Shown piece after piece: positions 1-64,000 of a stretch of DNA of 64,000 nt. The notes beneath the pieces are model-generated. The model had not been told where the DNA came from, did no database searches, and saw only the letters and a program-made list of their open reading frames with translations. Positions within the stretch are counted from its first letter, which is position 1; each line of letters begins with the position of its first letter. The DNA comes from Agrococcus pavilionensis RW1 (GTDB taxonomy: Bacteria; Actinomycetota; Actinomycetes; Actinomycetales; Microbacteriaceae). The stretch covers positions 124,001 to 188,000 of the forward strand of contig NZ_ASHR01000014.1 in NCBI RefSeq assembly GCF_000400485.1, in the 5' to 3' direction. The position numbers and the translations under genes are program-made.

Positions 1-113
1 CTCGCGACGATGCGCCGCACCGCCTCGAGCTCGTCCTCCGGCACCCGGCCCGCGCCGAGCTCGGCCGCCTCGGAGAGCGCGCCGAGCAGCGCGTCGACGG
101 TCGGCTCGCTCAC
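1..113 (-). CDS. N-terminus of a gene cut by the window edge, probably second GTPase of a pair
   Basis: Only the first 37 codons are visible, running off the left end. The GTG start overlaps the stop codon of the upstream GTPase gene (GTGA), so the two are translationally coupled. The visible peptide (starting VSEPTVDALLGALSEAAE) is acidic and helical, with no motif yet reached. In actinobacteria the dynamin-like/YfjP-type GTPase is often followed by a second GTPase gene, so that is the likely identity; this rests on context, not on the visible residues. Confidence 0.5.
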   Translation of the reverse strand, partial: MSEPTVDALLGALSEAAELGAGRVPEDELEAVRRIVA

Positions 114-2035
114 CGGCCGGCCTCGTCGTCGTGGTCGGGGCGGGCGCGCGGCAGCACCGGCGGCGGCGCCCAGCGCGAGGGCCGCTCGAGCTCACGCACC
201 TCGTCGGCCTCGCCCTCGAGCGGCGGCTCCCCGTCGTCGTCGAGCACCTCCGCCTCGACGAGGTCGCTGCGCTGCACCTCGCGCGAGGTCGGGCTCGCGG
301 CGCCCACCGACCGCATCGCGGTCTCGAGCTCCGCCGCCCGGTCGCGCAGCGCATCCGCCGTCGTGCCCCGCTCGACCGGCTCGAGCAGCGCGTCCCAGCG
401 GGCCGCCTCGGCGTCCATGAGCGCGCGCACGCGGGCGTCGAGGTCGTCGCGCGCCTGCGCGGCGAGGCGACGCACGGCGTCCTCGCCGAAGATCGTCTCG
501 AGCAGCTTCTGCCCGACGACCGCCGAGCCGCCGGCGATCGCGAGCTCGGCGCCCGTGAGGCCGCCGGTCGAGCCGAACACGACGACCATGAGCGCGACCG
601 TGATGACGTTGAGGCCGAGCGACATGACGCGCGCCTTCGTGCGCTTGCCCGCGGCCTGCTCGGTGATGAGCTCGATGAGGCCCTGCTGCCACTCGCGCAC
701 GAGCCGGCTCGCGCGCTCGGAGAGGTCGGGGGACGGATGCGCGAGGTCGATGCCGCTCGTCAGCTGCCGCCCGACCGCGCCCTGCCGCACGCGCGACCAG
801 GCGTCGGATGCGGCGCGACCGGCCTCGTCGACCATGACGGCGAGCAGGCCGCTCTCGATCTCGTGCTCGACCTCGACGGCGGGCGCGGGCCTGCCCTGGA
901 ACCACGCGACGACGCGGTCGCGCGTGCGGGAGTACCAGGACTCGACGGTGCGGAAGACGTCGGAGGTGCCGACGAAGTCCTGCCAGCGCGCGAGCACCTC
1001 GCCGCGCAGCAGCACGCCGTCGCGCGTCGCCTCGTGCACGCGCTCGGCCGCGTCGTCGTGGGCCGTGCGCACCGTGGCGCGCAGATCGCGGACGACGACG
1101 AGCTGCTCGTCGCGCGCCTCGGCGACCGCGCGAGCGGTGACCGCGAGCCGCTCGACCGCCCCGGCGAGCGTGCGCCCGGCGACGCGGGCGCGCTCGGCGC
1201 GATCGCCGGCGATGCCCTGCAGCCACCCGCCGACCGCCGCGGCGGCGCTCGCGGGCAGCATCCCGCGCTCGTCGAGCGGCGACTCGGTGACGACGAAGAC
1301 GGGCGCGGTGCCGAGGCCGCGCGCGGCGAGCATCTGCCGCAGGTCGGCCTCGACCTCGGCCTCGGCGCCCGGCGGCACGCGTCCCAGCACGACGCCGACC
1401 GTGATGTCGCGCGCGGCGGCGTCGTCGAGCAGCCGCCACGGCACCGCGTCGGCGTAGCGGTTCGCGGTCGTGCAGAAGAGCCACAGGTCGGCCGCGGCGA
1501 GCAGCTGCGCCGCGAGCTGCCGGTTCTCGTCGGCGATCGAGTCGACGTCGGGCGCGTCGAGGATCGCGAGCTCGCGCGGCACGCGGTCGTCGGCGACGAG
1601 CACGACCGAGCCGACGAGCGCGGCATCGGGGTCGTCGCCCGCCTCGTGCGACGGTGGCTCGCGCACGACGCCCGTGATGCGGGAGAGCCCCGGCAGGATG
1701 CGTGAGGAGGCGAACCACGCGGCATCGGCGGGGGAGTGGAGCAGGATCGGCTGCCGGGTCGTCGGGCGGATGACGCCCGTGCGGGTCACGGGGTGGCCGA
1801 CGAGGGCGTTGACGAGCGTCGACTTGCCCGCACCGGTCGAGCCGCCGACCACCGCGAGCAGCGGCGCGTCGAGGTGCGCGAGCCGCGGCTGGATGTAGTC
1901 GTCGATCTGCCGCACCGCGGCCTTCCGGGCGTCGCGCGCGGCGTCGGCGCCCGCGACCGCGAGCGGGAGGGCGACGCCCTCGAGCGCTGCCCGCAGCGCG
2001 TCGAGGCGGTCGAGCGCCGCGATCGTGTCGGTCAC
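110..2035 (-). CDS. Dynamin-like / YfjP-type membrane-associated GTPase
   Basis: Large bacterial GTPase of about 641 residues. A P-loop (GGSTGAGKST) lies near residues 64-73, followed by a switch region and a DAPDVDS-type G3 motif, then long Ala/Arg-rich helices and a two-part hydrophobic segment around residues 475-520, a layout typical of membrane-remodelling dynamin-like proteins. I chose the GTG start because a -10-like CAGACT lies 6 nt before it. An in-frame ATG at 2053 is the alternative and would add six residues. The next gene starts inside its stop codon, suggesting the pair acts together. The cellular role is not known from sequence. Confidence 0.75.
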   Translation of the reverse strand: MTDTIAALDRLDALRAALEGVALPLAVAGADAARDARKAAVRQIDDYIQPRLAHLDAPLLAVVGGSTGAGKSTLVNALVGHPVTRTGVIRPTTRQPILLHSPADAAWFASSRILPGLSRITGVVREPPSHEAGDDPDAALVGSVVLVADDRVPRELAILDAPDVDSIADENRQLAAQLLAAADLWLFCTTANRYADAVPWRLLDDAAARDITVGVVLGRVPPGAEAEVEADLRQMLAARGLGTAPVFVVTESPLDERGMLPASAAAAVGGWLQGIAGDRAERARVAGRTLAGAVERLAVTARAVAEARDEQLVVVRDLRATVRTAHDDAAERVHEATRDGVLLRGEVLARWQDFVGTSDVFRTVESWYSRTRDRVVAWFQGRPAPAVEVEHEIESGLLAVMVDEAGRAASDAWSRVRQGAVGRQLTSGIDLAHPSPDLSERASRLVREWQQGLIELITEQAAGKRTKARVMSLGLNVITVALMVVVFGSTGGLTGAELAIAGGSAVVGQKLLETIFGEDAVRRLAAQARDDLDARVRALMDAEAARWDALLEPVERGTTADALRDRAAELETAMRSVGAASPTSREVQRSDLVEAEVLDDDGEPPLEGEADEVRELERPSRWAPPPVLPRARPDHDDEAGR

Positions 2036-2084
2036 GCCGCCAGTCTGCCCCATCGCGCGCTCGGGTCGGGTGCGGCGCGGCCGC

Positions 2085-2906
2085 TCAGCGGCGCCGGCCG
2101 CGGAGGCGCGCGACGATCGTCGCGATCGCGATGAGCGCGGCGGCGGCGATCGCCGCGATGCCGGTGGGCACCGACTCCGGCTCGCCGGTGAAGCGGCCGA
2201 CGGCGATCCACGCGAGGCCCCACGTCATGGCGAGCGCCGGGGCGATGCGGCCGCGGCTCCAGAGCGCGAGCGCGACGCCGATGAGCGCGACGACCGCGAG
2301 CACGGCGATCGACCAGGGCTCGAACGGGGAGGGCTCGACGCCGAGGTCGGCGAGGAACGCGGCGGTGTTCGCGGCGGTCGCGACCGAGACCCAGCCGAGG
2401 TAGAGGCCGAACGTGCCGTCGACGACGAGGGCCTCGACCCACGAGTCGGGGCGGCCGCGGCGCAGCAGCACGAAGATCGCGATGAGCACCGCGAGCAGCG
2501 CGACGATGATGACCTCGGTGAGCCACAGCACGTCGGCCTGCGCGGCGAGGATCCACGCCGCGTTGAGCACGAGCGAGCCGATCGCGAGCCAGCCGGTCGC
2601 GCGCTGGCGGCGGTCGGCGTGCTGCTTGGGGAGCACTTGCCACACGGCGTAGGCGGCGAGGCCGAAGTAGATGACGCTCCAGATCGAGAACGCGGGGCCG
2701 TCGGGCGCGATCGGCGTCGCGGCGTCGGAGAGCGCGCCGCCCGCCGACGAGCCGATCTCCTGCCCGCCGAAGAGGCCGCCGCCGAGCGTCGCGGCGGCGA
2801 TCGTGATCGGCAGCGCGAGCAGCGCCGCCCACGCGCGGACGCGGTCGGCAGTCGTGGGTGCGCCGTTCCTCGAGAGCGGGGCGCGGGTCTCGGATGCGGT
2901 AGCCAT
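2085..2906 (-). CDS. TspO/MBR-like tryptophan-rich integral membrane protein
   Basis: About 273 residues with roughly seven hydrophobic segments. The N-terminal part carries the PDGPAFSIWSVIYFGLAAYA stretch, which resembles tryptophan-rich sensory (TspO/MBR) family proteins that bind porphyrins and other hydrophobic ligands. It is longer than a classical five-helix TspO (about 160 residues), as is usual for actinobacterial homologues. The ATG is preceded by a -10 box TATCGT with a 7-nt gap, so the mRNA is probably leaderless. A palindrome sits immediately upstream of that box (see 2921-2934). It is transcribed towards the GTPase pair, about 50 nt away. Confidence 0.65.
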   Translation of the reverse strand: MATASETRAPLSRNGAPTTADRVRAWAALLALPITIAAATLGGGLFGGQEIGSSAGGALSDAATPIAPDGPAFSIWSVIYFGLAAYAVWQVLPKQHADRRQRATGWLAIGSLVLNAAWILAAQADVLWLTEVIIVALLAVLIAIFVLLRRGRPDSWVEALVVDGTFGLYLGWVSVATAANTAAFLADLGVEPSPFEPWSIAVLAVVALIGVALALWSRGRIAPALAMTWGLAWIAVGRFTGEPESVPTGIAAIAAAALIAIATIVARLRGRRR

Positions 2907-2913
2907 GGCGGCG

Positions 2914-2919
2914 ACGATA
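2914..2919 (-). promoter_or_regulatory. -10 box for the TspO-like gene (leaderless)
   Basis: Reading on the reverse strand, TATCGT ends 7 nt before the ATG. No Shine-Dalgarno sequence is present. Confidence 0.55.
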
Positions 2920-2920
2920 C

Positions 2921-2934
2921 GTTGCCAGGCTAAC
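2921..2934. promoter_or_regulatory. Candidate operator palindrome upstream of the TspO-like gene
   Basis: The imperfect inverted repeat GTTGCC-A-GGCTAAC (forward strand) begins 1 nt upstream of the -10 box and so occupies the -10/-35 spacer, where repressors bind. The style resembles MarR-type sites but no cognate regulator is encoded nearby, so the regulator is unknown. Confidence 0.4.
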
Positions 2935-2953
2935 AATCTCCTGGGCCCGGACG

Positions 2954-2989
2954 ACGGAGGGCCGGTCCCGAGCGGGACCGGCCCTCCGT
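2954..2989 (-). terminator. Terminator of the sdh operon
   Basis: Perfect 17-bp inverted repeat (2954-2970 with 2973-2989) around a 2-nt centre, 14 nt downstream of the sdhB stop codon. There is no clear U-tract, common for high-GC actinobacterial terminators. It also insulates the TspO-like gene promoter, which lies just beyond. Confidence 0.85.
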
Positions 2990-3002
2990 GCAGGTGGCTC
3001 GG

Positions 3003-3965
3003 CTAGAGCTTGACGCCGGAGATGAGCGCCTGCTTGACCTCTGCGATCGCCTTGGTGACCTGGATGCCGCGAGGGCACGCATCCGTGCAGTTGAAGGTCG
3101 TGCGGCAGCGCCACACGCCCTCCTTGTCGTTGAGGATGTCGAGCCGCACCTGGCTCGCCTCGTCGCGCGAGTCGAAGATGAAGCGGTGCGCGTTCACGAT
3201 CGCGGCCGGGCCGAAGTACTGGCCGTCGGTCCAGAACACGGGGCACGAGGTCGTGCACGCCGCGCACAGGATGCACTTCGTCGTGTCGTCGAAGCGCTCG
3301 CGCTGCGCGATCGTCTGGTGGCGCTCCTTCTCGGGCTTGCCCGAGGCCTGCAGGAACGGCTGGATCTCGCGGAAGGAGTCGAAGAACGGCTCCATGTTGA
3401 CGATGAGGTCCTTCTCGAGCGGCAGGCCCTTGATCGCCTCGACATAGATGGGCTTCGAGATGTCGAAGTCCTTCACGAGCGCCTTGCACGCGAGGCGGTT
3501 CTTGCCGTTGATGCGCATCGCGTCGGAGCCGCAGATGCCGTGCGCGCACGAGCGGCGGAACGCGAGCGACGGGTCCTGCTCCCACTTGATGCGGTGCAGG
3601 GCGTCGAGGATGCGCTCGGTCGGGTACATCTGCACGTCGTAGTCGACCCAGCGCGGCTCGTCGTCGACCTCAGGGTCGAAGCGGCGCACGATGACCGTGA
3701 CGTTGAACGACTGCGGCGCGTCGTGCGACGGGGCGGGCTGCGTCTCGCGGTCGGCGCCGTCGTACGCGTTCTCGACGGGCTTCGGCTCGGTCGACGACTG
3801 CGCGGCGGCCTCGGCGACCTGGTGCGCGCTCGACTGGTCGTCGGTCGAAGCGGTGTCGGGGCGGTCGGCCATCGGCGTCGGCGCGCCGGTGGGGCCGCTC
3901 TGCGCGGCGTGCACGCCCGAGTCCTGGCCCTTGGGGTCGCCCTGTGGCAGCTGGTTGTCGCTCAT
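3003..3965 (-). CDS. sdhB: Succinate dehydrogenase iron-sulfur subunit
   Basis: Iron-sulfur subunit of complex II that passes electrons from FAD in SdhA to quinone. It shows the [2Fe-2S] cluster region SCAHGICGSDAM, the [4Fe-4S] region CILCAACTTSCP and the [3Fe-4S] region CRTTFNCTDACP. The protein is about 320 residues, longer than the usual 240-260, because about 75 Gln/Ser/Pro/Asp-rich residues precede the conserved core that starts at NVTVIVRRFDPE. The ATG overlaps the sdhA stop (TGATG). A second in-frame ATG (MADRPDTAS) inside the extension would shorten it by about 30 residues. Last gene of sdhCDAB. Confidence 0.95.
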   Translation of the reverse strand: MSDNQLPQGDPKGQDSGVHAAQSGPTGAPTPMADRPDTASTDDQSSAHQVAEAAAQSSTEPKPVENAYDGADRETQPAPSHDAPQSFNVTVIVRRFDPEVDDEPRWVDYDVQMYPTERILDALHRIKWEQDPSLAFRRSCAHGICGSDAMRINGKNRLACKALVKDFDISKPIYVEAIKGLPLEKDLIVNMEPFFDSFREIQPFLQASGKPEKERHQTIAQRERFDDTTKCILCAACTTSCPVFWTDGQYFGPAAIVNAHRFIFDSRDEASQVRLDILNDKEGVWRCRTTFNCTDACPRGIQVTKAIAEVKQALISGVKL

Positions 3966-5752
3966 CAGTACTTCCGCTCCGTCGGCTGGTAGTGGGTCAC
4001 GCGCACCGGCTTCCAGTCGAGGCGGATGCCCTGGCTGGCGCCCGTCTCGGCGGCCGTCCGATACGCCATCGTGTGCTGCATGTAGTTGACGTCGTCGCGC
4101 GTGGGGTAGTCGTCGCGCATGTGCGCGCCGCGGGACTCCTTGCGGTTGATCGCCGAGACGACGACGACCTCCGCGAGGTCGAGCAGGAAGCCGAGCTCGA
4201 CCGCCTCGAGCAGGTCGGTGTTGAAGCGGCGGCCTCGGTCGTGGATGCGCACGTTCGGGTAGCGCGAGCGGAGCTTCGCGATGTCGGCGAGCGCCGTCTG
4301 CAGCGTCTCCTCGGTGCGGAACACCTGGGCGTTGCGGTCCATCGTCTCCTGCAGCGCCTTGCGGATCTCGGCGACCGACTCGGTGCCCGTGCCCTCGCGC
4401 ATCTGCGCGAGCATCTTCACGACGCCGTCCGCCGCATCCGTCGGCAGGTCGACGAAGTCGGCCGTGCGAGCGTACTCGACCGCGTTGTTGCCGGCGCGCT
4501 TGCCGAACACGTTGATGTCGAGCAGCGAGTTCGTGCCGAGGCGGTTCGCGCCGTGCACCGAGACGCACGCGCACTCGCCGGCCGCGTAGAGGCCCGGGAT
4601 GACGGTCTCGTTGTCGGAGAGCACCTCGGCGTCGTTGTTCGTCGGGATGCCGCCCATCGCGTAGTGCGCGGTCGGGTAGACGGGCACGCGCTCGACGACC
4701 GGGTCGACGCCGAGATAGGTGCGGGCGAACTCGGTGATGTCGGGCAGCTTCGTCTCGAGCACCTCGGCGCCCAGGTGGGTGCAGTCGAGGTAGACGTAGT
4801 CCTTGTTCGGGCCGGCGCCGCGACCGTCGAGCACCTCCTGCACCATCGAGCGGGCGACGATGTCGCGCGGCGCGAGGTCCTTGATGGTCGGTGCATAGCG
4901 CTCCATGAAGCGCTCACCCGAGGCGTTCCGCAGGATCGCGCCCTCGCCGCGGGCGCCCTCGGTGAGGAGGATGCCGAGGCCGGCGAGGCCCGTCGGGTGG
5001 AACTGGTAGAACTCCATGTCCTCGAGCGGCAGGCCCTTGCGCCAGATGATGCCGACGCCGTCGCCCGTGAGCGTGTGCGCGTTCGAGGTGGTCTTGTAGA
5101 TCTTGCCGAAGCCGCCGGTCGCGAAGATGACGGCCTTGCCCTGGAAGACGTGGATCTCGCCGGTCGCGAGCTCGTAGGCGACGACGCCCGCGACGCGCTT
5201 GCCGAGCGGCGTCTCGGTCATGACGAGGTCGAGCGCGTAGAACTCGTTGAAGAACTCGACGCCGTGCTTGACGCAGTTCTGGTACAGCGTCTGCAGGATC
5301 ATGTGGCCGGTGCGGTCGGCGGCGTAGCACGCGCGTCGCACGGGCGCCTTGCCGTGGTCGCGCGTGTGCCCGCCGAAGCGGCGCTGGTCGATCTTGCCGT
5401 CCGGCGTGCGGTTGAACGGCAGGCCCATGTTCTCGAGGTCGTAGACCGCGTCGATCGCCTCGCGCGTCAGGATCTCGGCCGAGTCCTGGTCGGTGAGGTA
5501 GTCACCGCCCTTGACCGTGTCGTACGTGTGCCACTCGTTGCTGTCCTCCTCGACGTTCGCGAGCGCAGCGGCCATGCCGCCCTGCGCCGCGCCCGTGTGG
5601 GAGCGGGTGGGGTAGAGCTTCGTGATGACGGCGGTCGACGCCTTCGGGGCGGCCTCGATCGCGGCGCGCATGCCCGCGCCGCCGCCGCCGATGATGAGCA
5701 CGTCGTGCTGGTGGTAGTGGATGCCGTCGGTGACGGAACTCGTCTCAGCCAT
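3965..5752 (-). CDS. sdhA: Succinate dehydrogenase flavoprotein subunit
   Basis: Oxidises succinate to fumarate on the cytoplasmic face of the membrane. The 595 residues include the FAD dinucleotide-binding motif IIGGGGAGMRAAIEA near residue 20, the HTGAAQGG segment with the His that carries covalent FAD, a HPTGLAG motif and the active-site arginine region RGEGAILRN. The length is normal for the family. A spacer of about 27 nt separates it from sdhD upstream, and its stop overlaps the sdhB start. Confidence 0.97.
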   Translation of the reverse strand: MAETSSVTDGIHYHQHDVLIIGGGGAGMRAAIEAAPKASTAVITKLYPTRSHTGAAQGGMAAALANVEEDSNEWHTYDTVKGGDYLTDQDSAEILTREAIDAVYDLENMGLPFNRTPDGKIDQRRFGGHTRDHGKAPVRRACYAADRTGHMILQTLYQNCVKHGVEFFNEFYALDLVMTETPLGKRVAGVVAYELATGEIHVFQGKAVIFATGGFGKIYKTTSNAHTLTGDGVGIIWRKGLPLEDMEFYQFHPTGLAGLGILLTEGARGEGAILRNASGERFMERYAPTIKDLAPRDIVARSMVQEVLDGRGAGPNKDYVYLDCTHLGAEVLETKLPDITEFARTYLGVDPVVERVPVYPTAHYAMGGIPTNNDAEVLSDNETVIPGLYAAGECACVSVHGANRLGTNSLLDINVFGKRAGNNAVEYARTADFVDLPTDAADGVVKMLAQMREGTGTESVAEIRKALQETMDRNAQVFRTEETLQTALADIAKLRSRYPNVRIHDRGRRFNTDLLEAVELGFLLDLAEVVVVSAINRKESRGAHMRDDYPTRDDVNYMQHTMAYRTAAETGASQGIRLDWKPVRVTHYQPTERKY

Positions 5753-5779
5753 GTACCTGGTGGTCTCCGGATCTCGTGC

Positions 5780-6232
5780 TTAGAGGTCTGCGCAGAACGA
5801 CGGCAGCAGCGAGGGGTCTGCGGTCGGCGGGCAGGGGTCGAACGTGAAGGTGATGAGCGTGCCCAGCAGGATGAGGATCGCTGCCGCGACCGCGATCGCG
5901 CCGAGCGCGATCTGGCGGATGCGCGGCTTGTGCACGTAGTCGTTCACGATCGTGCGCATGCCGTTCGAGCCGTGCAGGATCGCGAGCCACAGCATCGTCA
6001 CGTCCCACCAGCGCCAGAACGGGTCGGCGAGCTTGCCGCCCACGAAGCCGAAGTCGATGGCGCTGATGCCGCCCGGCGTCCAGATGAGGTTGTAGGCGAG
6101 GTGGCCGAAGATGAGCACGACCAGCACGACGCCCGAGGCGCGCATGAAGATCCAGCCGGCCTTCTCGAAGCTCGGGCCGCGCTTCGAGCGCGCGGGGTAG
6201 GCGTAGTTCGGGTTCTCGATCGTGGTGCTCAT
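5780..6232 (-). CDS. sdhD: Succinate dehydrogenase membrane anchor subunit
   Basis: A 150-residue hydrophobic protein with three transmembrane helices and HGSNGMRTIVNDY, the conserved helix end that contributes to haem and quinone binding. Its ATG overlaps the sdhC stop (TGATG). It anchors SdhAB to the membrane together with SdhC. Confidence 0.93.
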   Translation of the reverse strand: MSTTIENPNYAYPARSKRGPSFEKAGWIFMRASGVVLVVLIFGHLAYNLIWTPGGISAIDFGFVGGKLADPFWRWWDVTMLWLAILHGSNGMRTIVNDYVHKPRIRQIALGAIAVAAAILILLGTLITFTFDPCPPTADPSLLPSFCADL

Positions 6233-6669
6233 CACTCGGCCCCCTCCATCGGCGAGAAGACGTTGATGAGGTGGTTCGGCACGAAGTAGGCCATCAGCAC
6301 GACGACGACCCCCATCACGATCCAGAAGAGCGGGCGCTGGTTGCGCGTGGCCCACGGCCACACGTCGACGAGGATGATCCGCAGGCCGTTGAGCGCGTGC
6401 AGCACGACGGCGCCGACGAGCACGACCTCGCCGAGCCCCATGATGGGGTTCTTGTAGGTCGCCATGACGGCGTTGTACGCCTCGGGGCTCACCCGGATGA
6501 GTGCCGTGTCGAGCACGTGCACCAGCAGGAAGAAGTAGATCGCCACACCGGTGATGCGGTGCAGCACCCACGACCACATGCCCTCGTTGCCGCGATACAG
6601 CGTGCCGCTGAACGAGGTCTTCCGGGGCGAGGGGTCGGGGAGGGTGAGGCTGCTCGATGTCTCAGACAC
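6232..6669 (-). CDS. sdhC: Succinate dehydrogenase cytochrome b556 subunit
   Basis: Membrane subunit of about 145 residues with three helices. HRITGVAIYFFLLVHVLDTA holds the haem-ligand and quinone-site residues typical of SdhC. The GTG at 6669 was chosen because TTGGAGGGAA lies at normal Shine-Dalgarno distance; a TTG five codons upstream lies inside that ribosome-binding sequence and is rejected. First gene of sdhCDAB. Confidence 0.93.
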   Translation of the reverse strand: MSETSSSLTLPDPSPRKTSFSGTLYRGNEGMWSWVLHRITGVAIYFFLLVHVLDTALIRVSPEAYNAVMATYKNPIMGLGEVVLVGAVVLHALNGLRIILVDVWPWATRNQRPLFWIVMGVVVVLMAYFVPNHLINVFSPMEGAE

Positions 6670-6707
6670 GCGCGTTCCCTCCAAGGATTGACCGGGCTAG
6701 TGCGTCC

Positions 6708-6713
6708 ATCCTA
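6708..6713 (-). promoter_or_regulatory. -10 box of the sdh operon promoter
   Basis: TAGGAT on the reverse strand. Expected initiation about 7 nt downstream gives a leader of about 30 nt carrying the GGAGGG ribosome-binding site, in contrast to the leaderless pattern of many neighbours. Confidence 0.55.
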
Positions 6714-6800
6714 TGCCCGCGGCGCGAGCTGGTCGGGTCCGCTCGCGAACCGGGCCGTCGTCGCGCGCGCTCTGGGCGAACGGCGGCGGGGCGGCGCGGG

Positions 6801-7952
6801 CTACGCGTCCACGAGCCCGTCGGCGCCGCGCAGCGCGCGCTGCGCCGCCGCCTCGTAGTGGCGCTGCAGCTCGTCGCACACCGCGCCCCACGACCGGCCG
6901 AGCACGCGCCGCCGGCCGGCCTCGCCCATCCGCGACCGCATCGCCGGGTCGAGGGCGAGCGCCGAGACGGCGCGGCGGAGCTCGGATGCGTCGTCGGGCT
7001 CGAAGAGGAAGCCGGTCGTGCCGTGCTCCACGAGGTCGATCGGCCCGCCCGCGCGGGGCGCGACGACGGGCAGCCCGCTCGCGGCGGCCTCCTGCAGGGT
7101 CTGCCCGAACGTCTCCTCCGCGCCCGTGTGGACGAACGCATCCATCGCCGCGTACGCGGCCCGCAGCGACGTGCCCTGCAGCTGGCCGAGGAACACGGGC
7201 GCGAGGTCGGCGAGCTGCCGGCGGGTGTCGGCCATGCCGGGTCCGTCGCCGACGATCGCGAGCCGGATGCCGTCGAGGCCCTCGAGCGCTCGCAGCCGCT
7301 CGAGCCCCTTCTCGGGCGCGACGCGGCCGACGTAGCCGATGATCGCCTCGCCGTCGGGCGCGATCCGGCGGCGCAGCCGAGCCGCGGCGGGGCCCTGCCG
7401 GTTGTCGGGGTGGAAGCGCTCGAGGTCGACGCCGCGCGCCCAGGGGTGCACGCGCTTGACACCGGCTCCCTCGAGGTCGGCGATCGCGGCGCTCGAGGGC
7501 GCGAGCGTGCGGTCGGCGCCGTTGTGGATGAGGCGGATGACGTGCCACGCGAAGGCGGCGCCCGCGCCGAGCCGGTTGCGGCGCGCGAACCCCGCGACGT
7601 CGGTCTGGTAGATCGCGACGCTCGGCAGGCCGATGCGGGCTGCCTCGGCGATCGCCTGGCCGCCGAGCATGAAGGGGCTCGCGGCGTGCAGTACGTCGGG
7701 CTGGAAGCGCGCGAGCAGCGCCGCGACCTGCGGGCTCGGGAGCCCGACGGGGAACTGCCGGTACGCGACCGAGGGCACCTCGTGCACCGGCACGCCGCGG
7801 TAGTGGAGCGGCGCGCCGCAGCGCGGCGCGATGACGATCGCCTCGCGGCCGGTGTCGACGAGGTGGTCGAGCACCCGGCACACCGACGTCGTCACGCCGT
7901 TGACGGTGGGGAGGAAGCTCTCCGTCACGATGGCCACCCGCTCGATGCGCAC
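6801..7952 (-). CDS. GT4 family glycosyltransferase, MgtA/PimB-like (GDP-mannose dependent mannosyltransferase type)
   Basis: GT-B fold enzyme of about 383 residues. The N-terminal VAIVTESFLPTVNGVTTSV and PDVLHAASPFMLGG, then YVGRVAPEKGLERL, and the donor-site EETFGQTLQEAAASGLPVVA with its E-x7-E spacing are typical of actinobacterial alpha-mannosyltransferases that build mannosylated glycolipids. GTG 7952 was chosen because the -10 box TACCGT (7960-7965) ends 7 nt upstream; an ATG at 7988 would add 12 residues and lies upstream of that box. It is divergent from manC, which makes GDP-mannose, supporting a mannose donor. The exact acceptor is unknown. Confidence 0.85.
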   Translation of the reverse strand: MRIERVAIVTESFLPTVNGVTTSVCRVLDHLVDTGREAIVIAPRCGAPLHYRGVPVHEVPSVAYRQFPVGLPSPQVAALLARFQPDVLHAASPFMLGGQAIAEAARIGLPSVAIYQTDVAGFARRNRLGAGAAFAWHVIRLIHNGADRTLAPSSAAIADLEGAGVKRVHPWARGVDLERFHPDNRQGPAAARLRRRIAPDGEAIIGYVGRVAPEKGLERLRALEGLDGIRLAIVGDGPGMADTRRQLADLAPVFLGQLQGTSLRAAYAAMDAFVHTGAEETFGQTLQEAAASGLPVVAPRAGGPIDLVEHGTTGFLFEPDDASELRRAVSALALDPAMRSRMGEAGRRRVLGRSWGAVCDELQRHYEAAAQRALRGADGLVDA

Positions 7953-8050
7953 GACGCCAACGGTAGGGCGGATGCGTGGCGGCGTCACGAGGGCTCGGTG
8001 AACGGCGGGTGAAATGCTCGCCCGGCGCGGAGCGGCCTAGAGTCGTCGGC
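7953..8050. promoter_or_regulatory. Divergent leaderless promoter region between the mannosyltransferase gene and manC
   Basis: 98 bp. The reverse-strand -10 box TACCGT occupies 7960-7965 and the forward box TAGAGT 8038-8043; each ends 7 nt from its start codon and neither gene has a Shine-Dalgarno sequence. Confidence 0.65.
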
Positions 8051-9163
8051 ATGCCCGCCCTCGACGACTTCTGCAGCATCATCCCCGCCGGCGGCGTCGG
8101 TTCGCGGCTGTGGCCGCTCTCCCGCGCGGACGCCCCGAAGTTCCTGCACGACCTCACCGGCAGCGGCAAGACGCTCCTGCGCGCGACCTTCGACCGGCTG
8201 CAGCCGCTCGCGGGCCCCGGCCGCACGATCGTCGTGACCGGGCGCGCGCACCGCGCGGCGGTCGAGGCGCAGATCCCCGAGCTCGACGACGCGAGCATCG
8301 TGCTCGAGGCCGAGCCGCGCGACTCGACCGTCGCGATCGCGCTCGCCGCGGCGATCCTGCGCCGCCGCGAGCCCGACGTCATCGTCGGCTCGTTCGCCGC
8401 CGACCACGTCATCGACGACGAGCGCTCGTTCCGGCGCGCGGTCGCCGAGGGCGTCGCGGCGGCCCGATCGGGCCGGATCGCGACGATCGGCATCACGCCG
8501 ACGGAGCCGGCGATCGGCTTCGGCTACATCCGCACGAACGGCCCGGCCGAGATCGAGGGAGCCCCGAGCGCCGCGATCGTGCGCGAGTTCGTCGAGAAGC
8601 CCTCCGCCGAGCGCGCGCGGCGCTACGTCGAGAGCGGCGAGTACCTCTGGAACGCCGGTATGTTCATCGCGCGCGCCGACGTGCTGCTCGAGGAGCTCGC
8701 GCGCGAGGAGCCCGAGCTCGCGGCGCACATCGACGAGCTCGCCGAGGTGTGGGACGAGCCGGCGAAGCGCGGCCCCGCGGTCGACCGGCTGTGGCCGCAG
8801 CTCAAGAAGATCGCGATCGACTACTCGGTCGCCGAACCGGCCGCCGAGCGCGGCACCATGGTCGTCGTCCCCGGCCACTTCGACTGGGACGACGTCGGCG
8901 ACTTCTCCGCCGTCGCGAAGCTCCACAACGGCGGTCGCCGCGGCCGGCTCGCGATCCTCGGCACCGCCGGCACCGTGCTCGCCGACTCGGCGAGCGGCAT
9001 CGTCGTGTCGCAGTCGAACCGCATCGTGTCGGTCGTCGGCATCAAGGACGTCGTGGTCGTCGACACCCCCGACGCGCTGCTCGTCACGACGACGGCGAAC
9101 GCGCAGCGCGTGAAGAAGGTCGTCGACGCCGTGCGCCTCTCGGGCAACACCGACGTGCTCTGA
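8051..9163 (+). CDS. manC: Mannose-1-phosphate guanylyltransferase
   Basis: Makes GDP-mannose from GTP and mannose 1-phosphate. The 370 residues begin with the nucleotidyltransferase signature IIPAGGVGSRLWPLSR followed by a Lys (PKFLHDL), with FAADHVI, the FVEKP motif and WNAGMFI further on, all typical of the GMP family. It lacks the fused phosphomannose isomerase domain of long ManC proteins. The ATG is chosen from the -10 box TAGAGT at 7 nt; an upstream in-frame start at 7976 would precede the promoter. GDP-mannose probably feeds the divergent GT4 enzyme and other glycans in this window. Confidence 0.92.
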   Translation: MPALDDFCSIIPAGGVGSRLWPLSRADAPKFLHDLTGSGKTLLRATFDRLQPLAGPGRTIVVTGRAHRAAVEAQIPELDDASIVLEAEPRDSTVAIALAAAILRRREPDVIVGSFAADHVIDDERSFRRAVAEGVAAARSGRIATIGITPTEPAIGFGYIRTNGPAEIEGAPSAAIVREFVEKPSAERARRYVESGEYLWNAGMFIARADVLLEELAREEPELAAHIDELAEVWDEPAKRGPAVDRLWPQLKKIAIDYSVAEPAAERGTMVVVPGHFDWDDVGDFSAVAKLHNGGRRGRLAILGTAGTVLADSASGIVVSQSNRIVSVVGIKDVVVVDTPDALLVTTTANAQRVKKVVDAVRLSGNTDVL

Positions 9164-9342
9164 GCCGCCGCGGCGTCGTTCGCGCTCGACCGGGGCGGGG
9201 GCGCCCGATCGGGGCCGGCGCGCCCGGCCCGCTCGGGCGCATCCGCCCCGCTCGGCGCCGGCGAGCGAGCGCGCGCGACCGGGCGGCACCGCGCCGCCCG
9301 CGCGACGGTTACGATGGCGCCGACCCGCTCGAAGGAGACACC

Positions 9343-10416
9343 GTGGCCCGCTCGCTCGCCATCCCTGCGCTCGCCGCCCTGCTGCTGCTCGCCGGCTGCG
9401 CCGCGCCGCCGCCCGCCGAGACCGAGGGGCCGGGAGCCTCTGGCGACGCCGAGCAGTCGCTCGAGTGCGCGCAGATGGTCACGAACTCTGGCGGCCTCAA
9501 CGACCGCTCCTTCAACGAGACGAGCTGGGCGGGCATGGAGCGCGCGGAGGCCGAGCTCGGCGTCGAGGCCAACGTGCTCGTCTCGACGACCGAGAGCGAC
9601 CTCGCGCCCAACGTGCAGGCGGCGGTCGAGACCGGCTGCGGCTTCGTGCTCACCGTCGGCTTCGAGCTCGCGGCCGCGACCGCCGAGCAGGCCGAGACCA
9701 ATCCCGACGTGCAGTTCGCGATCGTCGACGAGATCGTCGAGGCGCCCAACGTGCGCTCGATCGTCTTCGACACCGCGCAGGCCGCGTTCCTCGCGGGCTA
9801 CGCCGCCGCCTCGGTGAGCGAGACGGGCACCGTCGCGACCTTCGGCGGCGGCAACCAGCCGCCTGTCACGCTCTTCATGGACGGCTTCGCGGCCGGCATC
9901 GACGCCTACAACGAGGCGAAGGGCACCCAGGTGCAGCTGCTCGGCTGGGACCCCGAGGCGCAGGACGGCACCTTCACGGGCGACTTCGAGAACGTCGCGA
10001 ACGGCCGTTCGCTCTCGGAGGCCTTCATCGCGCAGGGCGCGGACGTCATCCTGCCCGTGGCTGGTCAGGTCGGCGAGGGCGCGCTCACCGCATCCATCGA
10101 CGCGGGCGGCGCGGCGCTCGTCATCTGGGTCGACAACGACGGCTTCGAGACGCTGCCGGAGGAGTACCGCGGCATCCTGCTCACGAGCATCATGAAGAAC
10201 ACCGAGGATGCGGTGGTCACCGCGGTCGGGGACGCCGCCGACGGCACGATCTCCGACGAGCCCATCATCGGCACGCTCGAGAACGGCGGCGTCGACATCG
10301 CCCCGTTCCACGACCTCGACGCGCGCGTGAGCGACGAGACGAAGGCCGAGCTCGAGGCGCTCCGCGAGCAGATCATCGCTGGCGAGATCGTCGTCGAGTC
10401 GCCCTCGAGCCCCTGA
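9343..10416 (+). CDS. BMP-family nucleoside-binding lipoprotein (first of two)
   Basis: Substrate-binding lipoprotein of about 357 residues for an ABC nucleoside transporter (PnrA/BmpA family). The short GTG-initiated signal peptide ends in the lipobox LLLAGC near residue 19. Family motifs NDRSFNETSWAGM, GCGFVLTVGF and DTAQAAFLAGYAAA are present. GAAGGAG lies 4-8 nt before the GTG, and a -10 box TACGAT at 9310-9315 gives a short leader. It is followed by a paralogue and then by the ATPase and permeases, so it delivers nucleosides to that transporter. Confidence 0.88.
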   Translation: MARSLAIPALAALLLLAGCAAPPPAETEGPGASGDAEQSLECAQMVTNSGGLNDRSFNETSWAGMERAEAELGVEANVLVSTTESDLAPNVQAAVETGCGFVLTVGFELAAATAEQAETNPDVQFAIVDEIVEAPNVRSIVFDTAQAAFLAGYAAASVSETGTVATFGGGNQPPVTLFMDGFAAGIDAYNEAKGTQVQLLGWDPEAQDGTFTGDFENVANGRSLSEAFIAQGADVILPVAGQVGEGALTASIDAGGAALVIWVDNDGFETLPEEYRGILLTSIMKNTEDAVVTAVGDAADGTISDEPIIGTLENGGVDIAPFHDLDARVSDETKAELEALREQIIAGEIVVESPSSP

Positions 10417-10430
10417 CGCACCCTCAGGGT

Positions 10431-10445
10431 TTGCAACGATTGCGT
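10431..10445. promoter_or_regulatory. Possible LacI-type operator
   Basis: TTGCAACGATTGCGT contains GCAA-cga-TTGC, an inverted repeat resembling LacI-family operator cores. It lies about 45 bp upstream of the -10 box (TATGCT, 10488-10493) of the second BMP gene. No LacI-type gene is in the window. Confidence 0.25.
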
Positions 10446-10549
10446 TTCGGTGGCCCGCGGCGGCGGTTGCGGGCGTCGTCGCGGCCCTATGCTCGACCAT
10501 CATGCGCTCCGCCGCGTCGCGGCGAGCATCCTTTGCACTGGAGGATCCC

Positions 10550-11650
10550 TTGAAGTTCACCCGTTCCGCCGCGCGCGGCGGCGCCATCGCCCTCGGCGCG
10601 GCGCTCCTGCTCGCCGGCTGCGCCGCAGCACCTGACGCCCCGTCGAGCACGACGGACGCGTCGGCCGACCCCGCCGCCACCACCGACATCCAGCCCTGCA
10701 TCATCTCGGACGCGGGCGGCTTCGACGACCGCTCCTTCAACCAGCTCGGCGCCGAGGGCCTCCGCGCCGCGTCGGAGACGATCGGCGTCGAGCCGATCGA
10801 GGTCGAGTCGCAGTCGGACGCCGACTACGCCGCCAACCTCACGAGCGTCATCGACGAGGGCTGCAACATGATCGTGTCGGTCGGCTTCGCGCTCTCCGAG
10901 GCGACCGCCGCGGCCGCCGAGGCGAACCCCGACCTCAGCTTCACGATCATCGACGACAACGCGATCGACCTGCCGAACGTCAAGCCGATCATCTACGACA
11001 CGGCGCAGGCGGCGTTCCTCGCCGGCTACGCGGCCGCGTCGTACTCGGAGTCGGGCGTCGTCGCCACGTGGGGCGGCATGCAGTTCCCGACCGTGACGAT
11101 CTTCATGGACGGCTTCGCGGCCGGCGTGGAGTACTACAACGAGCAGAAGGGCGAGGACGTCCAGGTGCTCGGCTGGGACGTCGAGGCGCAGACCGGCTCG
11201 TTCACGGGTGGCTTCGAGGCCGGCCCGACGGCGCAGCAGATGGCCGACACCTTCATCCAGCAGGGCGCCGACGTGCTCCTGCCGGTCGGTGGCCCGATCT
11301 TCCTCTCGGCCGCCGAGGCGATCCGCGACGCGGGCGCCGACTCGGGCATCGCGATGATCGGCGTCGACGCCGACCTCTACGAGACCTCGCCCGACTACGC
11401 CGACCTCTTCCTGACGTCGATCATGAAGGGCATGTCGGAGGGCGTCCAGACGGTGGTCGAGGAGGCCGCCGCGGGCAACTTCAGCAACGAGCCGTACGTC
11501 GGCACGCTCGAGAACGAGGGCGTGAGCATCGCTCCGTTCCACGACTTCGAGGGCTCGGTCGACCCCGAGCTGCAGGCAGAGCTCGACGAGATCGAGGCGG
11601 CGATCATCGCCGGCGAGATCGAGGTCGGCTCGCCCTCGAGCCCGGAGTAA
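10550..11650 (+). CDS. BMP-family nucleoside-binding lipoprotein (second of two)
   Basis: Paralogue of the preceding gene: lipobox LLLAGC, then FDDRSFNQLGAEGL, DTAQAAFLAGYAAASYS and the shared ending GEIEVGSPSSPE (first copy: GEIVVESPSSP). A TTG start was chosen because GGAGG sits 5 nt upstream and yields a normal 24-residue lipoprotein signal. The alternative ATG at 10502 lies 8 nt after the -10 box TATGCT, as in leaderless genes here, and would add 16 residues. A strong hairpin follows the stop codon. Confidence 0.88.
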   Translation: MKFTRSAARGGAIALGAALLLAGCAAAPDAPSSTTDASADPAATTDIQPCIISDAGGFDDRSFNQLGAEGLRAASETIGVEPIEVESQSDADYAANLTSVIDEGCNMIVSVGFALSEATAAAAEANPDLSFTIIDDNAIDLPNVKPIIYDTAQAAFLAGYAAASYSESGVVATWGGMQFPTVTIFMDGFAAGVEYYNEQKGEDVQVLGWDVEAQTGSFTGGFEAGPTAQQMADTFIQQGADVLLPVGGPIFLSAAEAIRDAGADSGIAMIGVDADLYETSPDYADLFLTSIMKGMSEGVQTVVEEAAAGNFSNEPYVGTLENEGVSIAPFHDFEGSVDPELQAELDEIEAAIIAGEIEVGSPSSPE

Positions 11651-11660
11651 CCAGGCACAG

Positions 11661-11698
11661 CGCGCGTGGGGGTCGGCGCAAGCCGGCCCCCACGCGCG
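11661..11698 (+). terminator. Hairpin between the binding-protein genes and the transporter genes
   Basis: 17-bp stem (11661-11677 with 11682-11698, one G-U pair) and GCAA loop, 10 nt after the second lipoprotein stop. It could act as a terminator or 3' stabiliser that keeps binding-protein mRNA more abundant than transporter mRNA. A TACATT -10-like box at 11729-11734 may restart transcription. Confidence 0.7.
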
Positions 11699-11769
11699 TG
11701 CGCGGCCCCGCGGACCGCGCGCCCCCGATACATTCATCAGTCGTCGCCGTCGTCGTCGAAGGAAGGCAC

Positions 11770-13329
11770 ATGACCGTCGAGCCAACTCCCCTCGGGGCAC
11801 CCACCCTCGAGCTGCGCGGCATCACCAAGCGCTTCGGCGCGCTGACCGCGAACGACCACATCGACCTCGAGGTCCGGGCGGGCGAGATCCACTGCCTGCT
11901 CGGCGAGAACGGCGCCGGCAAGTCGACGCTCATGAACGTCCTCTACGGCCTCTACCGCGCCGAGGAGGGCGAGATCCTGCTCGACGGCGAGCCGCAGTCG
12001 TTCGCCGGCCCCGGCGACGCGATGCGCGCCGGCATCGGCATGGTGCACCAGCACTTCATGCTCATCCCCGTCTTCACCGTCGCCGAGAACGTGCTGCTCG
12101 GCCACGAGCGCGAGCTCGGCGGGCTGAGCGGCGCGCGCCAGAAGGTGCGCGAGATCTCGCAGCGCTTCGGCTTCCACGTCGACCCCGACGCGCGCATCGA
12201 GGACCTCCCCGTCGGCGTGCAGCAGCGGGTCGAGATCATCAAGGCGCTCTCGCAGGACGCGAAGGTGCTCGTGTTCGACGAGCCGACCGCCGTGCTGACG
12301 CCGCAGGAGACCGACGAGCTCATGGCGATCATGCAGCAGCTGCGCGACGAGGGCACCGCGATCGTCTTCATCACCCACAAGCTGCGCGAGGTGCGCGCGA
12401 TCGCCGACCGCATCACCGTCATCCGGCTCGGCAAGGTCGTCGGCCAGGCGAGCCCCGAGTCGTCGACGACCGAGCTCGCGTCGATGATGGTCGGCCGCGC
12501 CGTCGAGCTGACGGTGCAGAAGAACCCGCCGGTGCTCACCGACAACGCGCTCGTCGTGTCGAACCTGACGGTGCTGGATGCGCTGGGCCAGAAGGTCGTC
12601 AACGACGTTTCGTTCACGGTACGCGGCGGCGAGGTGCTCTGCATCGCCGGCGTCCAGGGCAACGGCCAGACCGAGCTCACCGAGGCCATCCTCGGCCTGC
12701 AGCACCGCGTGACCGGCTCGATCGACCTCAACGGCAACGAGCTCATCGGCGACTCCGTGCGCGAGGTGCTCGACGCGGGCGTCGGCTTCGTGCCCGAGGA
12801 CCGCAAGGTCGACGGGCTCGTCGGCGACTTCTCGATCGCCGAGAACCTCATGCTCGACCGCTACAGCGGCGCGCCGTTCGTGCGCGCCGGCACCGTCGAC
12901 CGCGAGGAGCGCGACCGCTTCGCGGCCGAGAAGCTCGAGTCCTTCGACATCCGCGCGCAGGGCATCGAGACGCCCGTCGGCACGCTCTCGGGCGGCAACC
13001 AGCAGAAGGTCGTGCTCGCGCGCGAGCTCGGCCGCCCACTCGCCCTCTTCGTCGCCTCGCAGCCCACGCGCGGCCTCGACGTCGGCTCGATCGAGTTCGT
13101 GCACAGCCAGATCATCGCGACCCGCGACGCGGGCATCCCCGTCATCGTCGTCTCGACCGAGCTCGACGAGGTCGTCGGCCTCGCCGACCGCATCGCGGTC
13201 ATGTACCGCGGCGGCATCGTCGGCATCGTGCCGGCCGACACGAGCCGCGACACGCTCGGCCTCATGATGGCCGGCGAGCGCGTCGCCGGCGCCCCGAACC
13301 CCGAGCCCTCGAAGGGAGCCGTAGCGTGA
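11770..13329 (+). CDS. Nucleoside ABC transporter ATPase (duplicated ABC domains)
   Basis: 519 residues with two ABC cassettes, as in RbsA/NupA-type importers. Cassette 1 has Walker A GENGAGKSTL near residue 45, signature DLPVGVQQRVEI and Walker B KVLVFDEPTAVL. Cassette 2 has a degenerate Walker A (GVQGNGQTEL), signature LSGGNQQKVV and LFVASQPTRGLDV in place of the usual Walker B glutamate, so only one site looks fully catalytic, as is usual in this family. GAAGGAAGG precedes the ATG. The stop overlaps the first permease start (GTGA). Confidence 0.93.
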   Translation: MTVEPTPLGAPTLELRGITKRFGALTANDHIDLEVRAGEIHCLLGENGAGKSTLMNVLYGLYRAEEGEILLDGEPQSFAGPGDAMRAGIGMVHQHFMLIPVFTVAENVLLGHERELGGLSGARQKVREISQRFGFHVDPDARIEDLPVGVQQRVEIIKALSQDAKVLVFDEPTAVLTPQETDELMAIMQQLRDEGTAIVFITHKLREVRAIADRITVIRLGKVVGQASPESSTTELASMMVGRAVELTVQKNPPVLTDNALVVSNLTVLDALGQKVVNDVSFTVRGGEVLCIAGVQGNGQTELTEAILGLQHRVTGSIDLNGNELIGDSVREVLDAGVGFVPEDRKVDGLVGDFSIAENLMLDRYSGAPFVRAGTVDREERDRFAAEKLESFDIRAQGIETPVGTLSGGNQQKVVLARELGRPLALFVASQPTRGLDVGSIEFVHSQIIATRDAGIPVIVVSTELDEVVGLADRIAVMYRGGIVGIVPADTSRDTLGLMMAGERVAGAPNPEPSKGAVA

Positions 13330-14732
13330 ACGAGACGCCGCGCGACGCCGACGACCCGATCGAGCCCCACGCCCCGCAGCGACCGGGCGGCTCGCCCGAC
13401 TCCGGCGCGGCCCCCACGGCCGTCCACGCGCCGGCCGAGGCGGAGGTGCAGGTCGCGGCACCCGTCGCCCCGACCGACGACCGCACCGCCGACGTCGACG
13501 ACCCGTGGGGGAGCGCCTTCCGTCGCATCATGGGCGGCAACCTCGTGATGGCGGTGCTCGCGATCCTCACCTCGCTCGTCGTCGGCGGCATCCTCATCGC
13601 CGCGACCGACGAGCGCGTGCAGGAGACGGCCGGCTACTTCTTCGCCCGTCCCGGCGACATGCTCTCGGCGGTCTGGACCGCGGTCTCGGGCGCCTACCTC
13701 GCCCTCTTCCAGGGCGCGGTGCTCAACTTCGCAGCTGCCGATCGCGGCTTCATCTACCTCATCAAGCCGCTCACCGACACGCTGAACTTCGCCACCCCGC
13801 TCATCGCCGCGGGCCTCGGCGTCGCGCTCGCGTTCCGGGTCGGCCTGTTCAACATCGGCGGCCGCGGGCAGATGCTGTGGGCCGCCGCGGCCTCCGCGTG
13901 GGTCGGCTTCGCCTTCCAGATGCCGCCGATCCTGCACGTCATCGTCGCGATCCTCGTCGGCATCGCCGCCGGCGCGATCTGGGCGGGCATCGCCGGCGCG
14001 CTCAAGGCGTACACGGGCGCGCACGAGGTGATCTCGACGATCATGCTCAACTTCGTCGCGTTCTGGTTCATCACCTGGATGTTGCGCACGCCCGGCCTGC
14101 TGCAGAACCCCGGCGGCAACAACCCCATCTCGCCGCCCATGCCCGAGACGGCCATCCTGCCGTCGATCTTCGGCCCGCCGTTCGTGCTGCACTGGGGCTT
14201 CCTGCTCTCGGTGCTCGCGGTGATCGTCTGCGCGTGGCTCATCAACCGGTCGAACCTGGGCTTCCAGTTCCGCGCGGTCGGCTACAACGCATCCGCCGCC
14301 CTCAACGCCGGCATGAACGTCAAGCGCCTCACGGTCTACGCGATGCTCCTCTCGGGCGCCTTCATGGGCCTCGCGGGCGCGCAGCAGGTGACGGGCGCCG
14401 TGACGACCGGCTTCACCGCCGGCATCGACGCGGGCATCGGCTTCGACGCCATCACGGTCGCGCTGCTCGGCGGCTCGACGCCGTGGGGCACCTTCTTCGC
14501 CGGCCTGCTCTTCGGCGCCTTCAAGGCGGGCGGCTTCCGCATGCAGGCCGCCGAGGGCGTGCCCGTCGACATCATCCTCGTCGTCCAGTCCTTCATCGTG
14601 CTGTTCATCGCCGCGCCGCCGCTCGTGCGCGCGATGTTCGGCCTGCCGCAGCCCGGCAGGAAGTCGCGCCGCCAGCGCCGCGACGAGGCCGCGCTCGCCG
14701 CGATGACCCAGCAGAAGGGAGCGCAGTCGTGA
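13326..14732 (+). CDS. Nucleoside ABC transporter permease 1
   Basis: 468-residue membrane protein of the BPD_transp_2 type (YufP/NupB-like) with about ten helices after a 60-residue hydrophilic Pro/Asp-rich N-terminus. The core GLFNIGGRGQMLWAAAASAW and EVISTIMLNFVAFW is characteristic of the family. The GTG start overlaps the ATPase stop, and the gene's own stop overlaps the next start (GTGA), giving coupled translation of all transporter parts. Confidence 0.92.
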   Translation: MNETPRDADDPIEPHAPQRPGGSPDSGAAPTAVHAPAEAEVQVAAPVAPTDDRTADVDDPWGSAFRRIMGGNLVMAVLAILTSLVVGGILIAATDERVQETAGYFFARPGDMLSAVWTAVSGAYLALFQGAVLNFAAADRGFIYLIKPLTDTLNFATPLIAAGLGVALAFRVGLFNIGGRGQMLWAAAASAWVGFAFQMPPILHVIVAILVGIAAGAIWAGIAGALKAYTGAHEVISTIMLNFVAFWFITWMLRTPGLLQNPGGNNPISPPMPETAILPSIFGPPFVLHWGFLLSVLAVIVCAWLINRSNLGFQFRAVGYNASAALNAGMNVKRLTVYAMLLSGAFMGLAGAQQVTGAVTTGFTAGIDAGIGFDAITVALLGGSTPWGTFFAGLLFGAFKAGGFRMQAAEGVPVDIILVVQSFIVLFIAAPPLVRAMFGLPQPGRKSRRQRRDEAALAAMTQQKGAQS

Positions 14733-16057
14733 CGACGCAGCAGCCCACCGCCGCGCAGCCGCACGCCGAGACGACGCAGCAGCCCACCGCCGCGCAGCCG
14801 CACGCCGAGACGATCGAGCTCGAGCGCGCGGTCGTCAAGCACTGGAAGGCACCGGTCTCGTACGCGGTGCTCACGCTCGTCGCGCTCGTGCTGTTCGTCG
14901 TCGCCTCGCGCGACGGCTCGACGACGCTGCGGCTCGCCTCCGTCGGCGACTTCGTCGCCCTCCCGGATGCGGTGCTCCCGGTGCGCGCGACCGGCATCGT
15001 CGTCGTCGTGCTCCTCGCCGCCCTCACGGCGGTCTCGACCTGGCTCGTCGCGACGGTGCGGAAGCAGGGCTTCTGGCTGCCGCTCGCGTTCGGCGTGCTC
15101 TTCGTCGTCGCGTTCCTCGTCTGGGCCGGCGCCGACAAGATGATCCCGATCCCCGGCCTGCTGTTCGCGACCGTGGGCCTCTCGGTGCCGCTCATCTTCG
15201 GCGCGATGGGCGGCGTCATCTCCGAGCGCGCGGGCGTCGTGAACATCGCGATCGAGGCGCAGCTGCTCTCCGGCGCGTTCAGCGGCGCGGTGATCGCCTC
15301 GTCGACCGGCAGCGCCGTGCTCGGCATCCTCGGCGCGATGCTCGCGGGCGTGCTCGTCTCGATGGTGCTCGCGGTCTTCGCGATCCGCTACTTCGTCGAG
15401 CAGGTCATCGTCGGCGTCGTGCTCAACGTGCTCGTCGTGGGCCTGACGAACTTCCTCTACTCCTCGGTGCTCACCGCGAACCCCGCGCTCAACTCCCCCG
15501 ACCGGCTCCCGCGCATCCCCATCCCCGGGATCGAGACGATCCCGATCATCGGCCCGGCGCTGTTCGAGCACACGGTCATCGTCTACGCGATGTTCATCAT
15601 CGTGCCGGTCATCGCGTGGGGCCTGTTCAAGACCACGTGGGGCCTGCGGCTGCGCGCGATCGGCGAGCACCCGCTCGCCGCCGACACCGTCGGCATCAAG
15701 GTCAACCGGCTGCGCTTCTGGAACGTCGCGCTCGCCGGCGCCGTCGCGGGCCTCGGCGGCGCCTACTTCACGCTCGACACGACCGGCGCCTTCAACCGCG
15801 AGATGACGGCGGGCCTCGGCTACATCGCGCTCGCGGCCGTCATCTTCGGCCAGTGGCACCCGCTCAAGGCGACGGCGGCGGCGCTGCTGTTCGGCTTCGC
15901 CTCGGCGCTGCAGCAGACGCTCGGCGCGATCGGCTCGCCGGTGCCGAGCGAGTTCATGCTCATGCTCCCGTACGTCATCACGCTGCTCGCGGTCGCCGGC
16001 TTCATCGGCCAGTCGCGAGCGCCGGCGGCGAGCGGCAAGCCGTACATCAAGCAGTAG
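14729..16057 (+). CDS. Nucleoside ABC transporter permease 2
   Basis: 442-residue membrane protein (YufQ/NupC-like). Family motifs ISERAGVVNIAIEAQLL and VEQVIVGVVLNVL are present, with about ten helices. The N-terminus carries a perfect tandem repeat of 13 residues (TTQQPTAAQPHAE twice) encoded by an exact 39-bp duplication. It follows permease 1 with a GTGA overlap and precedes cdd by 6 nt, placing import and cytidine deamination in one operon. Confidence 0.92.
   Translation: MTTQQPTAAQPHAETTQQPTAAQPHAETIELERAVVKHWKAPVSYAVLTLVALVLFVVASRDGSTTLRLASVGDFVALPDAVLPVRATGIVVVVLLAALTAVSTWLVATVRKQGFWLPLAFGVLFVVAFLVWAGADKMIPIPGLLFATVGLSVPLIFGAMGGVISERAGVVNIAIEAQLLSGAFSGAVIASSTGSAVLGILGAMLAGVLVSMVLAVFAIRYFVEQVIVGVVLNVLVVGLTNFLYSSVLTANPALNSPDRLPRIPIPGIETIPIIGPALFEHTVIVYAMFIIVPVIAWGLFKTTWGLRLRAIGEHPLAADTVGIKVNRLRFWNVALAGAVAGLGGAYFTLDTTGAFNREMTAGLGYIALAAVIFGQWHPLKATAAALLFGFASALQQTLGAIGSPVPSEFMLMLPYVITLLAVAGFIGQSRAPAASGKPYIKQ
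14732..14809 (+). repeat. 39-bp exact tandem duplication in the permease 2 gene
   Basis: Units 14732-14770 and 14771-14809 are identical, adding 13 residues to the cytoplasmic N-terminus in frame. Perfect identity suggests a recent or slippage-prone event. Confidence 0.95.
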
Positions 16058-16063
16058 GCGGCC

Positions 16064-16489
16064 ATGGCTGAGATCGACTGGCAAGCGCTGCACGACGCGG
16101 CGGTCGCGGCGACGGAGCGGGCCTACGTGCCCTACTCGAGGTTCCCGGTGGGCGCCGCGGCGCTCGTCGACGACGGCCGCATCGTCGCGGGCGCGAACAT
16201 CGAGAACGCCGCCTACGGCGTCACGCTGTGCGCCGAGTGCTCGCTCGTGAGCGCGATGGTCATGGGCGGCGGCGGGCGCATCGTCGCGTTCGCGTGCGTC
16301 AACGGCGCAGGCGAGCGGCTCATGCCGTGCGGCCGCTGCCGCCAGCTGCTCTTCGAGCACGCGGCGCCGGGCATGCTGCTCGACACCGTGAGCGGCATCC
16401 GCACGATGGCCGAGGTGCTGCCGGATGCGTTCGGCCCGGCACAGCTCGACGAGTACGCAGAGCACGAGGAGAGGGAGCACCGTGGCTGA
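16064..16489 (+). CDS. cdd: Cytidine deaminase
   Basis: 141-residue homotetrameric-type enzyme that converts cytidine and deoxycytidine to uridine and deoxyuridine. Zinc and catalytic residues are visible in LCAECSLVSAM and MPCGRCRQLLFEH; NIENAAYG binds the nucleoside. The acidic C-terminus overlaps the next gene by 8 nt. It sits directly after the nucleoside permeases and before thymidine phosphorylase, a complete pyrimidine salvage order. Confidence 0.95.
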   Translation: MAEIDWQALHDAAVAATERAYVPYSRFPVGAAALVDDGRIVAGANIENAAYGVTLCAECSLVSAMVMGGGGRIVAFACVNGAGERLMPCGRCRQLLFEHAAPGMLLDTVSGIRTMAEVLPDAFGPAQLDEYAEHEEREHRG

Positions 16490-17771
16490 GGCCTTCGACG
16501 CCGTCGACATCATCCGCACGAAGCGCGACGGGGGAGCGCTCTCGACCGCGCAGATCGACTGGCTCATCGACGCCTACACGCGCGGCTACGTCGACGACCC
16601 GCAGATGGCGGCGCTCACGATGGCGATCCTGCTCAACGGCATGGAGCGCCGCGAGATCCACGACCTCACGACCGCGATGATCGCCTCCGGCGAGCGCATG
16701 GACTTCTCGGCGCTCGACAAGCCGACGGTCGACAAGCACTCCACGGGCGGCGTCGGCGACAAGATCACGCTCCCGCTCATGCCGCTCGTCGCCGCGTTCG
16801 GCGTCGCGGTGCCGCAGCTGTCGGGCCGCGGCCTCGGGCACACGGGCGGCACGCTCGACAAGCTCGAGTCGATCCCCGGCTGGCGCGCCGACCTGTCGAA
16901 CGACGAGATGCTCGAGCAGCTCCGCACCGTCGGCGGCGTGATCTGCGCGGCCGGCTCGGGCCTCGCGCCCGCCGACAAGCGGCTCTACGCGCTCCGCGAC
17001 ATCACCGGCACCGTCGAGGCCATCCCGCTCATCGCATCCTCGATCATGTCGAAGAAGATCGCCGAGGGCACGGGCGCACTCGTGCTCGACGTGAAGTTCG
17101 GCTCCGGCGCGTTCATGCAGGAGTTCGAGCGCGCGAAGGAGCTCGCCGAGACGATGGTCGCGCTCGGCCGCGACGCGGGCGTCGAGACGCGCGCGCTGCT
17201 GACGACGATGGACGTGCCGCTCGGCCGCGCGATCGGCAACGCGAACGAGGTGCGCGAGTCGGTCGAGGTGCTCGCGGGCGGCGGGCCCGCCGACGTCGTC
17301 GAGCTCACGGTCGCGCTCGCGCGCGAGATGCTGGATGCGGTGGGGCAGCCCGACGCGGACGTCGAGGCCGCGCTCGCCGACGGCCGCGCGATGGACGTCT
17401 GGCGCCGCTTCGTGCTCGCGCAGGATGGCGACCCCGACGCGCCGCTCCCGGTCGCGAACGAGACGCACACGGTCGTCGCCGAGCGCGACGGCGTGCTCGC
17501 GCGGCAGGAGGCGCTGCCGTTCGGCATCGCCGCGTGGCGGCTCGGCGCGGGCCGCGCCCGCGCGAGCGACCCGGTCGTGCACGCCGCCGGCATCGACCTG
17601 CACGTCAAGCCGGGCGACGCGGTGCGCGCGGGCGACCCGCTCTGGACCATCTCCGCCGACGACGAGAGCCGCATCCCGCGTGCGCTCGAGGCGCTCGAGG
17701 GGGCGTGGGAGCTCGCGGCGCCCGGCACGGTCGTCGAGGTGCCCCCGATCGTGCGCGAGCGCATCGCCTGA
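16482..17771 (+). CDS. deoA: Thymidine phosphorylase
   Basis: Phosphorolyses thymidine and deoxyuridine to base and deoxyribose 1-phosphate. About 429 residues with the family signature SGRGLGHTGGTLDKLESIPG and the phosphate loop KHSTGGVGDK. GTG 16482 is supported by GAGGGAG at 5 nt; it overlaps the cdd end by 8 nt. Deoxyribose 1-phosphate would go to the phosphomutase encoded at 20-21.6 kb. Confidence 0.95.
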   Translation: MAEAFDAVDIIRTKRDGGALSTAQIDWLIDAYTRGYVDDPQMAALTMAILLNGMERREIHDLTTAMIASGERMDFSALDKPTVDKHSTGGVGDKITLPLMPLVAAFGVAVPQLSGRGLGHTGGTLDKLESIPGWRADLSNDEMLEQLRTVGGVICAAGSGLAPADKRLYALRDITGTVEAIPLIASSIMSKKIAEGTGALVLDVKFGSGAFMQEFERAKELAETMVALGRDAGVETRALLTTMDVPLGRAIGNANEVRESVEVLAGGGPADVVELTVALAREMLDAVGQPDADVEAALADGRAMDVWRRFVLAQDGDPDAPLPVANETHTVVAERDGVLARQEALPFGIAAWRLGAGRARASDPVVHAAGIDLHVKPGDAVRAGDPLWTISADDESRIPRALEALEGAWELAAPGTVVEVPPIVRERIA

Positions 17772-17923
17772 CGCGCGCGCTCTCGGGTCGCGGGTCTTGC
17801 GCAGCCTGGCGCGGGCGGCGAGACTGGCGCCGAGGCGGCACCCAGCCGCCGTCCAGGCTCGCGCCGTGCGTCCTGCTTGGCTCGACGCATCCGCACCAGT
17901 CAGCCACCCCTGAGGAGCCAGTC

Positions 17924-18259
17924 GTGACCGATCCCCAGCTCAACCGCCCGAGCAGCGCGTACGTCGGCGACACCACGCAGCCCGCGGGCAGCACCTACGG
18001 CGCGTCGGAGCCGAAGACGCTCAGCGTCGTCGCGCTCGTGCTCGGGCTCGCTTCGATCTTCATCGGCGGCTCGATCCTCGTGCCGATCGCGGGCATCGTC
18101 GTCGGCGTCATGGCCCGCAAGCGCGAGCCCGCGGGCCGCACGATGGCGCTGTGGGGCATCTGGCTGAGCGTCGCGATGCTCGCGCTGTGGGCGCTACTGT
18201 GGATCGTCGCGGGCGGGCTCATCCTCGCGGCGATCGGGCTCGCCGCGTCGGGCGCTTGA
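17924..18259 (+). CDS. Small membrane protein, DUF4190-like
   Basis: 111 residues: a 35-residue hydrophilic N-terminus, then two hydrophobic segments separated by a short basic loop (RKREPAGRT). This is the architecture of DUF4190-type proteins of unknown function. TGAGGAG precedes the GTG start. The 152 nt between deoA and this gene hold no gene I recognise. It lies among salvage genes, but I see no functional link. Confidence 0.7.
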   Translation: MTDPQLNRPSSAYVGDTTQPAGSTYGASEPKTLSVVALVLGLASIFIGGSILVPIAGIVVGVMARKREPAGRTMALWGIWLSVAMLALWALLWIVAGGLILAAIGLAASGA

Positions 18260-18350
18260 CGCGACCGGTGCCTCGGTCCGCGGCGGCATGCCGCGGCGCG
18301 GCCCCGGCCGATACGATCGAGGCTCAATGCACCCCGATGACGGAGGCGGA

Positions 18351-19457
18351 ATGAGCCGGTACGAGGTCGACGGCGTCGACATCCAGACGCTGCCCAAGGT
18401 CAGCCTGCACGACCACCTCGACGGCGGACTCCGGCCGCAGACGGTGCTCGAGCTCGCCGACGAGATCGGGCTCGAGCTGCCGGCGAGCGATGCCGACGCG
18501 CTCGGCGCGTGGTTCGCCGCGCAGTCGAACTCCGGCTCGCTGCCGGAGTACCTGAAGACCTTCGACATCACGACCGCGGTCATGCAGACCGAGCACGGGC
18601 TGCACCGGGTCGCGAAGGAGTTCGTGCTCGACCTCGCCGAGGACGGCGTCGTCTACGGCGAGATCCGCTGGGCACCCGAGCAGCACCTGCAGCGCGGACT
18701 CTCGCTCGACCAGGCGGTCGAGGCGGTGCAGGCCGGCATCGAGGAGGCGATCGACCTCGTCGAGTCGCACGGCCGCGGCATCCGCGTCGGCCAGCTCATC
18801 AGCGCGATGCGGCACCTCGACCGCGCCGACGAGATCGCCGAGCTCGCGCTGCGGCACCGCGACAAGGGCGCGGTCGGCTTCGACATCGCCGGTCCCGAGG
18901 CGGGCTTCCCGCCGTCGCGGCTCGCCTCGGCGTTCGACCGGCTCGCGAGGGCGCACTTCCCGGCGACCGTGCACGCGGGCGAGGGCGACGGCCTCGCGAG
19001 CATCGAGGATGCGCTCTTCGCCGGTCGCGCGCTGCGGCTGGGGCACGGCACGCGCATCGCGGAGGACATCGAGGTCGAGCAGGAGCGTGACGACGCGATC
19101 GTCGTGCGCCTCGGCGAGCTCGCCGAGTGGGTGAAGGACCGGCAGATCCCCCTCGAGCTGAGCCCGAGCTCCAACCTGCAGACCGGCACGATCGCGCAGT
19201 GGGGCGACTCGCTCGAGGACCACCCGATCGACCTGCTGCTGCAGCTCGGCTTCGCGGTGACCGTCAACCCCGACAACCGCCTGCAATCGGGCACGACGCT
19301 CACGCGCGAGCTGGGGCTCATGGTCGAGGCGTTCGAGTGGGACCTCGACGACCTCGAGGAGGTGACGCAGAACGCGGTCGCCGGCGCCTTCTGCTCGCTC
19401 GAGGAGCGGGAGGAGCTCGCGGACGAGATCGCCGACGGCTTCGACGACCTCCGATGA
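18351..19457 (+). CDS. add: Adenosine deaminase
   Basis: Converts adenosine and deoxyadenosine to inosine and deoxyinosine. The 368 residues carry the zinc ligands in LHDHLDG, then IAGPEAGFP, HAGEGDG and GHGTRI, with the last metal Asp in NPDN. The ATG at 18351 has GGAGGCGG upstream; a -10 box TACGAT lies at 18311-18316. Its stop overlaps the start of the following PTS gene (ATGA). Inosine produced here is the substrate of the purine nucleoside phosphorylase encoded at 21.6-22.5 kb. Confidence 0.95.
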   Translation: MSRYEVDGVDIQTLPKVSLHDHLDGGLRPQTVLELADEIGLELPASDADALGAWFAAQSNSGSLPEYLKTFDITTAVMQTEHGLHRVAKEFVLDLAEDGVVYGEIRWAPEQHLQRGLSLDQAVEAVQAGIEEAIDLVESHGRGIRVGQLISAMRHLDRADEIAELALRHRDKGAVGFDIAGPEAGFPPSRLASAFDRLARAHFPATVHAGEGDGLASIEDALFAGRALRLGHGTRIAEDIEVEQERDDAIVVRLGELAEWVKDRQIPLELSPSSNLQTGTIAQWGDSLEDHPIDLLLQLGFAVTVNPDNRLQSGTTLTRELGLMVEAFEWDLDDLEEVTQNAVAGAFCSLEEREELADEIADGFDDLR

Positions 19458-19891
19458 CGCTGCCGCTCGACGAGGCGACGTTCGCGCCCGGGGTGCACGC
19501 CGCCGACTGGCGCGCCGCAGTGCGCGCCGCGGGGGTCGACCTCGTGACCGCGCGCGCGGTCGGCCGCGCGTACGTCGAGGAGCTCGTGCAGCAGATCGAG
19601 CAGGCCGGGCCCTACTGCGTCGTCGCACCCGGCGTCGCCGTGCCGCACGCGCGGCCGAGCGCGGTCGTGCGCCGCGACGCGCTCGCGATCGTCGTGCTCG
19701 ACGAGCCCGTCGCCTTCGGCCACCCGCACCACGACCCCGTGCGGGTCGTCATCGGGATGGCCGCGACGAGCCCGAAGGGCCACTTGCGGATGCTCGCGGA
19801 GCTCGCGAACGCGCTCGACGGCGAGGGTGTCGCCGATGCCATCGCGGCCGCCTCGACGCGCGACGACGCGATCGCGGCGCTGCGCCGGTAG
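19454..19891 (+). CDS. Orphan PTS EIIA-like protein (mannitol/fructose type)
   Basis: 145 residues of the PTS_EIIA_2 fold. The phosphorylated His is His65 in VAPGVAVPHARPSA, and the C-terminal GHLRMLAELANAL helix is typical. There are no EIIB or EIIC genes nearby; the start overlaps the stop of add (ATGA), so it is made together with adenosine deaminase. A regulatory role or partnership with a remote permease are both possible. Confidence 0.8.
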   Translation: MTLPLDEATFAPGVHAADWRAAVRAAGVDLVTARAVGRAYVEELVQQIEQAGPYCVVAPGVAVPHARPSAVVRRDALAIVVLDEPVAFGHPHHDPVRVVIGMAATSPKGHLRMLAELANALDGEGVADAIAAASTRDDAIAALRR

Positions 19892-19893
19892 GG

Positions 19894-19956
19894 AACCCCG
19901 GCCCGGGACGGGCCGGGGTTCTGGCGTCGCGCCGGAGACCCGAACGGGTCTCCGGC
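19894..19956. terminator. Dual-hairpin element (copy 1) between convergent genes
   Basis: Two perfect stems in tandem: 11 bp (19894-19904 with 19910-19920, loop GGGAC), spacer CTGGCGTCGC (19921-19930), then 11 bp (19931-19941 with 19946-19956, loop GAAC). It lies 2 nt after the PTS gene stop and 1 nt before the phosphomutase stop, so it can terminate both. Copy 2 at 35536 shares loops and spacer but has different stem sequences. Confidence 0.85.
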
Positions 19957-19957
19957 T

Positions 19958-21625
19958 TCAGCTCTCGCGCGCCAGCAGCGGCCGCACCGCCTCGGCGATC
20001 GCCGCGACGCGCTCGCGCGCCGCGCGCACGCGCGCCGCGGGCGGCCCGTCGGTCGACGTCGCGTCGATGTAGACCTTGAGCTTCGGCTCGGTGCCGCTCG
20101 GCCGCACCATGACGCGCGAGCCGTCGTCGAGCGTGAAGCGCAGGATGTCGCCGATCTCGCCGTGCTCGGGCAGCGCGAGGTCGTCGGCGGCGACGACCGC
20201 CGCGCCCGCGAGCTCGGTCGGCGGCGCCTGCCGCAGCGCCCCCATGAGCGCGGGGATGCGCGCGAGGTCGGTGACGCGCACGCTCACCTGGCCCGACTCG
20301 AACGCGCCGAACTCGGCGGCGAGCGCGAGCAGCTCCTCGGCGAGCGACGAGCCGCGCTCGTGCAGCTCGCTCGCGAGCGTGAGGATGCGCACGAGCGCCG
20401 AGATGCCGTCCTTGTCGCGCACGGTGCCCGGGTTCACGAGGTAGCCGAGCGCCTCCTCGTAGCCGTAGACGAGGCCAGGCACGCGCGAGACCCACTTGAA
20501 GCCCGTGAGCGTCTGCACGAACTCGAGCCCGTGCGCCTCGGCGATGACGCCGAGGCCGGGGGAGGAGACGATCGAGGCGGCGAGCACGCCGTGCCCGCGC
20601 GCCGCGCGCGCGGCGTCCCAGCCGAGCAGCAGGCCGACCTCGTTGCCCGTGAGCATCCGCCAGCCGGCCGGCGCCGACGCATCCGGCACCGCGACCGCGA
20701 GCCGGTCGGCGTCGGGGTCGTTCGCGAGGATGAGCTCGGCGCCCTCCGCCGTGGCGAGCGCCATCGCGAGGTCGAGCGCGCCCGGCTCCTCCGGGTTCGG
20801 GAAGTCAACGGTCGGGAACGCGCCGTCGGGCTCGGCCTGCTCGGGCACGACCGTCACCGGCGGGAAGCCCGCGGCGTCGAGCACGGCGCGCACCGTCTCG
20901 AGGCCGACGCCGTGCAGCGGCGTGTAGACGACGCGCGGGCCGCCGGCGCCCGGCATGCCCTGGTCGGGCTGGCCGATCGCAGCGGTCGCCGCGACGTACG
21001 ACTCCCAGACGCCCTCGCCCGCGACCTCCGGCTCGCCGCGCGGGTACTCGGTCACGGGCACGGCGGCCGCCTCGACGATGCGGGCGGCGATCTCGGCGTC
21101 GGCGGGCGGCACGATCTGGCTGCCCTCGTCGGCGCCGCCGAGGTACACCTTGTAGCCGTTGTCGGCGGGCGGGTTGTGGCTCGCGGTCACCATGACGCCC
21201 GCGCTCGCGCCGAGGTGGCGCACGGCGAAGGCGGTGACGGGGGTCGGCAGCAGCCGCGGCAGCAGGATCGCCCGCACGCCAGCGCCAGCGAAGACCTCGG
21301 CGGCGTCCCGCGCGAAGCGCTCCGAGCCGCGCCGCCCGTCCCAGCCGATCACGACCGAGGGGTAGGGCTCCCGGTCGACGAGGTAGCGCGCGAGCCCCGC
21401 GGAGGCCTGCTGCACGACGACGGTGTTCATGCGGTTCGGCCCCGGGGCGATGCGGCCCCGCAGCCCCGCCGTGCCGAACTGCAGGCGGCCGCGGAACGCA
21501 TCCGTCACCTCGGCCATCGCGGCCTCGTCGCCCGCCTCGGCGGCCGCGATCGTCGCCTCGAGCTCCGCGCGGGTCTCGGGGTCGGGGTCGGCCGCGGCCC
21601 AGGCGCGGGCGGCGTCGAGGCTCAT
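19958..21625 (-). CDS. pmmB: Phosphopentomutase/phosphomannomutase (alpha-D-phosphohexomutase family)
   Basis: 555 residues. The phosphoserine loop is VMVTASHNPPADNGYKVY (Ser149), the metal loop is NDPDADR, and the C-terminal phosphate-binding region RPSGTEPKLKVY is present. In the nucleoside operon its likely job is isomerising (deoxy)ribose 1-phosphate to the 5-phosphate, with mannose/glucose phosphates as alternatives; the M. tuberculosis orthologue at this place is called pmmB. The start overlaps the purine nucleoside phosphorylase stop (ATGA). Confidence 0.9.
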   Translation of the reverse strand: MSLDAARAWAAADPDPETRAELEATIAAAEAGDEAAMAEVTDAFRGRLQFGTAGLRGRIAPGPNRMNTVVVQQASAGLARYLVDREPYPSVVIGWDGRRGSERFARDAAEVFAGAGVRAILLPRLLPTPVTAFAVRHLGASAGVMVTASHNPPADNGYKVYLGGADEGSQIVPPADAEIAARIVEAAAVPVTEYPRGEPEVAGEGVWESYVAATAAIGQPDQGMPGAGGPRVVYTPLHGVGLETVRAVLDAAGFPPVTVVPEQAEPDGAFPTVDFPNPEEPGALDLAMALATAEGAELILANDPDADRLAVAVPDASAPAGWRMLTGNEVGLLLGWDAARAARGHGVLAASIVSSPGLGVIAEAHGLEFVQTLTGFKWVSRVPGLVYGYEEALGYLVNPGTVRDKDGISALVRILTLASELHERGSSLAEELLALAAEFGAFESGQVSVRVTDLARIPALMGALRQAPPTELAGAAVVAADDLALPEHGEIGDILRFTLDDGSRVMVRPSGTEPKLKVYIDATSTDGPPAARVRAARERVAAIAEAVRPLLARES

Positions 21626-22452
21626 GCTCGGGCGCCGATCGCGGCGACGACGTCGGCGAGCAGGCGCGAGATGCGGCCCTCGGCCTCGCGGCCGGCCTCG
21701 ATGACCTCCTCGTGCGAGAGGGGCGTGGTCTGGATGCCCGCGGCGAGGTTCGTGATGAGGCTCAGGCCGAGCACCTCCATGCCCGCCTCGCGCGCGGCGA
21801 TCGCCTCGAGCGCCGTCGACATGCCGCAGATGTGGCCACCGATCGCCTTCGCCATCTGCACCTCGGCGGGCGTCTCGTAGTGGGGCCCGCGGAACTGCAC
21901 GTAGACGCCCTCGTCGAGGCTGCCGTCGACCTCGCGCGCGATGTCGCGCAGCCGCGGCGAGTAGAGGTCGGTGAGGTCGACGAACGTCGCGCCCTCGAGC
22001 GGCGAGTCGGCGGTGAGGTTGATGTGGTCGCTGATGAGCACGGGCTGGCCGGGCGTCCAGTGCGGCTTGATGCCGCCCGCGCCGTTCGTGAGCACCATGA
22101 CGGATGCGCCTGCCGCGGCCGCGGTGCGGACGGAGTGGACGACGCGGCGCACCCCGTGGCCCTCGTAGTAGTGGGTGCGGGCGCCGATGACGAGCGCGCG
22201 GCGACCGTCGTCGGTCAGCACCGAGCGGATGGTGCCGACGTGGCCCTCGAGCGCGGGCTTCGAGAAGCCCGTCACCTCGGTCGCGGCGATCTCGTGGGTC
22301 GTCTCGCCGATGAGGTCGGCGGCGCGCGCCCAGCCGGAGCCGAGCGTGAGGGCGATGTCGTGCGACTCCACGCCGGTGATGCGGCGGATGTCGTCGGCGG
22401 CCTGGCGCGCGACCTCGCGCGGGTCTGCGGGGGCATCGAGGGGGTGCGTCAT
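21622..22452 (-). CDS. deoD: Purine nucleoside phosphorylase (trimeric PNP type)
   Basis: Phosphorolyses inosine and guanosine to base plus ribose 1-phosphate. About 276 residues. The phosphate and base sites are visible in LGSGWA, RTHYYEGHG, VLTNGAGGI, YVQFRGPHYETPAE and MSTALEAIAAREAGM plus ITNLAAG, which define the PNP/MTAP class-I family. The -10 box TAGAGT (22460-22465, reverse) ends 7 nt before the ATG, so it is leaderless. It is coupled to the phosphomutase gene that uses its sugar-phosphate product. Confidence 0.93.
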   Translation of the reverse strand: MTHPLDAPADPREVARQAADDIRRITGVESHDIALTLGSGWARAADLIGETTHEIAATEVTGFSKPALEGHVGTIRSVLTDDGRRALVIGARTHYYEGHGVRRVVHSVRTAAAAGASVMVLTNGAGGIKPHWTPGQPVLISDHINLTADSPLEGATFVDLTDLYSPRLRDIAREVDGSLDEGVYVQFRGPHYETPAEVQMAKAIGGHICGMSTALEAIAAREAGMEVLGLSLITNLAAGIQTTPLSHEEVIEAGREAEGRISRLLADVVAAIGARA

Positions 22453-22494
22453 GGCGCCCACTCTAAGGGCGCTGCGCCCGTAGGCTGGGTCACC
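22453..22494. promoter_or_regulatory. Compact divergent leaderless promoters (PNP gene and yaeQ-like gene)
   Basis: Only 42 bp separate the start codons. Reverse -10 box TAGAGT occupies 22460-22465 and forward box TAGGCT 22481-22486, so the two promoters must overlap in their -35 regions and probably compete. Confidence 0.65.
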
Positions 22495-23034
22495 ATGGCC
22501 ATCGGCGCGACCGTCCACACCTTCGAGGTGCAGCTCTCCGACGTCGACCGCGGGGTCTACGAGGAGCTCTCGCTCAAGGTCGCGCAGCACCCCTCCGAGA
22601 CCGCGGCGTTCATGGTGACGCGCGTGCTCGCGCTGTGCCTCGAGCACGAGGAGGGCATCGCCTTCGGCGACGGGCTCTCGGGCGGCGACGAGCCCGCGGT
22701 GCTCGTGCGCGACCGCACGGGCGCGCTCGTCGCGTGGATCGAGATCGGCGCGCCCGAGGCCGAGCGCGTGCACCGCGGCAGCATGGCGGCCGATCGCTGC
22801 GCCGTCTACACGCACCGCGACCCCGAGAGGGTCGCCGCGCGCTGGGCAGGGAAGCGCATCCACCGCCCCGAGGACGTGCGGCTCGTCTCGTTCGACCCCG
22901 GTTTCGTCGACGCGGTCGCCGACGCCGTCGCGCGCCGCACGTCGATGACCGTCTCGGTGACCGAGGGCGTGCTCTACGCCGAGGTCAACGGCCGCGCGCT
23001 GTCGACGGCGATCCACGAGCGCCCGGCGGGCTGA
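22495..23034 (+). CDS. YaeQ family protein
   Basis: 179 residues matching the YaeQ family: FEVQLSDVDRGVYEELSLKVAQHPSET near the start, HRGSMAADRCAVYTH in the middle and a C-terminal LYAEVNGRALSTAI. YaeQ has a PD-(D/E)XK nuclease-like fold in structural studies of homologues, and its role is unclear (it was first linked to RfaH suppression). The -10 box TAGGCT ends 8 nt before the ATG, so the mRNA is likely leaderless. Confidence 0.8.
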   Translation: MAIGATVHTFEVQLSDVDRGVYEELSLKVAQHPSETAAFMVTRVLALCLEHEEGIAFGDGLSGGDEPAVLVRDRTGALVAWIEIGAPEAERVHRGSMAADRCAVYTHRDPERVAARWAGKRIHRPEDVRLVSFDPGFVDAVADAVARRTSMTVSVTEGVLYAEVNGRALSTAIHERPAG

Positions 23035-23077
23035 CGCGCGCTCAGCTCCATCGCGCGGATGCGGGATGATGGAGCAC

Positions 23078-24523
23078 GTGAGTGCATTCGAGCGCAAGCA
23101 GCGCGTGGTGATCATCGGCGGCGGACCGGGCGGCTACGAGGCGGCGCTCGCGGGAGCCCAGCTCGGTGCGGAGGTGACGCTCATCGAGCGCGCCGGCGTG
23201 GGCGGCAGCGCCGTGCTCACCGACGTCGTGCCCTCCAAGACCCTCATCGCCTCCGCCGAGTCGGCCGCCGCGATCGAGCAGGCCGACGAGCTCGGCGTGC
23301 AGCTCTTCGCGCGCGGCGACCGCGACCGGCCGCTGCGCCCCGAGGTCGCGGTCAACTTCACGAAGCTCAACAAGCGCATCCGCCGGCTCGCGAACCGGCA
23401 GTCCGACGACATGCGGCAGACGCTCGAGAGCCTGGGCGTGCAGGTCGTCGAGGGCTACGGCCGCTTCACGAGCCCGACGACGGTGGCCGTCTCGACCGGC
23501 GGCGCGAACGCGAAGGACTTCGACTCGTTCGAGCTCGACACCGCGGTCGTCTCGGTCGGCGCGCGCCCGCGCGTGCTGCCGAGCGCGCAGCCCGACGGCG
23601 AGCGCATCCTCACCTGGACGCAGCTCTACGACCTCGAGGAGATGCCCTCGCACCTGATCGTGGTCGGCTCGGGCGTCACGGGCGCCGAGTTCGCCTCCGC
23701 CTACCGGCTGCTCGGCTCGGAGGTCACGCTCGTCTCGAGCCGCGAGCGCGTGCTGCCGGGCGAGGACACCGACGCGGCCGACGTGATCGAGGAGGTGTTC
23801 CGCCGCGGCGGGATGCACGTGCTCAACAAGCAGCGCGCGACGAGCGTCGTGCGCGACGGCGACGAGGTCGTCGTGACGCTCTCCGACGGCCGCGAGATCC
23901 GCGGGAGCCACTGCCTCATGGCGGTCGGCGCGGTGCCGAACACCGAGGGGATCGGCCTCGACGCCGCGGGCGTGCAGACCACCGACTCGGGCCACATCCG
24001 CGTCAACCGCGTCGCGCGCACCTCGGTGCCGCACATCTACGCCGCCGGCGACTGCACCGCGTTCTTCCCGCTCGCATCCGTCGCCTCGGTGCAGGGGCGC
24101 ACGGCGATCTTCCACGCGCTCGGCGACGAGGTGCGCCCGATCACGCTCCGCAACGTCGCCTCCAACATCTTCACCTACCCCGAGATCGCGACGGTCGGCT
24201 GGCAGCAGGCGTCGATCGACGCCGGCGAGCGCGAGGCGCGCATCGTGAAGCTGCCGCTGCGGCACAACCCGCGCGCGAAGATGCAGGGAGTGCAGGACGG
24301 CTTCGTCAAGCTCATCGCGGGCACCGACCTCGGCACGATCGTGGGCGGCGTGGTCGTCGCACCACGCGCATCCGAGCTCATCCTGCCGCTCTCGCTCGCG
24401 ATCGAGCAGCGCCTCACGGTCGACCAGTTCGCGCGCGCGTGGGCCGTCTACCCGTCGCTCTCGGGCTCGATCACCGACGTGGCCCGCTCGATGCACGTCG
24501 CGCAGGAGCAGCTCGAGCCCTGA
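23078..24523 (+). CDS. lpdA: NAD(P)H-quinone dehydrogenase, LpdA type (lacks redox disulfide)
   Basis: About 481 residues of the two-dinucleotide-binding-domain flavoprotein family: FAD site VVIIGGGPGGYEAALAG, NAD site VGSGVTGAEFASAY and AGDCTAFFPLASVA. The position of the lipoamide dehydrogenase CxxxxC is GVGGSAVLTDVVPSKT, with no cysteines, as in the M. tuberculosis LpdA (Rv3303c) class, which reduces quinones rather than lipoamide. GTG 23078 follows a GATGAT box by 7 nt; ATG 23066 would add four residues. Confidence 0.88.
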   Translation: MSAFERKQRVVIIGGGPGGYEAALAGAQLGAEVTLIERAGVGGSAVLTDVVPSKTLIASAESAAAIEQADELGVQLFARGDRDRPLRPEVAVNFTKLNKRIRRLANRQSDDMRQTLESLGVQVVEGYGRFTSPTTVAVSTGGANAKDFDSFELDTAVVSVGARPRVLPSAQPDGERILTWTQLYDLEEMPSHLIVVGSGVTGAEFASAYRLLGSEVTLVSSRERVLPGEDTDAADVIEEVFRRGGMHVLNKQRATSVVRDGDEVVVTLSDGREIRGSHCLMAVGAVPNTEGIGLDAAGVQTTDSGHIRVNRVARTSVPHIYAAGDCTAFFPLASVASVQGRTAIFHALGDEVRPITLRNVASNIFTYPEIATVGWQQASIDAGEREARIVKLPLRHNPRAKMQGVQDGFVKLIAGTDLGTIVGGVVVAPRASELILPLSLAIEQRLTVDQFARAWAVYPSLSGSITDVARSMHVAQEQLEP

Positions 24524-24554
24524 GCCGAGCGCGCCGCCGGTCGCGGCGGGCGGC

Positions 24555-26321
24555 TCAGGCCTCGTCGGGCGTGATCGAGACGAGGCGGTGGCCCGACGGC
24601 ACCGTCGCGCCCACCGGTGCGTCGACCGCCGTGACGACCCCGTCGACGGGGGAGGAGAGCGGCTGCTCCATCTTCATCGCCTCGAGCACGACGAGCAGGT
24701 CGCCCGCGACGACGCGGTCGCCCTCGGCGACGGCCGCCTTCACGACCGTCGCCTGCATGGGCGAGACGATCGTGCCGGAGCCCACGCCGCCCGCGAGCGC
24801 CGTGCGCATCCGCCGCGGAGCGGGCCCCTTGGCGTCCTTCGTGTCGGAGAACAGGCGCTTCGGCATCGACACCGCGATGCGCTTGCCGTCGGCCTCGACC
24901 ACGACCGTGCGCCGCGGCTCGGGGCCCCCGAGCTCGGAGGGCTCGCCGCCCCACGCGGGGATGTCGTTCTCGAACTCCGACTCGATCCACGACGTGTAGA
25001 TCGAGAAGGGCGCGTCGCCCTCGGGCGCGAACGCCGGGTGGTCGACGATGCGGCGGTGGAAGGGCAGCACGGTCGGGAGCCCCTCGACCTCGAACTCGGC
25101 GAGGGCGCGGCGCGCGCGGGCGAGGGCCTCGGCGCGGTCGCGACCGGTGACGATGAGCTTCGCGAGCATCGAGTCGAAGTTGCCGCCGATGACGTCGCCG
25201 GCGACGACGCCGGAGTCGACGCGGATGCCGGGGCCGCTCGGGGCGCGGAACACGCGCACCGGGCCGGGCTGGGGGATGAAGCCGCTGCCCGCGTCCTCGC
25301 CGTTGATGCGGAACTCGATCGAGTGGCCGCGCACCTCGGGGTCGTCGTAGCCGAGCGCCTCGCCCTCGGCGATGCGGAACTGCTCGCGCACGAGGTCGAT
25401 GCCGGTGACCTCCTCCGAGACCGGGTGCTCGACCTGCAGGCGCGTGTTGACCTCGAGGAACGAGATCGTGCCGTCGGCGCCGATGAGGAACTCGCACGTG
25501 CCCGCTCCGACGTAGCCGGCGGCGCGCAGGATCGCCTTCGACGCGCGGCGCAGCTCGGCGTCCTGCTCCGCGGTGATGAAGGGCGCGGGCGCCTCCTCGA
25601 CGAGCTTCTGGTGGCGGCGCTGCAGCGAGCAGTCGCGCGTCGAGACGACGACGACGTCGCCGTGCGCGTCGGCGAGGCACTGCGTCTCGACGTGGCGCGG
25701 CTTGTCGAGGTATCTCTCGACGAAGCACTCTCCGCGGCCGAACGCCGCGACCGCCTCGCGGGTCGCGGAGTCGAACTGCTCCTCGACCTCCTCGCGCGTG
25801 CGGGCGACCTTGAGGCCGCGGCCGCCGCCGCCGAAGGCGGCCTTGATCGCGACCGGCAGCCCGTGCTCGTCGACGAACTCGAGCACCTCGGCCGCGCCCG
25901 CGACGGGGTTGATCGTGCCGGGCGCGAGCGGCGCGCCGACCGACTCGGCGATGTGCCGGGCCGAGACCTTGTCGCCGAGCTGCTCGATCGCGTCGGGGCT
26001 CGGGCCGATCCAGATGAGGCCCGCGTCGATGACGGCGCGCGCGAAGTCGGCGTTCTCGGCCAGGAAGCCGTAGCCCGGGTGCACGGCGTCGGCGCCCGAG
26101 CGGCGGGCGACCGAGAGCAGCTTGTCGATCACGAGGTAGCTCTCGGCGCTCGTCGAGCCGTGCAGCGCGAAGGCCTCGTCGGCGAGCTGCGCGTGCTGCG
26201 CGTCGCGGTCGGGCTCGGCGTAGACGGCGACCGAGCCGATGCCGGCGTCGCGCGCCGCCCGGATGATGCGGACGGCGATCTCGCCGCGATTGGCGATGAG
26301 GACCTTGGTGATGCGGCGCAT
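24555..26321 (-). CDS. accA3: Acyl-CoA carboxylase alpha subunit (biotin carboxylase plus biotin carrier)
   Basis: 588 residues. The biotin carboxylase N-domain [20 protein letters not shown] is followed by the ATP-grasp loop [12 protein letters not shown], catalytic [14 protein letters not shown], then a C-terminal biotinyl domain with EAMKM; the biotin Lys is near residue 550. It carboxylates its own biotin, and the AccD/AccE subunits at 40.6-42.4 kb transfer the carboxyl group to acetyl- or propionyl-CoA. The reverse -10 box TAGGCT (26330-26335) ends 8 nt before the ATG. Confidence 0.94.
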
Positions 26322-26459
26322 GGTTCTAGAGCCTAAGCGGCAGGACATGGCGGATGCGTGCGCACGCCACACAGGAATGCCCGGTTCGGTTGCGGATTCC
26401 CACAGTCGAGGACGCGCAGCGCCCTGTGCGGGGCGGCCCGGCGCGCCTAGCATGGACGC

Positions 26460-27269
26460 GTGGACCCCGTCGTGCTGGCGCTCGTGGCCGAGTGGTGGTG
26501 GATCGCCCCCGCCGGCGCGGGAGCGGGCGCCCTCGGTGTCATCGGCGCGCGACGCGGCCGCCCGGCCGGGCGGCGGCTCGAGCTCGACGCCGCGATGCAC
26601 GACGTGCGGCGGGCGACGGATGCCGTGACGCGATCGCGCGCGGACCTCAAGGTCGCGCGCGCCGAGCTGCTGCGGACGGAGGCCGAGCAGTCCGCCGGCC
26701 GCGTGGGCCTCGGCGCGGTGCTCGAGTCGAAGCGCCGCGTGCAGGCGGCGGAGCGCGCGGTCAAGGTCGCGGTCGCCGACCTCAAGGCCCGGCGCGCGTC
26801 GGTGCAGGCGGCGCGCGCGACCCTGCCCGCGAGCCGCGCCCCGCTCGAGGCGATGCCGCTCGCGCGGCTGCGCGACGAGCACGACCGCCTCACAGCGCGT
26901 TGGATCGCCTACGAGACCGACGCGGCGAAGGCCATCGACTACCCGGCGATGAGCGACGCGTCGAGCCCCGCGCTGCAGGAGTTCCTGCGCGAGCAGCGGC
27001 TCGCGCTCGAGCTGCGCCCCGCGAGCCTCGACACCCGCATGGCGCCCGCCGACTTCGCCGCCTACCGCGACGCCGTGCGGCGCGCGACCCACGCGTTCGA
27101 CGCCGCCGAGCACGACGCGCGCCGCGGCGCAGGGGAGCGGCCGCCGAGTGCGTCGACGACCACCGACTGGAGCGCGCTCGCCCAGGAGCTGCTCGAGACC
27201 GCGCAAGGCGCGATCGCCCGCTCCGCCGAGGCGTGGCAGCGCGACCGGAGGCGCCGCCCCGGCATCTGA
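26460..27269 (+). CDS. Membrane-anchored Ala/Arg-rich coiled-coil protein of unknown function
   Basis: 269 residues, not recognised. A short N-terminal hydrophobic segment (roughly residues 4-30, including VAEWWWIAP) is followed by about 100 residues of charged heptad-like helix ([20 protein letters not shown] and onward) and a second helical C-terminal region. Only one membrane segment is visible, so the bulk should be cytoplasmic. The leaderless arrangement TAGCAT-6 nt-GTG fixes the start. It lies between the carboxylase gene and the TetR-exporter unit with no evident partner. Confidence 0.65.
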
Positions 27270-27281
27270 GGACCGCGCTTG

Positions 27282-27299
27282 TGAGTGAGTGCTCACTCA
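27282..27299. promoter_or_regulatory. TetR-type operator palindrome
   Basis: Perfect 8-bp arms TGAGTGAG / CTCACTCA around TG. It ends 2 nt before the -10 box TACGCT (27302-27307) of the TetR gene, so repressor binding would block the promoter of the regulator and the exporter genes behind it. Confidence 0.8.
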
Positions 27300-27314
27300 T
27301 CTACGCTGGGCGCC

Positions 27315-27938
27315 GTGCCCCCGCCCCGCTTGAGCGCCGACGACCGGCGCGCGCAGATCCTCGACGCCGTGACGCCGGCCGTGCTCGAGCACGGCGCCGC
27401 GGTCACCTCGCGCCAGCTCGCCGACGCGGCGGGCGTCGCGGAGGGCACGCTCTTCAAGGCGTTCGGCGACAAGGAGTCGCTGCTCGCCGCGCTCGTCGAG
27501 CGCCACATGACCGACGCCGAGCCCGATCTCGACCTGCGCGCCGACTCGGTCGCCGACGTCGTGGCGAGCCTCGTGCCCGTGGTCGTCGAGCGAATGCGGT
27601 TCATGTTCAGACTCGTGATGGCGCTCGGTCCCATCGCCCAGCGCGTCGCGGCCGAGCGCCGCGACGACTTCGAGCGCTCGAAGCGCTGCATCGCCGCGCG
27701 CTTCGAGCCGTTCGCGCACGACCTGCGCGTCACGCCGCTCGTCGCGGCCGACGTCCTGCGCACGCTCGCGTGGGCCGCCGCCGCGAGCTGGGGCGACGAC
27801 GAGCCCGTGTCATCGGTCGACGACATCATGCAGGTGCTCCTGCACGGCATCGTCGCCGCCCCCGGTGACGAGCCCCGTGCCGGTGCCGACCCCGAGCGCC
27901 GACCCGACGCATCCGCCCTCGAGCCCGTGGAGGCCTGA
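27315..27938 (+). CDS. TetR family transcriptional regulator of the adjacent ABC exporter
   Basis: 207 residues. The N-terminal helix-turn-helix is at about residues 10-55 (RRAQILDAVTPAVLEHG, TSRQLADAAGVAEGTLFKAF, DKESLLAALVERH); the C-terminal ligand domain is variable. GTG 27315 lies 7 nt after -10 box TACGCT. The operator palindrome overlaps its promoter, and the exporter genes follow 3 nt later, so autoregulation and control of the exporter are likely. The ligand is unknown. Confidence 0.9.
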   Translation: MPPPRLSADDRRAQILDAVTPAVLEHGAAVTSRQLADAAGVAEGTLFKAFGDKESLLAALVERHMTDAEPDLDLRADSVADVVASLVPVVVERMRFMFRLVMALGPIAQRVAAERRDDFERSKRCIAARFEPFAHDLRVTPLVAADVLRTLAWAAAASWGDDEPVSSVDDIMQVLLHGIVAAPGDEPRAGADPERRPDASALEPVEA

Positions 27939-27941
27939 CCC

Positions 27942-29666
27942 ATGCTGTGGAAGCTCATCGTCCGCTACGTGCGGCCGTCGATGCTGTCGCTCCTGCTCGT
28001 CGTGCTGTTCCAGTTCGTGCAGTCGGTGCTCACGCTCATGCTGCCGACGATCAACGCCGACATCATCGACGAGGGCGTGCTGCGCGGTGACACCGGCACC
28101 GTCTGGCGGCTCGGCGTGCTCATGCTCGCGCTGAGCCTCGGGCAGGTGGCCGCGAACGTGCTCGCCATCCTCTTCGGCGCGCGCCTCGCGATGCGCGCCG
28201 GCCGCGACCTGCGCGCCGACCTCTTCGGCAAGGTCGGCGACTTCAGCGAGCAGGACGTGCAGCGCTTCGGCGCCGCGAGCCTCATCACCCGCAACACGAA
28301 CGACGTGCAGCAGGTGCAGATGCTCATCCTCATGTCGTGCACGATGCTGCTCTCGGCGCCGATGATGGCGATCGGCGGCGTCATCATGGCGATCCGGGCG
28401 GATGCGACCCTCTCGTGGCTCATCGCGGTCTCGGTGCCGCTCATGCTCGTCGTGCTCGGCTTCCTCGTCTCGCGCCTCGTGCCGATCTTCCGGCAGCTGC
28501 AGGAGCGCATCGACCGCATCAACAAGGTGCTGCGCGAGCAGCTCACGGGCATCCGCGTCATCCGCGCCTTCGTGCAGGAGCGGCGCGAGAAGGCGCGCTT
28601 CGCCGTCGCGAACGACGATGTCACCGACGCGATGATCCGCACGGGCAACCTCTTCGTGCTGATGTTCCCGGTCATCATGCTCATCGTCGAGGTCTCGAGC
28701 GTCGCGGTCATCTGGTTCGGCGCCGGACTCGTCGATCAGGGCGAGCTCGAGATCGGCACGATGATGGCCTTCCTGCAGTACCTGATGCAGATCCTCATGG
28801 GCGTGCTCATGGCCACCTTCATGACGATCATGATCCCGAGAGCGGCGGTCTCCGCCCGCCGCATCGGCGAGGTGCTCGAGACCGAGCCGACGATCGCGCG
28901 CGTCGTCGACGGCCGCGAGCAGGCCTCGCCCGGCACGGTCGAGCTGCGCGACGTCGTCTTCCGCTACCCGGGCGCCGAGCACCCCGTCATCGACGGCGTG
29001 AGCCTGCGCGCCGAGCGGGGCGAGACGCTCGCGATCATCGGCGCGACCGGGTCGGGCAAGACGACGCTCGTGAACCTCATCCCGCGGCTCTTCGACGCGA
29101 CGGGCGGCGCGGTGCTCGTCGGCGGGGTCGACGTGCGCGAGCTCGACGCCGAGGCGCTCTGGCGCGGCATCGCGCTCGTGCCGCAGCGCCCCTACCTCTT
29201 CGCCGGCACGGTCGCCTCGAACCTCCGCTACGGCAACGAGGACGCGACCGACGAGCAGCTGTGGCGAGCGCTCGAGATCGCGCAAGCGGCGGGCTTCGTG
29301 CAGCAGATGCCCAAGCAGCTCGACTCCCGCATCGCGCAGGGCGGCACGAACGTCTCGGGCGGCCAGCGCCAGCGGCTCTCGATCGCCCGCGCCCTCGTCG
29401 CCGAGCCCGACGTGCTCGTCTTCGACGACTCGTTCTCGGCGCTCGACCTCACGACGGATGCGCGCCTGCGGTCGGCGCTGCGGGACGCGGTGGGCGAGAC
29501 CACCCAGATCGTCGTCGCCCAGCGGGTCTCGACGATCGTCGATGCCGACCGGATCGTCGTGCTCGAGCGCGGCCGGGTCGTGGGCTCGGGCACGCACGAG
29601 GAGCTGCTCGCGGGCAACGACACGTACCGCGAGATCGTCGAGTCGCAGATGGCAGTGGAGGCCTGA
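27942..29666 (+). CDS. Heterodimeric ABC multidrug-type exporter, subunit A (degenerate Walker B)
   Basis: 574 residues: six-helix exporter membrane domain (about 15-310), then a nucleotide-binding domain with Walker A GATGSGKTTL near residue 367, signature NVSGGQRQRLSIARAL and Walker B LVFDDSFSALD. Asp replaces the catalytic Glu after the Walker B Asp, while the signature is intact, the pattern of the non-hydrolysing half in BmrCD/TM287-288-like heterodimers. It forms an operon with the TetR gene upstream and subunit B downstream (1-nt gap). Confidence 0.92.
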   Translation: MLWKLIVRYVRPSMLSLLLVVLFQFVQSVLTLMLPTINADIIDEGVLRGDTGTVWRLGVLMLALSLGQVAANVLAILFGARLAMRAGRDLRADLFGKVGDFSEQDVQRFGAASLITRNTNDVQQVQMLILMSCTMLLSAPMMAIGGVIMAIRADATLSWLIAVSVPLMLVVLGFLVSRLVPIFRQLQERIDRINKVLREQLTGIRVIRAFVQERREKARFAVANDDVTDAMIRTGNLFVLMFPVIMLIVEVSSVAVIWFGAGLVDQGELEIGTMMAFLQYLMQILMGVLMATFMTIMIPRAAVSARRIGEVLETEPTIARVVDGREQASPGTVELRDVVFRYPGAEHPVIDGVSLRAERGETLAIIGATGSGKTTLVNLIPRLFDATGGAVLVGGVDVRELDAEALWRGIALVPQRPYLFAGTVASNLRYGNEDATDEQLWRALEIAQAAGFVQQMPKQLDSRIAQGGTNVSGGQRQRLSIARALVAEPDVLVFDDSFSALDLTTDARLRSALRDAVGETTQIVVAQRVSTIVDADRIVVLERGRVVGSGTHEELLAGNDTYREIVESQMAVEA

Positions 29667-29667
29667 G

Positions 29668-31722
29668 ATGGCACGCGTGAAGAAGGAGCGACCGGCGAAG
29701 CCGGAGCCCGAGCTCACCGAGGAGGAGCGGCTCGAGGCCGAGCAGGCTGAGGCCGCGCGCATCGGCGCGGGTGACTGGGAGCCGCCGCCCGGCAAGGCGA
29801 AGTCGTTCGGCGCCTCGGCGCTGCGCCTGCTGCGCCTCATGCACCCCTACCGCTGGCTGCTCGCGCTCGTGTTCGCGCTCGGCTCGATCGGCGTCGTGCT
29901 CGTGGTGCTCGGCCCGCGCATCCTCGGCGAGGCGACGAACGTCATCGTGCAGGGGCTCGTGCAGCGGCAGATGCCGCCCGGCGCGACGCAGGCGCAGGTC
30001 GTCGAGGGGCTCCGCGCCAGCGGCCAGGACGACTTCGCCAACATGATCGAGCGCATGCCCGACCTCGTGCCCGGCGCGGGCATCGACTTCGAGCGGCTCG
30101 GCGGCATCCTGCTCGTCGTGCTGGCCGTCTACCTCGCCGGCAGCCTCTTCCAGTGGCTGCAGGGCTTCGTCGTCAACCGGGTCGTGCAGCGCACGGTGCA
30201 GGGGCTGCGGCGCGACGTCGAGGAGAAGGTGCACCGTCTCCCGCTCGCGTACTACGACCGCACGCAGCGCGGCGAGCTCCTCTCGCGCGTGACGAACGAC
30301 CTCGACAACGTCTCGCAGACCGTCTCGCAGACGATGTCGCAGATCGTCACGGGGCTGCTGAGCGTCGTCGGCGTGCTCGTCATGATGCTGACGATCAACG
30401 TGTGGCTCGCGCTCATCGCGCTCATCGCGGTGCCGCTCACGGGCATCATCCTCGGCGCCGTGATGGGTCCGGCGCAGGGCCTGTTCAAGGAGCAGTGGCG
30501 CCGCACGGGCCGCATGAACGCGATCGTCGAGGAGGCCTTCACCGGCCACGCGCTCGTCAAGGTCTTCGGTCGCGAGCAGGCCGTGCGGGCACGCTTCAAG
30601 GAGGAGAACGACGGCGTCTTCGACGCGGCGTTCAAGGCGCAGTTCATCTCCGGGCTCGTCTTCCCGCTCATGACCTTCGTCGGCAACATCGGCTACGTGC
30701 TCGTCGCGGTCGCGGGCGGGCTCTTCGTCGCGGCAGGCCAGATCCTCGTCGGCGACGTGCAGGCCTTCATCCAGTACTCGCAGCAGTTCTCGCAGAACCT
30801 CGGCCAGATCGGCCAGACCGTCACGATGGTGCAGTCGGGCGTCGCGAGCGCCGAGCGCGTCTTCGAGCTGCTCGACGCCGAGGAGGAGGAGCCCGACGAG
30901 GGCGGCGCGACGCCCGCCCCCGGCTCGGGCCGCGTCTCGTTCGAGCGCGTGCGCTTCTCGTACTCGCCCGACAAGCCGCTCATCGACGACCTCTCGCTCG
31001 AGGTCGAGCCGGGCCAGACGGTCGCGATCGTCGGCCCGACCGGAGCGGGCAAGACGACCCTCGTCAACCTGCTCATGCGCTTCTACGAGGTCGACGGCGG
31101 CCGCATCCTGCTCGACGGCGTCGACACGCGCACGATGACGAGGGATGCGCTCCGCTCGCAGACGGGGATGGTGCTGCAGGACACGTGGCTCTTCGGCGGC
31201 ACGATCCGCGACAACATCGCCTACGGTCGACCGGACGCGACGGAGGAGCAGATCCTCGAGGCCGCGCGCGCGACGTACGTCGACCGCTTCGTGCACGCGC
31301 TGCCCGAGGGCTACGACACCGTCATCGACGAGGACGCGACCAACCTCTCGGCGGGCGAGAAGCAGCTCGTCACGATCGCGCGCGCGTTCCTCGCGCAGCC
31401 GAGCGTGCTCATCCTCGACGAGGCCACGTCGTCGGTCGACACGCGCACCGAGCTGCTGCTGCAGCACGCGATGGCGGCGCTCCGCACCGATCGCACGTCG
31501 TTCGTCATCGCGCACCGGCTCTCGACCATCCGCGACGCCGACCTCATCCTCGTGATGGAGCAGGGCTCGATCGTCGAGCAGGGCACGCACGACGAGCTCG
31601 TCGCGGCGCGCGGCGCGTACTGGCGGCTGCTCAACGCGCAGTTCGAGCAAGCGGCGATCGATCTCGAGGCGGATGCCGGGCTCGCCGAGACGGGCGCGGT
31701 GCCGACCCAGCAGTCGACGTAG
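29668..31722 (+). CDS. Heterodimeric ABC multidrug-type exporter, subunit B
   Basis: 684 residues. A charged 50-residue N-terminus precedes a membrane domain with a roughly 60-residue insertion between helices 1 and 2 (VQRQMPPGATQAQVVEGLRA area). The NBD has Walker A GPTGAGKTTL near residue 456, a deviant signature NLSAGEKQLVTIARA and canonical Walker B LILDEATSSVD with catalytic Glu. It complements subunit A: this subunit supplies the hydrolytic Walker motifs, A the good signature. Export substrate unknown. Confidence 0.92.
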   Translation: MARVKKERPAKPEPELTEEERLEAEQAEAARIGAGDWEPPPGKAKSFGASALRLLRLMHPYRWLLALVFALGSIGVVLVVLGPRILGEATNVIVQGLVQRQMPPGATQAQVVEGLRASGQDDFANMIERMPDLVPGAGIDFERLGGILLVVLAVYLAGSLFQWLQGFVVNRVVQRTVQGLRRDVEEKVHRLPLAYYDRTQRGELLSRVTNDLDNVSQTVSQTMSQIVTGLLSVVGVLVMMLTINVWLALIALIAVPLTGIILGAVMGPAQGLFKEQWRRTGRMNAIVEEAFTGHALVKVFGREQAVRARFKEENDGVFDAAFKAQFISGLVFPLMTFVGNIGYVLVAVAGGLFVAAGQILVGDVQAFIQYSQQFSQNLGQIGQTVTMVQSGVASAERVFELLDAEEEEPDEGGATPAPGSGRVSFERVRFSYSPDKPLIDDLSLEVEPGQTVAIVGPTGAGKTTLVNLLMRFYEVDGGRILLDGVDTRTMTRDALRSQTGMVLQDTWLFGGTIRDNIAYGRPDATEEQILEAARATYVDRFVHALPEGYDTVIDEDATNLSAGEKQLVTIARAFLAQPSVLILDEATSSVDTRTELLLQHAMAALRTDRTSFVIAHRLSTIRDADLILVMEQGSIVEQGTHDELVAARGAYWRLLNAQFEQAAIDLEADAGLAETGAVPTQQST

Positions 31723-31726
31723 CCGG

Positions 31727-32467
31727 TCACGGCTGCAGCGCGCGCCAGGCCTCGAAGTCGTGGATCGCCACGCCCGCGAAGCGAGCATCGCCCGCGAGGC
31801 TCCCGGTCACGGCGGCGAGCTCGCGCTCGAGCACGGTGCGGCCGTCGTCGGCGAACGTCTGCCCCGCGCTCGGCTCCGGGTCGCCGACGGGACCCGTCTC
31901 GACGCCCACCCGGTAGGGCTTGCGGGCGCCGGCGATCGCACGCCGCGCGGCCGCGCTCGACGCGAGGATGTCGGCCGCGCGGTCGCGGTAGGCCATGAGC
32001 GTCACGGCGTCGGCGCGCGCGACGATGTCGCCGAACTGGCGCGGATGCGCTTCGGCGAGCCACGGCGAGAGGTCGACCTCGACCGGCAGGTCGGTGCGCG
32101 CCGCGACGTCCCGCACGGTGCGCGCGAGGCCGTCGAGCAGCTCGCGCTCGCGCCCGGCCCAATCGCGGCGGGTCCACGGCTCGACGTCGAGGTGCACGCC
32201 CTGGAAGAGGAACGCCGCGGTCGCCCGCTGCATCCACGTCACCGCGTCGGCGCCCGTGGTCCACGAGGGGTCGCCGCCGAGGGCCGAGACGCGCACGCCC
32301 GCGCCGCGCAGCGCCGCGACCTGGTCGTGCGTCGCGGGCGTCGGCCCGCCCCACGGCACGCTCACGAACGCCTCGGTCACGCGCTGCTGCACCGCGAGCG
32401 CCGCGACCGCGGCCGGGTCCGGCGGCGCGGCCTCGTGCATCCACACCCACATCGCTCGATCCACCAC
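31727..32467 (-). CDS. Predicted TIM-barrel hydrolase-like protein of unknown function
   Basis: 246 residues without signal peptide. Alternating strands and helices, with GVHLDVEPW (a D-x-E at a strand end, as in GH18-like barrels), VEVDLSPWLAEA, ADAVTLMAYRDR and IHDFEAWRAL, suggest a glycosidase-like TIM barrel. The family is not identified. The GTG 32467 has GGAGGG upstream; GTG 32464 is equally possible. A TAGCGT -10 box lies at 32497-32502. It is convergent with the ABC exporter, with only 4 nt between stop codons. Confidence 0.6.
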   Translation of the reverse strand: MVDRAMWVWMHEAAPPDPAAVAALAVQQRVTEAFVSVPWGGPTPATHDQVAALRGAGVRVSALGGDPSWTTGADAVTWMQRATAAFLFQGVHLDVEPWTRRDWAGRERELLDGLARTVRDVAARTDLPVEVDLSPWLAEAHPRQFGDIVARADAVTLMAYRDRAADILASSAAARRAIAGARKPYRVGVETGPVGDPEPSAGQTFADDGRTVLERELAAVTGSLAGDARFAGVAIHDFEAWRALQP

Positions 32468-32552
32468 GCTCGTCCCTCCTCGATGCCGGATCCGCGACGC
32501 TAGGCGCTCAGCCTGCGAGATCGCAGAGTGCGGTCCGCGGATGCTCGCCGGC

Positions 32553-33185
32553 TCAGGCGGTGAGCGTCGGCCACGCGACGCCGAGCTCGCGCGCGAGGCG
32601 CCGGAGCGCCGGGATGCTCATGCCCACGACCGTCGACGGGTCGCCGTCGATGCGGTCGATGAACGCGGCCCCGCGGCCGTCGATCGTGAAGGCGCCGGCG
32701 ACCTCGAGCGGCTCGCCGGTGGCGACGTAGGCGTCGATCTCGGCCTCGTCGATGTCGGCGGCGAAGTCGAGGCTCGTCGCCGTCGTGGCGCCGGCCGAGC
32801 CGACGACCTCGCCGAAGCGCACGCGCAGCAGCCAGTGCCCCGAGTGGAGCGTCGCCGTGCGGCCGCGCTGCGCGAGCCAGCGCTCCCTGGCGCGCTCGGG
32901 CGAGTGCGGCTTGCCGAGCATCGCGCCGTCGAGCTCGAGCGAGGAGTCGCCCGCGAGCACGAGCCCGTCGAAGTCGCTGAGCGGATCCTCGTCGAGGAGC
33001 GCCTCGGCCTTCGCGCGCGCGAGCACGAGCACGAACCGCTCGGGCGAGAGCGGCCCGTGCTCCGCCTCGTGCGCCGCGACGAGCAGCTCCTCGTCGAGGT
33101 CGGTCGGCCGCACGATCGGCTCGATGCCCGCTTGCCGCAAGAGCGCGAGCCGGGCGGGGGAGGCGGAGGCGAGGATGAGCTGCAC
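32553..33185 (-). CDS. maf: Maf-like nucleoside triphosphate pyrophosphatase
   Basis: 210 residues. LILASASPARLALLRQAGI corresponds to the family S-x-SPRR motif, LARAKAEAL follows, and LAGDSSLELDGAMLGKP holds the catalytic Asp region. Members hydrolyse non-canonical or specific NTPs and are associated with cell division arrest. GTG start; a GAGGAT box lies 6 nt upstream on the reverse strand, consistent with a leaderless mRNA. The place near accDE matches the actinobacterial order maf-accE-accD. Confidence 0.9.
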   Translation of the reverse strand: MQLILASASPARLALLRQAGIEPIVRPTDLDEELLVAAHEAEHGPLSPERFVLVLARAKAEALLDEDPLSDFDGLVLAGDSSLELDGAMLGKPHSPERARERWLAQRGRTATLHSGHWLLRVRFGEVVGSAGATTATSLDFAADIDEAEIDAYVATGEPLEVAGAFTIDGRGAAFIDRIDGDPSTVVGMSIPALRRLARELGVAWPTLTA

Positions 33186-33279
33186 GCCACGATCCTCGCA
33201 TCGGCGGCTGAGCCTCGGCGCCGGGCGATCGGCGCTGCGGCAGTGGCGCGCGAGCGGGCGACTCCCCTAGCGTCGAGCC

Positions 33280-34230
33280 ATGGAGCAGAGCCGACCGACG
33301 AAGCTGTCCATCATCGGCGCGGGCGGCGTGGGCGTCGCGATCGCCTACGCCGCGCTCATCCGCGGCTCGGCCGACGTCGTCGCGCTGCACGACCTCGCCG
33401 CGGCGAAGGTCGAGGCAGAGGTGCTCGACCTCGCCCACGCGATGCCGTTCCTCGCCGCGAAGAGCATCGAGGGCGGCAGCGACCTCCGCGTCATCGCCGG
33501 CAGCGACGTCGTCGTCATCACCGCGGGCGCCAAGCAGGAGCCCGGGGAGCCGAGGCTCGCGCTCGCCGCCCGCAACGCCGACATCGTGCGCGCGCTCGTG
33601 CCGGGCATCCGCGAGCACGCGCCCGACGCCATCCTGCTCATCGTGACGAACCCGTGCGACGTGCTCACCGTCGTCGCCCAGCGCGAGAGCGGCCTCGACA
33701 GCGCGCGGGTGCTCTCGTCGGGGACGGTCCTCGACACGTCGCGGCTGCGCTGGCGCCTCTCGGAGCTCGTCGGGGTGCACCCGCGCAGCGTGCACGCGCT
33801 CATCGTCGGCGAGCACGGCGACAGCGAGTTCCCGCTCTGGTCGCGCGCGAAGATCGGCCCGGTGCTCGTGCGCGAGTGGCGCGAGGACGGCGAGCTGCGC
33901 TTCCCGGAGCCCGAGCTCGACCGCATCGCCGACGAGGTCATGCACGCCGCCTACCGCATCATCGAGGGCAAGGGCGCGACCTCGAGCGCGATCGGCGTCT
34001 CGACCGCCCGCATCGTCGAGGCGATCCTGCGCGACGAGCGCGCGGTGCTGCCCGTCTCGAGCGTGCTGGGCGGCGAGCTCGGCCTCGAGGGCGTCGCGCT
34101 CTCGCTCCCGACCGTGCTCGGGCGCGGCGGTGTCGAGCGCGTGCTCGAGGTGCCGATGGAGCCCGCGGAGCGCGCGGCGCTCGAGCGCAGCGCCGAGGCG
34201 ATCGCGAGCACGCTGCGCTCGCTCGACTGA
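33280..34230 (+). CDS. ldh: L-lactate dehydrogenase
   Basis: 316 residues. NAD site LSIIGAGGVGVAIAYAAL, VITAGAKQEPGEPRL with the substrate-binding Arg region, VTNPCDVLT, SGTVLDTSRLRWRL and the catalytic His in VGEHGDSEFPLWS identify an L-lactate/malate dehydrogenase; the GTVLDTSRLR and EPGEPR segments favour lactate over malate. It interconverts pyruvate and lactate. Leaderless: TAGCGT (33268-33273), 6 nt, ATG. Confidence 0.92.
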   Translation: MEQSRPTKLSIIGAGGVGVAIAYAALIRGSADVVALHDLAAAKVEAEVLDLAHAMPFLAAKSIEGGSDLRVIAGSDVVVITAGAKQEPGEPRLALAARNADIVRALVPGIREHAPDAILLIVTNPCDVLTVVAQRESGLDSARVLSSGTVLDTSRLRWRLSELVGVHPRSVHALIVGEHGDSEFPLWSRAKIGPVLVREWREDGELRFPEPELDRIADEVMHAAYRIIEGKGATSSAIGVSTARIVEAILRDERAVLPVSSVLGGELGLEGVALSLPTVLGRGGVERVLEVPMEPAERAALERSAEAIASTLRSLD

Positions 34231-34265
34231 GCCGTCCTGCCGCGAGGATGCGGGAGGATGGAGCC

Positions 34266-35528
34266 ATGCCGCAGGACATCGCAGAGGGCCGGATCGTCGA
34301 GCTGACGATCGACAACGTCGCGCACGGAGGCCGATTCGTCGGCCGCCACCGCACTGACTCCGATGAGCGCGGGCGGGTCGTGTTCGTGCCCGACACGATG
34401 CCCGGTGAGACGGTGCGCGCGCAGGTCGTCGAGGTGAAGAAGTCGTTCGCGACCGCGGTGGCGCTCGAGGTCGTGTCGGCGTCGCCCGACCGCGTCCCGC
34501 ACGTGTGGGACGAGGCATCCATCGACCGCGCTCCGCTCGAGCGGGCCGGCGGCGCCGAGTTCGGCCACATCGCGCTCCCGCGGCAGCGCGAGCTCAAGCA
34601 GCGCGTCATCGAGGACGCGCTCGAGCGCACCGGCGGCATGACGCGCGAGGTGCCGGTCGCGGCGGCGCCCGGCGACGACGAGCGCGGCGGCCTCGGCTGG
34701 CGCACGCGCGTGCGGCTCCACGTCGACGACCGCGGCCGCCAGGGCCCGTTCGCGCCCCGCAGCCACGAGGTCGTGCCGGTGGCCGACCTGCCGCTCGCGA
34801 CCGAGGGCATCCGCCTCTCGGCCCAGCTCGACCAGCGACTGCCGGGCGTCACCGCCGTCGACTACGTGCAGTACGGCGACGAGGTCGACGTCATCGCGAT
34901 GGAGGGCGCGCCCGAGCGAGGCCGCACCGACACGATCGTCGAGACGGTCGGCGGGCGCGAGTTCGAGCTCGACCGCTCGGGCTTCTGGCAGGTGCACCGC
35001 GAGGCGCCCGGCGTGCTGACGGATGCGGTGCGTCGCGCGATCGACGTCGACGCGGTCGACGCGGCGGGCTGGTCGCTCGACCTCTACGGGGGCGTCGGGC
35101 TGTTCGCGGCGACGATCGCCGAGGTGCTGGGGGAGCGGACGCGCGTCACGAGCATCGAGGCCGACGAGGTCGCGACCGACCACGCGAGCGAGAACCTCGC
35201 GGAGTGGCTCGGCGCGAGCGCCGAGACGGGCCGGGTCGACCGCTGGCTGCGCGAGCTCGCGAAGCGCGCGAGCAAGGCGGAGCGCGAGCGGCTCTCGCGC
35301 GGCGTCGTCGTGCTCGACCCGCCGCGCGCGGGCGCGGGCCGCGAGGTCGTCGAGCAGCTCGTCGGGCTCGAGCCGGCGCAGATCGTCTACGTCGCGTGCG
35401 ACCCGGTCGCGCTCGCGCGCGATGCGAAGCTGTTTGCCGAGCGCGGCTGGAGCGTCGACTCGCTCGAGGCGTTCGACCTGTTCCCGCACACCCACCACGT
35501 CGAGGCAGTGGCGTCCTTCCGCCGCTGA
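34266..35528 (+). CDS. Class I SAM-dependent RNA m5U methyltransferase (TrmA/RlmD family)
   Basis: 420 residues. An N-terminal TRAM domain (GRIVELTIDNVAHGGRFVGR) is followed by the SAM-binding LDLYGGVGLFA, VVLDPPRAGAGREVVEQL, the catalytic Cys region IVYVACDPVALARD and the terminal FPHTHHVEAVA, diagnostic of uracil-C5 RNA methyltransferases. The four-Cys iron-sulfur set of RlmD is not apparent, so whether it modifies tRNA or rRNA is open. The last 40 nt of the gene are repeated 125 nt downstream. Confidence 0.9.
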   Translation: MPQDIAEGRIVELTIDNVAHGGRFVGRHRTDSDERGRVVFVPDTMPGETVRAQVVEVKKSFATAVALEVVSASPDRVPHVWDEASIDRAPLERAGGAEFGHIALPRQRELKQRVIEDALERTGGMTREVPVAAAPGDDERGGLGWRTRVRLHVDDRGRQGPFAPRSHEVVPVADLPLATEGIRLSAQLDQRLPGVTAVDYVQYGDEVDVIAMEGAPERGRTDTIVETVGGREFELDRSGFWQVHREAPGVLTDAVRRAIDVDAVDAAGWSLDLYGGVGLFAATIAEVLGERTRVTSIEADEVATDHASENLAEWLGASAETGRVDRWLRELAKRASKAERERLSRGVVVLDPPRAGAGREVVEQLVGLEPAQIVYVACDPVALARDAKLFAERGWSVDSLEAFDLFPHTHHVEAVASFRR

Positions 35529-35535
35529 GCGATTC

Positions 35536-35596
35536 CCGACGCCCGGGACGGGCGTCGGCGCTGGCGTCGCGGTGACGGCCCGAAGGGGCCGTCACC
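35536..35596 (+). terminator. Dual-hairpin element (copy 2)
   Basis: Stem 1: 9 bp (35536-35544 with 35550-35558, loop GGGAC). Spacer CTGGCGTCGC (35561-35570). Stem 2: 11 bp (35571-35581 with 35586-35596, loop GAAG), then TCAGCTC. Loops, spacer and tail match copy 1 at 19894, while the stems differ in sequence yet stay perfectly paired. It begins 7 nt after the methyltransferase stop. Confidence 0.85.
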
Positions 35597-35609
35597 CTCA
35601 GCTCCAGCG

Positions 35610-35649
35610 CGCACACCCACCACGTCGAGGCGGTGGCGTCCTTCCGCCG
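35610..35649 (+). repeat. Duplicated 3' end of the RNA methyltransferase gene
   Basis: 39 of 40 positions match 35485-35524, the codons for the terminal HTHHVEAVASFRR. The copy ends in its own stop (TAG) and is separated from the gene by copy 2 of the dual hairpin. It is a gene remnant, not an expressed gene. Confidence 0.9.
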
Positions 35650-35661
35650 GTAGCCCCATCG

Positions 35662-35760
35662 CCGAGTGCCGACACTCCGCGATTCGCGGGCCGGGGAGCA
35701 GCAGAGTGCCGACACTCTGCGATTCGCGGGCCGGGGAACAGCAGAGTGCCGACACTCTGC
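35662..35760 (+). repeat. 40-bp tandem repeats, two and a half units, with palindromic cores
   Basis: Units begin near 35662, 35702 and 35742 (period exactly 40). Units 2 and 3 contain GCAGAGTG-CCGA-CACTCTGC, perfect 8-bp arms (35701-35720 and 35741-35760); unit 1 has 5-bp arms. The rest of the unit is CGATTCGCGGGCCGGGG plus a few bases. The last palindrome ends 14 nt before the -10 box of the DinB-like gene. Confidence 0.9.
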
Positions 35761-35785
35761 GCTGCCGGGCGCAGTAGCATCCGGC

Positions 35786-36238
35786 ATGGCCTTCGACGAC
35801 GTCCTCGCGAGCCGCTTCGAGCGCGCGAACCTGCTCTACCTCGAGCTCCTCGACGGGCTCTCGCCCGAGCAGCTCGGCTCTCGCCTCCCGGGACTGCCGT
35901 CGAGCACGATCGCGGGGCAGCTCTGGTGCGTGCTCGGGGCGCGCGAGAGCTACCCGCGCGCCGCCCGAGCCGGCTCGTGGCAGGGCTTCGGCGGCCCGCT
36001 CGAGGAGTGGGAGATGACGGATGCGCCGACGGTGCGCGCCGCCTTCGAGCAGACCGCCGCCGACGTCGCGGTCTGGCTGGGCGAGCTGCGCTCCGATGAC
36101 GACCTGCGCCTCGCGCTCGCGCTGCTCGAGCACGAGACGCAGCACCACGGGCAGCTCATCCGCTACCTCTACGGGCTCGGCATCCCGCGGCCCGAGTCGT
36201 GGCAGCGGCAGTACGCGCTCGACCACGACGACGCGTAG
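35786..36238 (+). CDS. DinB/YfiT-like four-helix protein
   Basis: 150 residues. SRFERANLLYLELLDGL at the start and LLEHETQHHGQLIRYLYGL near the C-terminus provide the His pattern of the DinB metal-binding four-helix bundle. Some members are thiol transferases acting with small thiols, others are unknown. The TAGCAT box (35775-35780) ends 5 nt before the ATG; upstream in-frame codons run through the 40-bp repeats and are rejected. It is convergent with the FAD monooxygenase gene, with no gap. Confidence 0.75.
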   Translation: MAFDDVLASRFERANLLYLELLDGLSPEQLGSRLPGLPSSTIAGQLWCVLGARESYPRAARAGSWQGFGGPLEEWEMTDAPTVRAAFEQTAADVAVWLGELRSDDDLRLALALLEHETQHHGQLIRYLYGLGIPRPESWQRQYALDHDDA

Positions 36239-37378
36239 TCAGCCGCCCTTCGCGACGCCGCCCGCTGCGCGCGCCACGACGTGCGCGACGCCGGGGATCG
36301 CCGTCGCGCGCCACATCGCGCGCTGCGCCTCGAGCTCGATGCGCGAGTGCGGGGCGAAGGCGCCGGCCAGCCGCCGGCCGCGCGCCTGCTCGCGCTCGAG
36401 GACCGGTCGCCACTCGCGCTCGAAGGCGGCGAGCCCGCGCGAGACGTCCGTCGTGTGGCGCGCGAACGCGAGCTCCTCCGCGAGCCGCTCGGCGCCCGCG
36501 ATCGCCATCGAGGCGCCCTGGCCGGCGAGCAGCGAGACGGCGCCCGCCGCGTCGCCGAGCAGCACGATGCGGCCCCGCACCCACGGCTCGACGACCGTCT
36601 GCGCGACCCGGTCGAGGTAGGGCTCGGTCGCGCTGCGCACGGCGCGCCGGCCGAGCACGCCCATGTCGACGACGGCCGCGCGCGCGTCGCGCTCGGCCAC
36701 GCCGCGCAGCACCGCGAAGCCGGTCACGCCCGTCGTGCCGAGCGGCGCGACGACGAGCTGCCGGTCGAGCTCGACCTGCATCGCGACGCGGCCGCCGAGG
36801 TCGGCCGCGAGCTCGGGGTCGTCGCCCGTCCACGCGGCGGCGATGAGGTCGCCCACCGGCCGCACGAAGCGCTCGTGCGGCCCCCACGCGAGCTGCCGCA
36901 CGCGCGAGCGGACGCCGTCCGCGCCGACGAGCACGTCGCCCTCGAGCCGCTCGCCACTCGAGAGCAGCGCGCTCACGCGACCGCCCTCGTCGTGCACCGT
37001 CTCGATCTGCGCGCCCCAGCGCATCCGCACGCCGTCGGGGAGCGCGGCGAGGAGGGCCTCGATGATCTGCGGCCGCAGGATGGTCAGGTAGCGGCCGCCC
37101 GCCGCCTGCTCGACGACGGAGATCGGCAGCCGCGAGCGCACGCGCCCCGTGGCGTCGACCGCGCGCACCTCGGGGTAGGACTCGGCGCGCTCGCGCAGCG
37201 CCGGCAGCACGCCGAGGCGATCGGCGGCGTCGAAGCCGAGGCCGAAGAAGTCGATGAGGTAGCCGGCGCGGCGCGGCGCGGGAGCCCGCTCGAGCACGTC
37301 GACGCTCCAGCCGTCGAGCGCGAGCCGGCCCGCGAGGGCGAGCCCGGCGACGCCGGCTCCGGAGACGATCGCGTGCAT
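36239..37378 (-). CDS. FAD-dependent monooxygenase-like oxidoreductase (PHBH fold)
   Basis: 379 residues. The N-terminal Rossmann motif IVSGAGVAGLALAGRLAL, the middle LVGADGVRSRVRQL (DG motif) and VLLGDAAGAVSLLAGQGASMAI (GD motif) are the three hallmarks of single-component flavin hydroxylases. AGYLIDFFGLGFDAADRLG resembles the TetX-like or aromatic-compound subgroup. Substrate unknown. A reverse TACCGT box (37385-37390) ends 6 nt before the ATG. Confidence 0.85.
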   Translation of the reverse strand: MHAIVSGAGVAGLALAGRLALDGWSVDVLERAPAPRRAGYLIDFFGLGFDAADRLGVLPALRERAESYPEVRAVDATGRVRSRLPISVVEQAAGGRYLTILRPQIIEALLAALPDGVRMRWGAQIETVHDEGGRVSALLSSGERLEGDVLVGADGVRSRVRQLAWGPHERFVRPVGDLIAAAWTGDDPELAADLGGRVAMQVELDRQLVVAPLGTTGVTGFAVLRGVAERDARAAVVDMGVLGRRAVRSATEPYLDRVAQTVVEPWVRGRIVLLGDAAGAVSLLAGQGASMAIAGAERLAEELAFARHTTDVSRGLAAFEREWRPVLEREQARGRRLAGAFAPHSRIELEAQRAMWRATAIPGVAHVVARAAGGVAKGG

Positions 37379-37412
37379 CTGCAGACGGTACCGCCTGGAG
37401 CGGTGAGCGGGC

Positions 37413-38375
37413 TCAGCGCAGCAGGTCGAGCAGCGCCCGCTCGCGCGAGCCCTTCAGCCCCATCGTCGCGCCCTGCTCGAAGCGCGCGAAGACCTCCGGG
37501 TCGATGTAGCTCGACTTCGCGACCGAGGGGGTGTTGCCGAGCGCCTCCGAGACGGCCTTGATCGCCTCCCGGATGGCCCGGTCGCGCGCGGTCTTCGTGG
37601 CGACGTCGCGCGCCTGCGCGAGCGACTCGGCCGCGACGAGGGTGCCGTGCAGGGTGCGGAAGTCCTTCGCCGTGAACTCCCCGCCGGTCGCCTCCCGCAC
37701 CGCCGCGTTGAGGTCGGCGTCGCGCAGCGCGTGCGCGCCCTCGTCGTCGCGCCACGCGAGCAGCCGCGAGCGGCCCGAGCGCCGCGTCAGCAGCTCCTCG
37801 ACGCAGCGCGCGAGCGCCGGGTCCTCGATCGTCACGTCGAAGCGCTGGCCGGACTTCGCGGGGAAGCGCAGCCGCACCGCGTCGCCCGTCACCTTCGCGT
37901 GCCGGCACAGCAGGGTCATGAGCCCGCGCGTGCCGCGCTCCTCGGCGTACGCGTCGCCGCCCGCGCGGATCGCGACGGCGTCGAGCATGCGGAGCGCCGC
38001 CGCGAGCACGCGCTCGCGCGGCAGGCCCTCGAGCGCGAGGTCGCGCGTGACCCGGCGTCGCATCGCGGGCAGCGACTCGGCGAGGTCGAGCGCCCGCTCG
38101 TGCTTGACCCGGTCGCGGCGCTCGCGCCACTCGGGGTGGTAGCGGTACTGCGTGCGGCCCGCGTCGTCGACGCCGATCGCCTGGATGTGCGCGCGGGGGT
38201 CGGCGGCGATCCACACGTCGGTCCAGGCCGGCGGCACGGCGAGCGACTCCGCCCGCTCGCGGTCCTCCGCCGAGACCCTCCGGCCGTTGTCGTGCACGTA
38301 CGCCCAGCCGCGCCCCGATCGACGGCGCCGGATGCCCGCATCCGTGCCGGGCTTCGCCCTGCGCAGCCTCGCCAT
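37413..38375 (-). CDS. DNA topoisomerase IB (poxvirus-like type)
   Basis: 320 residues. An N-terminal domain (GWAYVHDNGRRVSAEDRERA, PPAWTDVWI, RTQYRYHP) is followed by a catalytic domain with RTLHGTLVAA and the nucleophile Tyr near residue 290 in KSSYIDPEVF. It relaxes supercoils through a 3'-phosphotyrosine link. The length fits bacterial TopIB. TAGCAT on the reverse strand (38382-38387) ends 6 nt before the ATG. Confidence 0.9.
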   Translation of the reverse strand: MARLRRAKPGTDAGIRRRRSGRGWAYVHDNGRRVSAEDRERAESLAVPPAWTDVWIAADPRAHIQAIGVDDAGRTQYRYHPEWRERRDRVKHERALDLAESLPAMRRRVTRDLALEGLPRERVLAAALRMLDAVAIRAGGDAYAEERGTRGLMTLLCRHAKVTGDAVRLRFPAKSGQRFDVTIEDPALARCVEELLTRRSGRSRLLAWRDDEGAHALRDADLNAAVREATGGEFTAKDFRTLHGTLVAAESLAQARDVATKTARDRAIREAIKAVSEALGNTPSVAKSSYIDPEVFARFEQGATMGLKGSRERALLDLLR

Positions 38376-38493
38376 AGCGGGATGCTAGCGACGCGCAACC
38401 TGGGAATCCGCCCGCTGCCCGGGACGCACGCGGGGCGCGACGCTACGATGGCCGGTCGGATGCCGGGCGAGTGCCGCGGCGGATCGGCCCACG

Positions 38494-40602
38494 ATGACAG
38501 CACCCACGACGCCCCGGCGCCACGACCTGCAGGGTCTGCGCGCGCTCGCGTCGCTGCTCGTGGCGACCTCGCACATCTGGTTCGGCAACGTCTCGGGCGG
38601 CGTCGACGTCTTCTTCGCGATCGGCGGCTTCCTGCTCGCGTCGAGCCTCATCGGCGAGATCGAGCGCAGCGGCCGCGTCGGCATCATCGCGGCGCTCTGG
38701 CGGCAGGCGAAGCGGCTCTTCCCGATGGCGGGCATCGTGCTCGTCGTGGCGGGCTCGATCGCGCTCATCGCCTCGGGGCCGCTGCTGCTCAACCGCGTCG
38801 CGCACGACATCTCGGCGGCGGCGACGTACCGGATGAACGAGCGGCTCGCGTCGACGGCGACCGACTACCTCGGCGCGGGCCTCGCGAAGTCCGAGTTCCA
38901 GCACTTCTGGGCCATGAGCGTGCAGGGGCAGTGGACGGCGCTGTGCATCGTGCTCATCGGGCTCCTCGCCGTCGCGCTCGGCGACGGCGCTGCCCGGCGG
39001 GCGCGCTCGATCGCGGGCGCCCTGCTCGGCGTCGCCGCCGTCGCGTCGTTCGCCTACGCCAACCAGCAGATCGCGATCGATCCCGTGCCCGCCTACTACG
39101 ACACGCTCGCGAGGTCGTGGGAGCTCGCGCTCGGCGGGTTCGCGGCTCTCGTGCTCACGCGCATCCCCCTCGCGCCCCTCGCGCGCGCGATCATGGCCGT
39201 CGTCGGCATCGCCCTCGTGCTCACCGCAGGCATGCTGCCGCAGCACTTCGCGCAGCCCGGTGCGGTGACGCTGTGGCCCGTGACCGGCGCGCTGCTCGTG
39301 CTGCTCGCCGGGCACGGCGCGGACTCGGTACCCGTGGGCCGCCTGCTCTCCTGGCGGCCGCTCGTGTGGCTCGGCGGCATCTCCTACGGGCTCTACCTCT
39401 GGCACTGGCCGGTGCTGAAGGGGCTCGTCGCGCTCGACCCGTCGCAGGGCGACGGCGTCGGGCTCCTGCCGGGCGCCCTCGTGCTCGCCCTCTCGATCGC
39501 GCTCGCGTGGGGCTCGACGAGGCTCATCGCGCTCGCGAGCCGGCCGCGTCCGCGCGAGTCGCGGTCGGTGCCGCGGCTCGTGCCGCTGCTGCCGGCGGTC
39601 GCGACCGCGGCGGCCGTGGCGATCGCGATCGCGCCGGGCATCCAGGAGCGGGCGATCGCGGCCCAGGCGGCTGCGGCGCCCCAGCCCGAGTCGCCCGCCC
39701 AGCTGCAGGAGTGGGTCGCGCAATCGGTGTCGAAGCCGACGGCACCGATGCGCGGGGCCGTCTCGGGGGAGGCGGGCCAGTCGTCGGAGTGGCTCGTCGA
39801 CGAGTGCTCGACGGTCGACGAGCTCGAGCTCGACGCGTGCCGGTACCCCGCGCCGCCCGCGACGCACGGCCGGGAGGCGTGGCTCGTCGGCGACTCGCAA
39901 GCGGTCGCGCTCGCGCCCGGCGTGCGCGCGGCCCTCGCGGGCCACGCCGACGTGCAGCTGCTCGGCCGCGAGATGTGCCCGTTCTCGAGCGCGCCGGTCG
40001 TCGCGCGCGAGCTCGGCGACGAGGCCGCTGCGTGCGAGGCGCACATCGCGCTCGTGCTCGAGCTCGCCGCGGAGCGCAGGCCCGACCTCGTCGTGATCAC
40101 CTACGGCGCGTGGTGGGTGGGCGACGGCTACCGCCACCTCGGCGTCGACGTCGGGCGGCGGCTCGCCGAGGGAACGCTCGACCTCATGCGGCAGCTCGAC
40201 GCGCTCGGCGTGCGCTCCGTGTGGCTCGACAGCGCGCCGCCGTTCGCCGAGATGCAGGAGTGCCTCGACGCGGTCGCGACCGACGACGACCTCACGACGT
40301 GCATCGCGCCCCTCGGCGACGAGGAGCTGCGGCGCCACGAGCGCATGGTCGAGACGATCGCGGCCGGCGGCGGCGACCTCGTCGACACGCTCGGCTGGTA
40401 CTGCGACGTCGAGCGCCTCGCGTGCCCGCTCATCGCGGGCGGCGTCTACACGTGGGCCGACCCGCACCACATCAGCGCGCCCGGCGCGGTGCAGCGCGTC
40501 GCGCTGCTCGAGGATGCGCTGCTGCCGCGCGTGCGCGCGACGCAGGAGGGAGCGACCGGCCTGCCCGAGTCGACGGTGCCGGGCAGCGCCTCGGGCGGCT
40601 GA
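38494..40602 (+). CDS. OafA/YrhL-type acyltransferase with C-terminal SGNH domain
   Basis: 702 residues. An acyltransferase-3 membrane domain (about ten helices, residues 10-395) opens with RHDLQGLRALASLLVATSHI and includes GISYGLYLWHWPVLKG. The C-terminal extracytoplasmic SGNH domain has GDSQ (Ser468) and D656/H659 in WADPHHISAPGA. Such proteins O-acylate surface polysaccharides or peptidoglycan. A -10 box TACGAT lies at 38444-38449; GTG 38470 in frame is an alternative start adding eight residues. Confidence 0.88.
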   Translation: MTAPTTPRRHDLQGLRALASLLVATSHIWFGNVSGGVDVFFAIGGFLLASSLIGEIERSGRVGIIAALWRQAKRLFPMAGIVLVVAGSIALIASGPLLLNRVAHDISAAATYRMNERLASTATDYLGAGLAKSEFQHFWAMSVQGQWTALCIVLIGLLAVALGDGAARRARSIAGALLGVAAVASFAYANQQIAIDPVPAYYDTLARSWELALGGFAALVLTRIPLAPLARAIMAVVGIALVLTAGMLPQHFAQPGAVTLWPVTGALLVLLAGHGADSVPVGRLLSWRPLVWLGGISYGLYLWHWPVLKGLVALDPSQGDGVGLLPGALVLALSIALAWGSTRLIALASRPRPRESRSVPRLVPLLPAVATAAAVAIAIAPGIQERAIAAQAAAAPQPESPAQLQEWVAQSVSKPTAPMRGAVSGEAGQSSEWLVDECSTVDELELDACRYPAPPATHGREAWLVGDSQAVALAPGVRAALAGHADVQLLGREMCPFSSAPVVARELGDEAAACEAHIALVLELAAERRPDLVVITYGAWWVGDGYRHLGVDVGRRLAEGTLDLMRQLDALGVRSVWLDSAPPFAEMQECLDAVATDDDLTTCIAPLGDEELRRHERMVETIAAGGGDLVDTLGWYCDVERLACPLIAGGVYTWADPHHISAPGAVQRVALLEDALLPRVRATQEGATGLPESTVPGSASGG

Positions 40603-40609
40603 GCGCCCG

Positions 40610-40807
40610 TCAGTCCTGCTGCCATCGCCGGCCGTCGGGGAGCCGGGACTTCGACTGCCACTCGCTCTCGCGGTCGAGCACCCGCCGGTGCTTCGTCTCG
40701 GCCCACTCCGCCGCCATCCCGGTGAGCGCCGCCTCGACGGCGGCCTGCTCCTCGGGCGTCGGCGAGCCCGCGACGACGACCATGACCGGCTCGGATGCGT
40801 CGTTCAC
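40610..40807 (-). CDS. accE: Acyl-CoA carboxylase epsilon subunit
   Basis: 65 residues. Small actinobacterial subunit that stabilises the AccA3-AccD complex: N-terminal [19 protein letters not shown] and C-terminal basic/Trp-rich [18 protein letters not shown]. The GTG start overlaps the accD stop (GTGA). Confidence 0.9.
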
Positions 40808-42405
40808 AGCGGGATGTTCCCGTGCTTCTTCTCGGGCCGGTGCACGCGCTTCGTGCGCAGCGCGCGGAAGGCGCGCGTCACCATGACGCGGGTCTCGGCG
40901 GGCTCGATGATGCCGTCGAGCTCACCGCGCTCGGCTGCGAGGAACGGCGAGGCCACGTTGTAGGTGTACTCGCTCGCGAGCCGCGACCGCACCTCCGCCA
41001 CGTCGTGCCCGTCGGCCTCCGCCTGCTTGATCTCGTTGCGGTAGAGGATGTTGACGGCGCCCTGCCCTCCCATCACCGCGATCTCGGCCGAGGGCCACGC
41101 GATGTTGACGTCGGCGCCGAGCTGCTTCGACCCCATGACGATGTACGCGCCGCCGTACGCCTTGCGCGTGATGACCGTCACCATCGGCACGGTCGCCTCG
41201 GCGTAGGCGTAGAGCAGCTTCGCGCCACGGCGGATGACGCCCGACCACTCCTGGTCGGTGCCGGGCAGGTAGCCGGGCACGTCGACGACCGTGAGGATCG
41301 GGATGGAGAACGAGTCGCAGAAGCGCACGAAGCGCGCGGCCTTCTCGCCCGCCTCGATGTTGAGGGTGCCGGCCATCTGGTTCGGCTGGTTCGCGATCAC
41401 GCCGATCGTGCGGCCCTCGAGTCGGCCGAAGCCGATGACGATGTTGGGCGCGTAGAGCGGCTGCACCTCGAGGAACTCGCGGTCGTCCATGATCGTCTCG
41501 ATGATCCCGAGCACGTCGTAGGGCTGGTTCGGGGAGTCCGGGATGATCGTGTCGAGGCGGCGGTCGGTGTCGTTGACGACCCGCTCGGCGGTGTGGTCGT
41601 AGGCGGGCACCTCCGACTGGTTGTTGTCGGGCAGGTAGGCGAGCAGCGCGCGCACGTAGTCGAGGGCGTCGTCCTCGTCGGCGGCGAGGTAGTGGCTCAC
41701 GCCCGAGACGGTGTTGTGGGTGCGGCCGCCGCCGAGCTCCTCGAAGCCGACCTCCTCGCCCGTGACGGTCTTGATGACGTCGGGGCCCGTGACGAACATG
41801 TGGCTCGACTTGTCGACCATGACGACGAAGTCGGTGAGCGCGGGGGAGTAGACGGCGCCGCCGGCCGCGGGGCCCATCACGATCGAGATCTGCGGGATGA
41901 CTCCGGATGCGGCGGTGTTGCGCTTGAAGATCTCGCCGTACTTGCCGAGGGCGACGACGCCCTCCTGGATGCGCGCGCCGCCCGAGTCGAGCATGCCGAC
42001 GATCGGGACGCCCACCTTCATGGCGTAGTCCTGGATCTTGATGATCTTCTCGCCAGCGACCTCGCCGAGCGAGCCGCCGAAGGTCGTGAAGTCCTGCGAG
42101 TAGACCGCGACCCGGCGGCCGTGGACGGTGCCGATGCCGGTCACGACGGCATCGCCGTAGGGCCGGTTGCCGTCCATCCCGAACGCGGTCGTGCGGTGCC
42201 GCACGTAGGCGTCGAACTCGACGAACGAGCCCGGGTCGACGAACTGCTCGATGCGCTCGCGAGCGGTCTTCTTGCCCTTCGCGCCCTGGCGCTCCTTGGC
42301 CCTGGCCTCCTTGTCGACCACCGCCTCGCCGTGGCGGCGGCGGAGATCCTCGATCCGCGCGGCGGTCGTCGTGAGGTCGTTCGAAGCCGGCGTCTCGTGG
42401 GTCAC
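40804..42405 (-). CDS. accD: Acyl-CoA carboxylase beta subunit (carboxyltransferase)
   Basis: 533 residues of the crotonase-fold carboxyltransferase family (AccD5-like). It transfers CO2 from biotin on AccA3 to acyl-CoA, probably propionyl- or acetyl-CoA. [13 protein letters not shown] and [17 protein letters not shown] form the two oxyanion regions; [15 protein letters not shown] lies in the C-domain. GTG 42405 was chosen: TAGAGT (42413-42418, reverse) ends 7 nt upstream. A GTG at 42414 overlaps that box and is rejected. Confidence 0.93.
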
Positions 42406-42521
42406 GGATGCCACTCTAGACGGGCGCGCATGCCAGGCCTTTGTGGACTCCCACAGCGCTCCAGCGCACTTCGGTGGCGATCGTCTCCATGCGGAGCCGC
42501 TCGGCCGCATAGGCTGGGCCC
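42406..42521. promoter_or_regulatory. Divergent promoter region accD / birA
   Basis: 116 bp. The reverse -10 box TAGAGT (42413-42418) serves accD, the forward box TAGGCT (42510-42515) serves birA. Both are leaderless. BirA here has no DNA-binding domain, so biotin control through BirA at this site is not expected. Confidence 0.6.
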
Positions 42522-43247
42522 ATGCTCTTCCCCGGTGCAGCGCGGGCCGCGAGCGTGATCGAGCTCGGCACGGTCGGCTCGACGTTCGACGCGGTCGACG
42601 AGCGCGCCGAGCACCTCACGACGTGGGCGACGCTCGACCAGCGCGCCGGCCGCGGTCGGCTCGGACGCGAGTGGGTCTCGCCGGCAGGCAAGTGCCTCGC
42701 CGCGACCGTGCTCGTGCGCACGAAGCGCCTGCGCGAGCAGCAGATCGGGTGGCTGCCGCTCGCGGCCGGCCTCGCGCTCGCCGACGCGCTCGACACGCTC
42801 GTCGCCGACCGCGCGTCGATCAAGTGGCCGAACGACGTGCTCATCGAGGGGCGCAAGGTCGCTGGCATCCTGTGCGAGCGGCGGCGGACGGGCGTCGCGG
42901 TCGGCTTCGGCGTCAACCTCACGCTCTCGCGCGACGAGCTGCCCACCGAGCACGCGACGTCGCTGACCCTCGAGGGAGCCGAGGGGACCGCGCCGGTGCT
43001 CGCCGACGCCGTCCTGTGCCACGTGCTGCGCTCGCTCGACGGCCTGCTGCCGGCGCTCGGCACCGAGCGGCTGCGCGCCGCGATCGCGGCCGAGCTCGCG
43101 ACGATCGGCCGCGACGTGCGCGTGGCGCTGCCCTCCGGCGAGCTGCGCGGCCGCGCCGTGGGCCTCGGCGCGGACGGCGAGCTGCAGGTCGACACCGGCG
43201 ACGGGATCGTCGACGTGCGGGCCGGCGACGTCGTGCACGTGCGGTGA
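42522..43247 (+). CDS. birA: Biotin-[acetyl-CoA-carboxylase] ligase
   Basis: 241 residues, monofunctional (no N-terminal helix-turn-helix). The biotinyl-AMP loop [17 protein letters not shown], then [17 protein letters not shown] and GFGVNL are the catalytic motifs. It attaches biotin to the EAMKM lysine of the carboxylase alpha subunit encoded at 24.6 kb. Placement divergent from accD is typical of actinobacteria. Confidence 0.94.
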
Positions 43248-43264
43248 TGGGGGAGAATCGTCGC

Positions 43265-43747
43265 GTGCAAGCCGGCGACGAGCGAGTGATCGCGCGCATG
43301 CGACCGCATGGTCGCGTGCTCGTCGTGCCCGTGCTCGTCCTGTGGGCGTGCGTCGGGCTCTCGACGCTGCTCGTCGACCGCGTCGACTGGCCGCTCTGGA
43401 ACGTCGCGGTGCTCACCGTCGCGGGCATCGTGGTCGCGCTGCTCACGATCGTGCCGACCCTCGCGTGGCTCTCGCGCGGCTTCGTGTTCACGACCGAGCG
43501 CGTCATCATCCGCAGCGGCTTCGGCGGCACGCGCCGCGAGACGATGCTCTCGCGCGTGCACGACGTGACCGTGCGGCGGCGCGGGCTGCAGGCGCTCTTC
43601 GGCGCCGGCGACGTGCTGCTCTCGACCGGGGGCGACCGCGCGGTCGTGCTCGCCGACGTGCCGAGCGCGTCGCTCGTGCAGCGCACGCTGTCGGAGCTGC
43701 TGGGTGCGCGGGGCTTCGCGGAGCCCGACCGGGTCGACGCGGCGTGA
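43265..43747 (+). CDS. PH domain-containing membrane protein
   Basis: 160 residues: two hydrophobic helices (about 20-75), then a bacterial PH-like (bPH2) domain (SRGFVFTTERVIIRSGFGG, SRVHDVTVRRRGLQALFGAGDVLL). Function unknown; orthologues sit beside birA in mycobacteria (Rv3278c position). GTG 43265 is preceded by a GAGAAT box at 6 nt and a GGGGGAG. The in-frame ATG at 43247 overlapping the birA stop is a real alternative and would add six residues. Confidence 0.8.
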   Translation: MQAGDERVIARMRPHGRVLVVPVLVLWACVGLSTLLVDRVDWPLWNVAVLTVAGIVVALLTIVPTLAWLSRGFVFTTERVIIRSGFGGTRRETMLSRVHDVTVRRRGLQALFGAGDVLLSTGGDRAVVLADVPSASLVQRTLSELLGARGFAEPDRVDAA

Positions 43748-43777
43748 CCCGCCGCTGACGAGATGACGAGGAGCTCC

Positions 43778-45091
43778 ATGAAGATCGCCGTGATCGGCTG
43801 CGGCTACCTGGGCGCGGTGCACGCCGCCGCGATGGCCTCGCTCGGCTTCGACACCGTGGGCGTCGACGTCGACGCGTCGAAGGTCGAGCGGCTCGGGCGC
43901 GGCGAGCCGCCGTTCTTCGAGCCGGGGCTCCCCGAGCTGCTGCGCGCGGGTGTCGGGGCCGGTCGCCTCCGCTTCACGACCGACGTCGCAGAGGCCGCCG
44001 GGAGCGACGTCGTCTTCATCGCCGTCGGCACGCCGCAGCTGCCCGGCTCCGACGCCGCCGACCTCGCCTTCGTCGACGCGGCGATCGCGTCGCTCGAGCC
44101 GCACCTCGGCGCCGGCATGCTCGTGGTCGGCAAGTCGACCGTGCCGGTCGGCACCGCGGCGCGGCTCGCCGAGGTCGTGCGGCCGACGGGGGCGCGCCTC
44201 GCCTGGAATCCCGAATTCCTGCGCGAGGGCTTCGCCGTCCAGGACACGCTCGCGCCGGACCGGCTCGTCTACGGCGTCGAGCCGGGCGACGACGCGGCGG
44301 TCGAGCGCCTCGACGCGGTGTACGCCTCCGTGCTCGAACGCGGCACCGAGCGGCTCGTGCTCGACTTCGCGACGGCCGAGCTCGTGAAGGTGAGCGCGAA
44401 CGCGTTCCTCGCCACCAAGATCTCGTTCATCAACGCCATGGCCGAGCTCGCCGAGACGGTCGGCGCCGACGTGACGCTGCTCGCAGACGCGATCGGCCTC
44501 GACGCGCGCATCGGCCGACGCTTCCTCAACGCGGGCCTCGGCTTCGGCGGCGGCTGCCTGCCGAAGGACATCCGCGCGTTCCAGGCTCGCGCGAGCGAGC
44601 TCGGGCACGCCGACACGCTCGCGTTCCTCGGCGAGGTCGACCGCATCAACCTGCGCCGCCGCGACCGCATGGCAGCGCTCATCGAGCGCGAGCTCGACGC
44701 CGTCGGCGGCGACCGCGTCGCGATGCTCGGGCTCGCGTTCAAGCCCGACAGCGACGACGTCCGCGATTCTCCCGCGCTCGACGTCTGCCGCCACCTGCAG
44801 CGCGCGGGCCGATCCGTCGTCGGCTTCGACCCGCAGGCGCGCGAGACCGCCGGCCGCGTCCTGCCCTCGCTCGAGATCGCCGGCTCCGTCGCCGACGCGG
44901 TGCGGGGCGCCGACGTGCTCGCGCTCGGCACCGAGTGGAGAGACTTCCGCGAGCTCGACCCCGTCGAGGTCGCCCAGTGGACCCAAGCGCGCGTCGTCGT
45001 CGACGGGCGCAACACGCTCGACGCCGCCCGGTGGTCCGCCGCCGGCTTCCGCGTCGTCGGGCTCGGCAAGCCGGAGGTGCAGCCAGCATGA
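43778..45091 (+). CDS. ugd: UDP-glucose 6-dehydrogenase
   Basis: 437 residues. Oxidises UDP-glucose to UDP-glucuronate. NAD site KIAVIGCGYLGAVHA, VGKSTVPVGTA, NPEFLREGFAV and the catalytic Cys in GFGGGCLPKDI are present, with the C-terminal GLAFKPDSDDVRDSPAL. ATG 43778 has GAGGAG at 5 nt; an ATG at 43763 upstream of that site is rejected. The product would supply acidic sugars for the surface glycans encoded downstream. The stop overlaps the purK start (ATGA). Confidence 0.94.
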   Translation: MKIAVIGCGYLGAVHAAAMASLGFDTVGVDVDASKVERLGRGEPPFFEPGLPELLRAGVGAGRLRFTTDVAEAAGSDVVFIAVGTPQLPGSDAADLAFVDAAIASLEPHLGAGMLVVGKSTVPVGTAARLAEVVRPTGARLAWNPEFLREGFAVQDTLAPDRLVYGVEPGDDAAVERLDAVYASVLERGTERLVLDFATAELVKVSANAFLATKISFINAMAELAETVGADVTLLADAIGLDARIGRRFLNAGLGFGGGCLPKDIRAFQARASELGHADTLAFLGEVDRINLRRRDRMAALIERELDAVGGDRVAMLGLAFKPDSDDVRDSPALDVCRHLQRAGRSVVGFDPQARETAGRVLPSLEIAGSVADAVRGADVLALGTEWRDFRELDPVEVAQWTQARVVVDGRNTLDAARWSAAGFRVVGLGKPEVQPA

Positions 45092-46209
45092 TCGTGGGCG
45101 TGGTGGGCGGCGGGCAGCTGGCCCGCATGATGATCCCGGCGGCGGTGGAGCTCGGCATCGAGCTGCGCGTGCTCGCCGAGGCCGATGGCATGTCGGCCGC
45201 GCTCGCGGCGACCGCGGTCGGCGACTACCGCGAGGCCGAGACCGTGCTCGCCTTCGCGGAGGGCGTCGACGTCGTGACGTTCGACCACGAGCACGTGCCG
45301 CAGGACGTGCTGCGCGCGCTCGTCGACGCGGGGCATCGCGTGCACCCCGGGCCCGACGCGCTGCGCTTCGCGCAGGACAAGCGCGCCATGCGCGAGCGCA
45401 TGGCCGAGCTCGGCGCGCCGCAGCCCGACTGGGCCCCCGTCGACTCCCGCGCCGACCTCGAGCGCTTCCTCGCCGACCACGGTGGCGTCGGCGTCGTGAA
45501 GACCGCGACGGGCGGCTACGACGGCAAGGGCGTGCGCGTCGTGCGCGCCGCGGCCGAGGCCCACGACTGGCTCGACGGCGCGGCGGCGGGAGGCCCGCGG
45601 CTGCTCGTCGAGGAGCTCGTGCCCTTCTCGCGCGAGCTCGCGCAGCTCGTCGCGCGCCGTCCCTCGGGCGAGACGCTCGTGTGGCCGCTCGTGCAGACCG
45701 TGCAGCGCGACTCGATCTGCGCCGAGGTGCTCGCTCCCGCCCGGCACGCCGAGCGCATCCAGCCGCTCGTCGACGACATCGCGCGCGGCATCGCCGACGG
45801 GCTCGGCGTCACGGGCGTGCTCGCGGTCGAGCTGTTCGAGACGAGCGACGGACGCGTGCTCGTCAACGAGCTCGCGATGCGGCCCCACAACTCGGGTCAC
45901 TGGACGATCGACGGCTCGATCACGAGCCAGTTCGAGCAGCACCTCCGCGCGGTGCTCGACCTGCCGCTCGGCTCGACCGCCCTGCTCGCGCCGGCGAGCG
46001 TCATGATCAACGTCATCGGGGGGCCCGCGTCGGGCTCGATGACCGACCGCTACCGCGCGGCGCTCCACGCGCATCCGGACGTCAAGGTGCACTCCTACGC
46101 GAAGGCGACGAGGCCGGGCCGCAAGGTCGGCCACGTCACCGCGATCGGCGACGACCTCGACGAGGTCGCCTACCGGGCGCGCGCGGCCGCCGCGCACTTC
46201 GACGCCTGA
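45088..46209 (+). CDS. purK: N5-carboxyaminoimidazole ribonucleotide synthase
   Basis: 373 residues, ATP-grasp enzyme of purine synthesis converting AIR, ATP and bicarbonate to N5-CAIR. VGVVGGGQLARMM opens the N-domain; TATGGYDGKGVR, then ELFETSDGRVLVNELAMRPHNSGH forms the ATP-grasp active site. It starts within the ugd stop; purE follows under its own promoter. Confidence 0.95.
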   Translation: MIVGVVGGGQLARMMIPAAVELGIELRVLAEADGMSAALAATAVGDYREAETVLAFAEGVDVVTFDHEHVPQDVLRALVDAGHRVHPGPDALRFAQDKRAMRERMAELGAPQPDWAPVDSRADLERFLADHGGVGVVKTATGGYDGKGVRVVRAAAEAHDWLDGAAAGGPRLLVEELVPFSRELAQLVARRPSGETLVWPLVQTVQRDSICAEVLAPARHAERIQPLVDDIARGIADGLGVTGVLAVELFETSDGRVLVNELAMRPHNSGHWTIDGSITSQFEQHLRAVLDLPLGSTALLAPASVMINVIGGPASGSMTDRYRAALHAHPDVKVHSYAKATRPGRKVGHVTAIGDDLDEVAYRARAAAAHFDA

Positions 46210-46296
46210 GGCTCGGCACCCGGGTCTCCGGCGGCGGATGCGTCGGGGCGGCGAGGCGATAGGCCGTCCATGGCGAGCGTGCGTACCCTGGAGCCC

Positions 46297-46800
46297 ATGC
46301 GTTCGCAGGTCAGCATCATCATGGGATCGGACTCCGACTGGCGGGTCATGGAGGCGGCGAAGGCCGTGCTCGACGAGCTCGGCGTCCCCTCCGAGGTCGA
46401 TGTCGTCTCGGCGCACCGCACGCCCGACAAGATGGTCGAGTTCGCGCGCGGCGCCGCGGACCGCGGCGTGCGCGTCATCATCGCGGGCGCCGGCGGCGCG
46501 GCGCACCTGCCCGGCATGGTCGCGTCGATGACGCGCTTGCCCGTCATCGGCGTGCCGGTGCCGCTCGAGCGGCTCGACGGCCTCGACAGCCTGCTCTCGA
46601 TCGTGCAGATGCCCGCCGGCATCCCCGTCGCGACCGTCTCGATCGGCGGCGCCCGCAACGCGGGCATCCTCGCGGCGCGCATCCTCGGCACCACCGACGC
46701 CGCGCTCGCCGAGCGCCTCGACGCCTTCGCCGCCGACCTCGAGCGACAGGTGGGCGAGAAGGCCGCGGCCCTCCGCGGCCGCGTGGACGCGAGCGCATGA
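46297..46800 (+). CDS. purE: N5-carboxyaminoimidazole ribonucleotide mutase
   Basis: 167 residues. [26 protein letters not shown] and [20 protein letters not shown] are the PurE class I signatures; it uses the PurK product. ATG 46297 was chosen because TACCCT (46284-46289) ends 7 nt upstream. An in-frame ATG at 46270 lies upstream of that promoter. Its stop overlaps the LCP gene start. Confidence 0.95.
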
Positions 46801-48173
46801 CGCTGCTGCAGGCAGCCACCTCGATCCGCGACCCCGACGCGCGTCGCCCGGAGGTCATGGAGCGGCGCGGCTGGTGGCTCGTGCTGCTCGGCTTCGTGCT
46901 CCCCGGCAGCGCCCAGGTGCTCGCCGGCAACCGGCGCCTCGGCCGCATCGGGATCGTCGCGACGCTCGCGCTCGTCGCCCTGCTCGCGCTCGGCGCGATC
47001 CTGTGGTTCGCGTGGCGCTCGGCGCTGCTGACGCTCATCGGCAACTCGATCGGCCTGCTCGTCGTCGAGGTGCTGCTCATCGCCTACGCGGTGCTCTGGC
47101 TCGTGCTCGGCTTCGACACGCTGCGACTCGCCCGGCTCCGCAAGGTGCGCGGGGGAGCGCGCGCCGCGATCGCGGCCGTCGCGGTGTTCGCGACCGTCGC
47201 GCCCGCGGCGCTCGCGGGCTACGGCGCGAGCGTCGTCGACGCATCCCGGGGCCTCGTCGCGAACCTCTTCGACTTCGCGCGCCCCGCGGTGGAGCCCGTC
47301 GACGGGCGATACACCTTCCTGCTGCTCGGCGGCGACGCGGGCGACGACCGCGAGGGCCGGCGCGCCGACTCGATGACGGTCGTGACCGTCAACGCCGAGA
47401 CCGGCGCCGCGACGATGATCGGGGTGCCGCGCAACCTGCGGAACGCGCCGTTCTCGGAGGGCTCGCCCATGTGGGGCCCGTGGCCCGACGGCTTCGACTG
47501 CTCGTCGAGCGACTGCCTGCTCAACGGCACCTACACGTACGGCGAGGCGCATCCCGAGCTCTACCCCGACGCCGAGGCGCGCGGCTCGAGCCCCGGCATC
47601 GAGGCGACGCGCGACGCGGTCGAGGGCGTCACGGGCATCCCGATCCAGTTCTTCGTGCTCGTCGACATGTCGGGCTTCGAGCAGCTCGTCGACGCGCTCG
47701 GCGGCCTCGAGCTCGAGGTGACCGAGCGCGTGCCGATCGCGATCGAGGGCGGGCCCGTCGAGGAGTGGATCGAGCCGGGCACGCAGCGCATGGATGGCTA
47801 CCACGCGCTCTGGTACGCCCGCAGCCGCGCCGGCTCCTCCGACTACGCGCGCATGGCGCGGCAGCGGCAGGTGCAGGAGGCGATCATCGCCCAGTTCACG
47901 CCGCAGACGCTGCTGACCAAGTACACCGAGCTCTCGGCCGCGGGCCAGGACATGGTGCAGACCGACATCCCGCAGGCCATGATCGGCGGGCTCTCCGAGC
48001 TCGCGCTCGAGACCCGGCGGCTGCCCATCACGAACCTCGAGCTCGTGCCGCCGCAGGTGAACACCGGCGACCCCGACTACGACGCGATCCACGCGATGGT
48101 GCAGGCGGCGCTCGCCGATGCCGACGCGCTCACGCCCCCGACGGGGGAGCCCGCCGAGTCGCCGCAGCCGTGA
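46797..48173 (+). CDS. LytR-CpsA-Psr (LCP) family glycopolymer ligase
   Basis: 458 residues. Several N-terminal hydrophobic helices (about residues 25-150), more than the single helix of most LCP proteins, are followed by an extracytoplasmic LCP domain from about 175: [37 protein letters not shown], the roughly 40-residue Cys/Tyr-rich loop, and [19 protein letters not shown] enzymes move undecaprenyl-linked glycopolymers onto peptidoglycan. Start overlaps the purE stop. It should act on the glycan made by the neighbouring glycosyltransferases. Confidence 0.9.
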
Positions 48174-48189
48174 GTCGAGCCGCTGCGCG

Positions 48190-49149
48190 TCAGTGGCGCT
48201 CGAGCAGGTCGCGCGCGACGTCGTAGGCGCCGCGCGAGAAGCGCCGGTAGCGGCCGCGGGCGATGCCGCGCAGCACGCCCCCGATGCGCAGCGGGCGGGC
48301 GTCGGGCAGCGCCGCTCGCGAGCGCTCGTGGCGGGCCTTCTCGACGAGCCGCTCGAGCGCCGCGCCGCTCGCGAGGCCGCGCCGCGCCGCCTCCGCGGCG
48401 AGCTGCTCGGCCCGCGCGGCCTTCTGCGCGTGCTTGCCCGAGTCCGCCTCGAGCACGCGCCGCAGCTTGCCGCCGAGGCTGAGCCGCTGCACCCCGATCG
48501 CGTTGCCGCCGTGCTGGCGGTAGTCGATGGTCGTCTCCGGCACGTAGCGCACCCCGCCGCCGAGCGCCGCGCAGATCGCGAGCCACTCGTCGTGGATCCA
48601 GGCGGGCGGCACGGGCAGCGCCGCGACCGCCGCGTCGCGCCGCACGATCGCGGTCGCGCCCGTCACGAGGTTGCGCCGCAGGAGGGCGTCGAGCGCGCGC
48701 CCCTCCTCGAGCGCGGCGCGCTCCCACGCCGACATCTCGAGCGACTCCTCGAGCGTCGAGCCGAGCGGTGCGCCGTCGGCGCCGACGAGCCGCGCGTTCG
48801 AGTGCACGAGCGCGACCCCCTCGAGGTGCGGCAGCAGCCGCTCGAGCCGGTCGGGGTGCCACACGTCGTCCTGATCGCTCAGCGCGACGACGTCGCCGCT
48901 CGTCGCGGCGATCGCGTCGGCGAAGTTGGCGGCGACGCCGAGCGCCACGTCGTGCCGACGGATGCGGATGGGCACCTCGGTCTCGCTCGCCACGCGCCGC
49001 ACGACGGCGAGGGTGCCGTCGGTCGAGGCGTCGTCGCCCACGACGATCTCGCTCACGGGCCGCGACTGGGCGAGGATGCTGCGCAGCTGCTCCTCGACCC
49101 ACCGCTCGCCCTGGTGCGTGCACAGGGCGACGCTCACGCGCGCGCTCAC
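48190..49149 (-). CDS. Family 2 glycosyltransferase (rhamnosyltransferase-like)
   Basis: 319 residues, GT-A fold. RVSVALCTHQGERWVEEQLRSIL, EIVVGDDASTDGT, the metal-binding ALSDQDDVWHPDRLE and WIHDEWLAICAA with YRQHGGNAIG define the dTDP-rhamnose-type GT2 subgroup. The C-terminal 80 residues are basic and helical. GTG start overlaps the stop of the upstream GT4 gene. It has a paralogue at 55705. Convergent with the LCP gene (16 nt). Confidence 0.88.
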   Translation of the reverse strand: MSARVSVALCTHQGERWVEEQLRSILAQSRPVSEIVVGDDASTDGTLAVVRRVASETEVPIRIRRHDVALGVAANFADAIAATSGDVVALSDQDDVWHPDRLERLLPHLEGVALVHSNARLVGADGAPLGSTLEESLEMSAWERAALEEGRALDALLRRNLVTGATAIVRRDAAVAALPVPPAWIHDEWLAICAALGGGVRYVPETTIDYRQHGGNAIGVQRLSLGGKLRRVLEADSGKHAQKAARAEQLAAEAARRGLASGAALERLVEKARHERSRAALPDARPLRIGGVLRGIARGRYRRFSRGAYDVARDLLERH

Positions 49150-50246
49150 AGCTCGGCGTGCAGCTGCCACACCTGCCGGGCAGCCGTCTCCCACGTGAAG
49201 GCCCGCGCGCGATCCTGCGCGAGCAGCCGCAGGCGGGCGCGCTCGTCGTCGTCGGCGAGCAGGTCGGCGAGCGCACCCGCGAGCTCGTGCGGGCCGCCGT
49301 CGACGGCGACGCTCGCGCCGCTCGCGATCTCGACGAGCGAGCGGGTCGCGGGGTGCACGGTGGGCGTGCCGAGCGCCGCGGCGTCGAGCAGCGACAGCCC
49401 GAGCGCATCCTGCTCGGCGACGTGGAGGTGCGCGAGCGCACGACGATGGGCGAGCGCGAGCTCGGCGTCGTCGAGCTGCCCGAGCATCACGAGCCGGCCG
49501 GCGGGGATGCCCGCCTCGACCGCGAGTCCCGCGAGCCGGGTCTCGCCCCACTGCACCGGACCGGCGACGACGACCCGGGCATCCGGCATCCTCGGGCTCG
49601 CGACCGTCTCGATGAGCCGACGCGCCTGGCCGAGCGCGCCCGGGCTCGTGATCGCGAGCACGAACTCCTCCGGCAGCGAGAGCGGCGCCTCCGACTCGGC
49701 CGCGCGCAGCAGCGCGGTCGAGGGAGCGGGGTGCACGACGCGCACGCGGTCGCCGGTGTCGTGCAGGAGGGAGAGGTCCTCGGCGATGGCCGTGGAGGGG
49801 ACGACGATCCCGTCGGCGAGCTGGAGCGCGCGCCGCAGCGCCCGGTCGAACCACTGCTGCTTGCGCTTCGAGCGGTCCGAGAACGGCTGCAGGCCGTGCA
49901 CCGTCACGGTGACCTGGTCGCCGTGCGACGGCTCGCGCCGCAGCGGCGCCATGAGGCTCGTCGCGTGCACGAGGCCGCGGACGGGGAGCGTCGTGAACGA
50001 GTGCAGCCAAGCCTCGCGCAGCTCGCGGGCCGGCACCGCCGTGCGACGGAGCTCGGCGAGGCCCGGCAGCTGCGCCTCGGCGCGCGCGGCGCGGCCGTCG
50101 CTCAGCTTCGCGGCGATCGCCCCGACCTCGACGCCATCCGGCGCCGTCCAGGCGAGCGCGCGCGCCATCTCGGTCGAGTAGCGGCCGACCATCGTCGGCG
50201 TGCGCTCCCCGACCTCGTCGAGCACGACCGTCAGCCTGGTCGCCAT
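49146..50246 (-). CDS. Family 4 glycosyltransferase
   Basis: 366 residues, GT-B fold. The N-half is variable (VLDEVGERTPTMVGRYSTEMA, GLVHATSLMAP, TVHGLQPF); the C-half has FVLAITSPGALGQARRLIE, VVAGPVQWGE and HVAEQDALGLSLLDAAALGTP, the E-x7-E-like donor region of GT4. Acceptor and donor are unknown. The promoter -10 box TAGGAT is on the reverse strand at 50356-50361, giving a leader of about 100 nt. Confidence 0.82.
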   Translation of the reverse strand: MATRLTVVLDEVGERTPTMVGRYSTEMARALAWTAPDGVEVGAIAAKLSDGRAARAEAQLPGLAELRRTAVPARELREAWLHSFTTLPVRGLVHATSLMAPLRREPSHGDQVTVTVHGLQPFSDRSKRKQQWFDRALRRALQLADGIVVPSTAIAEDLSLLHDTGDRVRVVHPAPSTALLRAAESEAPLSLPEEFVLAITSPGALGQARRLIETVASPRMPDARVVVAGPVQWGETRLAGLAVEAGIPAGRLVMLGQLDDAELALAHRRALAHLHVAEQDALGLSLLDAAALGTPTVHPATRSLVEIASGASVAVDGGPHELAGALADLLADDDERARLRLLAQDRARAFTWETAARQVWQLHAEL

Positions 50247-50355
50247 GGCGCCTCCCGCTCCGTCTCGAGTCGTGCCTCCGGCGGGCGGATGCTGCCCGCC
50301 GACGACGAGGACCGCTCGAGGCCGATGGCCCCCGGTCGGCTGCGTCGGAGCTCCG

Positions 50356-50361
50356 ATCCTA
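50356..50361 (-). promoter_or_regulatory. -10 box for the GT4-GT2 pair
   Basis: TAGGAT on the reverse strand, between the CAP-protein stop codon and the GT4 gene; transcription from here would read both glycosyltransferase genes. Confidence 0.45.
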
Positions 50362-50378
50362 TCCGGGGGCCCTCCGGC

Positions 50379-51761
50379 TCAGCGGGTGCCGAAGTCGAGC
50401 ACGTAGTACCAGGAGCCGTTCGAGCCGCGGTCGACGCCGATGCCGATGTGCGTGAAGCTCGACCGGAGGATGTTGTTGCGGTGCCCCTCCGAGGCCATCC
50501 AGGCGCTCATGATGCGAGCGGTGTCGGGGCTCGAGCCGCTCGTGCGGCCGACGTTCTCGCCCCAGCCGCGCAGCGAGCACGCGCGCGCCTCGGCCGTGAG
50601 CGAGGGGTTGTGCGCCGAGCCGGCGAGGTTGCCCTCGGCCATGGCGCCGGCCCAGCCGGCCGCCATGCGCGTGAGGCAGCCGTCGGCCGCGAGCGGACGG
50701 ACGCCGGCGGCCGCGCGCTCGCGGTTGATGCGGTCGAGCAGGTCGGAGGCCGAGGCGTCGAGCGCTCCGCACGGCACGAGCGCGGCGGCGACGGGGGAGA
50801 CGGTCGTCACACCCCCGAGCACGGTGATGCCGCGACTGCCGACGCGGTCGCGCTCCGCGGCGACGGAGCCGCTCGAGGCGCAGCCGGGTGTCGTGAGGTA
50901 GAGCGGCTCGCCGCGGAGGCCGGCGTAGACGGCGCCGACGAGGCCGTCGGGGAAGTCGGTGCCGCTCGCGAGCACGAGCTGACCGCCGCTGCGCGCGGGC
51001 GTGAAGCGCTGGTTGATCTGCACCGCGGTCTCGTAGCGGTCGGCGCCGGGGAACCGCGTCACGGTGCGGCCCGTGCTCGAGAGGAGCGACTGCACGTCGG
51101 CACCCACGCTCGCGACGCTGCCCGGGATGTGGAATCGCTCGACGCCGCCGATGCGCGCGCTGATCTGCTGGCGGAACGACGCGTCCGCCCCGGTCGTCAG
51201 CACGAGGCCGTGGCCGTCGCGCGCGGCGACCGCGCCCGCGGCGAGCGCGTCGGGGAAGTCGGCGCCGCTCGCGACCCAGACGTCGCGGACCGACGTGTGC
51301 TTCCGCATCCGGTCGAGCAGCAGCATCGAGGTCTCGACGCGGTCGGCGCCGCCGATGCGCGTCACCTCGGCCCGGGGCGCGGCCTGCGAGGCCTGCGCGG
51401 CGACCGCAGCGGAGAGCGTCGCCTCGGAGCCGAGCACGACGACCTCGCTCGGAGCGAGGCGGGCGATCTCCGCCCGCACCGACGTCGGGATGCCGTCGGG
51501 GCGCACGAGCAGCAGGTGGGCGCCCTCGGCGGCGGCGACGGGTGCGGCGGCGAGCGCGTCGGGGAAGGAGACGCCCGAGGCGAGGAAGACCGCGTCGCCG
51601 GCCGGCAGCTGCCGTGAGGCGAGCACGCTCGTCTCGAAGCGGTCCATGCCGGCGATCCGGCTGTCGGCGGCCTCTGCCGCGGGCGCCGGGCCGAGCACGG
51701 CGGCGCCGACCACGGCGGCGAGAGCGAGGGAGGTGAGCGCAAGACGGCGCATGGATCTCAT
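50379..51761 (-). CDS. Secreted cell-wall protein: three CWB2 repeats plus CAP domain
   Basis: About 460 residues. Sec signal peptide (RRLALTSLALAAVVGAA, cleavage near AEA-AD). Three cell-wall-binding type 2 repeats start at RIAGMDRFETS, RIGGADRVETS and RFPGADRYETA, each with a FPDALA/FPDGLV motif. The C-terminal CAP (SCP/PR-1-like) domain has AHNPS, WGENVG, SAWMASEGHRNNIL and HIGIGVDR, with the cavity His and Glu residues. CWB2 repeats bind anionic wall polymers; the CAP activity is unknown. Start 51752 (ATG, three codons later) is equally plausible. Confidence 0.88.
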   Translation of the reverse strand: MRSMRRLALTSLALAAVVGAAVLGPAPAAEAADSRIAGMDRFETSVLASRQLPAGDAVFLASGVSFPDALAAAPVAAAEGAHLLLVRPDGIPTSVRAEIARLAPSEVVVLGSEATLSAAVAAQASQAAPRAEVTRIGGADRVETSMLLLDRMRKHTSVRDVWVASGADFPDALAAGAVAARDGHGLVLTTGADASFRQQISARIGGVERFHIPGSVASVGADVQSLLSSTGRTVTRFPGADRYETAVQINQRFTPARSGGQLVLASGTDFPDGLVGAVYAGLRGEPLYLTTPGCASSGSVAAERDRVGSRGITVLGGVTTVSPVAAALVPCGALDASASDLLDRINRERAAAGVRPLAADGCLTRMAAGWAGAMAEGNLAGSAHNPSLTAEARACSLRGWGENVGRTSGSSPDTARIMSAWMASEGHRNNILRSSFTHIGIGVDRGSNGSWYYVLDFGTR

Positions 51762-51852
51762 TCCGAGAGGATGATGGGGTACAAGTCGGTTACCCTGCCA
51801 GCAAACTTCCGCCACTGTCAAGGGTTGGGCACGCGGCGACTATGGTGATCGC

Positions 51853-54780
51853 ATGCCGGTTCCAGCCCTGCAGCGCTCGATGGCCCGCGCCCGGTCCACC
51901 GGTCGGAGGCTGCTGTCGAGGACCGTGGGGGTGCCGCTCCACGAGCAGGCGACCGCCGCTCAGGACGACCGCCCGTCGCCCCGGCTGCTGCGCGAGATCG
52001 CCGGCCTGCGCGCGCAGAACCTGCGCTCGCGCGCACCCGTCGTCGATCCGAGCGGCGACGCCGTCGTGACGATGACGACGCACGGAGAGCGCATCCGCCT
52101 CGTCTGGGTCGCGCTCGAGTCGATCGCGCGCGGCGACATCCTGCCGCGCCGGCTCATCCTCTTCCTCGATGAGCCCGATCTCGCTCGCCCGCTGCCGTCG
52201 CCCCTGCTGCGCCTGCAGCGGCGCGGGCTCGAGATCCTCCCGGCAGCGCCCGGCCTGCGAGTGCACGCGAAGTACTGGCCCTACGTGTCCGCGATCCTCC
52301 GCCACGAGCTGCCGCTCGTCGTGAGCGACGACGACATGGTCTATCCCGCCCGGTGGTTGCGGGTGCTGGTCGAGGCGCACCGCGCGCGGCCGGAGCTCGT
52401 GCACGCGTTCCGGGCGCACGAGATCCCGTGCCTCGACGGCGCGCTGCGACCGTATCGGGAGTGGCGCCCGGCCTCGGGGACGGCGCCGAGCTTCGCGCAC
52501 TTCGGGACTGGCGTCTCGGGGCAGCTGCTGCCGGTGGCGCTGCTCGAGCGGCTGCGGGACGAGGGAGAGGGGTTCCTCGAGAGCGCGCCGACCGCTGACG
52601 ACGTCTGGATCAACGCGGTCGCCGTCAGGAACGGCATCCAGACCGCGCAGGTCGAGGCGCAGAGCCGCAACTTCCCGTTCGTCCCCGCCACGCAGGCGAC
52701 CGGGCTGTATCGGTCCAACGTCGCAGGCGGCCAGAACGACGTGCAGCTGGAGCGAACGCTCGCCCCCGAGGAGCGCGAGCGCATCTGCGCGGGATCGCGT
52801 CCCGCTGCTGTCCGCTCCCGTGCCGCGCCGACGTTCGTGACGTGGGGCCGCTTCACCGACAACCCCTGGCAGGACATCATCGAGACGGGGGTGCGGTCCG
52901 CCGGGATCTCGACGATCGACCTCGAGCACGGCGCCTCGCTCGAGAGCGTGCTCGACCGCGCAGCCGACGGGCTCGCGGTGCACCTCAACTGGACTGCTCC
53001 CATCACGCAGCGCGCCTCGACCGAGGAGGACGCGTGCGCGGCCGTCGATCGCGCCCTCGCTGAGGTGGACGCGCTCCAGCGCGCCGGCGGCGCGCTCATC
53101 TGGACGGTGCACAACGCGGCAGCGCACGAACCGATCAACCCATGCGCCGAGCGCCGCCTCCTGGAGGGGCTGGCCGAGCGGGCCGACATCGTGCACACCA
53201 TGCACCCGCGCACCGCCGAGGCGATCGAGGAGGCCTGGGGCATCCGGCTCGAGCGGCAGGTCAACATCCCGCATCCCAGCTACCTCGGGGTCTACCCCGA
53301 TGAGATGGACCGGTCGAGTGCCCGATCCGCGCTCGGCATCCCGGAGAGCAGGACCGCGGTGCTCCTGCACGGGACGCTGCGGGAGTACAAGGGGCTGGAC
53401 GCGCTGGCCGATGGCTTCCTCGCGGCTCGGGAGCGCGGTGCTGACCTGCACCTGCTCGTCGCAGGACGCCCCGGAGCCGGCTTCGACGCCGCGGCGTTCG
53501 AGCAGCGGTTCGCGGACCGTGACGACGTGACGGTGCACGCAGACCACGTCCCCGTCGACGAGGTGCAGCTGTGGCACCGAGCGGCCGACGTCCTCGTGAT
53601 GCCCTATCGCGAGGGGCTCAACTCGGGTGCGCTGCAGCTCGCGGCGACGTTCGACCTGCCGGTCGTGGCCTTCCCCTGCATGGCGGTCGAGCAGGCGCAG
53701 GACGAAGGATGGGCAGTCGTCGTCGACCCTGCTCGTCGCGAGTGGCTGCTCGATGGGCTCGCCGCGCTGCCATCGGCAGCTCGCCGCCGCGCATCCGAGG
53801 CGGCGAGGACGCGCGCGCCCGAAGCGACGGCTGAGGCCTTCGCGCGGATCGTCCTCGACGCGATCGCGACCCGCTCGCGCCCGATCGACCCCACGGCAGT
53901 CGCTGTGATCGTGAGCTTCGGCTCGGCGGCCCTCATCGAGCGCGGTCTGACGCCGCTCCTCAGCAGGATGCGCTCGGTCATCGTCGAGAATCCGACAGAC
54001 ACTGCCGAGCACGAGCGACTCATGGCCGTTGCCGATCGGCTCCGCGGCGATCTCATCGAGATGCCCCAGAACGTCGGCTTCGGTGCGGCAGTGCGCGCCG
54101 GCGTGCAGCGCGCGCTCGAGATGGGCGCTCGGCACGTGCTGCTGCTGAACCCCGACGTGCGCGCGGACGCCCCGACCATCGAGCGCATGCTCGAGCGCTC
54201 CCTGGCCGAGCCCGACGCCATGGTCGCCCCTCGCATCCTCACGCCGGACGGCCGCCTGTGGTTCGACGGTGGCGTCATCGACTGGGATCGCGGGATCGCG
54301 CGCCATCGTCGACGCGATGAAGCGGATCGGGCGCTCGACTGGTTGACCGGCGCGTGCCTGCTCGTCCCGGTGCACGCGTGGGACCGTCTCGGCGGACTCG
54401 ACGATGACTACTTCCTCTACTGGGAGGACGTGGACTTCACGCACCGCTGGCTCGCTCACGGGCGGCTCGTCCTCGAGCCGGGCGCACACGTCGTGCACGA
54501 GGTCGGCGGGACGCAGGGGAGCGGGGGCAAGTCGTTGGGCTACACCTACTACAACGCTCGCAACCGGATGCTCTTCGCCGCGCGGCACCTGGGGCTTCGT
54601 GGGCTCCTCCGCTGGTCGCGCTCCGCGCCGGCGTACCACGACGAGCTCCTCGCCCGCTCCGGTGCGCCGGATGCGGCGGCTCGCGCCCGGCACCGCGCGA
54701 CCGCTGCGCGAGGAAGCCGCAACGGTGCGCTCCGCGGCGTCGAGCGGCTCGTCCGCAAGCGGCCGGAGAGCAACGACTAG
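51853..54780 (+). CDS. Three-domain glycosyltransferase (GT-A, GT4-type GT-B, GT2 WbbL-like)
   Basis: 975 residues. Domain 1 (about 65-310) is GT-A-like: [20 protein letters not shown], then [11 protein letters not shown] (Asp159-161). Domain 2 (about 325-675) is [60 protein letters not shown]. Domain 3 (about 680-930) is WbbL-like GT2: [58 protein letters not shown]. No transmembrane segment is evident. TATGGT-6 nt-ATG fixes the start. Codon use is less strictly GC-ending than in neighbours, hinting at a different origin. Probably assembles several linkages of the surface glycan. Confidence 0.82.
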
Positions 54781-54821
54781 ACTCACCGGGGGCCTCTGGC
54801 CCGACGACGAATGGAGGCGCG

Positions 54822-55697
54822 TTGCGCGGCATCATCCTGGCGGGCGGGTCCGGTACTCGGCTGTGGCCGATCACCAAGGGCATCTCGAAGCAGCTCATGC
54901 CCATCTACGACAAGCCGATGGTCTACTACCCGCTGTCGACCCTCATGATGGCCGACATCCGCGAAGTGCTCGTCATCACGACCCCCGAGTACAACGAGCA
55001 GTTCCGCGCGCTGCTCGGCGACGGCTCCGAGCTCGGCATGCAGATCGAGTACGCCGTGCAGCCGAGCCCCGACGGGCTCGCGCAGGCGTTCATCATCGGC
55101 GAGGAGTTCATCGGCGACGAGTCGGTCGCGCTCGTGCTCGGCGACAACATCTTCCACGGCACGGGCCTCGGTTCGAGCCTGCGGCGGCACGGCGACATCG
55201 AGGGCGGGCTCATCTTCGCGTACCAGGTCGCCGACCCGGCCGCCTACGGCGTCGTGGAGTTCGACGACGAGATGCGGGCGATCTCGATCGAGGAGAAGCC
55301 GAAGCAGCCCAAGAGCCACTACGCGGTGCCGGGCCTGTACTTCTACGACAACTCGGTCGTCGAGATCGCGAAGACCATCGAGCCGAGCGCGCGCGGCGAG
55401 CTCGAGATCTCGACGGTCAACGAGCGCTACCTCGAGCGCGGCGCGCTGAGCGTGCAGGTGCTCGACCGCGGCGTCGCGTGGCTCGACACCGGCACGTTCG
55501 AGTCGATGATGCAGGCGAGCGAGTACGTGCGCGTCATCGAGGACCGGCAGGGCTTCAAGATCGGCTGCATCGAGGAGATCGCCTGGCGCGCAGGCTGGAT
55601 CGACGACGAGCAGCTGCGCGCCCTCGCTGAGCCGCTCGTGAAGAGCGGCTACGGGCGCTACCTGCTGACGCTGCTCGAGCGCGCCGCGCGCGACTGA
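54822..55697 (+). CDS. rmlA: Glucose-1-phosphate thymidylyltransferase
   Basis: 291 residues. First enzyme of dTDP-L-rhamnose synthesis. [65 protein letters not shown] and [14 protein letters not shown] are classic RmlA motifs. The start is TTG: GGAGG lies 5 nt upstream and translation gives the canonical [16 protein letters not shown] box lies at 54778-54783. rmlB, C and D are not in the window. Confidence 0.96.
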
Positions 55698-55704
55698 GCA
55701 GGCG

Positions 55705-56637
55705 TCACCAGAGGCCGAGCAGCAGCACCGCGGCGAGCGCGGCACGGTCCGCGCCGCGGCGGCGGAGGCTGCCGACGCCGCGCAGCAGCGCGAGCCGGGC
55801 GCCGAGGTCGTCGCGCTCGAGCAGCGCCGCGATCGAGGTGAGCCGCGAGCGCTCGGGCTCGTCGGCGAGCCGAGCCGCGATGCGTGCGATGACCGCGGCC
55901 TCGCGCCGGAACTCGCCGGTGCGCAGGCGGCGGAGCCGGCGGCCCGCCTGTCGCCAGCCGACGTTCGCCCCGGCGACGTTCGCGTCGTGCTGGCGGTAGT
56001 CGATGACGGGCGCGGGATCGATGTGCCAGCGCATGCCGGCGGCGCGCACGATCGCGTAGACGAGCCAGTCGTGGATGGGCGCGTCGGCGGCCTCGGGATC
56101 GTCGAGCACCGTGCGGCGGACGAGGTCGAATGCGCGCGCGGAGAGCACGAAGGTGCAGCCCGGGCCCGCGCTCTCGAGCACGAAGTCGAGCGACCGCTGC
56201 GCCTGGGCCTTGTCGATGAGCGTGCGCCGGTCGCCGTAGTCGGCGACGACGTTCGCGCTCACCGCCTCGGCGCCCCGGAGCTGCTCGAGCTGCGCCGCGA
56301 GGCGCTCGGCGTGCCAGACGTCGTCCTGGTCGGAGAACGCGACGGCGGCGGCGCCGTCCCACGGCGCTTCGGCGATGAGCCGGAGGAAGTTGGCATGCGC
56401 GGAGCCGAGGTCGACCGGCTCGAGCAGCACGATCCGCGGCTCGTCGGCGGCGAGCGACTGCAGCAGCCCTCGAGTGCCGTCGGTCGAGCCGTCGTCCGAG
56501 ATGACGAGCCGCACGTCGACGCCGCGCTGGGCGAGGATCGATGCCACCTGCTCGCGCAGGAAGCGCGCGCCGTCGTGGGTGGCCATCAGCACGGTCACCG
56601 CGGGGAGCGCCGCGGCGGCCGCCGCCAGCTCGCTCAC
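55705..56637 (-). CDS. Family 2 glycosyltransferase (rhamnosyltransferase-like)
   Basis: 310 residues, paralogue of the GT2 at 48190. VTVLMATHDGARFLREQVASIL, LVISDDGSTDGTRGLL, AFSDQDDVWHAERLAAQLE, then IHDWLVYAIVRAAG and YRQHDANVAGANVGW. The GTG start overlaps the stop of the ABC ATPase gene, so it belongs to the exporter operon. Likely adds a deoxysugar to the exported glycan. Confidence 0.88.
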   Translation of the reverse strand: MSELAAAAAALPAVTVLMATHDGARFLREQVASILAQRGVDVRLVISDDGSTDGTRGLLQSLAADEPRIVLLEPVDLGSAHANFLRLIAEAPWDGAAAVAFSDQDDVWHAERLAAQLEQLRGAEAVSANVVADYGDRRTLIDKAQAQRSLDFVLESAGPGCTFVLSARAFDLVRRTVLDDPEAADAPIHDWLVYAIVRAAGMRWHIDPAPVIDYRQHDANVAGANVGWRQAGRRLRRLRTGEFRREAAVIARIAARLADEPERSRLTSIAALLERDDLGARLALLRGVGSLRRRGADRAALAAVLLLGLW

Positions 56638-57851
56638 CGCGCCGGCTGCAGCGCTACCGACAGCGGCGTCGACGCGAGCCCCGTGCTGATGCCGTTGTCC
56701 GCCACGCGGAACGCGGTCGCCTCCTGGGCGCGTGCGAGCTCGGTGCCGTCGCGGTGCTCGAGCGCGGCCGACACGGTGTAGGCGCCGGGGCCGATCGAGA
56801 GCGACGGCATCGAGAACCGGAGGGTCGATCGGCCCGAGAGCTCCGTCATCGGGTCGAGCCCGAGCCGCTCGGTCGAGGAGTAGAGCGCGACCTGCCCGAA
56901 GGTGTTGGCGATCGCGATCCCCAGGCGCCAGTCCCGCACCGAGTCGATCGCGTCGACCTCGACCTCGAGCTGCACGTCCTGCCCGATCTCGACGCCCGTC
57001 GTCGGCGCTCCCTGCGCGTCGACGAGCCGCACGCTCGGGATCGCCACCCGTGCCCTCGCCGGGGCGCTGAGCGCGTTCTCCCGCTCGAGGCGCTGCGCCG
57101 CGTCGGCGTCGCGCTGCGACTGGAAGCCGCCGCGCAGCATCCCGACCGCGTCGATCGGCGCCCCGTCGAAGACGACGTTGCCGTGCGAGAGCACGATGCC
57201 CCGCGTGCACAGATCCGTGATCTGGCTCAGCGTGTGGGTGACGAGCACGATCGTGCGCCCCTCGAGCTGGAACGAGCGGATCTTGTCGAGGCACTTCTGC
57301 TGGAACGCCTCGTCGCCGACGGCGAGCACCTCGTCGACGAGCAGCAGGTCGGGGTCGACGTGCACGGCGACCGCGAACGCGAGCCGCACGTACATGCCCG
57401 AGGAGTAGAACTTCACCTGCGTGTCGATGAAGTCCTCGATGCCCGAGAAGTCGACGATCGCGTCGAAGTACCGGTCGATCTGGCGCTCGGTGAGCCCGAG
57501 GATCGAGGCGTTGAGGTAGACGTTCTCGCGACCGGAGAGGTCGGGGTGGAAGCCGGCGCCGAGCTCGAGCAGCGCCGCCATGCGGCCCCGGCGCACGACG
57601 CGGCCGCTGCTCGGATGGATGATGCCGCCGATGGTCTTCAGCAGCGTCGACTTGCCCGAGCCGTTCGGGCCGATGAGGCCGACGGTGTTGCCCGAGTGGA
57701 TGTCGAGCGAGATGTCGTGCAGCGCCTCGAAGGTCTCGGCGTGCCTCCTGCCGAGCGCGGCGTTGACGACGCGCTCCTTGAGGCTCTTGTCCTTGCGCAC
57801 GGTGAAGTGCTTCGAGACGTTCTCGACCTGGACGATGGGGACGGCTTCCAT
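56634..57851 (-). CDS. wzt: Polysaccharide ABC exporter ATPase with C-terminal glycan-binding domain
   Basis: 405 residues. The N-terminal ABC domain has VENVSKHFTVRKDKSLKERV, Walker A GPNGSGKSTLLK, signature FYSSGMYVRLAFA and Walker B LLLVDEVLAVGD. From about residue 260, after a linker, comes a beta-rich Wzt-C-like domain (VRLVDAQGAPTTGVEIGQDV, FSMPSLSIGPGAYTVSAA). In Wzt homologues this domain recognises the finished, capped chain. It starts within the permease stop (TGATG). Confidence 0.92.
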   Translation of the reverse strand: MEAVPIVQVENVSKHFTVRKDKSLKERVVNAALGRRHAETFEALHDISLDIHSGNTVGLIGPNGSGKSTLLKTIGGIIHPSSGRVVRRGRMAALLELGAGFHPDLSGRENVYLNASILGLTERQIDRYFDAIVDFSGIEDFIDTQVKFYSSGMYVRLAFAVAVHVDPDLLLVDEVLAVGDEAFQQKCLDKIRSFQLEGRTIVLVTHTLSQITDLCTRGIVLSHGNVVFDGAPIDAVGMLRGGFQSQRDADAAQRLERENALSAPARARVAIPSVRLVDAQGAPTTGVEIGQDVQLEVEVDAIDSVRDWRLGIAIANTFGQVALYSSTERLGLDPMTELSGRSTLRFSMPSLSIGPGAYTVSAALEHRDGTELARAQEATAFRVADNGISTGLASTPLSVALQPAR

Positions 57852-58765
57852 CACAGCTCCTGGGCGAAGTCGCCCTGCAGTCGGGCGAAGACGCGCTGCG
57901 CGACGATGACGAGCACCGCGCTCACGCCGGTCGCGATGAGCATGTTGACCCACAGGTGCGGCACGAAGTCGGCGCTCGCGCCCGCCTGCCAGAACGCCTC
58001 CTGGAATCCCAGCACGGCGAGCGTCAGCGGGTTGTTGATGTAGAGCTGCGTGAGCCACTCGAAGGCGCCCCCGGCGAGCCGGTCGCGCACCATGGCGATC
58101 GAGTACAGGATCGGCGAGCCCCACATGAGCAGCACGAGCACGACGTCGACGAGGTAGGAGACGTCGCGGAGGTAGACGTTCGTCGCCGCGAGCACGAGCG
58201 CGAGCGCCGCGCTCAGCACCACGATGAGCACGATCGACAGCAGCGCGTAGAGCAGGTGGGGACCCAGCGACAGGCTGCCCGTCACCGCCGAGGCGACGAT
58301 GAGGATGACGAGCTGGATGCCGAGCGTGAACAGCGCAGGACCGATCGTCGCGAGCGGGAAGATCTCGCGCGGCAGGTACACCTTCTTGATGAGGCCCGAG
58401 TTCGTGACGATCGAGCTCGTGCCCGCGCCGACGGTCTCGGAGAAGAGCGTGTAGATCGCGAGGCCCGCGAAGATGTAGATGCCGAAGTTCGGGATGCTGC
58501 GCGCGGCTCCGAGGAACTCGCCCACCACGAGCGCGTACACGAAGAGCATCGTGAGCGGCCGCACGAGGCTCCACACGAAGCCGAGCCGGGAGTCCTTGTA
58601 CCTCGCCTTGAGCTCGCGCTTCGTCAGCCGGCCGAAGAGCTCGCGGTAGCGCCAGAGCTCGCGGATGGTCGTGACGAAGCCCTGGAGGCCGCGCCCGGAG
58701 ACGCCGGCGTCGATCCAGGGCTCAGCGGCCAGCCGTGCCGCGCGATCGCGCGCGATGTCGGTCAT
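57851..58765 (-). CDS. wzm: Polysaccharide ABC exporter permease
   Basis: 304 residues, ABC-2 type with six helices. The amphipathic N-terminal RYRELFGRLTKRELKARYKDSRLGFVWSL and KKVYLPREIFPLA are typical of Wzm/TagG/RfbD proteins. ATG 58765 has AGGAAGG upstream; the longer reading from 58870 precedes the TAGGAT promoter box (58800-58805) and is rejected. With Wzt it exports undecaprenyl-linked glycan. Confidence 0.92.
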   Translation of the reverse strand: MTDIARDRAARLAAEPWIDAGVSGRGLQGFVTTIRELWRYRELFGRLTKRELKARYKDSRLGFVWSLVRPLTMLFVYALVVGEFLGAARSIPNFGIYIFAGLAIYTLFSETVGAGTSSIVTNSGLIKKVYLPREIFPLATIGPALFTLGIQLVILIVASAVTGSLSLGPHLLYALLSIVLIVVLSAALALVLAATNVYLRDVSYLVDVVLVLLMWGSPILYSIAMVRDRLAGGAFEWLTQLYINNPLTLAVLGFQEAFWQAGASADFVPHLWVNMLIATGVSAVLVIVAQRVFARLQGDFAQEL

Positions 58766-58799
58766 GGAGACCTTCCTGGGGAGCGGATCAGAACGACCC

Positions 58800-58805
58800 A
58801 TCCTA
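58800..58805 (-). promoter_or_regulatory. -10 box of the wzm-wzt-GT2 operon
   Basis: TAGGAT on the reverse strand, about 35 nt before the wzm ATG, leaving room for the AGGAAGG ribosome-binding site. The diverging gene at 58927 has its own TAGACT box near 58884-58889. Confidence 0.5.
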
Positions 58806-58926
58806 TCGCCGCCGTCCCTGCCGGCCCCGCCCGGTCGCCGACGCTCCGACGGGCCTCTCGGCTCCGGCATAGCGCGCTTGTAGACTTGCCCGCGGTGCTG
58901 TCACGGAACTGTTGAGGGGTTTGCGC

Positions 58927-61317
58927 GTGGAGAAGCGGTCTTGGAGCCGGGCCCTCGTGGCGTCCGTCGCCGTCCTGGGGGTGCTCGTGTCGGGCCTCGT
59001 GACGGCGCCGACGACCGCGGAGGCGGCGAGCGCATCGAGCTTCGACCCCGGCGAGCTCATCAGCGACGAGAACTTCTACGCGGGCGGCTCGATGGATGCC
59101 GGCGCCGTGCAGCGCTTCCTGGACGAGCGGCGTCCGCAGTGCGTCAGCGGCTACACGTGCCTCGTCGACTACAAGCAGGCGACGCCGTCGATGCCCGCCA
59201 ACCGCTACTGCACCGCGATGAACGGCGTCGCGAACGAGTCGTCGGCGAGCATCATCGCCCGGGTCGGCGCGGCGTGCGGCATCAATCCGCGAGTGCTGCT
59301 CGTGCTGCTCGAGAAGGAGCAGTCGCTCGTCACCCACCGCTCCCCGAACGCGACGCGCTACGCGAAGGCGACGGGCTTCGCGTGCCCCGACACCGCGCCG
59401 TGCGACAGCAGCTTCGGCGGCTTCTTCTACCAGGTCTACTACGCGGCCCGGCAGTTCCAGGTCTACAAGACGTTCCCGCAGAACTACAACCACATCGCCG
59501 GCCGCGTCAACAACATCCTGTACCACCCCAACGCCGCGTGCGGCTCGAGCCCCGTGCTCATCCGCAACCAGGCCACCGCGGGGCTGTACAACTACACGCC
59601 CTACCAGCCGAACGCCGCGGCCCTCGCGAACCTCTACGGCACCGGCGACTCGTGCTCCGCATACGGCAACCGGAACTTCTGGCGCATCTGGACCGACTGG
59701 TTCGGCGACCCGCGCTCGAGCAACGGCGTCGACCCGTTCGGCTCGATCCAGTCCGTCTCGACGACGCCGGCGAGGGCGATCGCCACGGGCTTCGCGATCG
59801 ACCCCTCCGCGCCCGCGCAGGCGATCTCCGTCAACCTGTACCTCGACGGCGTCTGGCAGCGCACGTACCGCGCGGACCAGTCGAACGCCGCGGCGGGCCA
59901 GGCGCTCACGGGAGCCGGGAACAACCACGGCTTCTCGATCGAGTTCGCCATGCGCGGCGTGCCCGTGGAGATGTGCATCGCGGCGCTCAACGTCGGCGCA
60001 GGCAAGGATCAGTGGATCGGCTGCCGCACCGTGCAGCCGCCCACCGGTCAGCCCGTCGGCCGCATCGACCACGCGTCCGCCTCCGGCCGGACGGCGAACA
60101 TCAGCGGCTGGGCGCTCGACCCCGACACCGCCGCGTCGATCAACGTCCACGCCTACCTCGACGGCCGCTACGCCGGGGCCTTCACCGCGAACACCTCCCG
60201 GCCGGACGTCGGCCGCGTCTACCGCGACTACGGCGACAGGCACGGCTTCGCCTTCCAGCTGCCGATCCCGGTCGGCACGAGCGAGGTCTGCGTCTACGCG
60301 ATCGCGGTGCCGATGGGCGACAACCCCCTGCTCGGGTGCCGAGAGGTCTCCAACGCATCCGGCCCGCCGCGCGGTCAGCTCGACGGCACGTCGGCCGGTC
60401 CCGGCTCGGTGAGCGTCTCGGGCTGGGCGCTCGACCCCGACACCGCGGCATCGATCGAGGTGCAGATGCTCGTCAACGGCCGGGTCGTCACGACCGGGCG
60501 CGCCGACCGGAGCCGACCCGACGTCGGCCGCGTGTTCCCCGGCTATGGCAACAACCACGGCTACGCGATGACCGCGAGCGTCGCGGGCGGCACGAACACC
60601 GTGTGCGTGCGAGCCCTGAACGTCCGCTCCGGCAGCGATGTGCAGCTCGGCTGCCGCGTCGTCGAGACGCCTTCGGGCTCGCCGTTCGGCAACATCGACT
60701 CGCTCGTCGTCGACAGCGCGACCGGGGCGCTCACCGTGAACGGCTGGGCGATCGACCCCGACTCGACGGCGCCGGTGACCGTGCGCGTCTACGTGAACGG
60801 CGCGGTGCGCGCTGAGTACGCGGCGAACGGCAGCCGTCCGGACGTCGCGCGCTACTACCCGGCCTACGGCGCGCAGCGCGGCATGCAGTCCGGTCAGCTC
60901 ACGCTGTCGCCCGGCGTGAACAGCATCTGCATCTGGGCGCTCAACACCGGAGCGGGCGACCCGAAGCTGCTCGGCTGCAAGACCGCGAACATCACCGGCT
61001 CGCCGTTCGGGCGGATCGACTCCGCGAGCGTCGACCCTGCGACGGGAGCGCTCCGGCTGAACGGCTGGGCGATCGACCCCGACACGGCCGCGTCGCCGCT
61101 CATCAACCTCTACCTCGGCGGCGACCTCGTCGCCCAGGAGCGGGCGACGGCGTCCCGCCCTGACGTCGCGCGGGTCTACCCGCTCTACGGCGCGCAGCGC
61201 GGTCTCGGCTCGCTCACCACCACCGTGCCGCCCGGCTCGCACCGCGTGTGCGCCTGGGCGGTGAACGAGGGAGCGGGCTCGAGCGTCCTGCTCGGCTGCC
61301 CGGTCGTCACCCGATGA
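58927..61317 (+). CDS. Secreted protein with five GWAxDPDT repeats and a lytic-enzyme-like N-domain
   Basis: 796 residues. The signal peptide ends near residue 35 (TAEAAS). An N-domain (about 40-265; GELISDENFYAGGSMDAGAVQ, FLDERRPQC, VLLVLLEKEQSLVT) contains a Glu-rich helix, paired cysteines and a lysozyme-like flavour; its chemistry is unproven. Five repeats of about 105 residues start near residues 269, 376, 479, 585 and 692, each with FGxID, a GWAxDPDT-like core, a SRPDV-(G/A)-R segment, YG and a closing GC. GTG 58927 follows GAGGGG. Divergent from the Wzm/Wzt operon and coupled to the next gene. Confidence 0.8.
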   Translation: MEKRSWSRALVASVAVLGVLVSGLVTAPTTAEAASASSFDPGELISDENFYAGGSMDAGAVQRFLDERRPQCVSGYTCLVDYKQATPSMPANRYCTAMNGVANESSASIIARVGAACGINPRVLLVLLEKEQSLVTHRSPNATRYAKATGFACPDTAPCDSSFGGFFYQVYYAARQFQVYKTFPQNYNHIAGRVNNILYHPNAACGSSPVLIRNQATAGLYNYTPYQPNAAALANLYGTGDSCSAYGNRNFWRIWTDWFGDPRSSNGVDPFGSIQSVSTTPARAIATGFAIDPSAPAQAISVNLYLDGVWQRTYRADQSNAAAGQALTGAGNNHGFSIEFAMRGVPVEMCIAALNVGAGKDQWIGCRTVQPPTGQPVGRIDHASASGRTANISGWALDPDTAASINVHAYLDGRYAGAFTANTSRPDVGRVYRDYGDRHGFAFQLPIPVGTSEVCVYAIAVPMGDNPLLGCREVSNASGPPRGQLDGTSAGPGSVSVSGWALDPDTAASIEVQMLVNGRVVTTGRADRSRPDVGRVFPGYGNNHGYAMTASVAGGTNTVCVRALNVRSGSDVQLGCRVVETPSGSPFGNIDSLVVDSATGALTVNGWAIDPDSTAPVTVRVYVNGAVRAEYAANGSRPDVARYYPAYGAQRGMQSGQLTLSPGVNSICIWALNTGAGDPKLLGCKTANITGSPFGRIDSASVDPATGALRLNGWAIDPDTAASPLINLYLGGDLVAQERATASRPDVARVYPLYGAQRGLGSLTTTVPPGSHRVCAWAVNEGAGSSVLLGCPVVTR

Positions 61318-62639
61318 CGGCGGAGGTCGCGGCGGACCCCGGCGAGCGGGTCCGCCGGGCCGTCCGCTGGGCGCTCGCGGGCATCGTCGTGCTCGCGATC
61401 GCGCTCGTGGCGACGTCCGTGCAGCGGCAGGCGCCGTTCAGCCCCTACGACGAGTACGTCTACTTCGACTACCTCACGAAGGTCTCCTCGCAGGGGTTCG
61501 TCCGCACCGGTGAGGAGGTGGGGGAGTTCGCCCGCGCCGAGCTCGAGTGCCGCGGCGTCGCGTCCTACGGCTCGTACGGCGACGGCTGCGGGATCGGCGA
61601 CGTCGACGACGACGCCCTCTTCCCGTACCACGGGCTCACGGGCGCCGATCTCTACACCCCGGTCTACTTCGCGATCACGCGCGTGCTCGCGCAGCCGCTC
61701 ACGTGGTTCGGCATGGGCCTGCTCGACGCGGGCCGGATGGTGGGCGGGCTCTGGCTCGCCGCGGCCGCATCGATGACGTTCCTCGCGCTCCGCCGCTTCC
61801 GCGTCGGCCTCGTCCCCGCCGTAGGGCTCGTGCTGCTCGGCATGGCGACGCCGGTCGCGCAGTCGTCGTTCGCCTACATCTCGACCGACGCCGCGGCGAT
61901 CACGGCCGGTGCCGCCCTCGCCCTCCTCGCCGCGCGAGTGGTCACCGGCGCCTCGAGCGCGTGGTGGCTCGTGCCGGTCGGGCTCCTCGGCGTGCTCGCG
62001 AAGCCGCAGGCCATCGGGGCGCTCGGTGCCGCGCTCCTCATCGTCGTCGTCCACGCGCTCGTCACGCAGGGCCGATGGCGAGAGGCGAGCGCGTGGCGCG
62101 GGACCGTGCTGCCGGCAACGGTCGCGGGCGTCGTCGCGCTCGCATCGCAGCTCGTGTGGGGACGCATCCGCTCGGCGACGGCCGTCGGCCCCGGCGCGAA
62201 CCTCGGCGTCGGCTCCGAGCACCTGCCGCCGGACGGCATCGTGCGCCTGCTCGACAACGTGCTGCTCAACGTCGGTGCGGTGCAGCCGGTCGAGGCGCAG
62301 GCCTCGATGGAGATCGCGGTCGCTGCCGCGACGGCGCTCGCGTGCGCGGGCATCGTCGCCGGCGTCGTCGGGCTCGCCCGCCAGTCGACGCCGACCGGGG
62401 CTGCCAGCGCGCGCAGCTGGGCGATCGGCACCGGAGCGCTCGCCGTGCTCATGATCCCGGTGCTCATGCTCATGACGTGGGTGCTCGACGGCAGCTACTT
62501 CGAGCCGCCGCTGCGCTACGGCGCCGCGCTGCTGCCGTTCCTGCTCGTGAGCGCCGGCATGCTGCTCGCTCGCAGCCGCGCGATCGGGTGGGCCGTCGTC
62601 GCGCTCTCGACGGTGCTGATCGGCCTCTCCTGGAGCTGA
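61314..62639 (+). CDS. Polytopic membrane protein, GT-C glycosyltransferase-like
   Basis: 441 residues with about ten hydrophobic helices. After the first helix comes SPYDEYVYFDYLTKVSSQG, an acidic loop in the position of the catalytic Asp of GT-C enzymes, and a periplasmic loop with Cys residues (ELECRG, GDGCGIG). No close family identified. Its ATG overlaps the stop of the repeat-protein gene (ATGA), so the pair is co-translated. A lipid-linked sugar transferase acting outside the membrane is a fair guess. Confidence 0.65.
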   Translation: MTAEVAADPGERVRRAVRWALAGIVVLAIALVATSVQRQAPFSPYDEYVYFDYLTKVSSQGFVRTGEEVGEFARAELECRGVASYGSYGDGCGIGDVDDDALFPYHGLTGADLYTPVYFAITRVLAQPLTWFGMGLLDAGRMVGGLWLAAAASMTFLALRRFRVGLVPAVGLVLLGMATPVAQSSFAYISTDAAAITAGAALALLAARVVTGASSAWWLVPVGLLGVLAKPQAIGALGAALLIVVVHALVTQGRWREASAWRGTVLPATVAGVVALASQLVWGRIRSATAVGPGANLGVGSEHLPPDGIVRLLDNVLLNVGAVQPVEAQASMEIAVAAATALACAGIVAGVVGLARQSTPTGAASARSWAIGTGALAVLMIPVLMLMTWVLDGSYFEPPLRYGAALLPFLLVSAGMLLARSRAIGWAVVALSTVLIGLSWS

Positions 62640-62642
62640 TCC

Positions 62643-64000
62643 TCAGCCGCGGCGGCGCAGCCGCCTGACAGCCTTCGAGCCGGCGCGCATCGCGAGGTGC
62701 CGCGCCCGAGCGACCGGCCCGCCGGCGCCGAAGCGGCGCTCGACGAGCTCGAGGGCGGATGCGTCGACCGAGATCCGCTCGACCCGCTCGGCGCGGATGA
62801 CGATCTCCCGACCGGCAGCCGGCCCGGAGACCAGGTAGGCGGGATCGTGGCTCGAGAAGAGGTCGACGCCGCGCGACCGGGTGCCGTTGAGCGGCACGAT
62901 GCGCAGCTCGGCCGGTTCGATCAAGATGCCCTCCACGAGCGCGCCGGCGCCCTCCAGCGGGTCGAAGCGCACCCCGAGCGCGTCCTCCGGCACCCGGACG
63001 CGCACCTCGAGCGAGCCGCCCGCGCGCCGCTCGAACGACCTCGAGGTCGCGTGCGCGAAGCCCGGTCCGACGTCGAAGAACACCGTGGCGGTGATCGCGC
63101 GCTGATCGACGCGGGCGAGCGTGGCCTCGAGCCCCTCGCCGTCGACGGCGCCCGCGGCGCGGTTGATGCTCGCGTAGGCGGCGGAGGAGACCGCCGCGAG
63201 GGTCTCGGCGAGGTCGCGGGAGATGCCGCGGCGCACGCGCCAGCCGAGCCGCGGGAGCACGGCCGTCATGATGGCGAGCCAGTCGTGGGGCTGCAGGCGC
63301 CGCTCGGCGCGGTCGCGCTCGGCGGCGGGCATCGCGTCGACCGCGGCGCTCCACTGCGCAGCCGTCGCCCGCCGGATCCAGAGGCCCGCGCCCGGGGCCG
63401 CGTCCGCGAGCGCGCGAGCATCGACCCCGAGGGCGCCGCACGCCGCCTCGAGGGCCGCGAGGCGACGCTCGGGCCGCGCGCCGCCGATGCCGCCGTAGAA
63501 GTTGCGGGCGGGGGAGGGCGGCGCGAGCACCATGCCGAGGAGCGCCGACTCGCGGAACGCGCGAGCCACCCGGCCGAGCTCGTCGCGCTCCCAGCCGAGC
63601 GCCTGCCGCGCGTGCTCGAAGGCGATCCGGGCGTCGGCCTCGTGGCGCGCCGCATCGATCGACGGCAGCACGTACAGCAGCTCGGCGTCGACGCTCGCGA
63701 GGGCGAGGTGCGGCGGGCGAGTGCCCGTGCGGACCACCTCGGCGCCGTCGACCCGCGTCAGGGCGTCGCCGTCGCGCGCGAGCAGCACCGTGCGCATCCC
63801 CGCGGCGAGCATGCCCGACGCCTGCTGCGCCGCGAGCGGGCCGGGCAGCACCACGACCGCGACGGTCGAGGCGTCGTCGGCGGGACCGGTGTCGATCGAG
63901 ACGAAGTCCTGCAGCGCGAGGTCGAGGTCGGCGGAGCGCATCGTGCGCGCGGCGTGGCGCTCGAGCGCATCGATGTCGACGCCGGGCGCGTCGCGGAGCC
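62643..64000 (-). CDS. Partial gene, rhamnan synthesis protein F (RgpF)-like C-terminal part
   Basis: At least 452 codons remain open to the window edge; the ATG at 63941 is unlikely to be the start because the frame continues upstream without a stop. The segment ESALLGMVLAPPSPARNFYGGIGG, followed by EAACGALGVDARALADAAPGAGLWIRRA, resembles the LGLL-PPPP / apparent GTMFW region of RgpF-type proteins. HDWLAIMTAVLPRLGWRVRRGIS follows, then a beta-rich C-terminus. The match is distant. Convergent with the GT-C-like gene (3 nt). Confidence 0.5.
   Translation of the reverse strand, partial: LRDAPGVDIDALERHAARTMRSADLDLALQDFVSIDTGPADDASTVAVVVLPGPLAAQQASGMLAAGMRTVLLARDGDALTRVDGAEVVRTGTRPPHLALASVDAELLYVLPSIDAARHEADARIAFEHARQALGWERDELGRVARAFRESALLGMVLAPPSPARNFYGGIGGARPERRLAALEAACGALGVDARALADAAPGAGLWIRRATAAQWSAAVDAMPAAERDRAERRLQPHDWLAIMTAVLPRLGWRVRRGISRDLAETLAAVSSAAYASINRAAGAVDGEGLEATLARVDQRAITATVFFDVGPGFAHATSRSFERRAGGSLEVRVRVPEDALGVRFDPLEGAGALVEGILIEPAELRIVPLNGTRSRGVDLFSSHDPAYLVSGPAAGREIVIRAERVERISVDASALELVERRFGAGGPVARARHLAMRAGSKAVRRLRRRG

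Follow-up and report, generated by a model that had tools for sequence, protein, structure and literature searches.

Three glycosyltransferase modules share one chain in WbbB of Klebsiella pneumoniae O12, a protein of an ABC-exporter-dependent pathway that combines modules of families GT99, GT102 and GT103 with a coiled-coil ruler (PMC11231755). Streptococcal rhamnans are specified by Rgp loci with a rhamnose-pathway gene, an ABC exporter, RgpF homologues and an LytR-CpsA-Psr (LCP) protein, and the general scheme is one of lipid-linked synthesis, ABC export and LCP attachment, with the LCP step described as likely but unproven (PMC4931226).

We analysed a window of 64,000 nucleotides of Agrococcus pavilionensis RW1 (positions 124,001 to 188,000 of NZ_ASHR01000014.1, a contig of 308,429 bases), in which one protein joins three glycosyltransferase modules, called D1, D2 and D3 here (Table 1). 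With WbbB this triple protein shares the presence of several modules per chain and a locus that includes Wzm/Wzt, and with the Rgp loci its surroundings share all four kinds of gene listed above. A difference is that the passages of PMC4931226 examined name no three-module glycosyltransferase. A literature search on Agrococcus wall rhamnose returned, by title, no paper on the wall polymer and no wall-polysaccharide structure for comparison.

The gene and its locus

The first-pass annotation had described a 975-residue open reading frame that encodes three separable glycosyltransferase modules and whose neighbours are rmlA and a Wzm/Wzt exporter. This description is borne out by an intact frame (zero internal stops) and by Pfam, profile and fold matches. 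The start codon is putative, as a codon-score gene caller, whose training set of eight window genes contained the gene itself, picked GTG at 51925. On the whole protein, Pfam places GT1_4 (PF13692) at residues 502-628 and GT2 (PF00535) at 727-810 and has no match in residues 1-316; as a single query against PDB sequences, the protein has no match at E ≤ 1. Its strongest 19-residue hydropathy mean is only 1.6, so it appears to lack a clear membrane span. Because the full-length structure model is weak (mean pLDDT 64, pTM 0.47; the D1 part is poor and covered by only two rows), we left the packing of the modules uninterpreted. In the fold searches, only positive matches count as evidence here.

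Table 1 Features of the triple gene and its surroundings, in window positions
Feature	Position	Strand	Remarks
LytR-CpsA-Psr (LCP) ligase	46797..48170	+	PF03816
GT2a, GT2 glycosyltransferase	48193..49149	-	Domain search
GT4 glycosyltransferase	49149..50246	-	Pfam
CWB2 plus CAP protein (cell-wall-binding)	50382-51752		Adjoins triple gene
Triple-module glycosyltransferase gene	51853..54780	+	975 codons/975 aa, ATG to stop
D1, GT-A, GT45/GT64-like	52045..52800	+	Residues 65-316; profile, fold, alignment
D2, GT4-like, MshA-like	52825..53880	+	Residues 325-676; Pfam, profile, alignment
D3, GT-A, GT2, rhamnosyltransferase/GlfT2-like	53890..54732	+	Residues 680-960; Pfam, profile, fold
rmlA, glucose-1-phosphate thymidylyltransferase	54822..55694	+	TIGR01207, 473 bits (cut-off 361)
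GT2b, GT2 glycosyltransferase	55708..56637	-	Pfam; between rmlA and Wzt
Wzt, ABC exporter ATPase with Wzt_C domain	56637..57854	-	PF00005/PF14524
Wzm, ABC exporter permease	57854..58765	-	PF01061; start by codon score, ORF extends to 58870
C-terminal part of 709-aa RgpF-like gene	62646..63998	-	Continues past window end; RgpF match itself outside window

From 43.8 kb, the gene order is nucleotide-sugar dehydrogenase, two genes that are presumably purK and purE, LCP ligase, GT2a, GT4, CWB2/CAP, triple gene, rmlA, GT2b, Wzt and Wzm; the locus continues past the window with an RgpF-type gene of 709 aa and a 714-aa protein that joins an RgpF second half to WbsX. This order largely recurs in relatives, and RgpF matches are full length in genomes G001, G012 and G017 and partial in G018. 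By its gene content, the locus is a predicted kit for a rhamnan-type wall polysaccharide, with lipid-linked synthesis, ABC export and LCP attachment.

Several further features accompany the locus. RgpF is split over two adjacent genes across window end 64000 (L157:1146-5418, minus strand), and the fusion of its second half to WbsX (PF14307) gives the locus a further fused glycosyltransferase. A 796-aa, secreted-looking protein with repeated GWA(L/I)DPD motifs (58927-61314) matches no Pfam or NCBIfam model at the limits used, and its relatives sit near Wzm/Wzt in several Agrococcus genomes. The CWB2 plus CAP gene also adjoins D1 in several relatives, and in G010 a second CWB2-type gene sits between D1 and rmlA.

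We propose, with about evenly balanced confidence, that the triple protein works in the cytoplasm, peripheral to the membrane, as a multi-module glycosyltransferase for a rhamnan-type wall polysaccharide. The sugars added by D1, D2 and D3 would be consecutive ones on a single undecaprenyl-linked chain and would form a side chain or a repeat unit of the lipid-linked polymer; the finished chain would be exported by Wzm/Wzt and attached to peptidoglycan by the LCP protein.

Kinship and motifs of the modules

D1 matches no Pfam or NCBIfam model, and single-sequence searches gave nothing in PHROG and a lone chance match (E 2.3) in the PDB. The predicted structure of residues 1-326, however, matches GT-A enzymes across residues 66-320, and profile and structure searches place the module beside the GlcNAc-transferases KfiA of Escherichia coli K5 and heparosan synthase 2 (PmHS2) and beside EXTL/EXT domains, neighbours that we take to carry the family labels GT45 and GT64. 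D1 profiles reach KfiA at E values of 0.036 (A1), 4e-8 (A2) and 1.6e-7 (A3), and the best single stretch of heparosan synthase scores 6e-6. Identity to KfiA and to the GlcNAc-transferase domain of PmHS2 is only 9-13%, at query-normalised Foldseek TM-scores of only 0.44-0.52, and the predicted fold is of the KfiA type; the α-HexNAc-transferase domains of the eukaryotic heparan enzymes EXTL2, EXT1-EXT2 and EXTL3 are 8-12% identical, with a weak profile match. PmHS2 and KfiA differ from the triple protein in their partner modules, and the window locus has rmlA and RgpF genes instead. R80, K140, D159-D161 and D249-D250 are invariant in 38 aligned D1 sequences.

Thus D1 is indeed the least recognisable module in terms of Pfam and NCBIfam, whereas the further suggestion that it could be a new glycosyltransferase family loses ground to its fold and profile placement near the KfiA/EXT type. 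We also rejected a fold without known kin, given the matches to GT-A enzymes, and an ordinary PF00535 GT2 enzyme, as just 5 of 15 members match PF00535 (best E 0.0025). Judged by its kinship, D1 is probably a retaining, α-linking transferase with a HexNAc or hexose donor.

D2 exceeds the gathering cut-off of a group 1 glycosyltransferase model (PF13692, 38.9 bits against 27), falls below that of PF00534 (20.8 against 26.4) and matches MshA, WaaG and PimA in profile searches, all of which we take to be GT-B enzymes. Its fold is supported by this profile evidence and by MshA rows in Foldseek at query-normalised TM-scores of only 0.13-0.16. MshA, like GlfT2 for D3, belongs to another pathway (17-20% identity in Foldseek). 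Among 16 aligned D2-subfamily sequences, 36 columns are invariant, and the motifs HxxWTxP, WTxHN, YKG and LNS are invariant or nearly so.

The EX7E motif is usual in GT4 enzymes. Read by eye, no row of the D2 alignment has both glutamates (16 rows, with HG114 twice, hence 15 distinct sequences), which makes catalysis by D2 less sure. The same absence would fit a module, most likely D2, that has lost catalysis and now serves as an acceptor-binding or scaffold domain. We consider such a loss unlikely, as the whole subfamily lacks EX7E and yet keeps its invariant columns, and as D2 has a dN/dS of 0.39 between the window and its fused relative in HG114. In the proposed role, D2 would be a GT4-like, retaining transferase, one of three active modules that add consecutive sugars.

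For D3, the C-terminal third of the protein is modelled with a fold that matches GT-A enzymes, GlfT2 being the closest. All 21 rows of a D3 alignment match the rhamnosyltransferase model TIGR01556, although D3 itself, at 38.7 bits, is far under the NCBIfam curated cut-off of 200.55; against PF00535 (cut-off 23.3 bits) the module scores 26.4 bits as part of the full-length protein and 21.8 bits by itself. The acidic donor-site and catalytic motifs (NPD 766-768, ED 858-859 and D861) are at least 90% conserved in 45 rows. One alignment (A6), in which pieces of D1 were set against D3, was left out. In the proposed role, D3 would be inverting, with rhamnosyl or similar transfer. Gene calls in the examined loci gave 53 D3 genes, of which 3, the window's included, are longer than 400 aa.

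Distribution and history of the fusion

D1 occurs in 11 of 24 genus genomes (own included), always in the wall-glycan locus and directly beside rmlA in seven. Codon-score gene calls make it stand-alone in nine and fused to D2 in two, the window and Agrococcus sp. HG114, a member of the same GTDB genus. HG114, an independent assembly, encodes D1 and D2 in a single frame, 68% identical to the window, on a 14,150-base contig (NZ_JANQCH010000061.1) that ends after D2, at query residue 651. Searches of its assembly for a continuation found nothing D3-like beyond 39% identity, no rmlA beyond 34% and no second contig whose overlap with the contig end exceeds about 50-100 bases. As the gene beyond D2 falls in an assembly gap, HG114 speaks neither for nor against D3, and the full trio is seen in one genome only, that of the window.

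Counting D2 matches above 100 bits, nine genus genomes have D1 only, ten D2 only, two both (the fused cases) and three neither (Fisher p 0.012, treating related genomes as independent and including four drafts less than 90% complete). D1 and D2 are thus near-alternatives in the genus and need not share a pathway step, a pattern that, with the nine stand-alone D1 genes, would fit modules fused for co-expression or complex assembly and acting at non-consecutive steps, with D1, for example, on the backbone and D2 and D3 on a side chain. We regard this as possible, if doubtful, because related steps are suggested by two-module fusions elsewhere and by the proximity of D1 and D3 outside the genus. 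A 1319-aa protein of another Microbacteriaceae genome (G728; L154:4042-7998) joins GT4 (829-968) to D1 (1024-1279), the reverse of the window's order, and its first 800 residues have no Pfam match at E 0.01; D3-GT4 fusions occur in L037 and in L044, where the frame is still open as the contig stops. Among the family matches listed, D1 and D3 are both present in 11 genomes, close together in four and far apart or on different contigs in seven. One gene separates them in G546, G1122 and G983, all of one genus, and about 3.3 kb with three genes in G918. The addition of consecutive sugars remains our preferred reading.

Beyond the genus, 122 of 398 genomes in a family sample give a match with an E value of 1e-20 or lower, and among the matches listed none besides the window's spans more than one module, at the limited sensitivity of two candidates scored per genome and with HG114 outside the genomes listed. 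The match in G934 nominally runs from D1 into D2 (query 50-436), but codon scoring reduces it to a stand-alone D1 gene of 253 aa. D1 is found in 5 of 396 phylum-sample genomes (single query) and 22 of 396 order-sample genomes (profile; four at 21-24 bits only), own included in each, and outside the phylum in Zoogloea, Mucilaginibacter and five plasmid records. In contigs of a viral collection, D1 is fused to TOD1_MUCI70 or to a second D1, and D2-type loci encode GT2-unassigned-GT4 proteins of about 960-980 aa (Pfam on one of them). In L142-L144, D1 lies in stop-to-stop frames of more than 450 aa, but the genes called there from codon scores measure 248-308 aa; L146 was ambiguous.

Relatives of the modules also cluster in other ways. 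In G918, D1 and D3 lie on either side of a gene (L161:1672-2631) that matches D2 weakly, at 29 bits, such that all three module kinds are neighbours. Each of the Agrococcus D2-type loci L098-L102 has two or three D2 relatives, some oppositely oriented and including the GT2-unassigned-GT4 proteins, and the viral-collection contigs L121, L122, L123, L125, L126 and L128 carry D1 relatives, some in tandem.

The trio had been flagged as unusual, and its rarity stands (fusion to D2 in 2 of 24 genus genomes), but a protein with three glycosyltransferases is already published in WbbB. A narrow phrase search for three-domain or trifunctional glycosyltransferases returned no paper, and none was found in the open literature, with partial coverage of wording, for the order GT45-like/GT4/GT2. 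As each module lies near known enzymes and a three-glycosyltransferase chain is on record (PMC11231755), the triple protein joins known kinds of parts in a new and rare way and is not a new kind of enzyme.

Codon use in the gene is looser than in its neighbours, as first noted. Its CAI-like value (0.556, with a reference set that left the gene out) and GC3 (0.898) are the lowest among the 47 genes called in the window that have 150 codons or more (means 0.780, sd 0.057, and 0.972, sd 0.017, both taking in the gene itself); the full ORF scores 0.546 on the CAI-like measure, and D1, D2 and D3 score 0.609, 0.546 and 0.510. The fused HG114 gene is ordinary for its contig (its GC3 is 0.962, the mean there 0.971) and the stand-alone D1 of G017 deviates (0.838 against 0.942), so the looseness is real and not tied to the architecture.

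The window's flanks are closest to those of G017 (94% over 42001-50272, 86% over 50344-51824 and 88% over 54823-56593), which holds in the slot a divergent stand-alone D1, 66% identical to the window's at the DNA level. A GT4 tree pairs the window with G017 and then HG114 (support 100/99 and 100/97), whereas a D1 tree groups it with HG114, G001, G010 and G012 (93/99, just under the tool's mark) and leaves G017 as a long separate branch. In the proposed explanation, a D1 gene, stand-alone in the same locus of relatives, would have been fused to a GT4 and a GT2 module. The simplest reading of the history is that the fused gene predates the split of window and HG114 and that G017 acquired a different D1, although transfer in another direction is possible.

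Low codon adaptation, the divergent stand-alone D1 in the slot of the genome nearest by flanks and the confinement of fused D3 to a single genome would also suit a recent recombination chimera or assembly artefact with no particular function. This is very unlikely, and disfavoured for D1-D2, because the independent HG114 assembly repeats that fusion in frame. Between the two, dN/dS is 0.39 for D1, as for D2, against 0.25-0.38 for four neighbours, and both modules are under constraint.

Weighing the proposed role

The proposed addition of consecutive sugars thus draws on several kinds of evidence: the kept modules and motifs, with D1 near α-GlcNAc-transferases and D3 linked to TIGR01556 by its rows and to GlfT2 by its fold; the surrounding RmlA, Wzm/Wzt, LCP and RgpF/WbsX genes, and the placement of D1 in this locus in all 11 genus genomes that carry it; and the closeness of D1 and D3 in some family genomes listed, with the dN/dS of D1 and D2. 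It is weakened by the EX7E-less D2, by the single genome with fused D3, by the distance of D3 from the TIGR01556 cut-off, by the separation of D1 and D3 in most of the listed family genomes that have both, and by the low codon adaptation, which also fits a recently acquired or poorly expressed gene. A bolder version, in which D1 would found a distinct retaining GT-A family between GT45 and GT64 (counting relatives in Actinomycetota, Zoogloea, Mucilaginibacter, some proteobacterial plasmids and viral-collection contigs) and the trio would be a one-chain polymerase of a whole wall-polysaccharide repeat unit, strikes us as rather improbable.

D1 may serve as a bacterial comparison point for KfiA/EXT-type transferases outside a heparosan-type locus. 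If the modules act in sequence, a sporadic family that lacks a Pfam model would be tied to a defined pathway, and the protein would spell out three adjacent linkages of an actinobacterial wall glycan that is otherwise hard to read from genomes.
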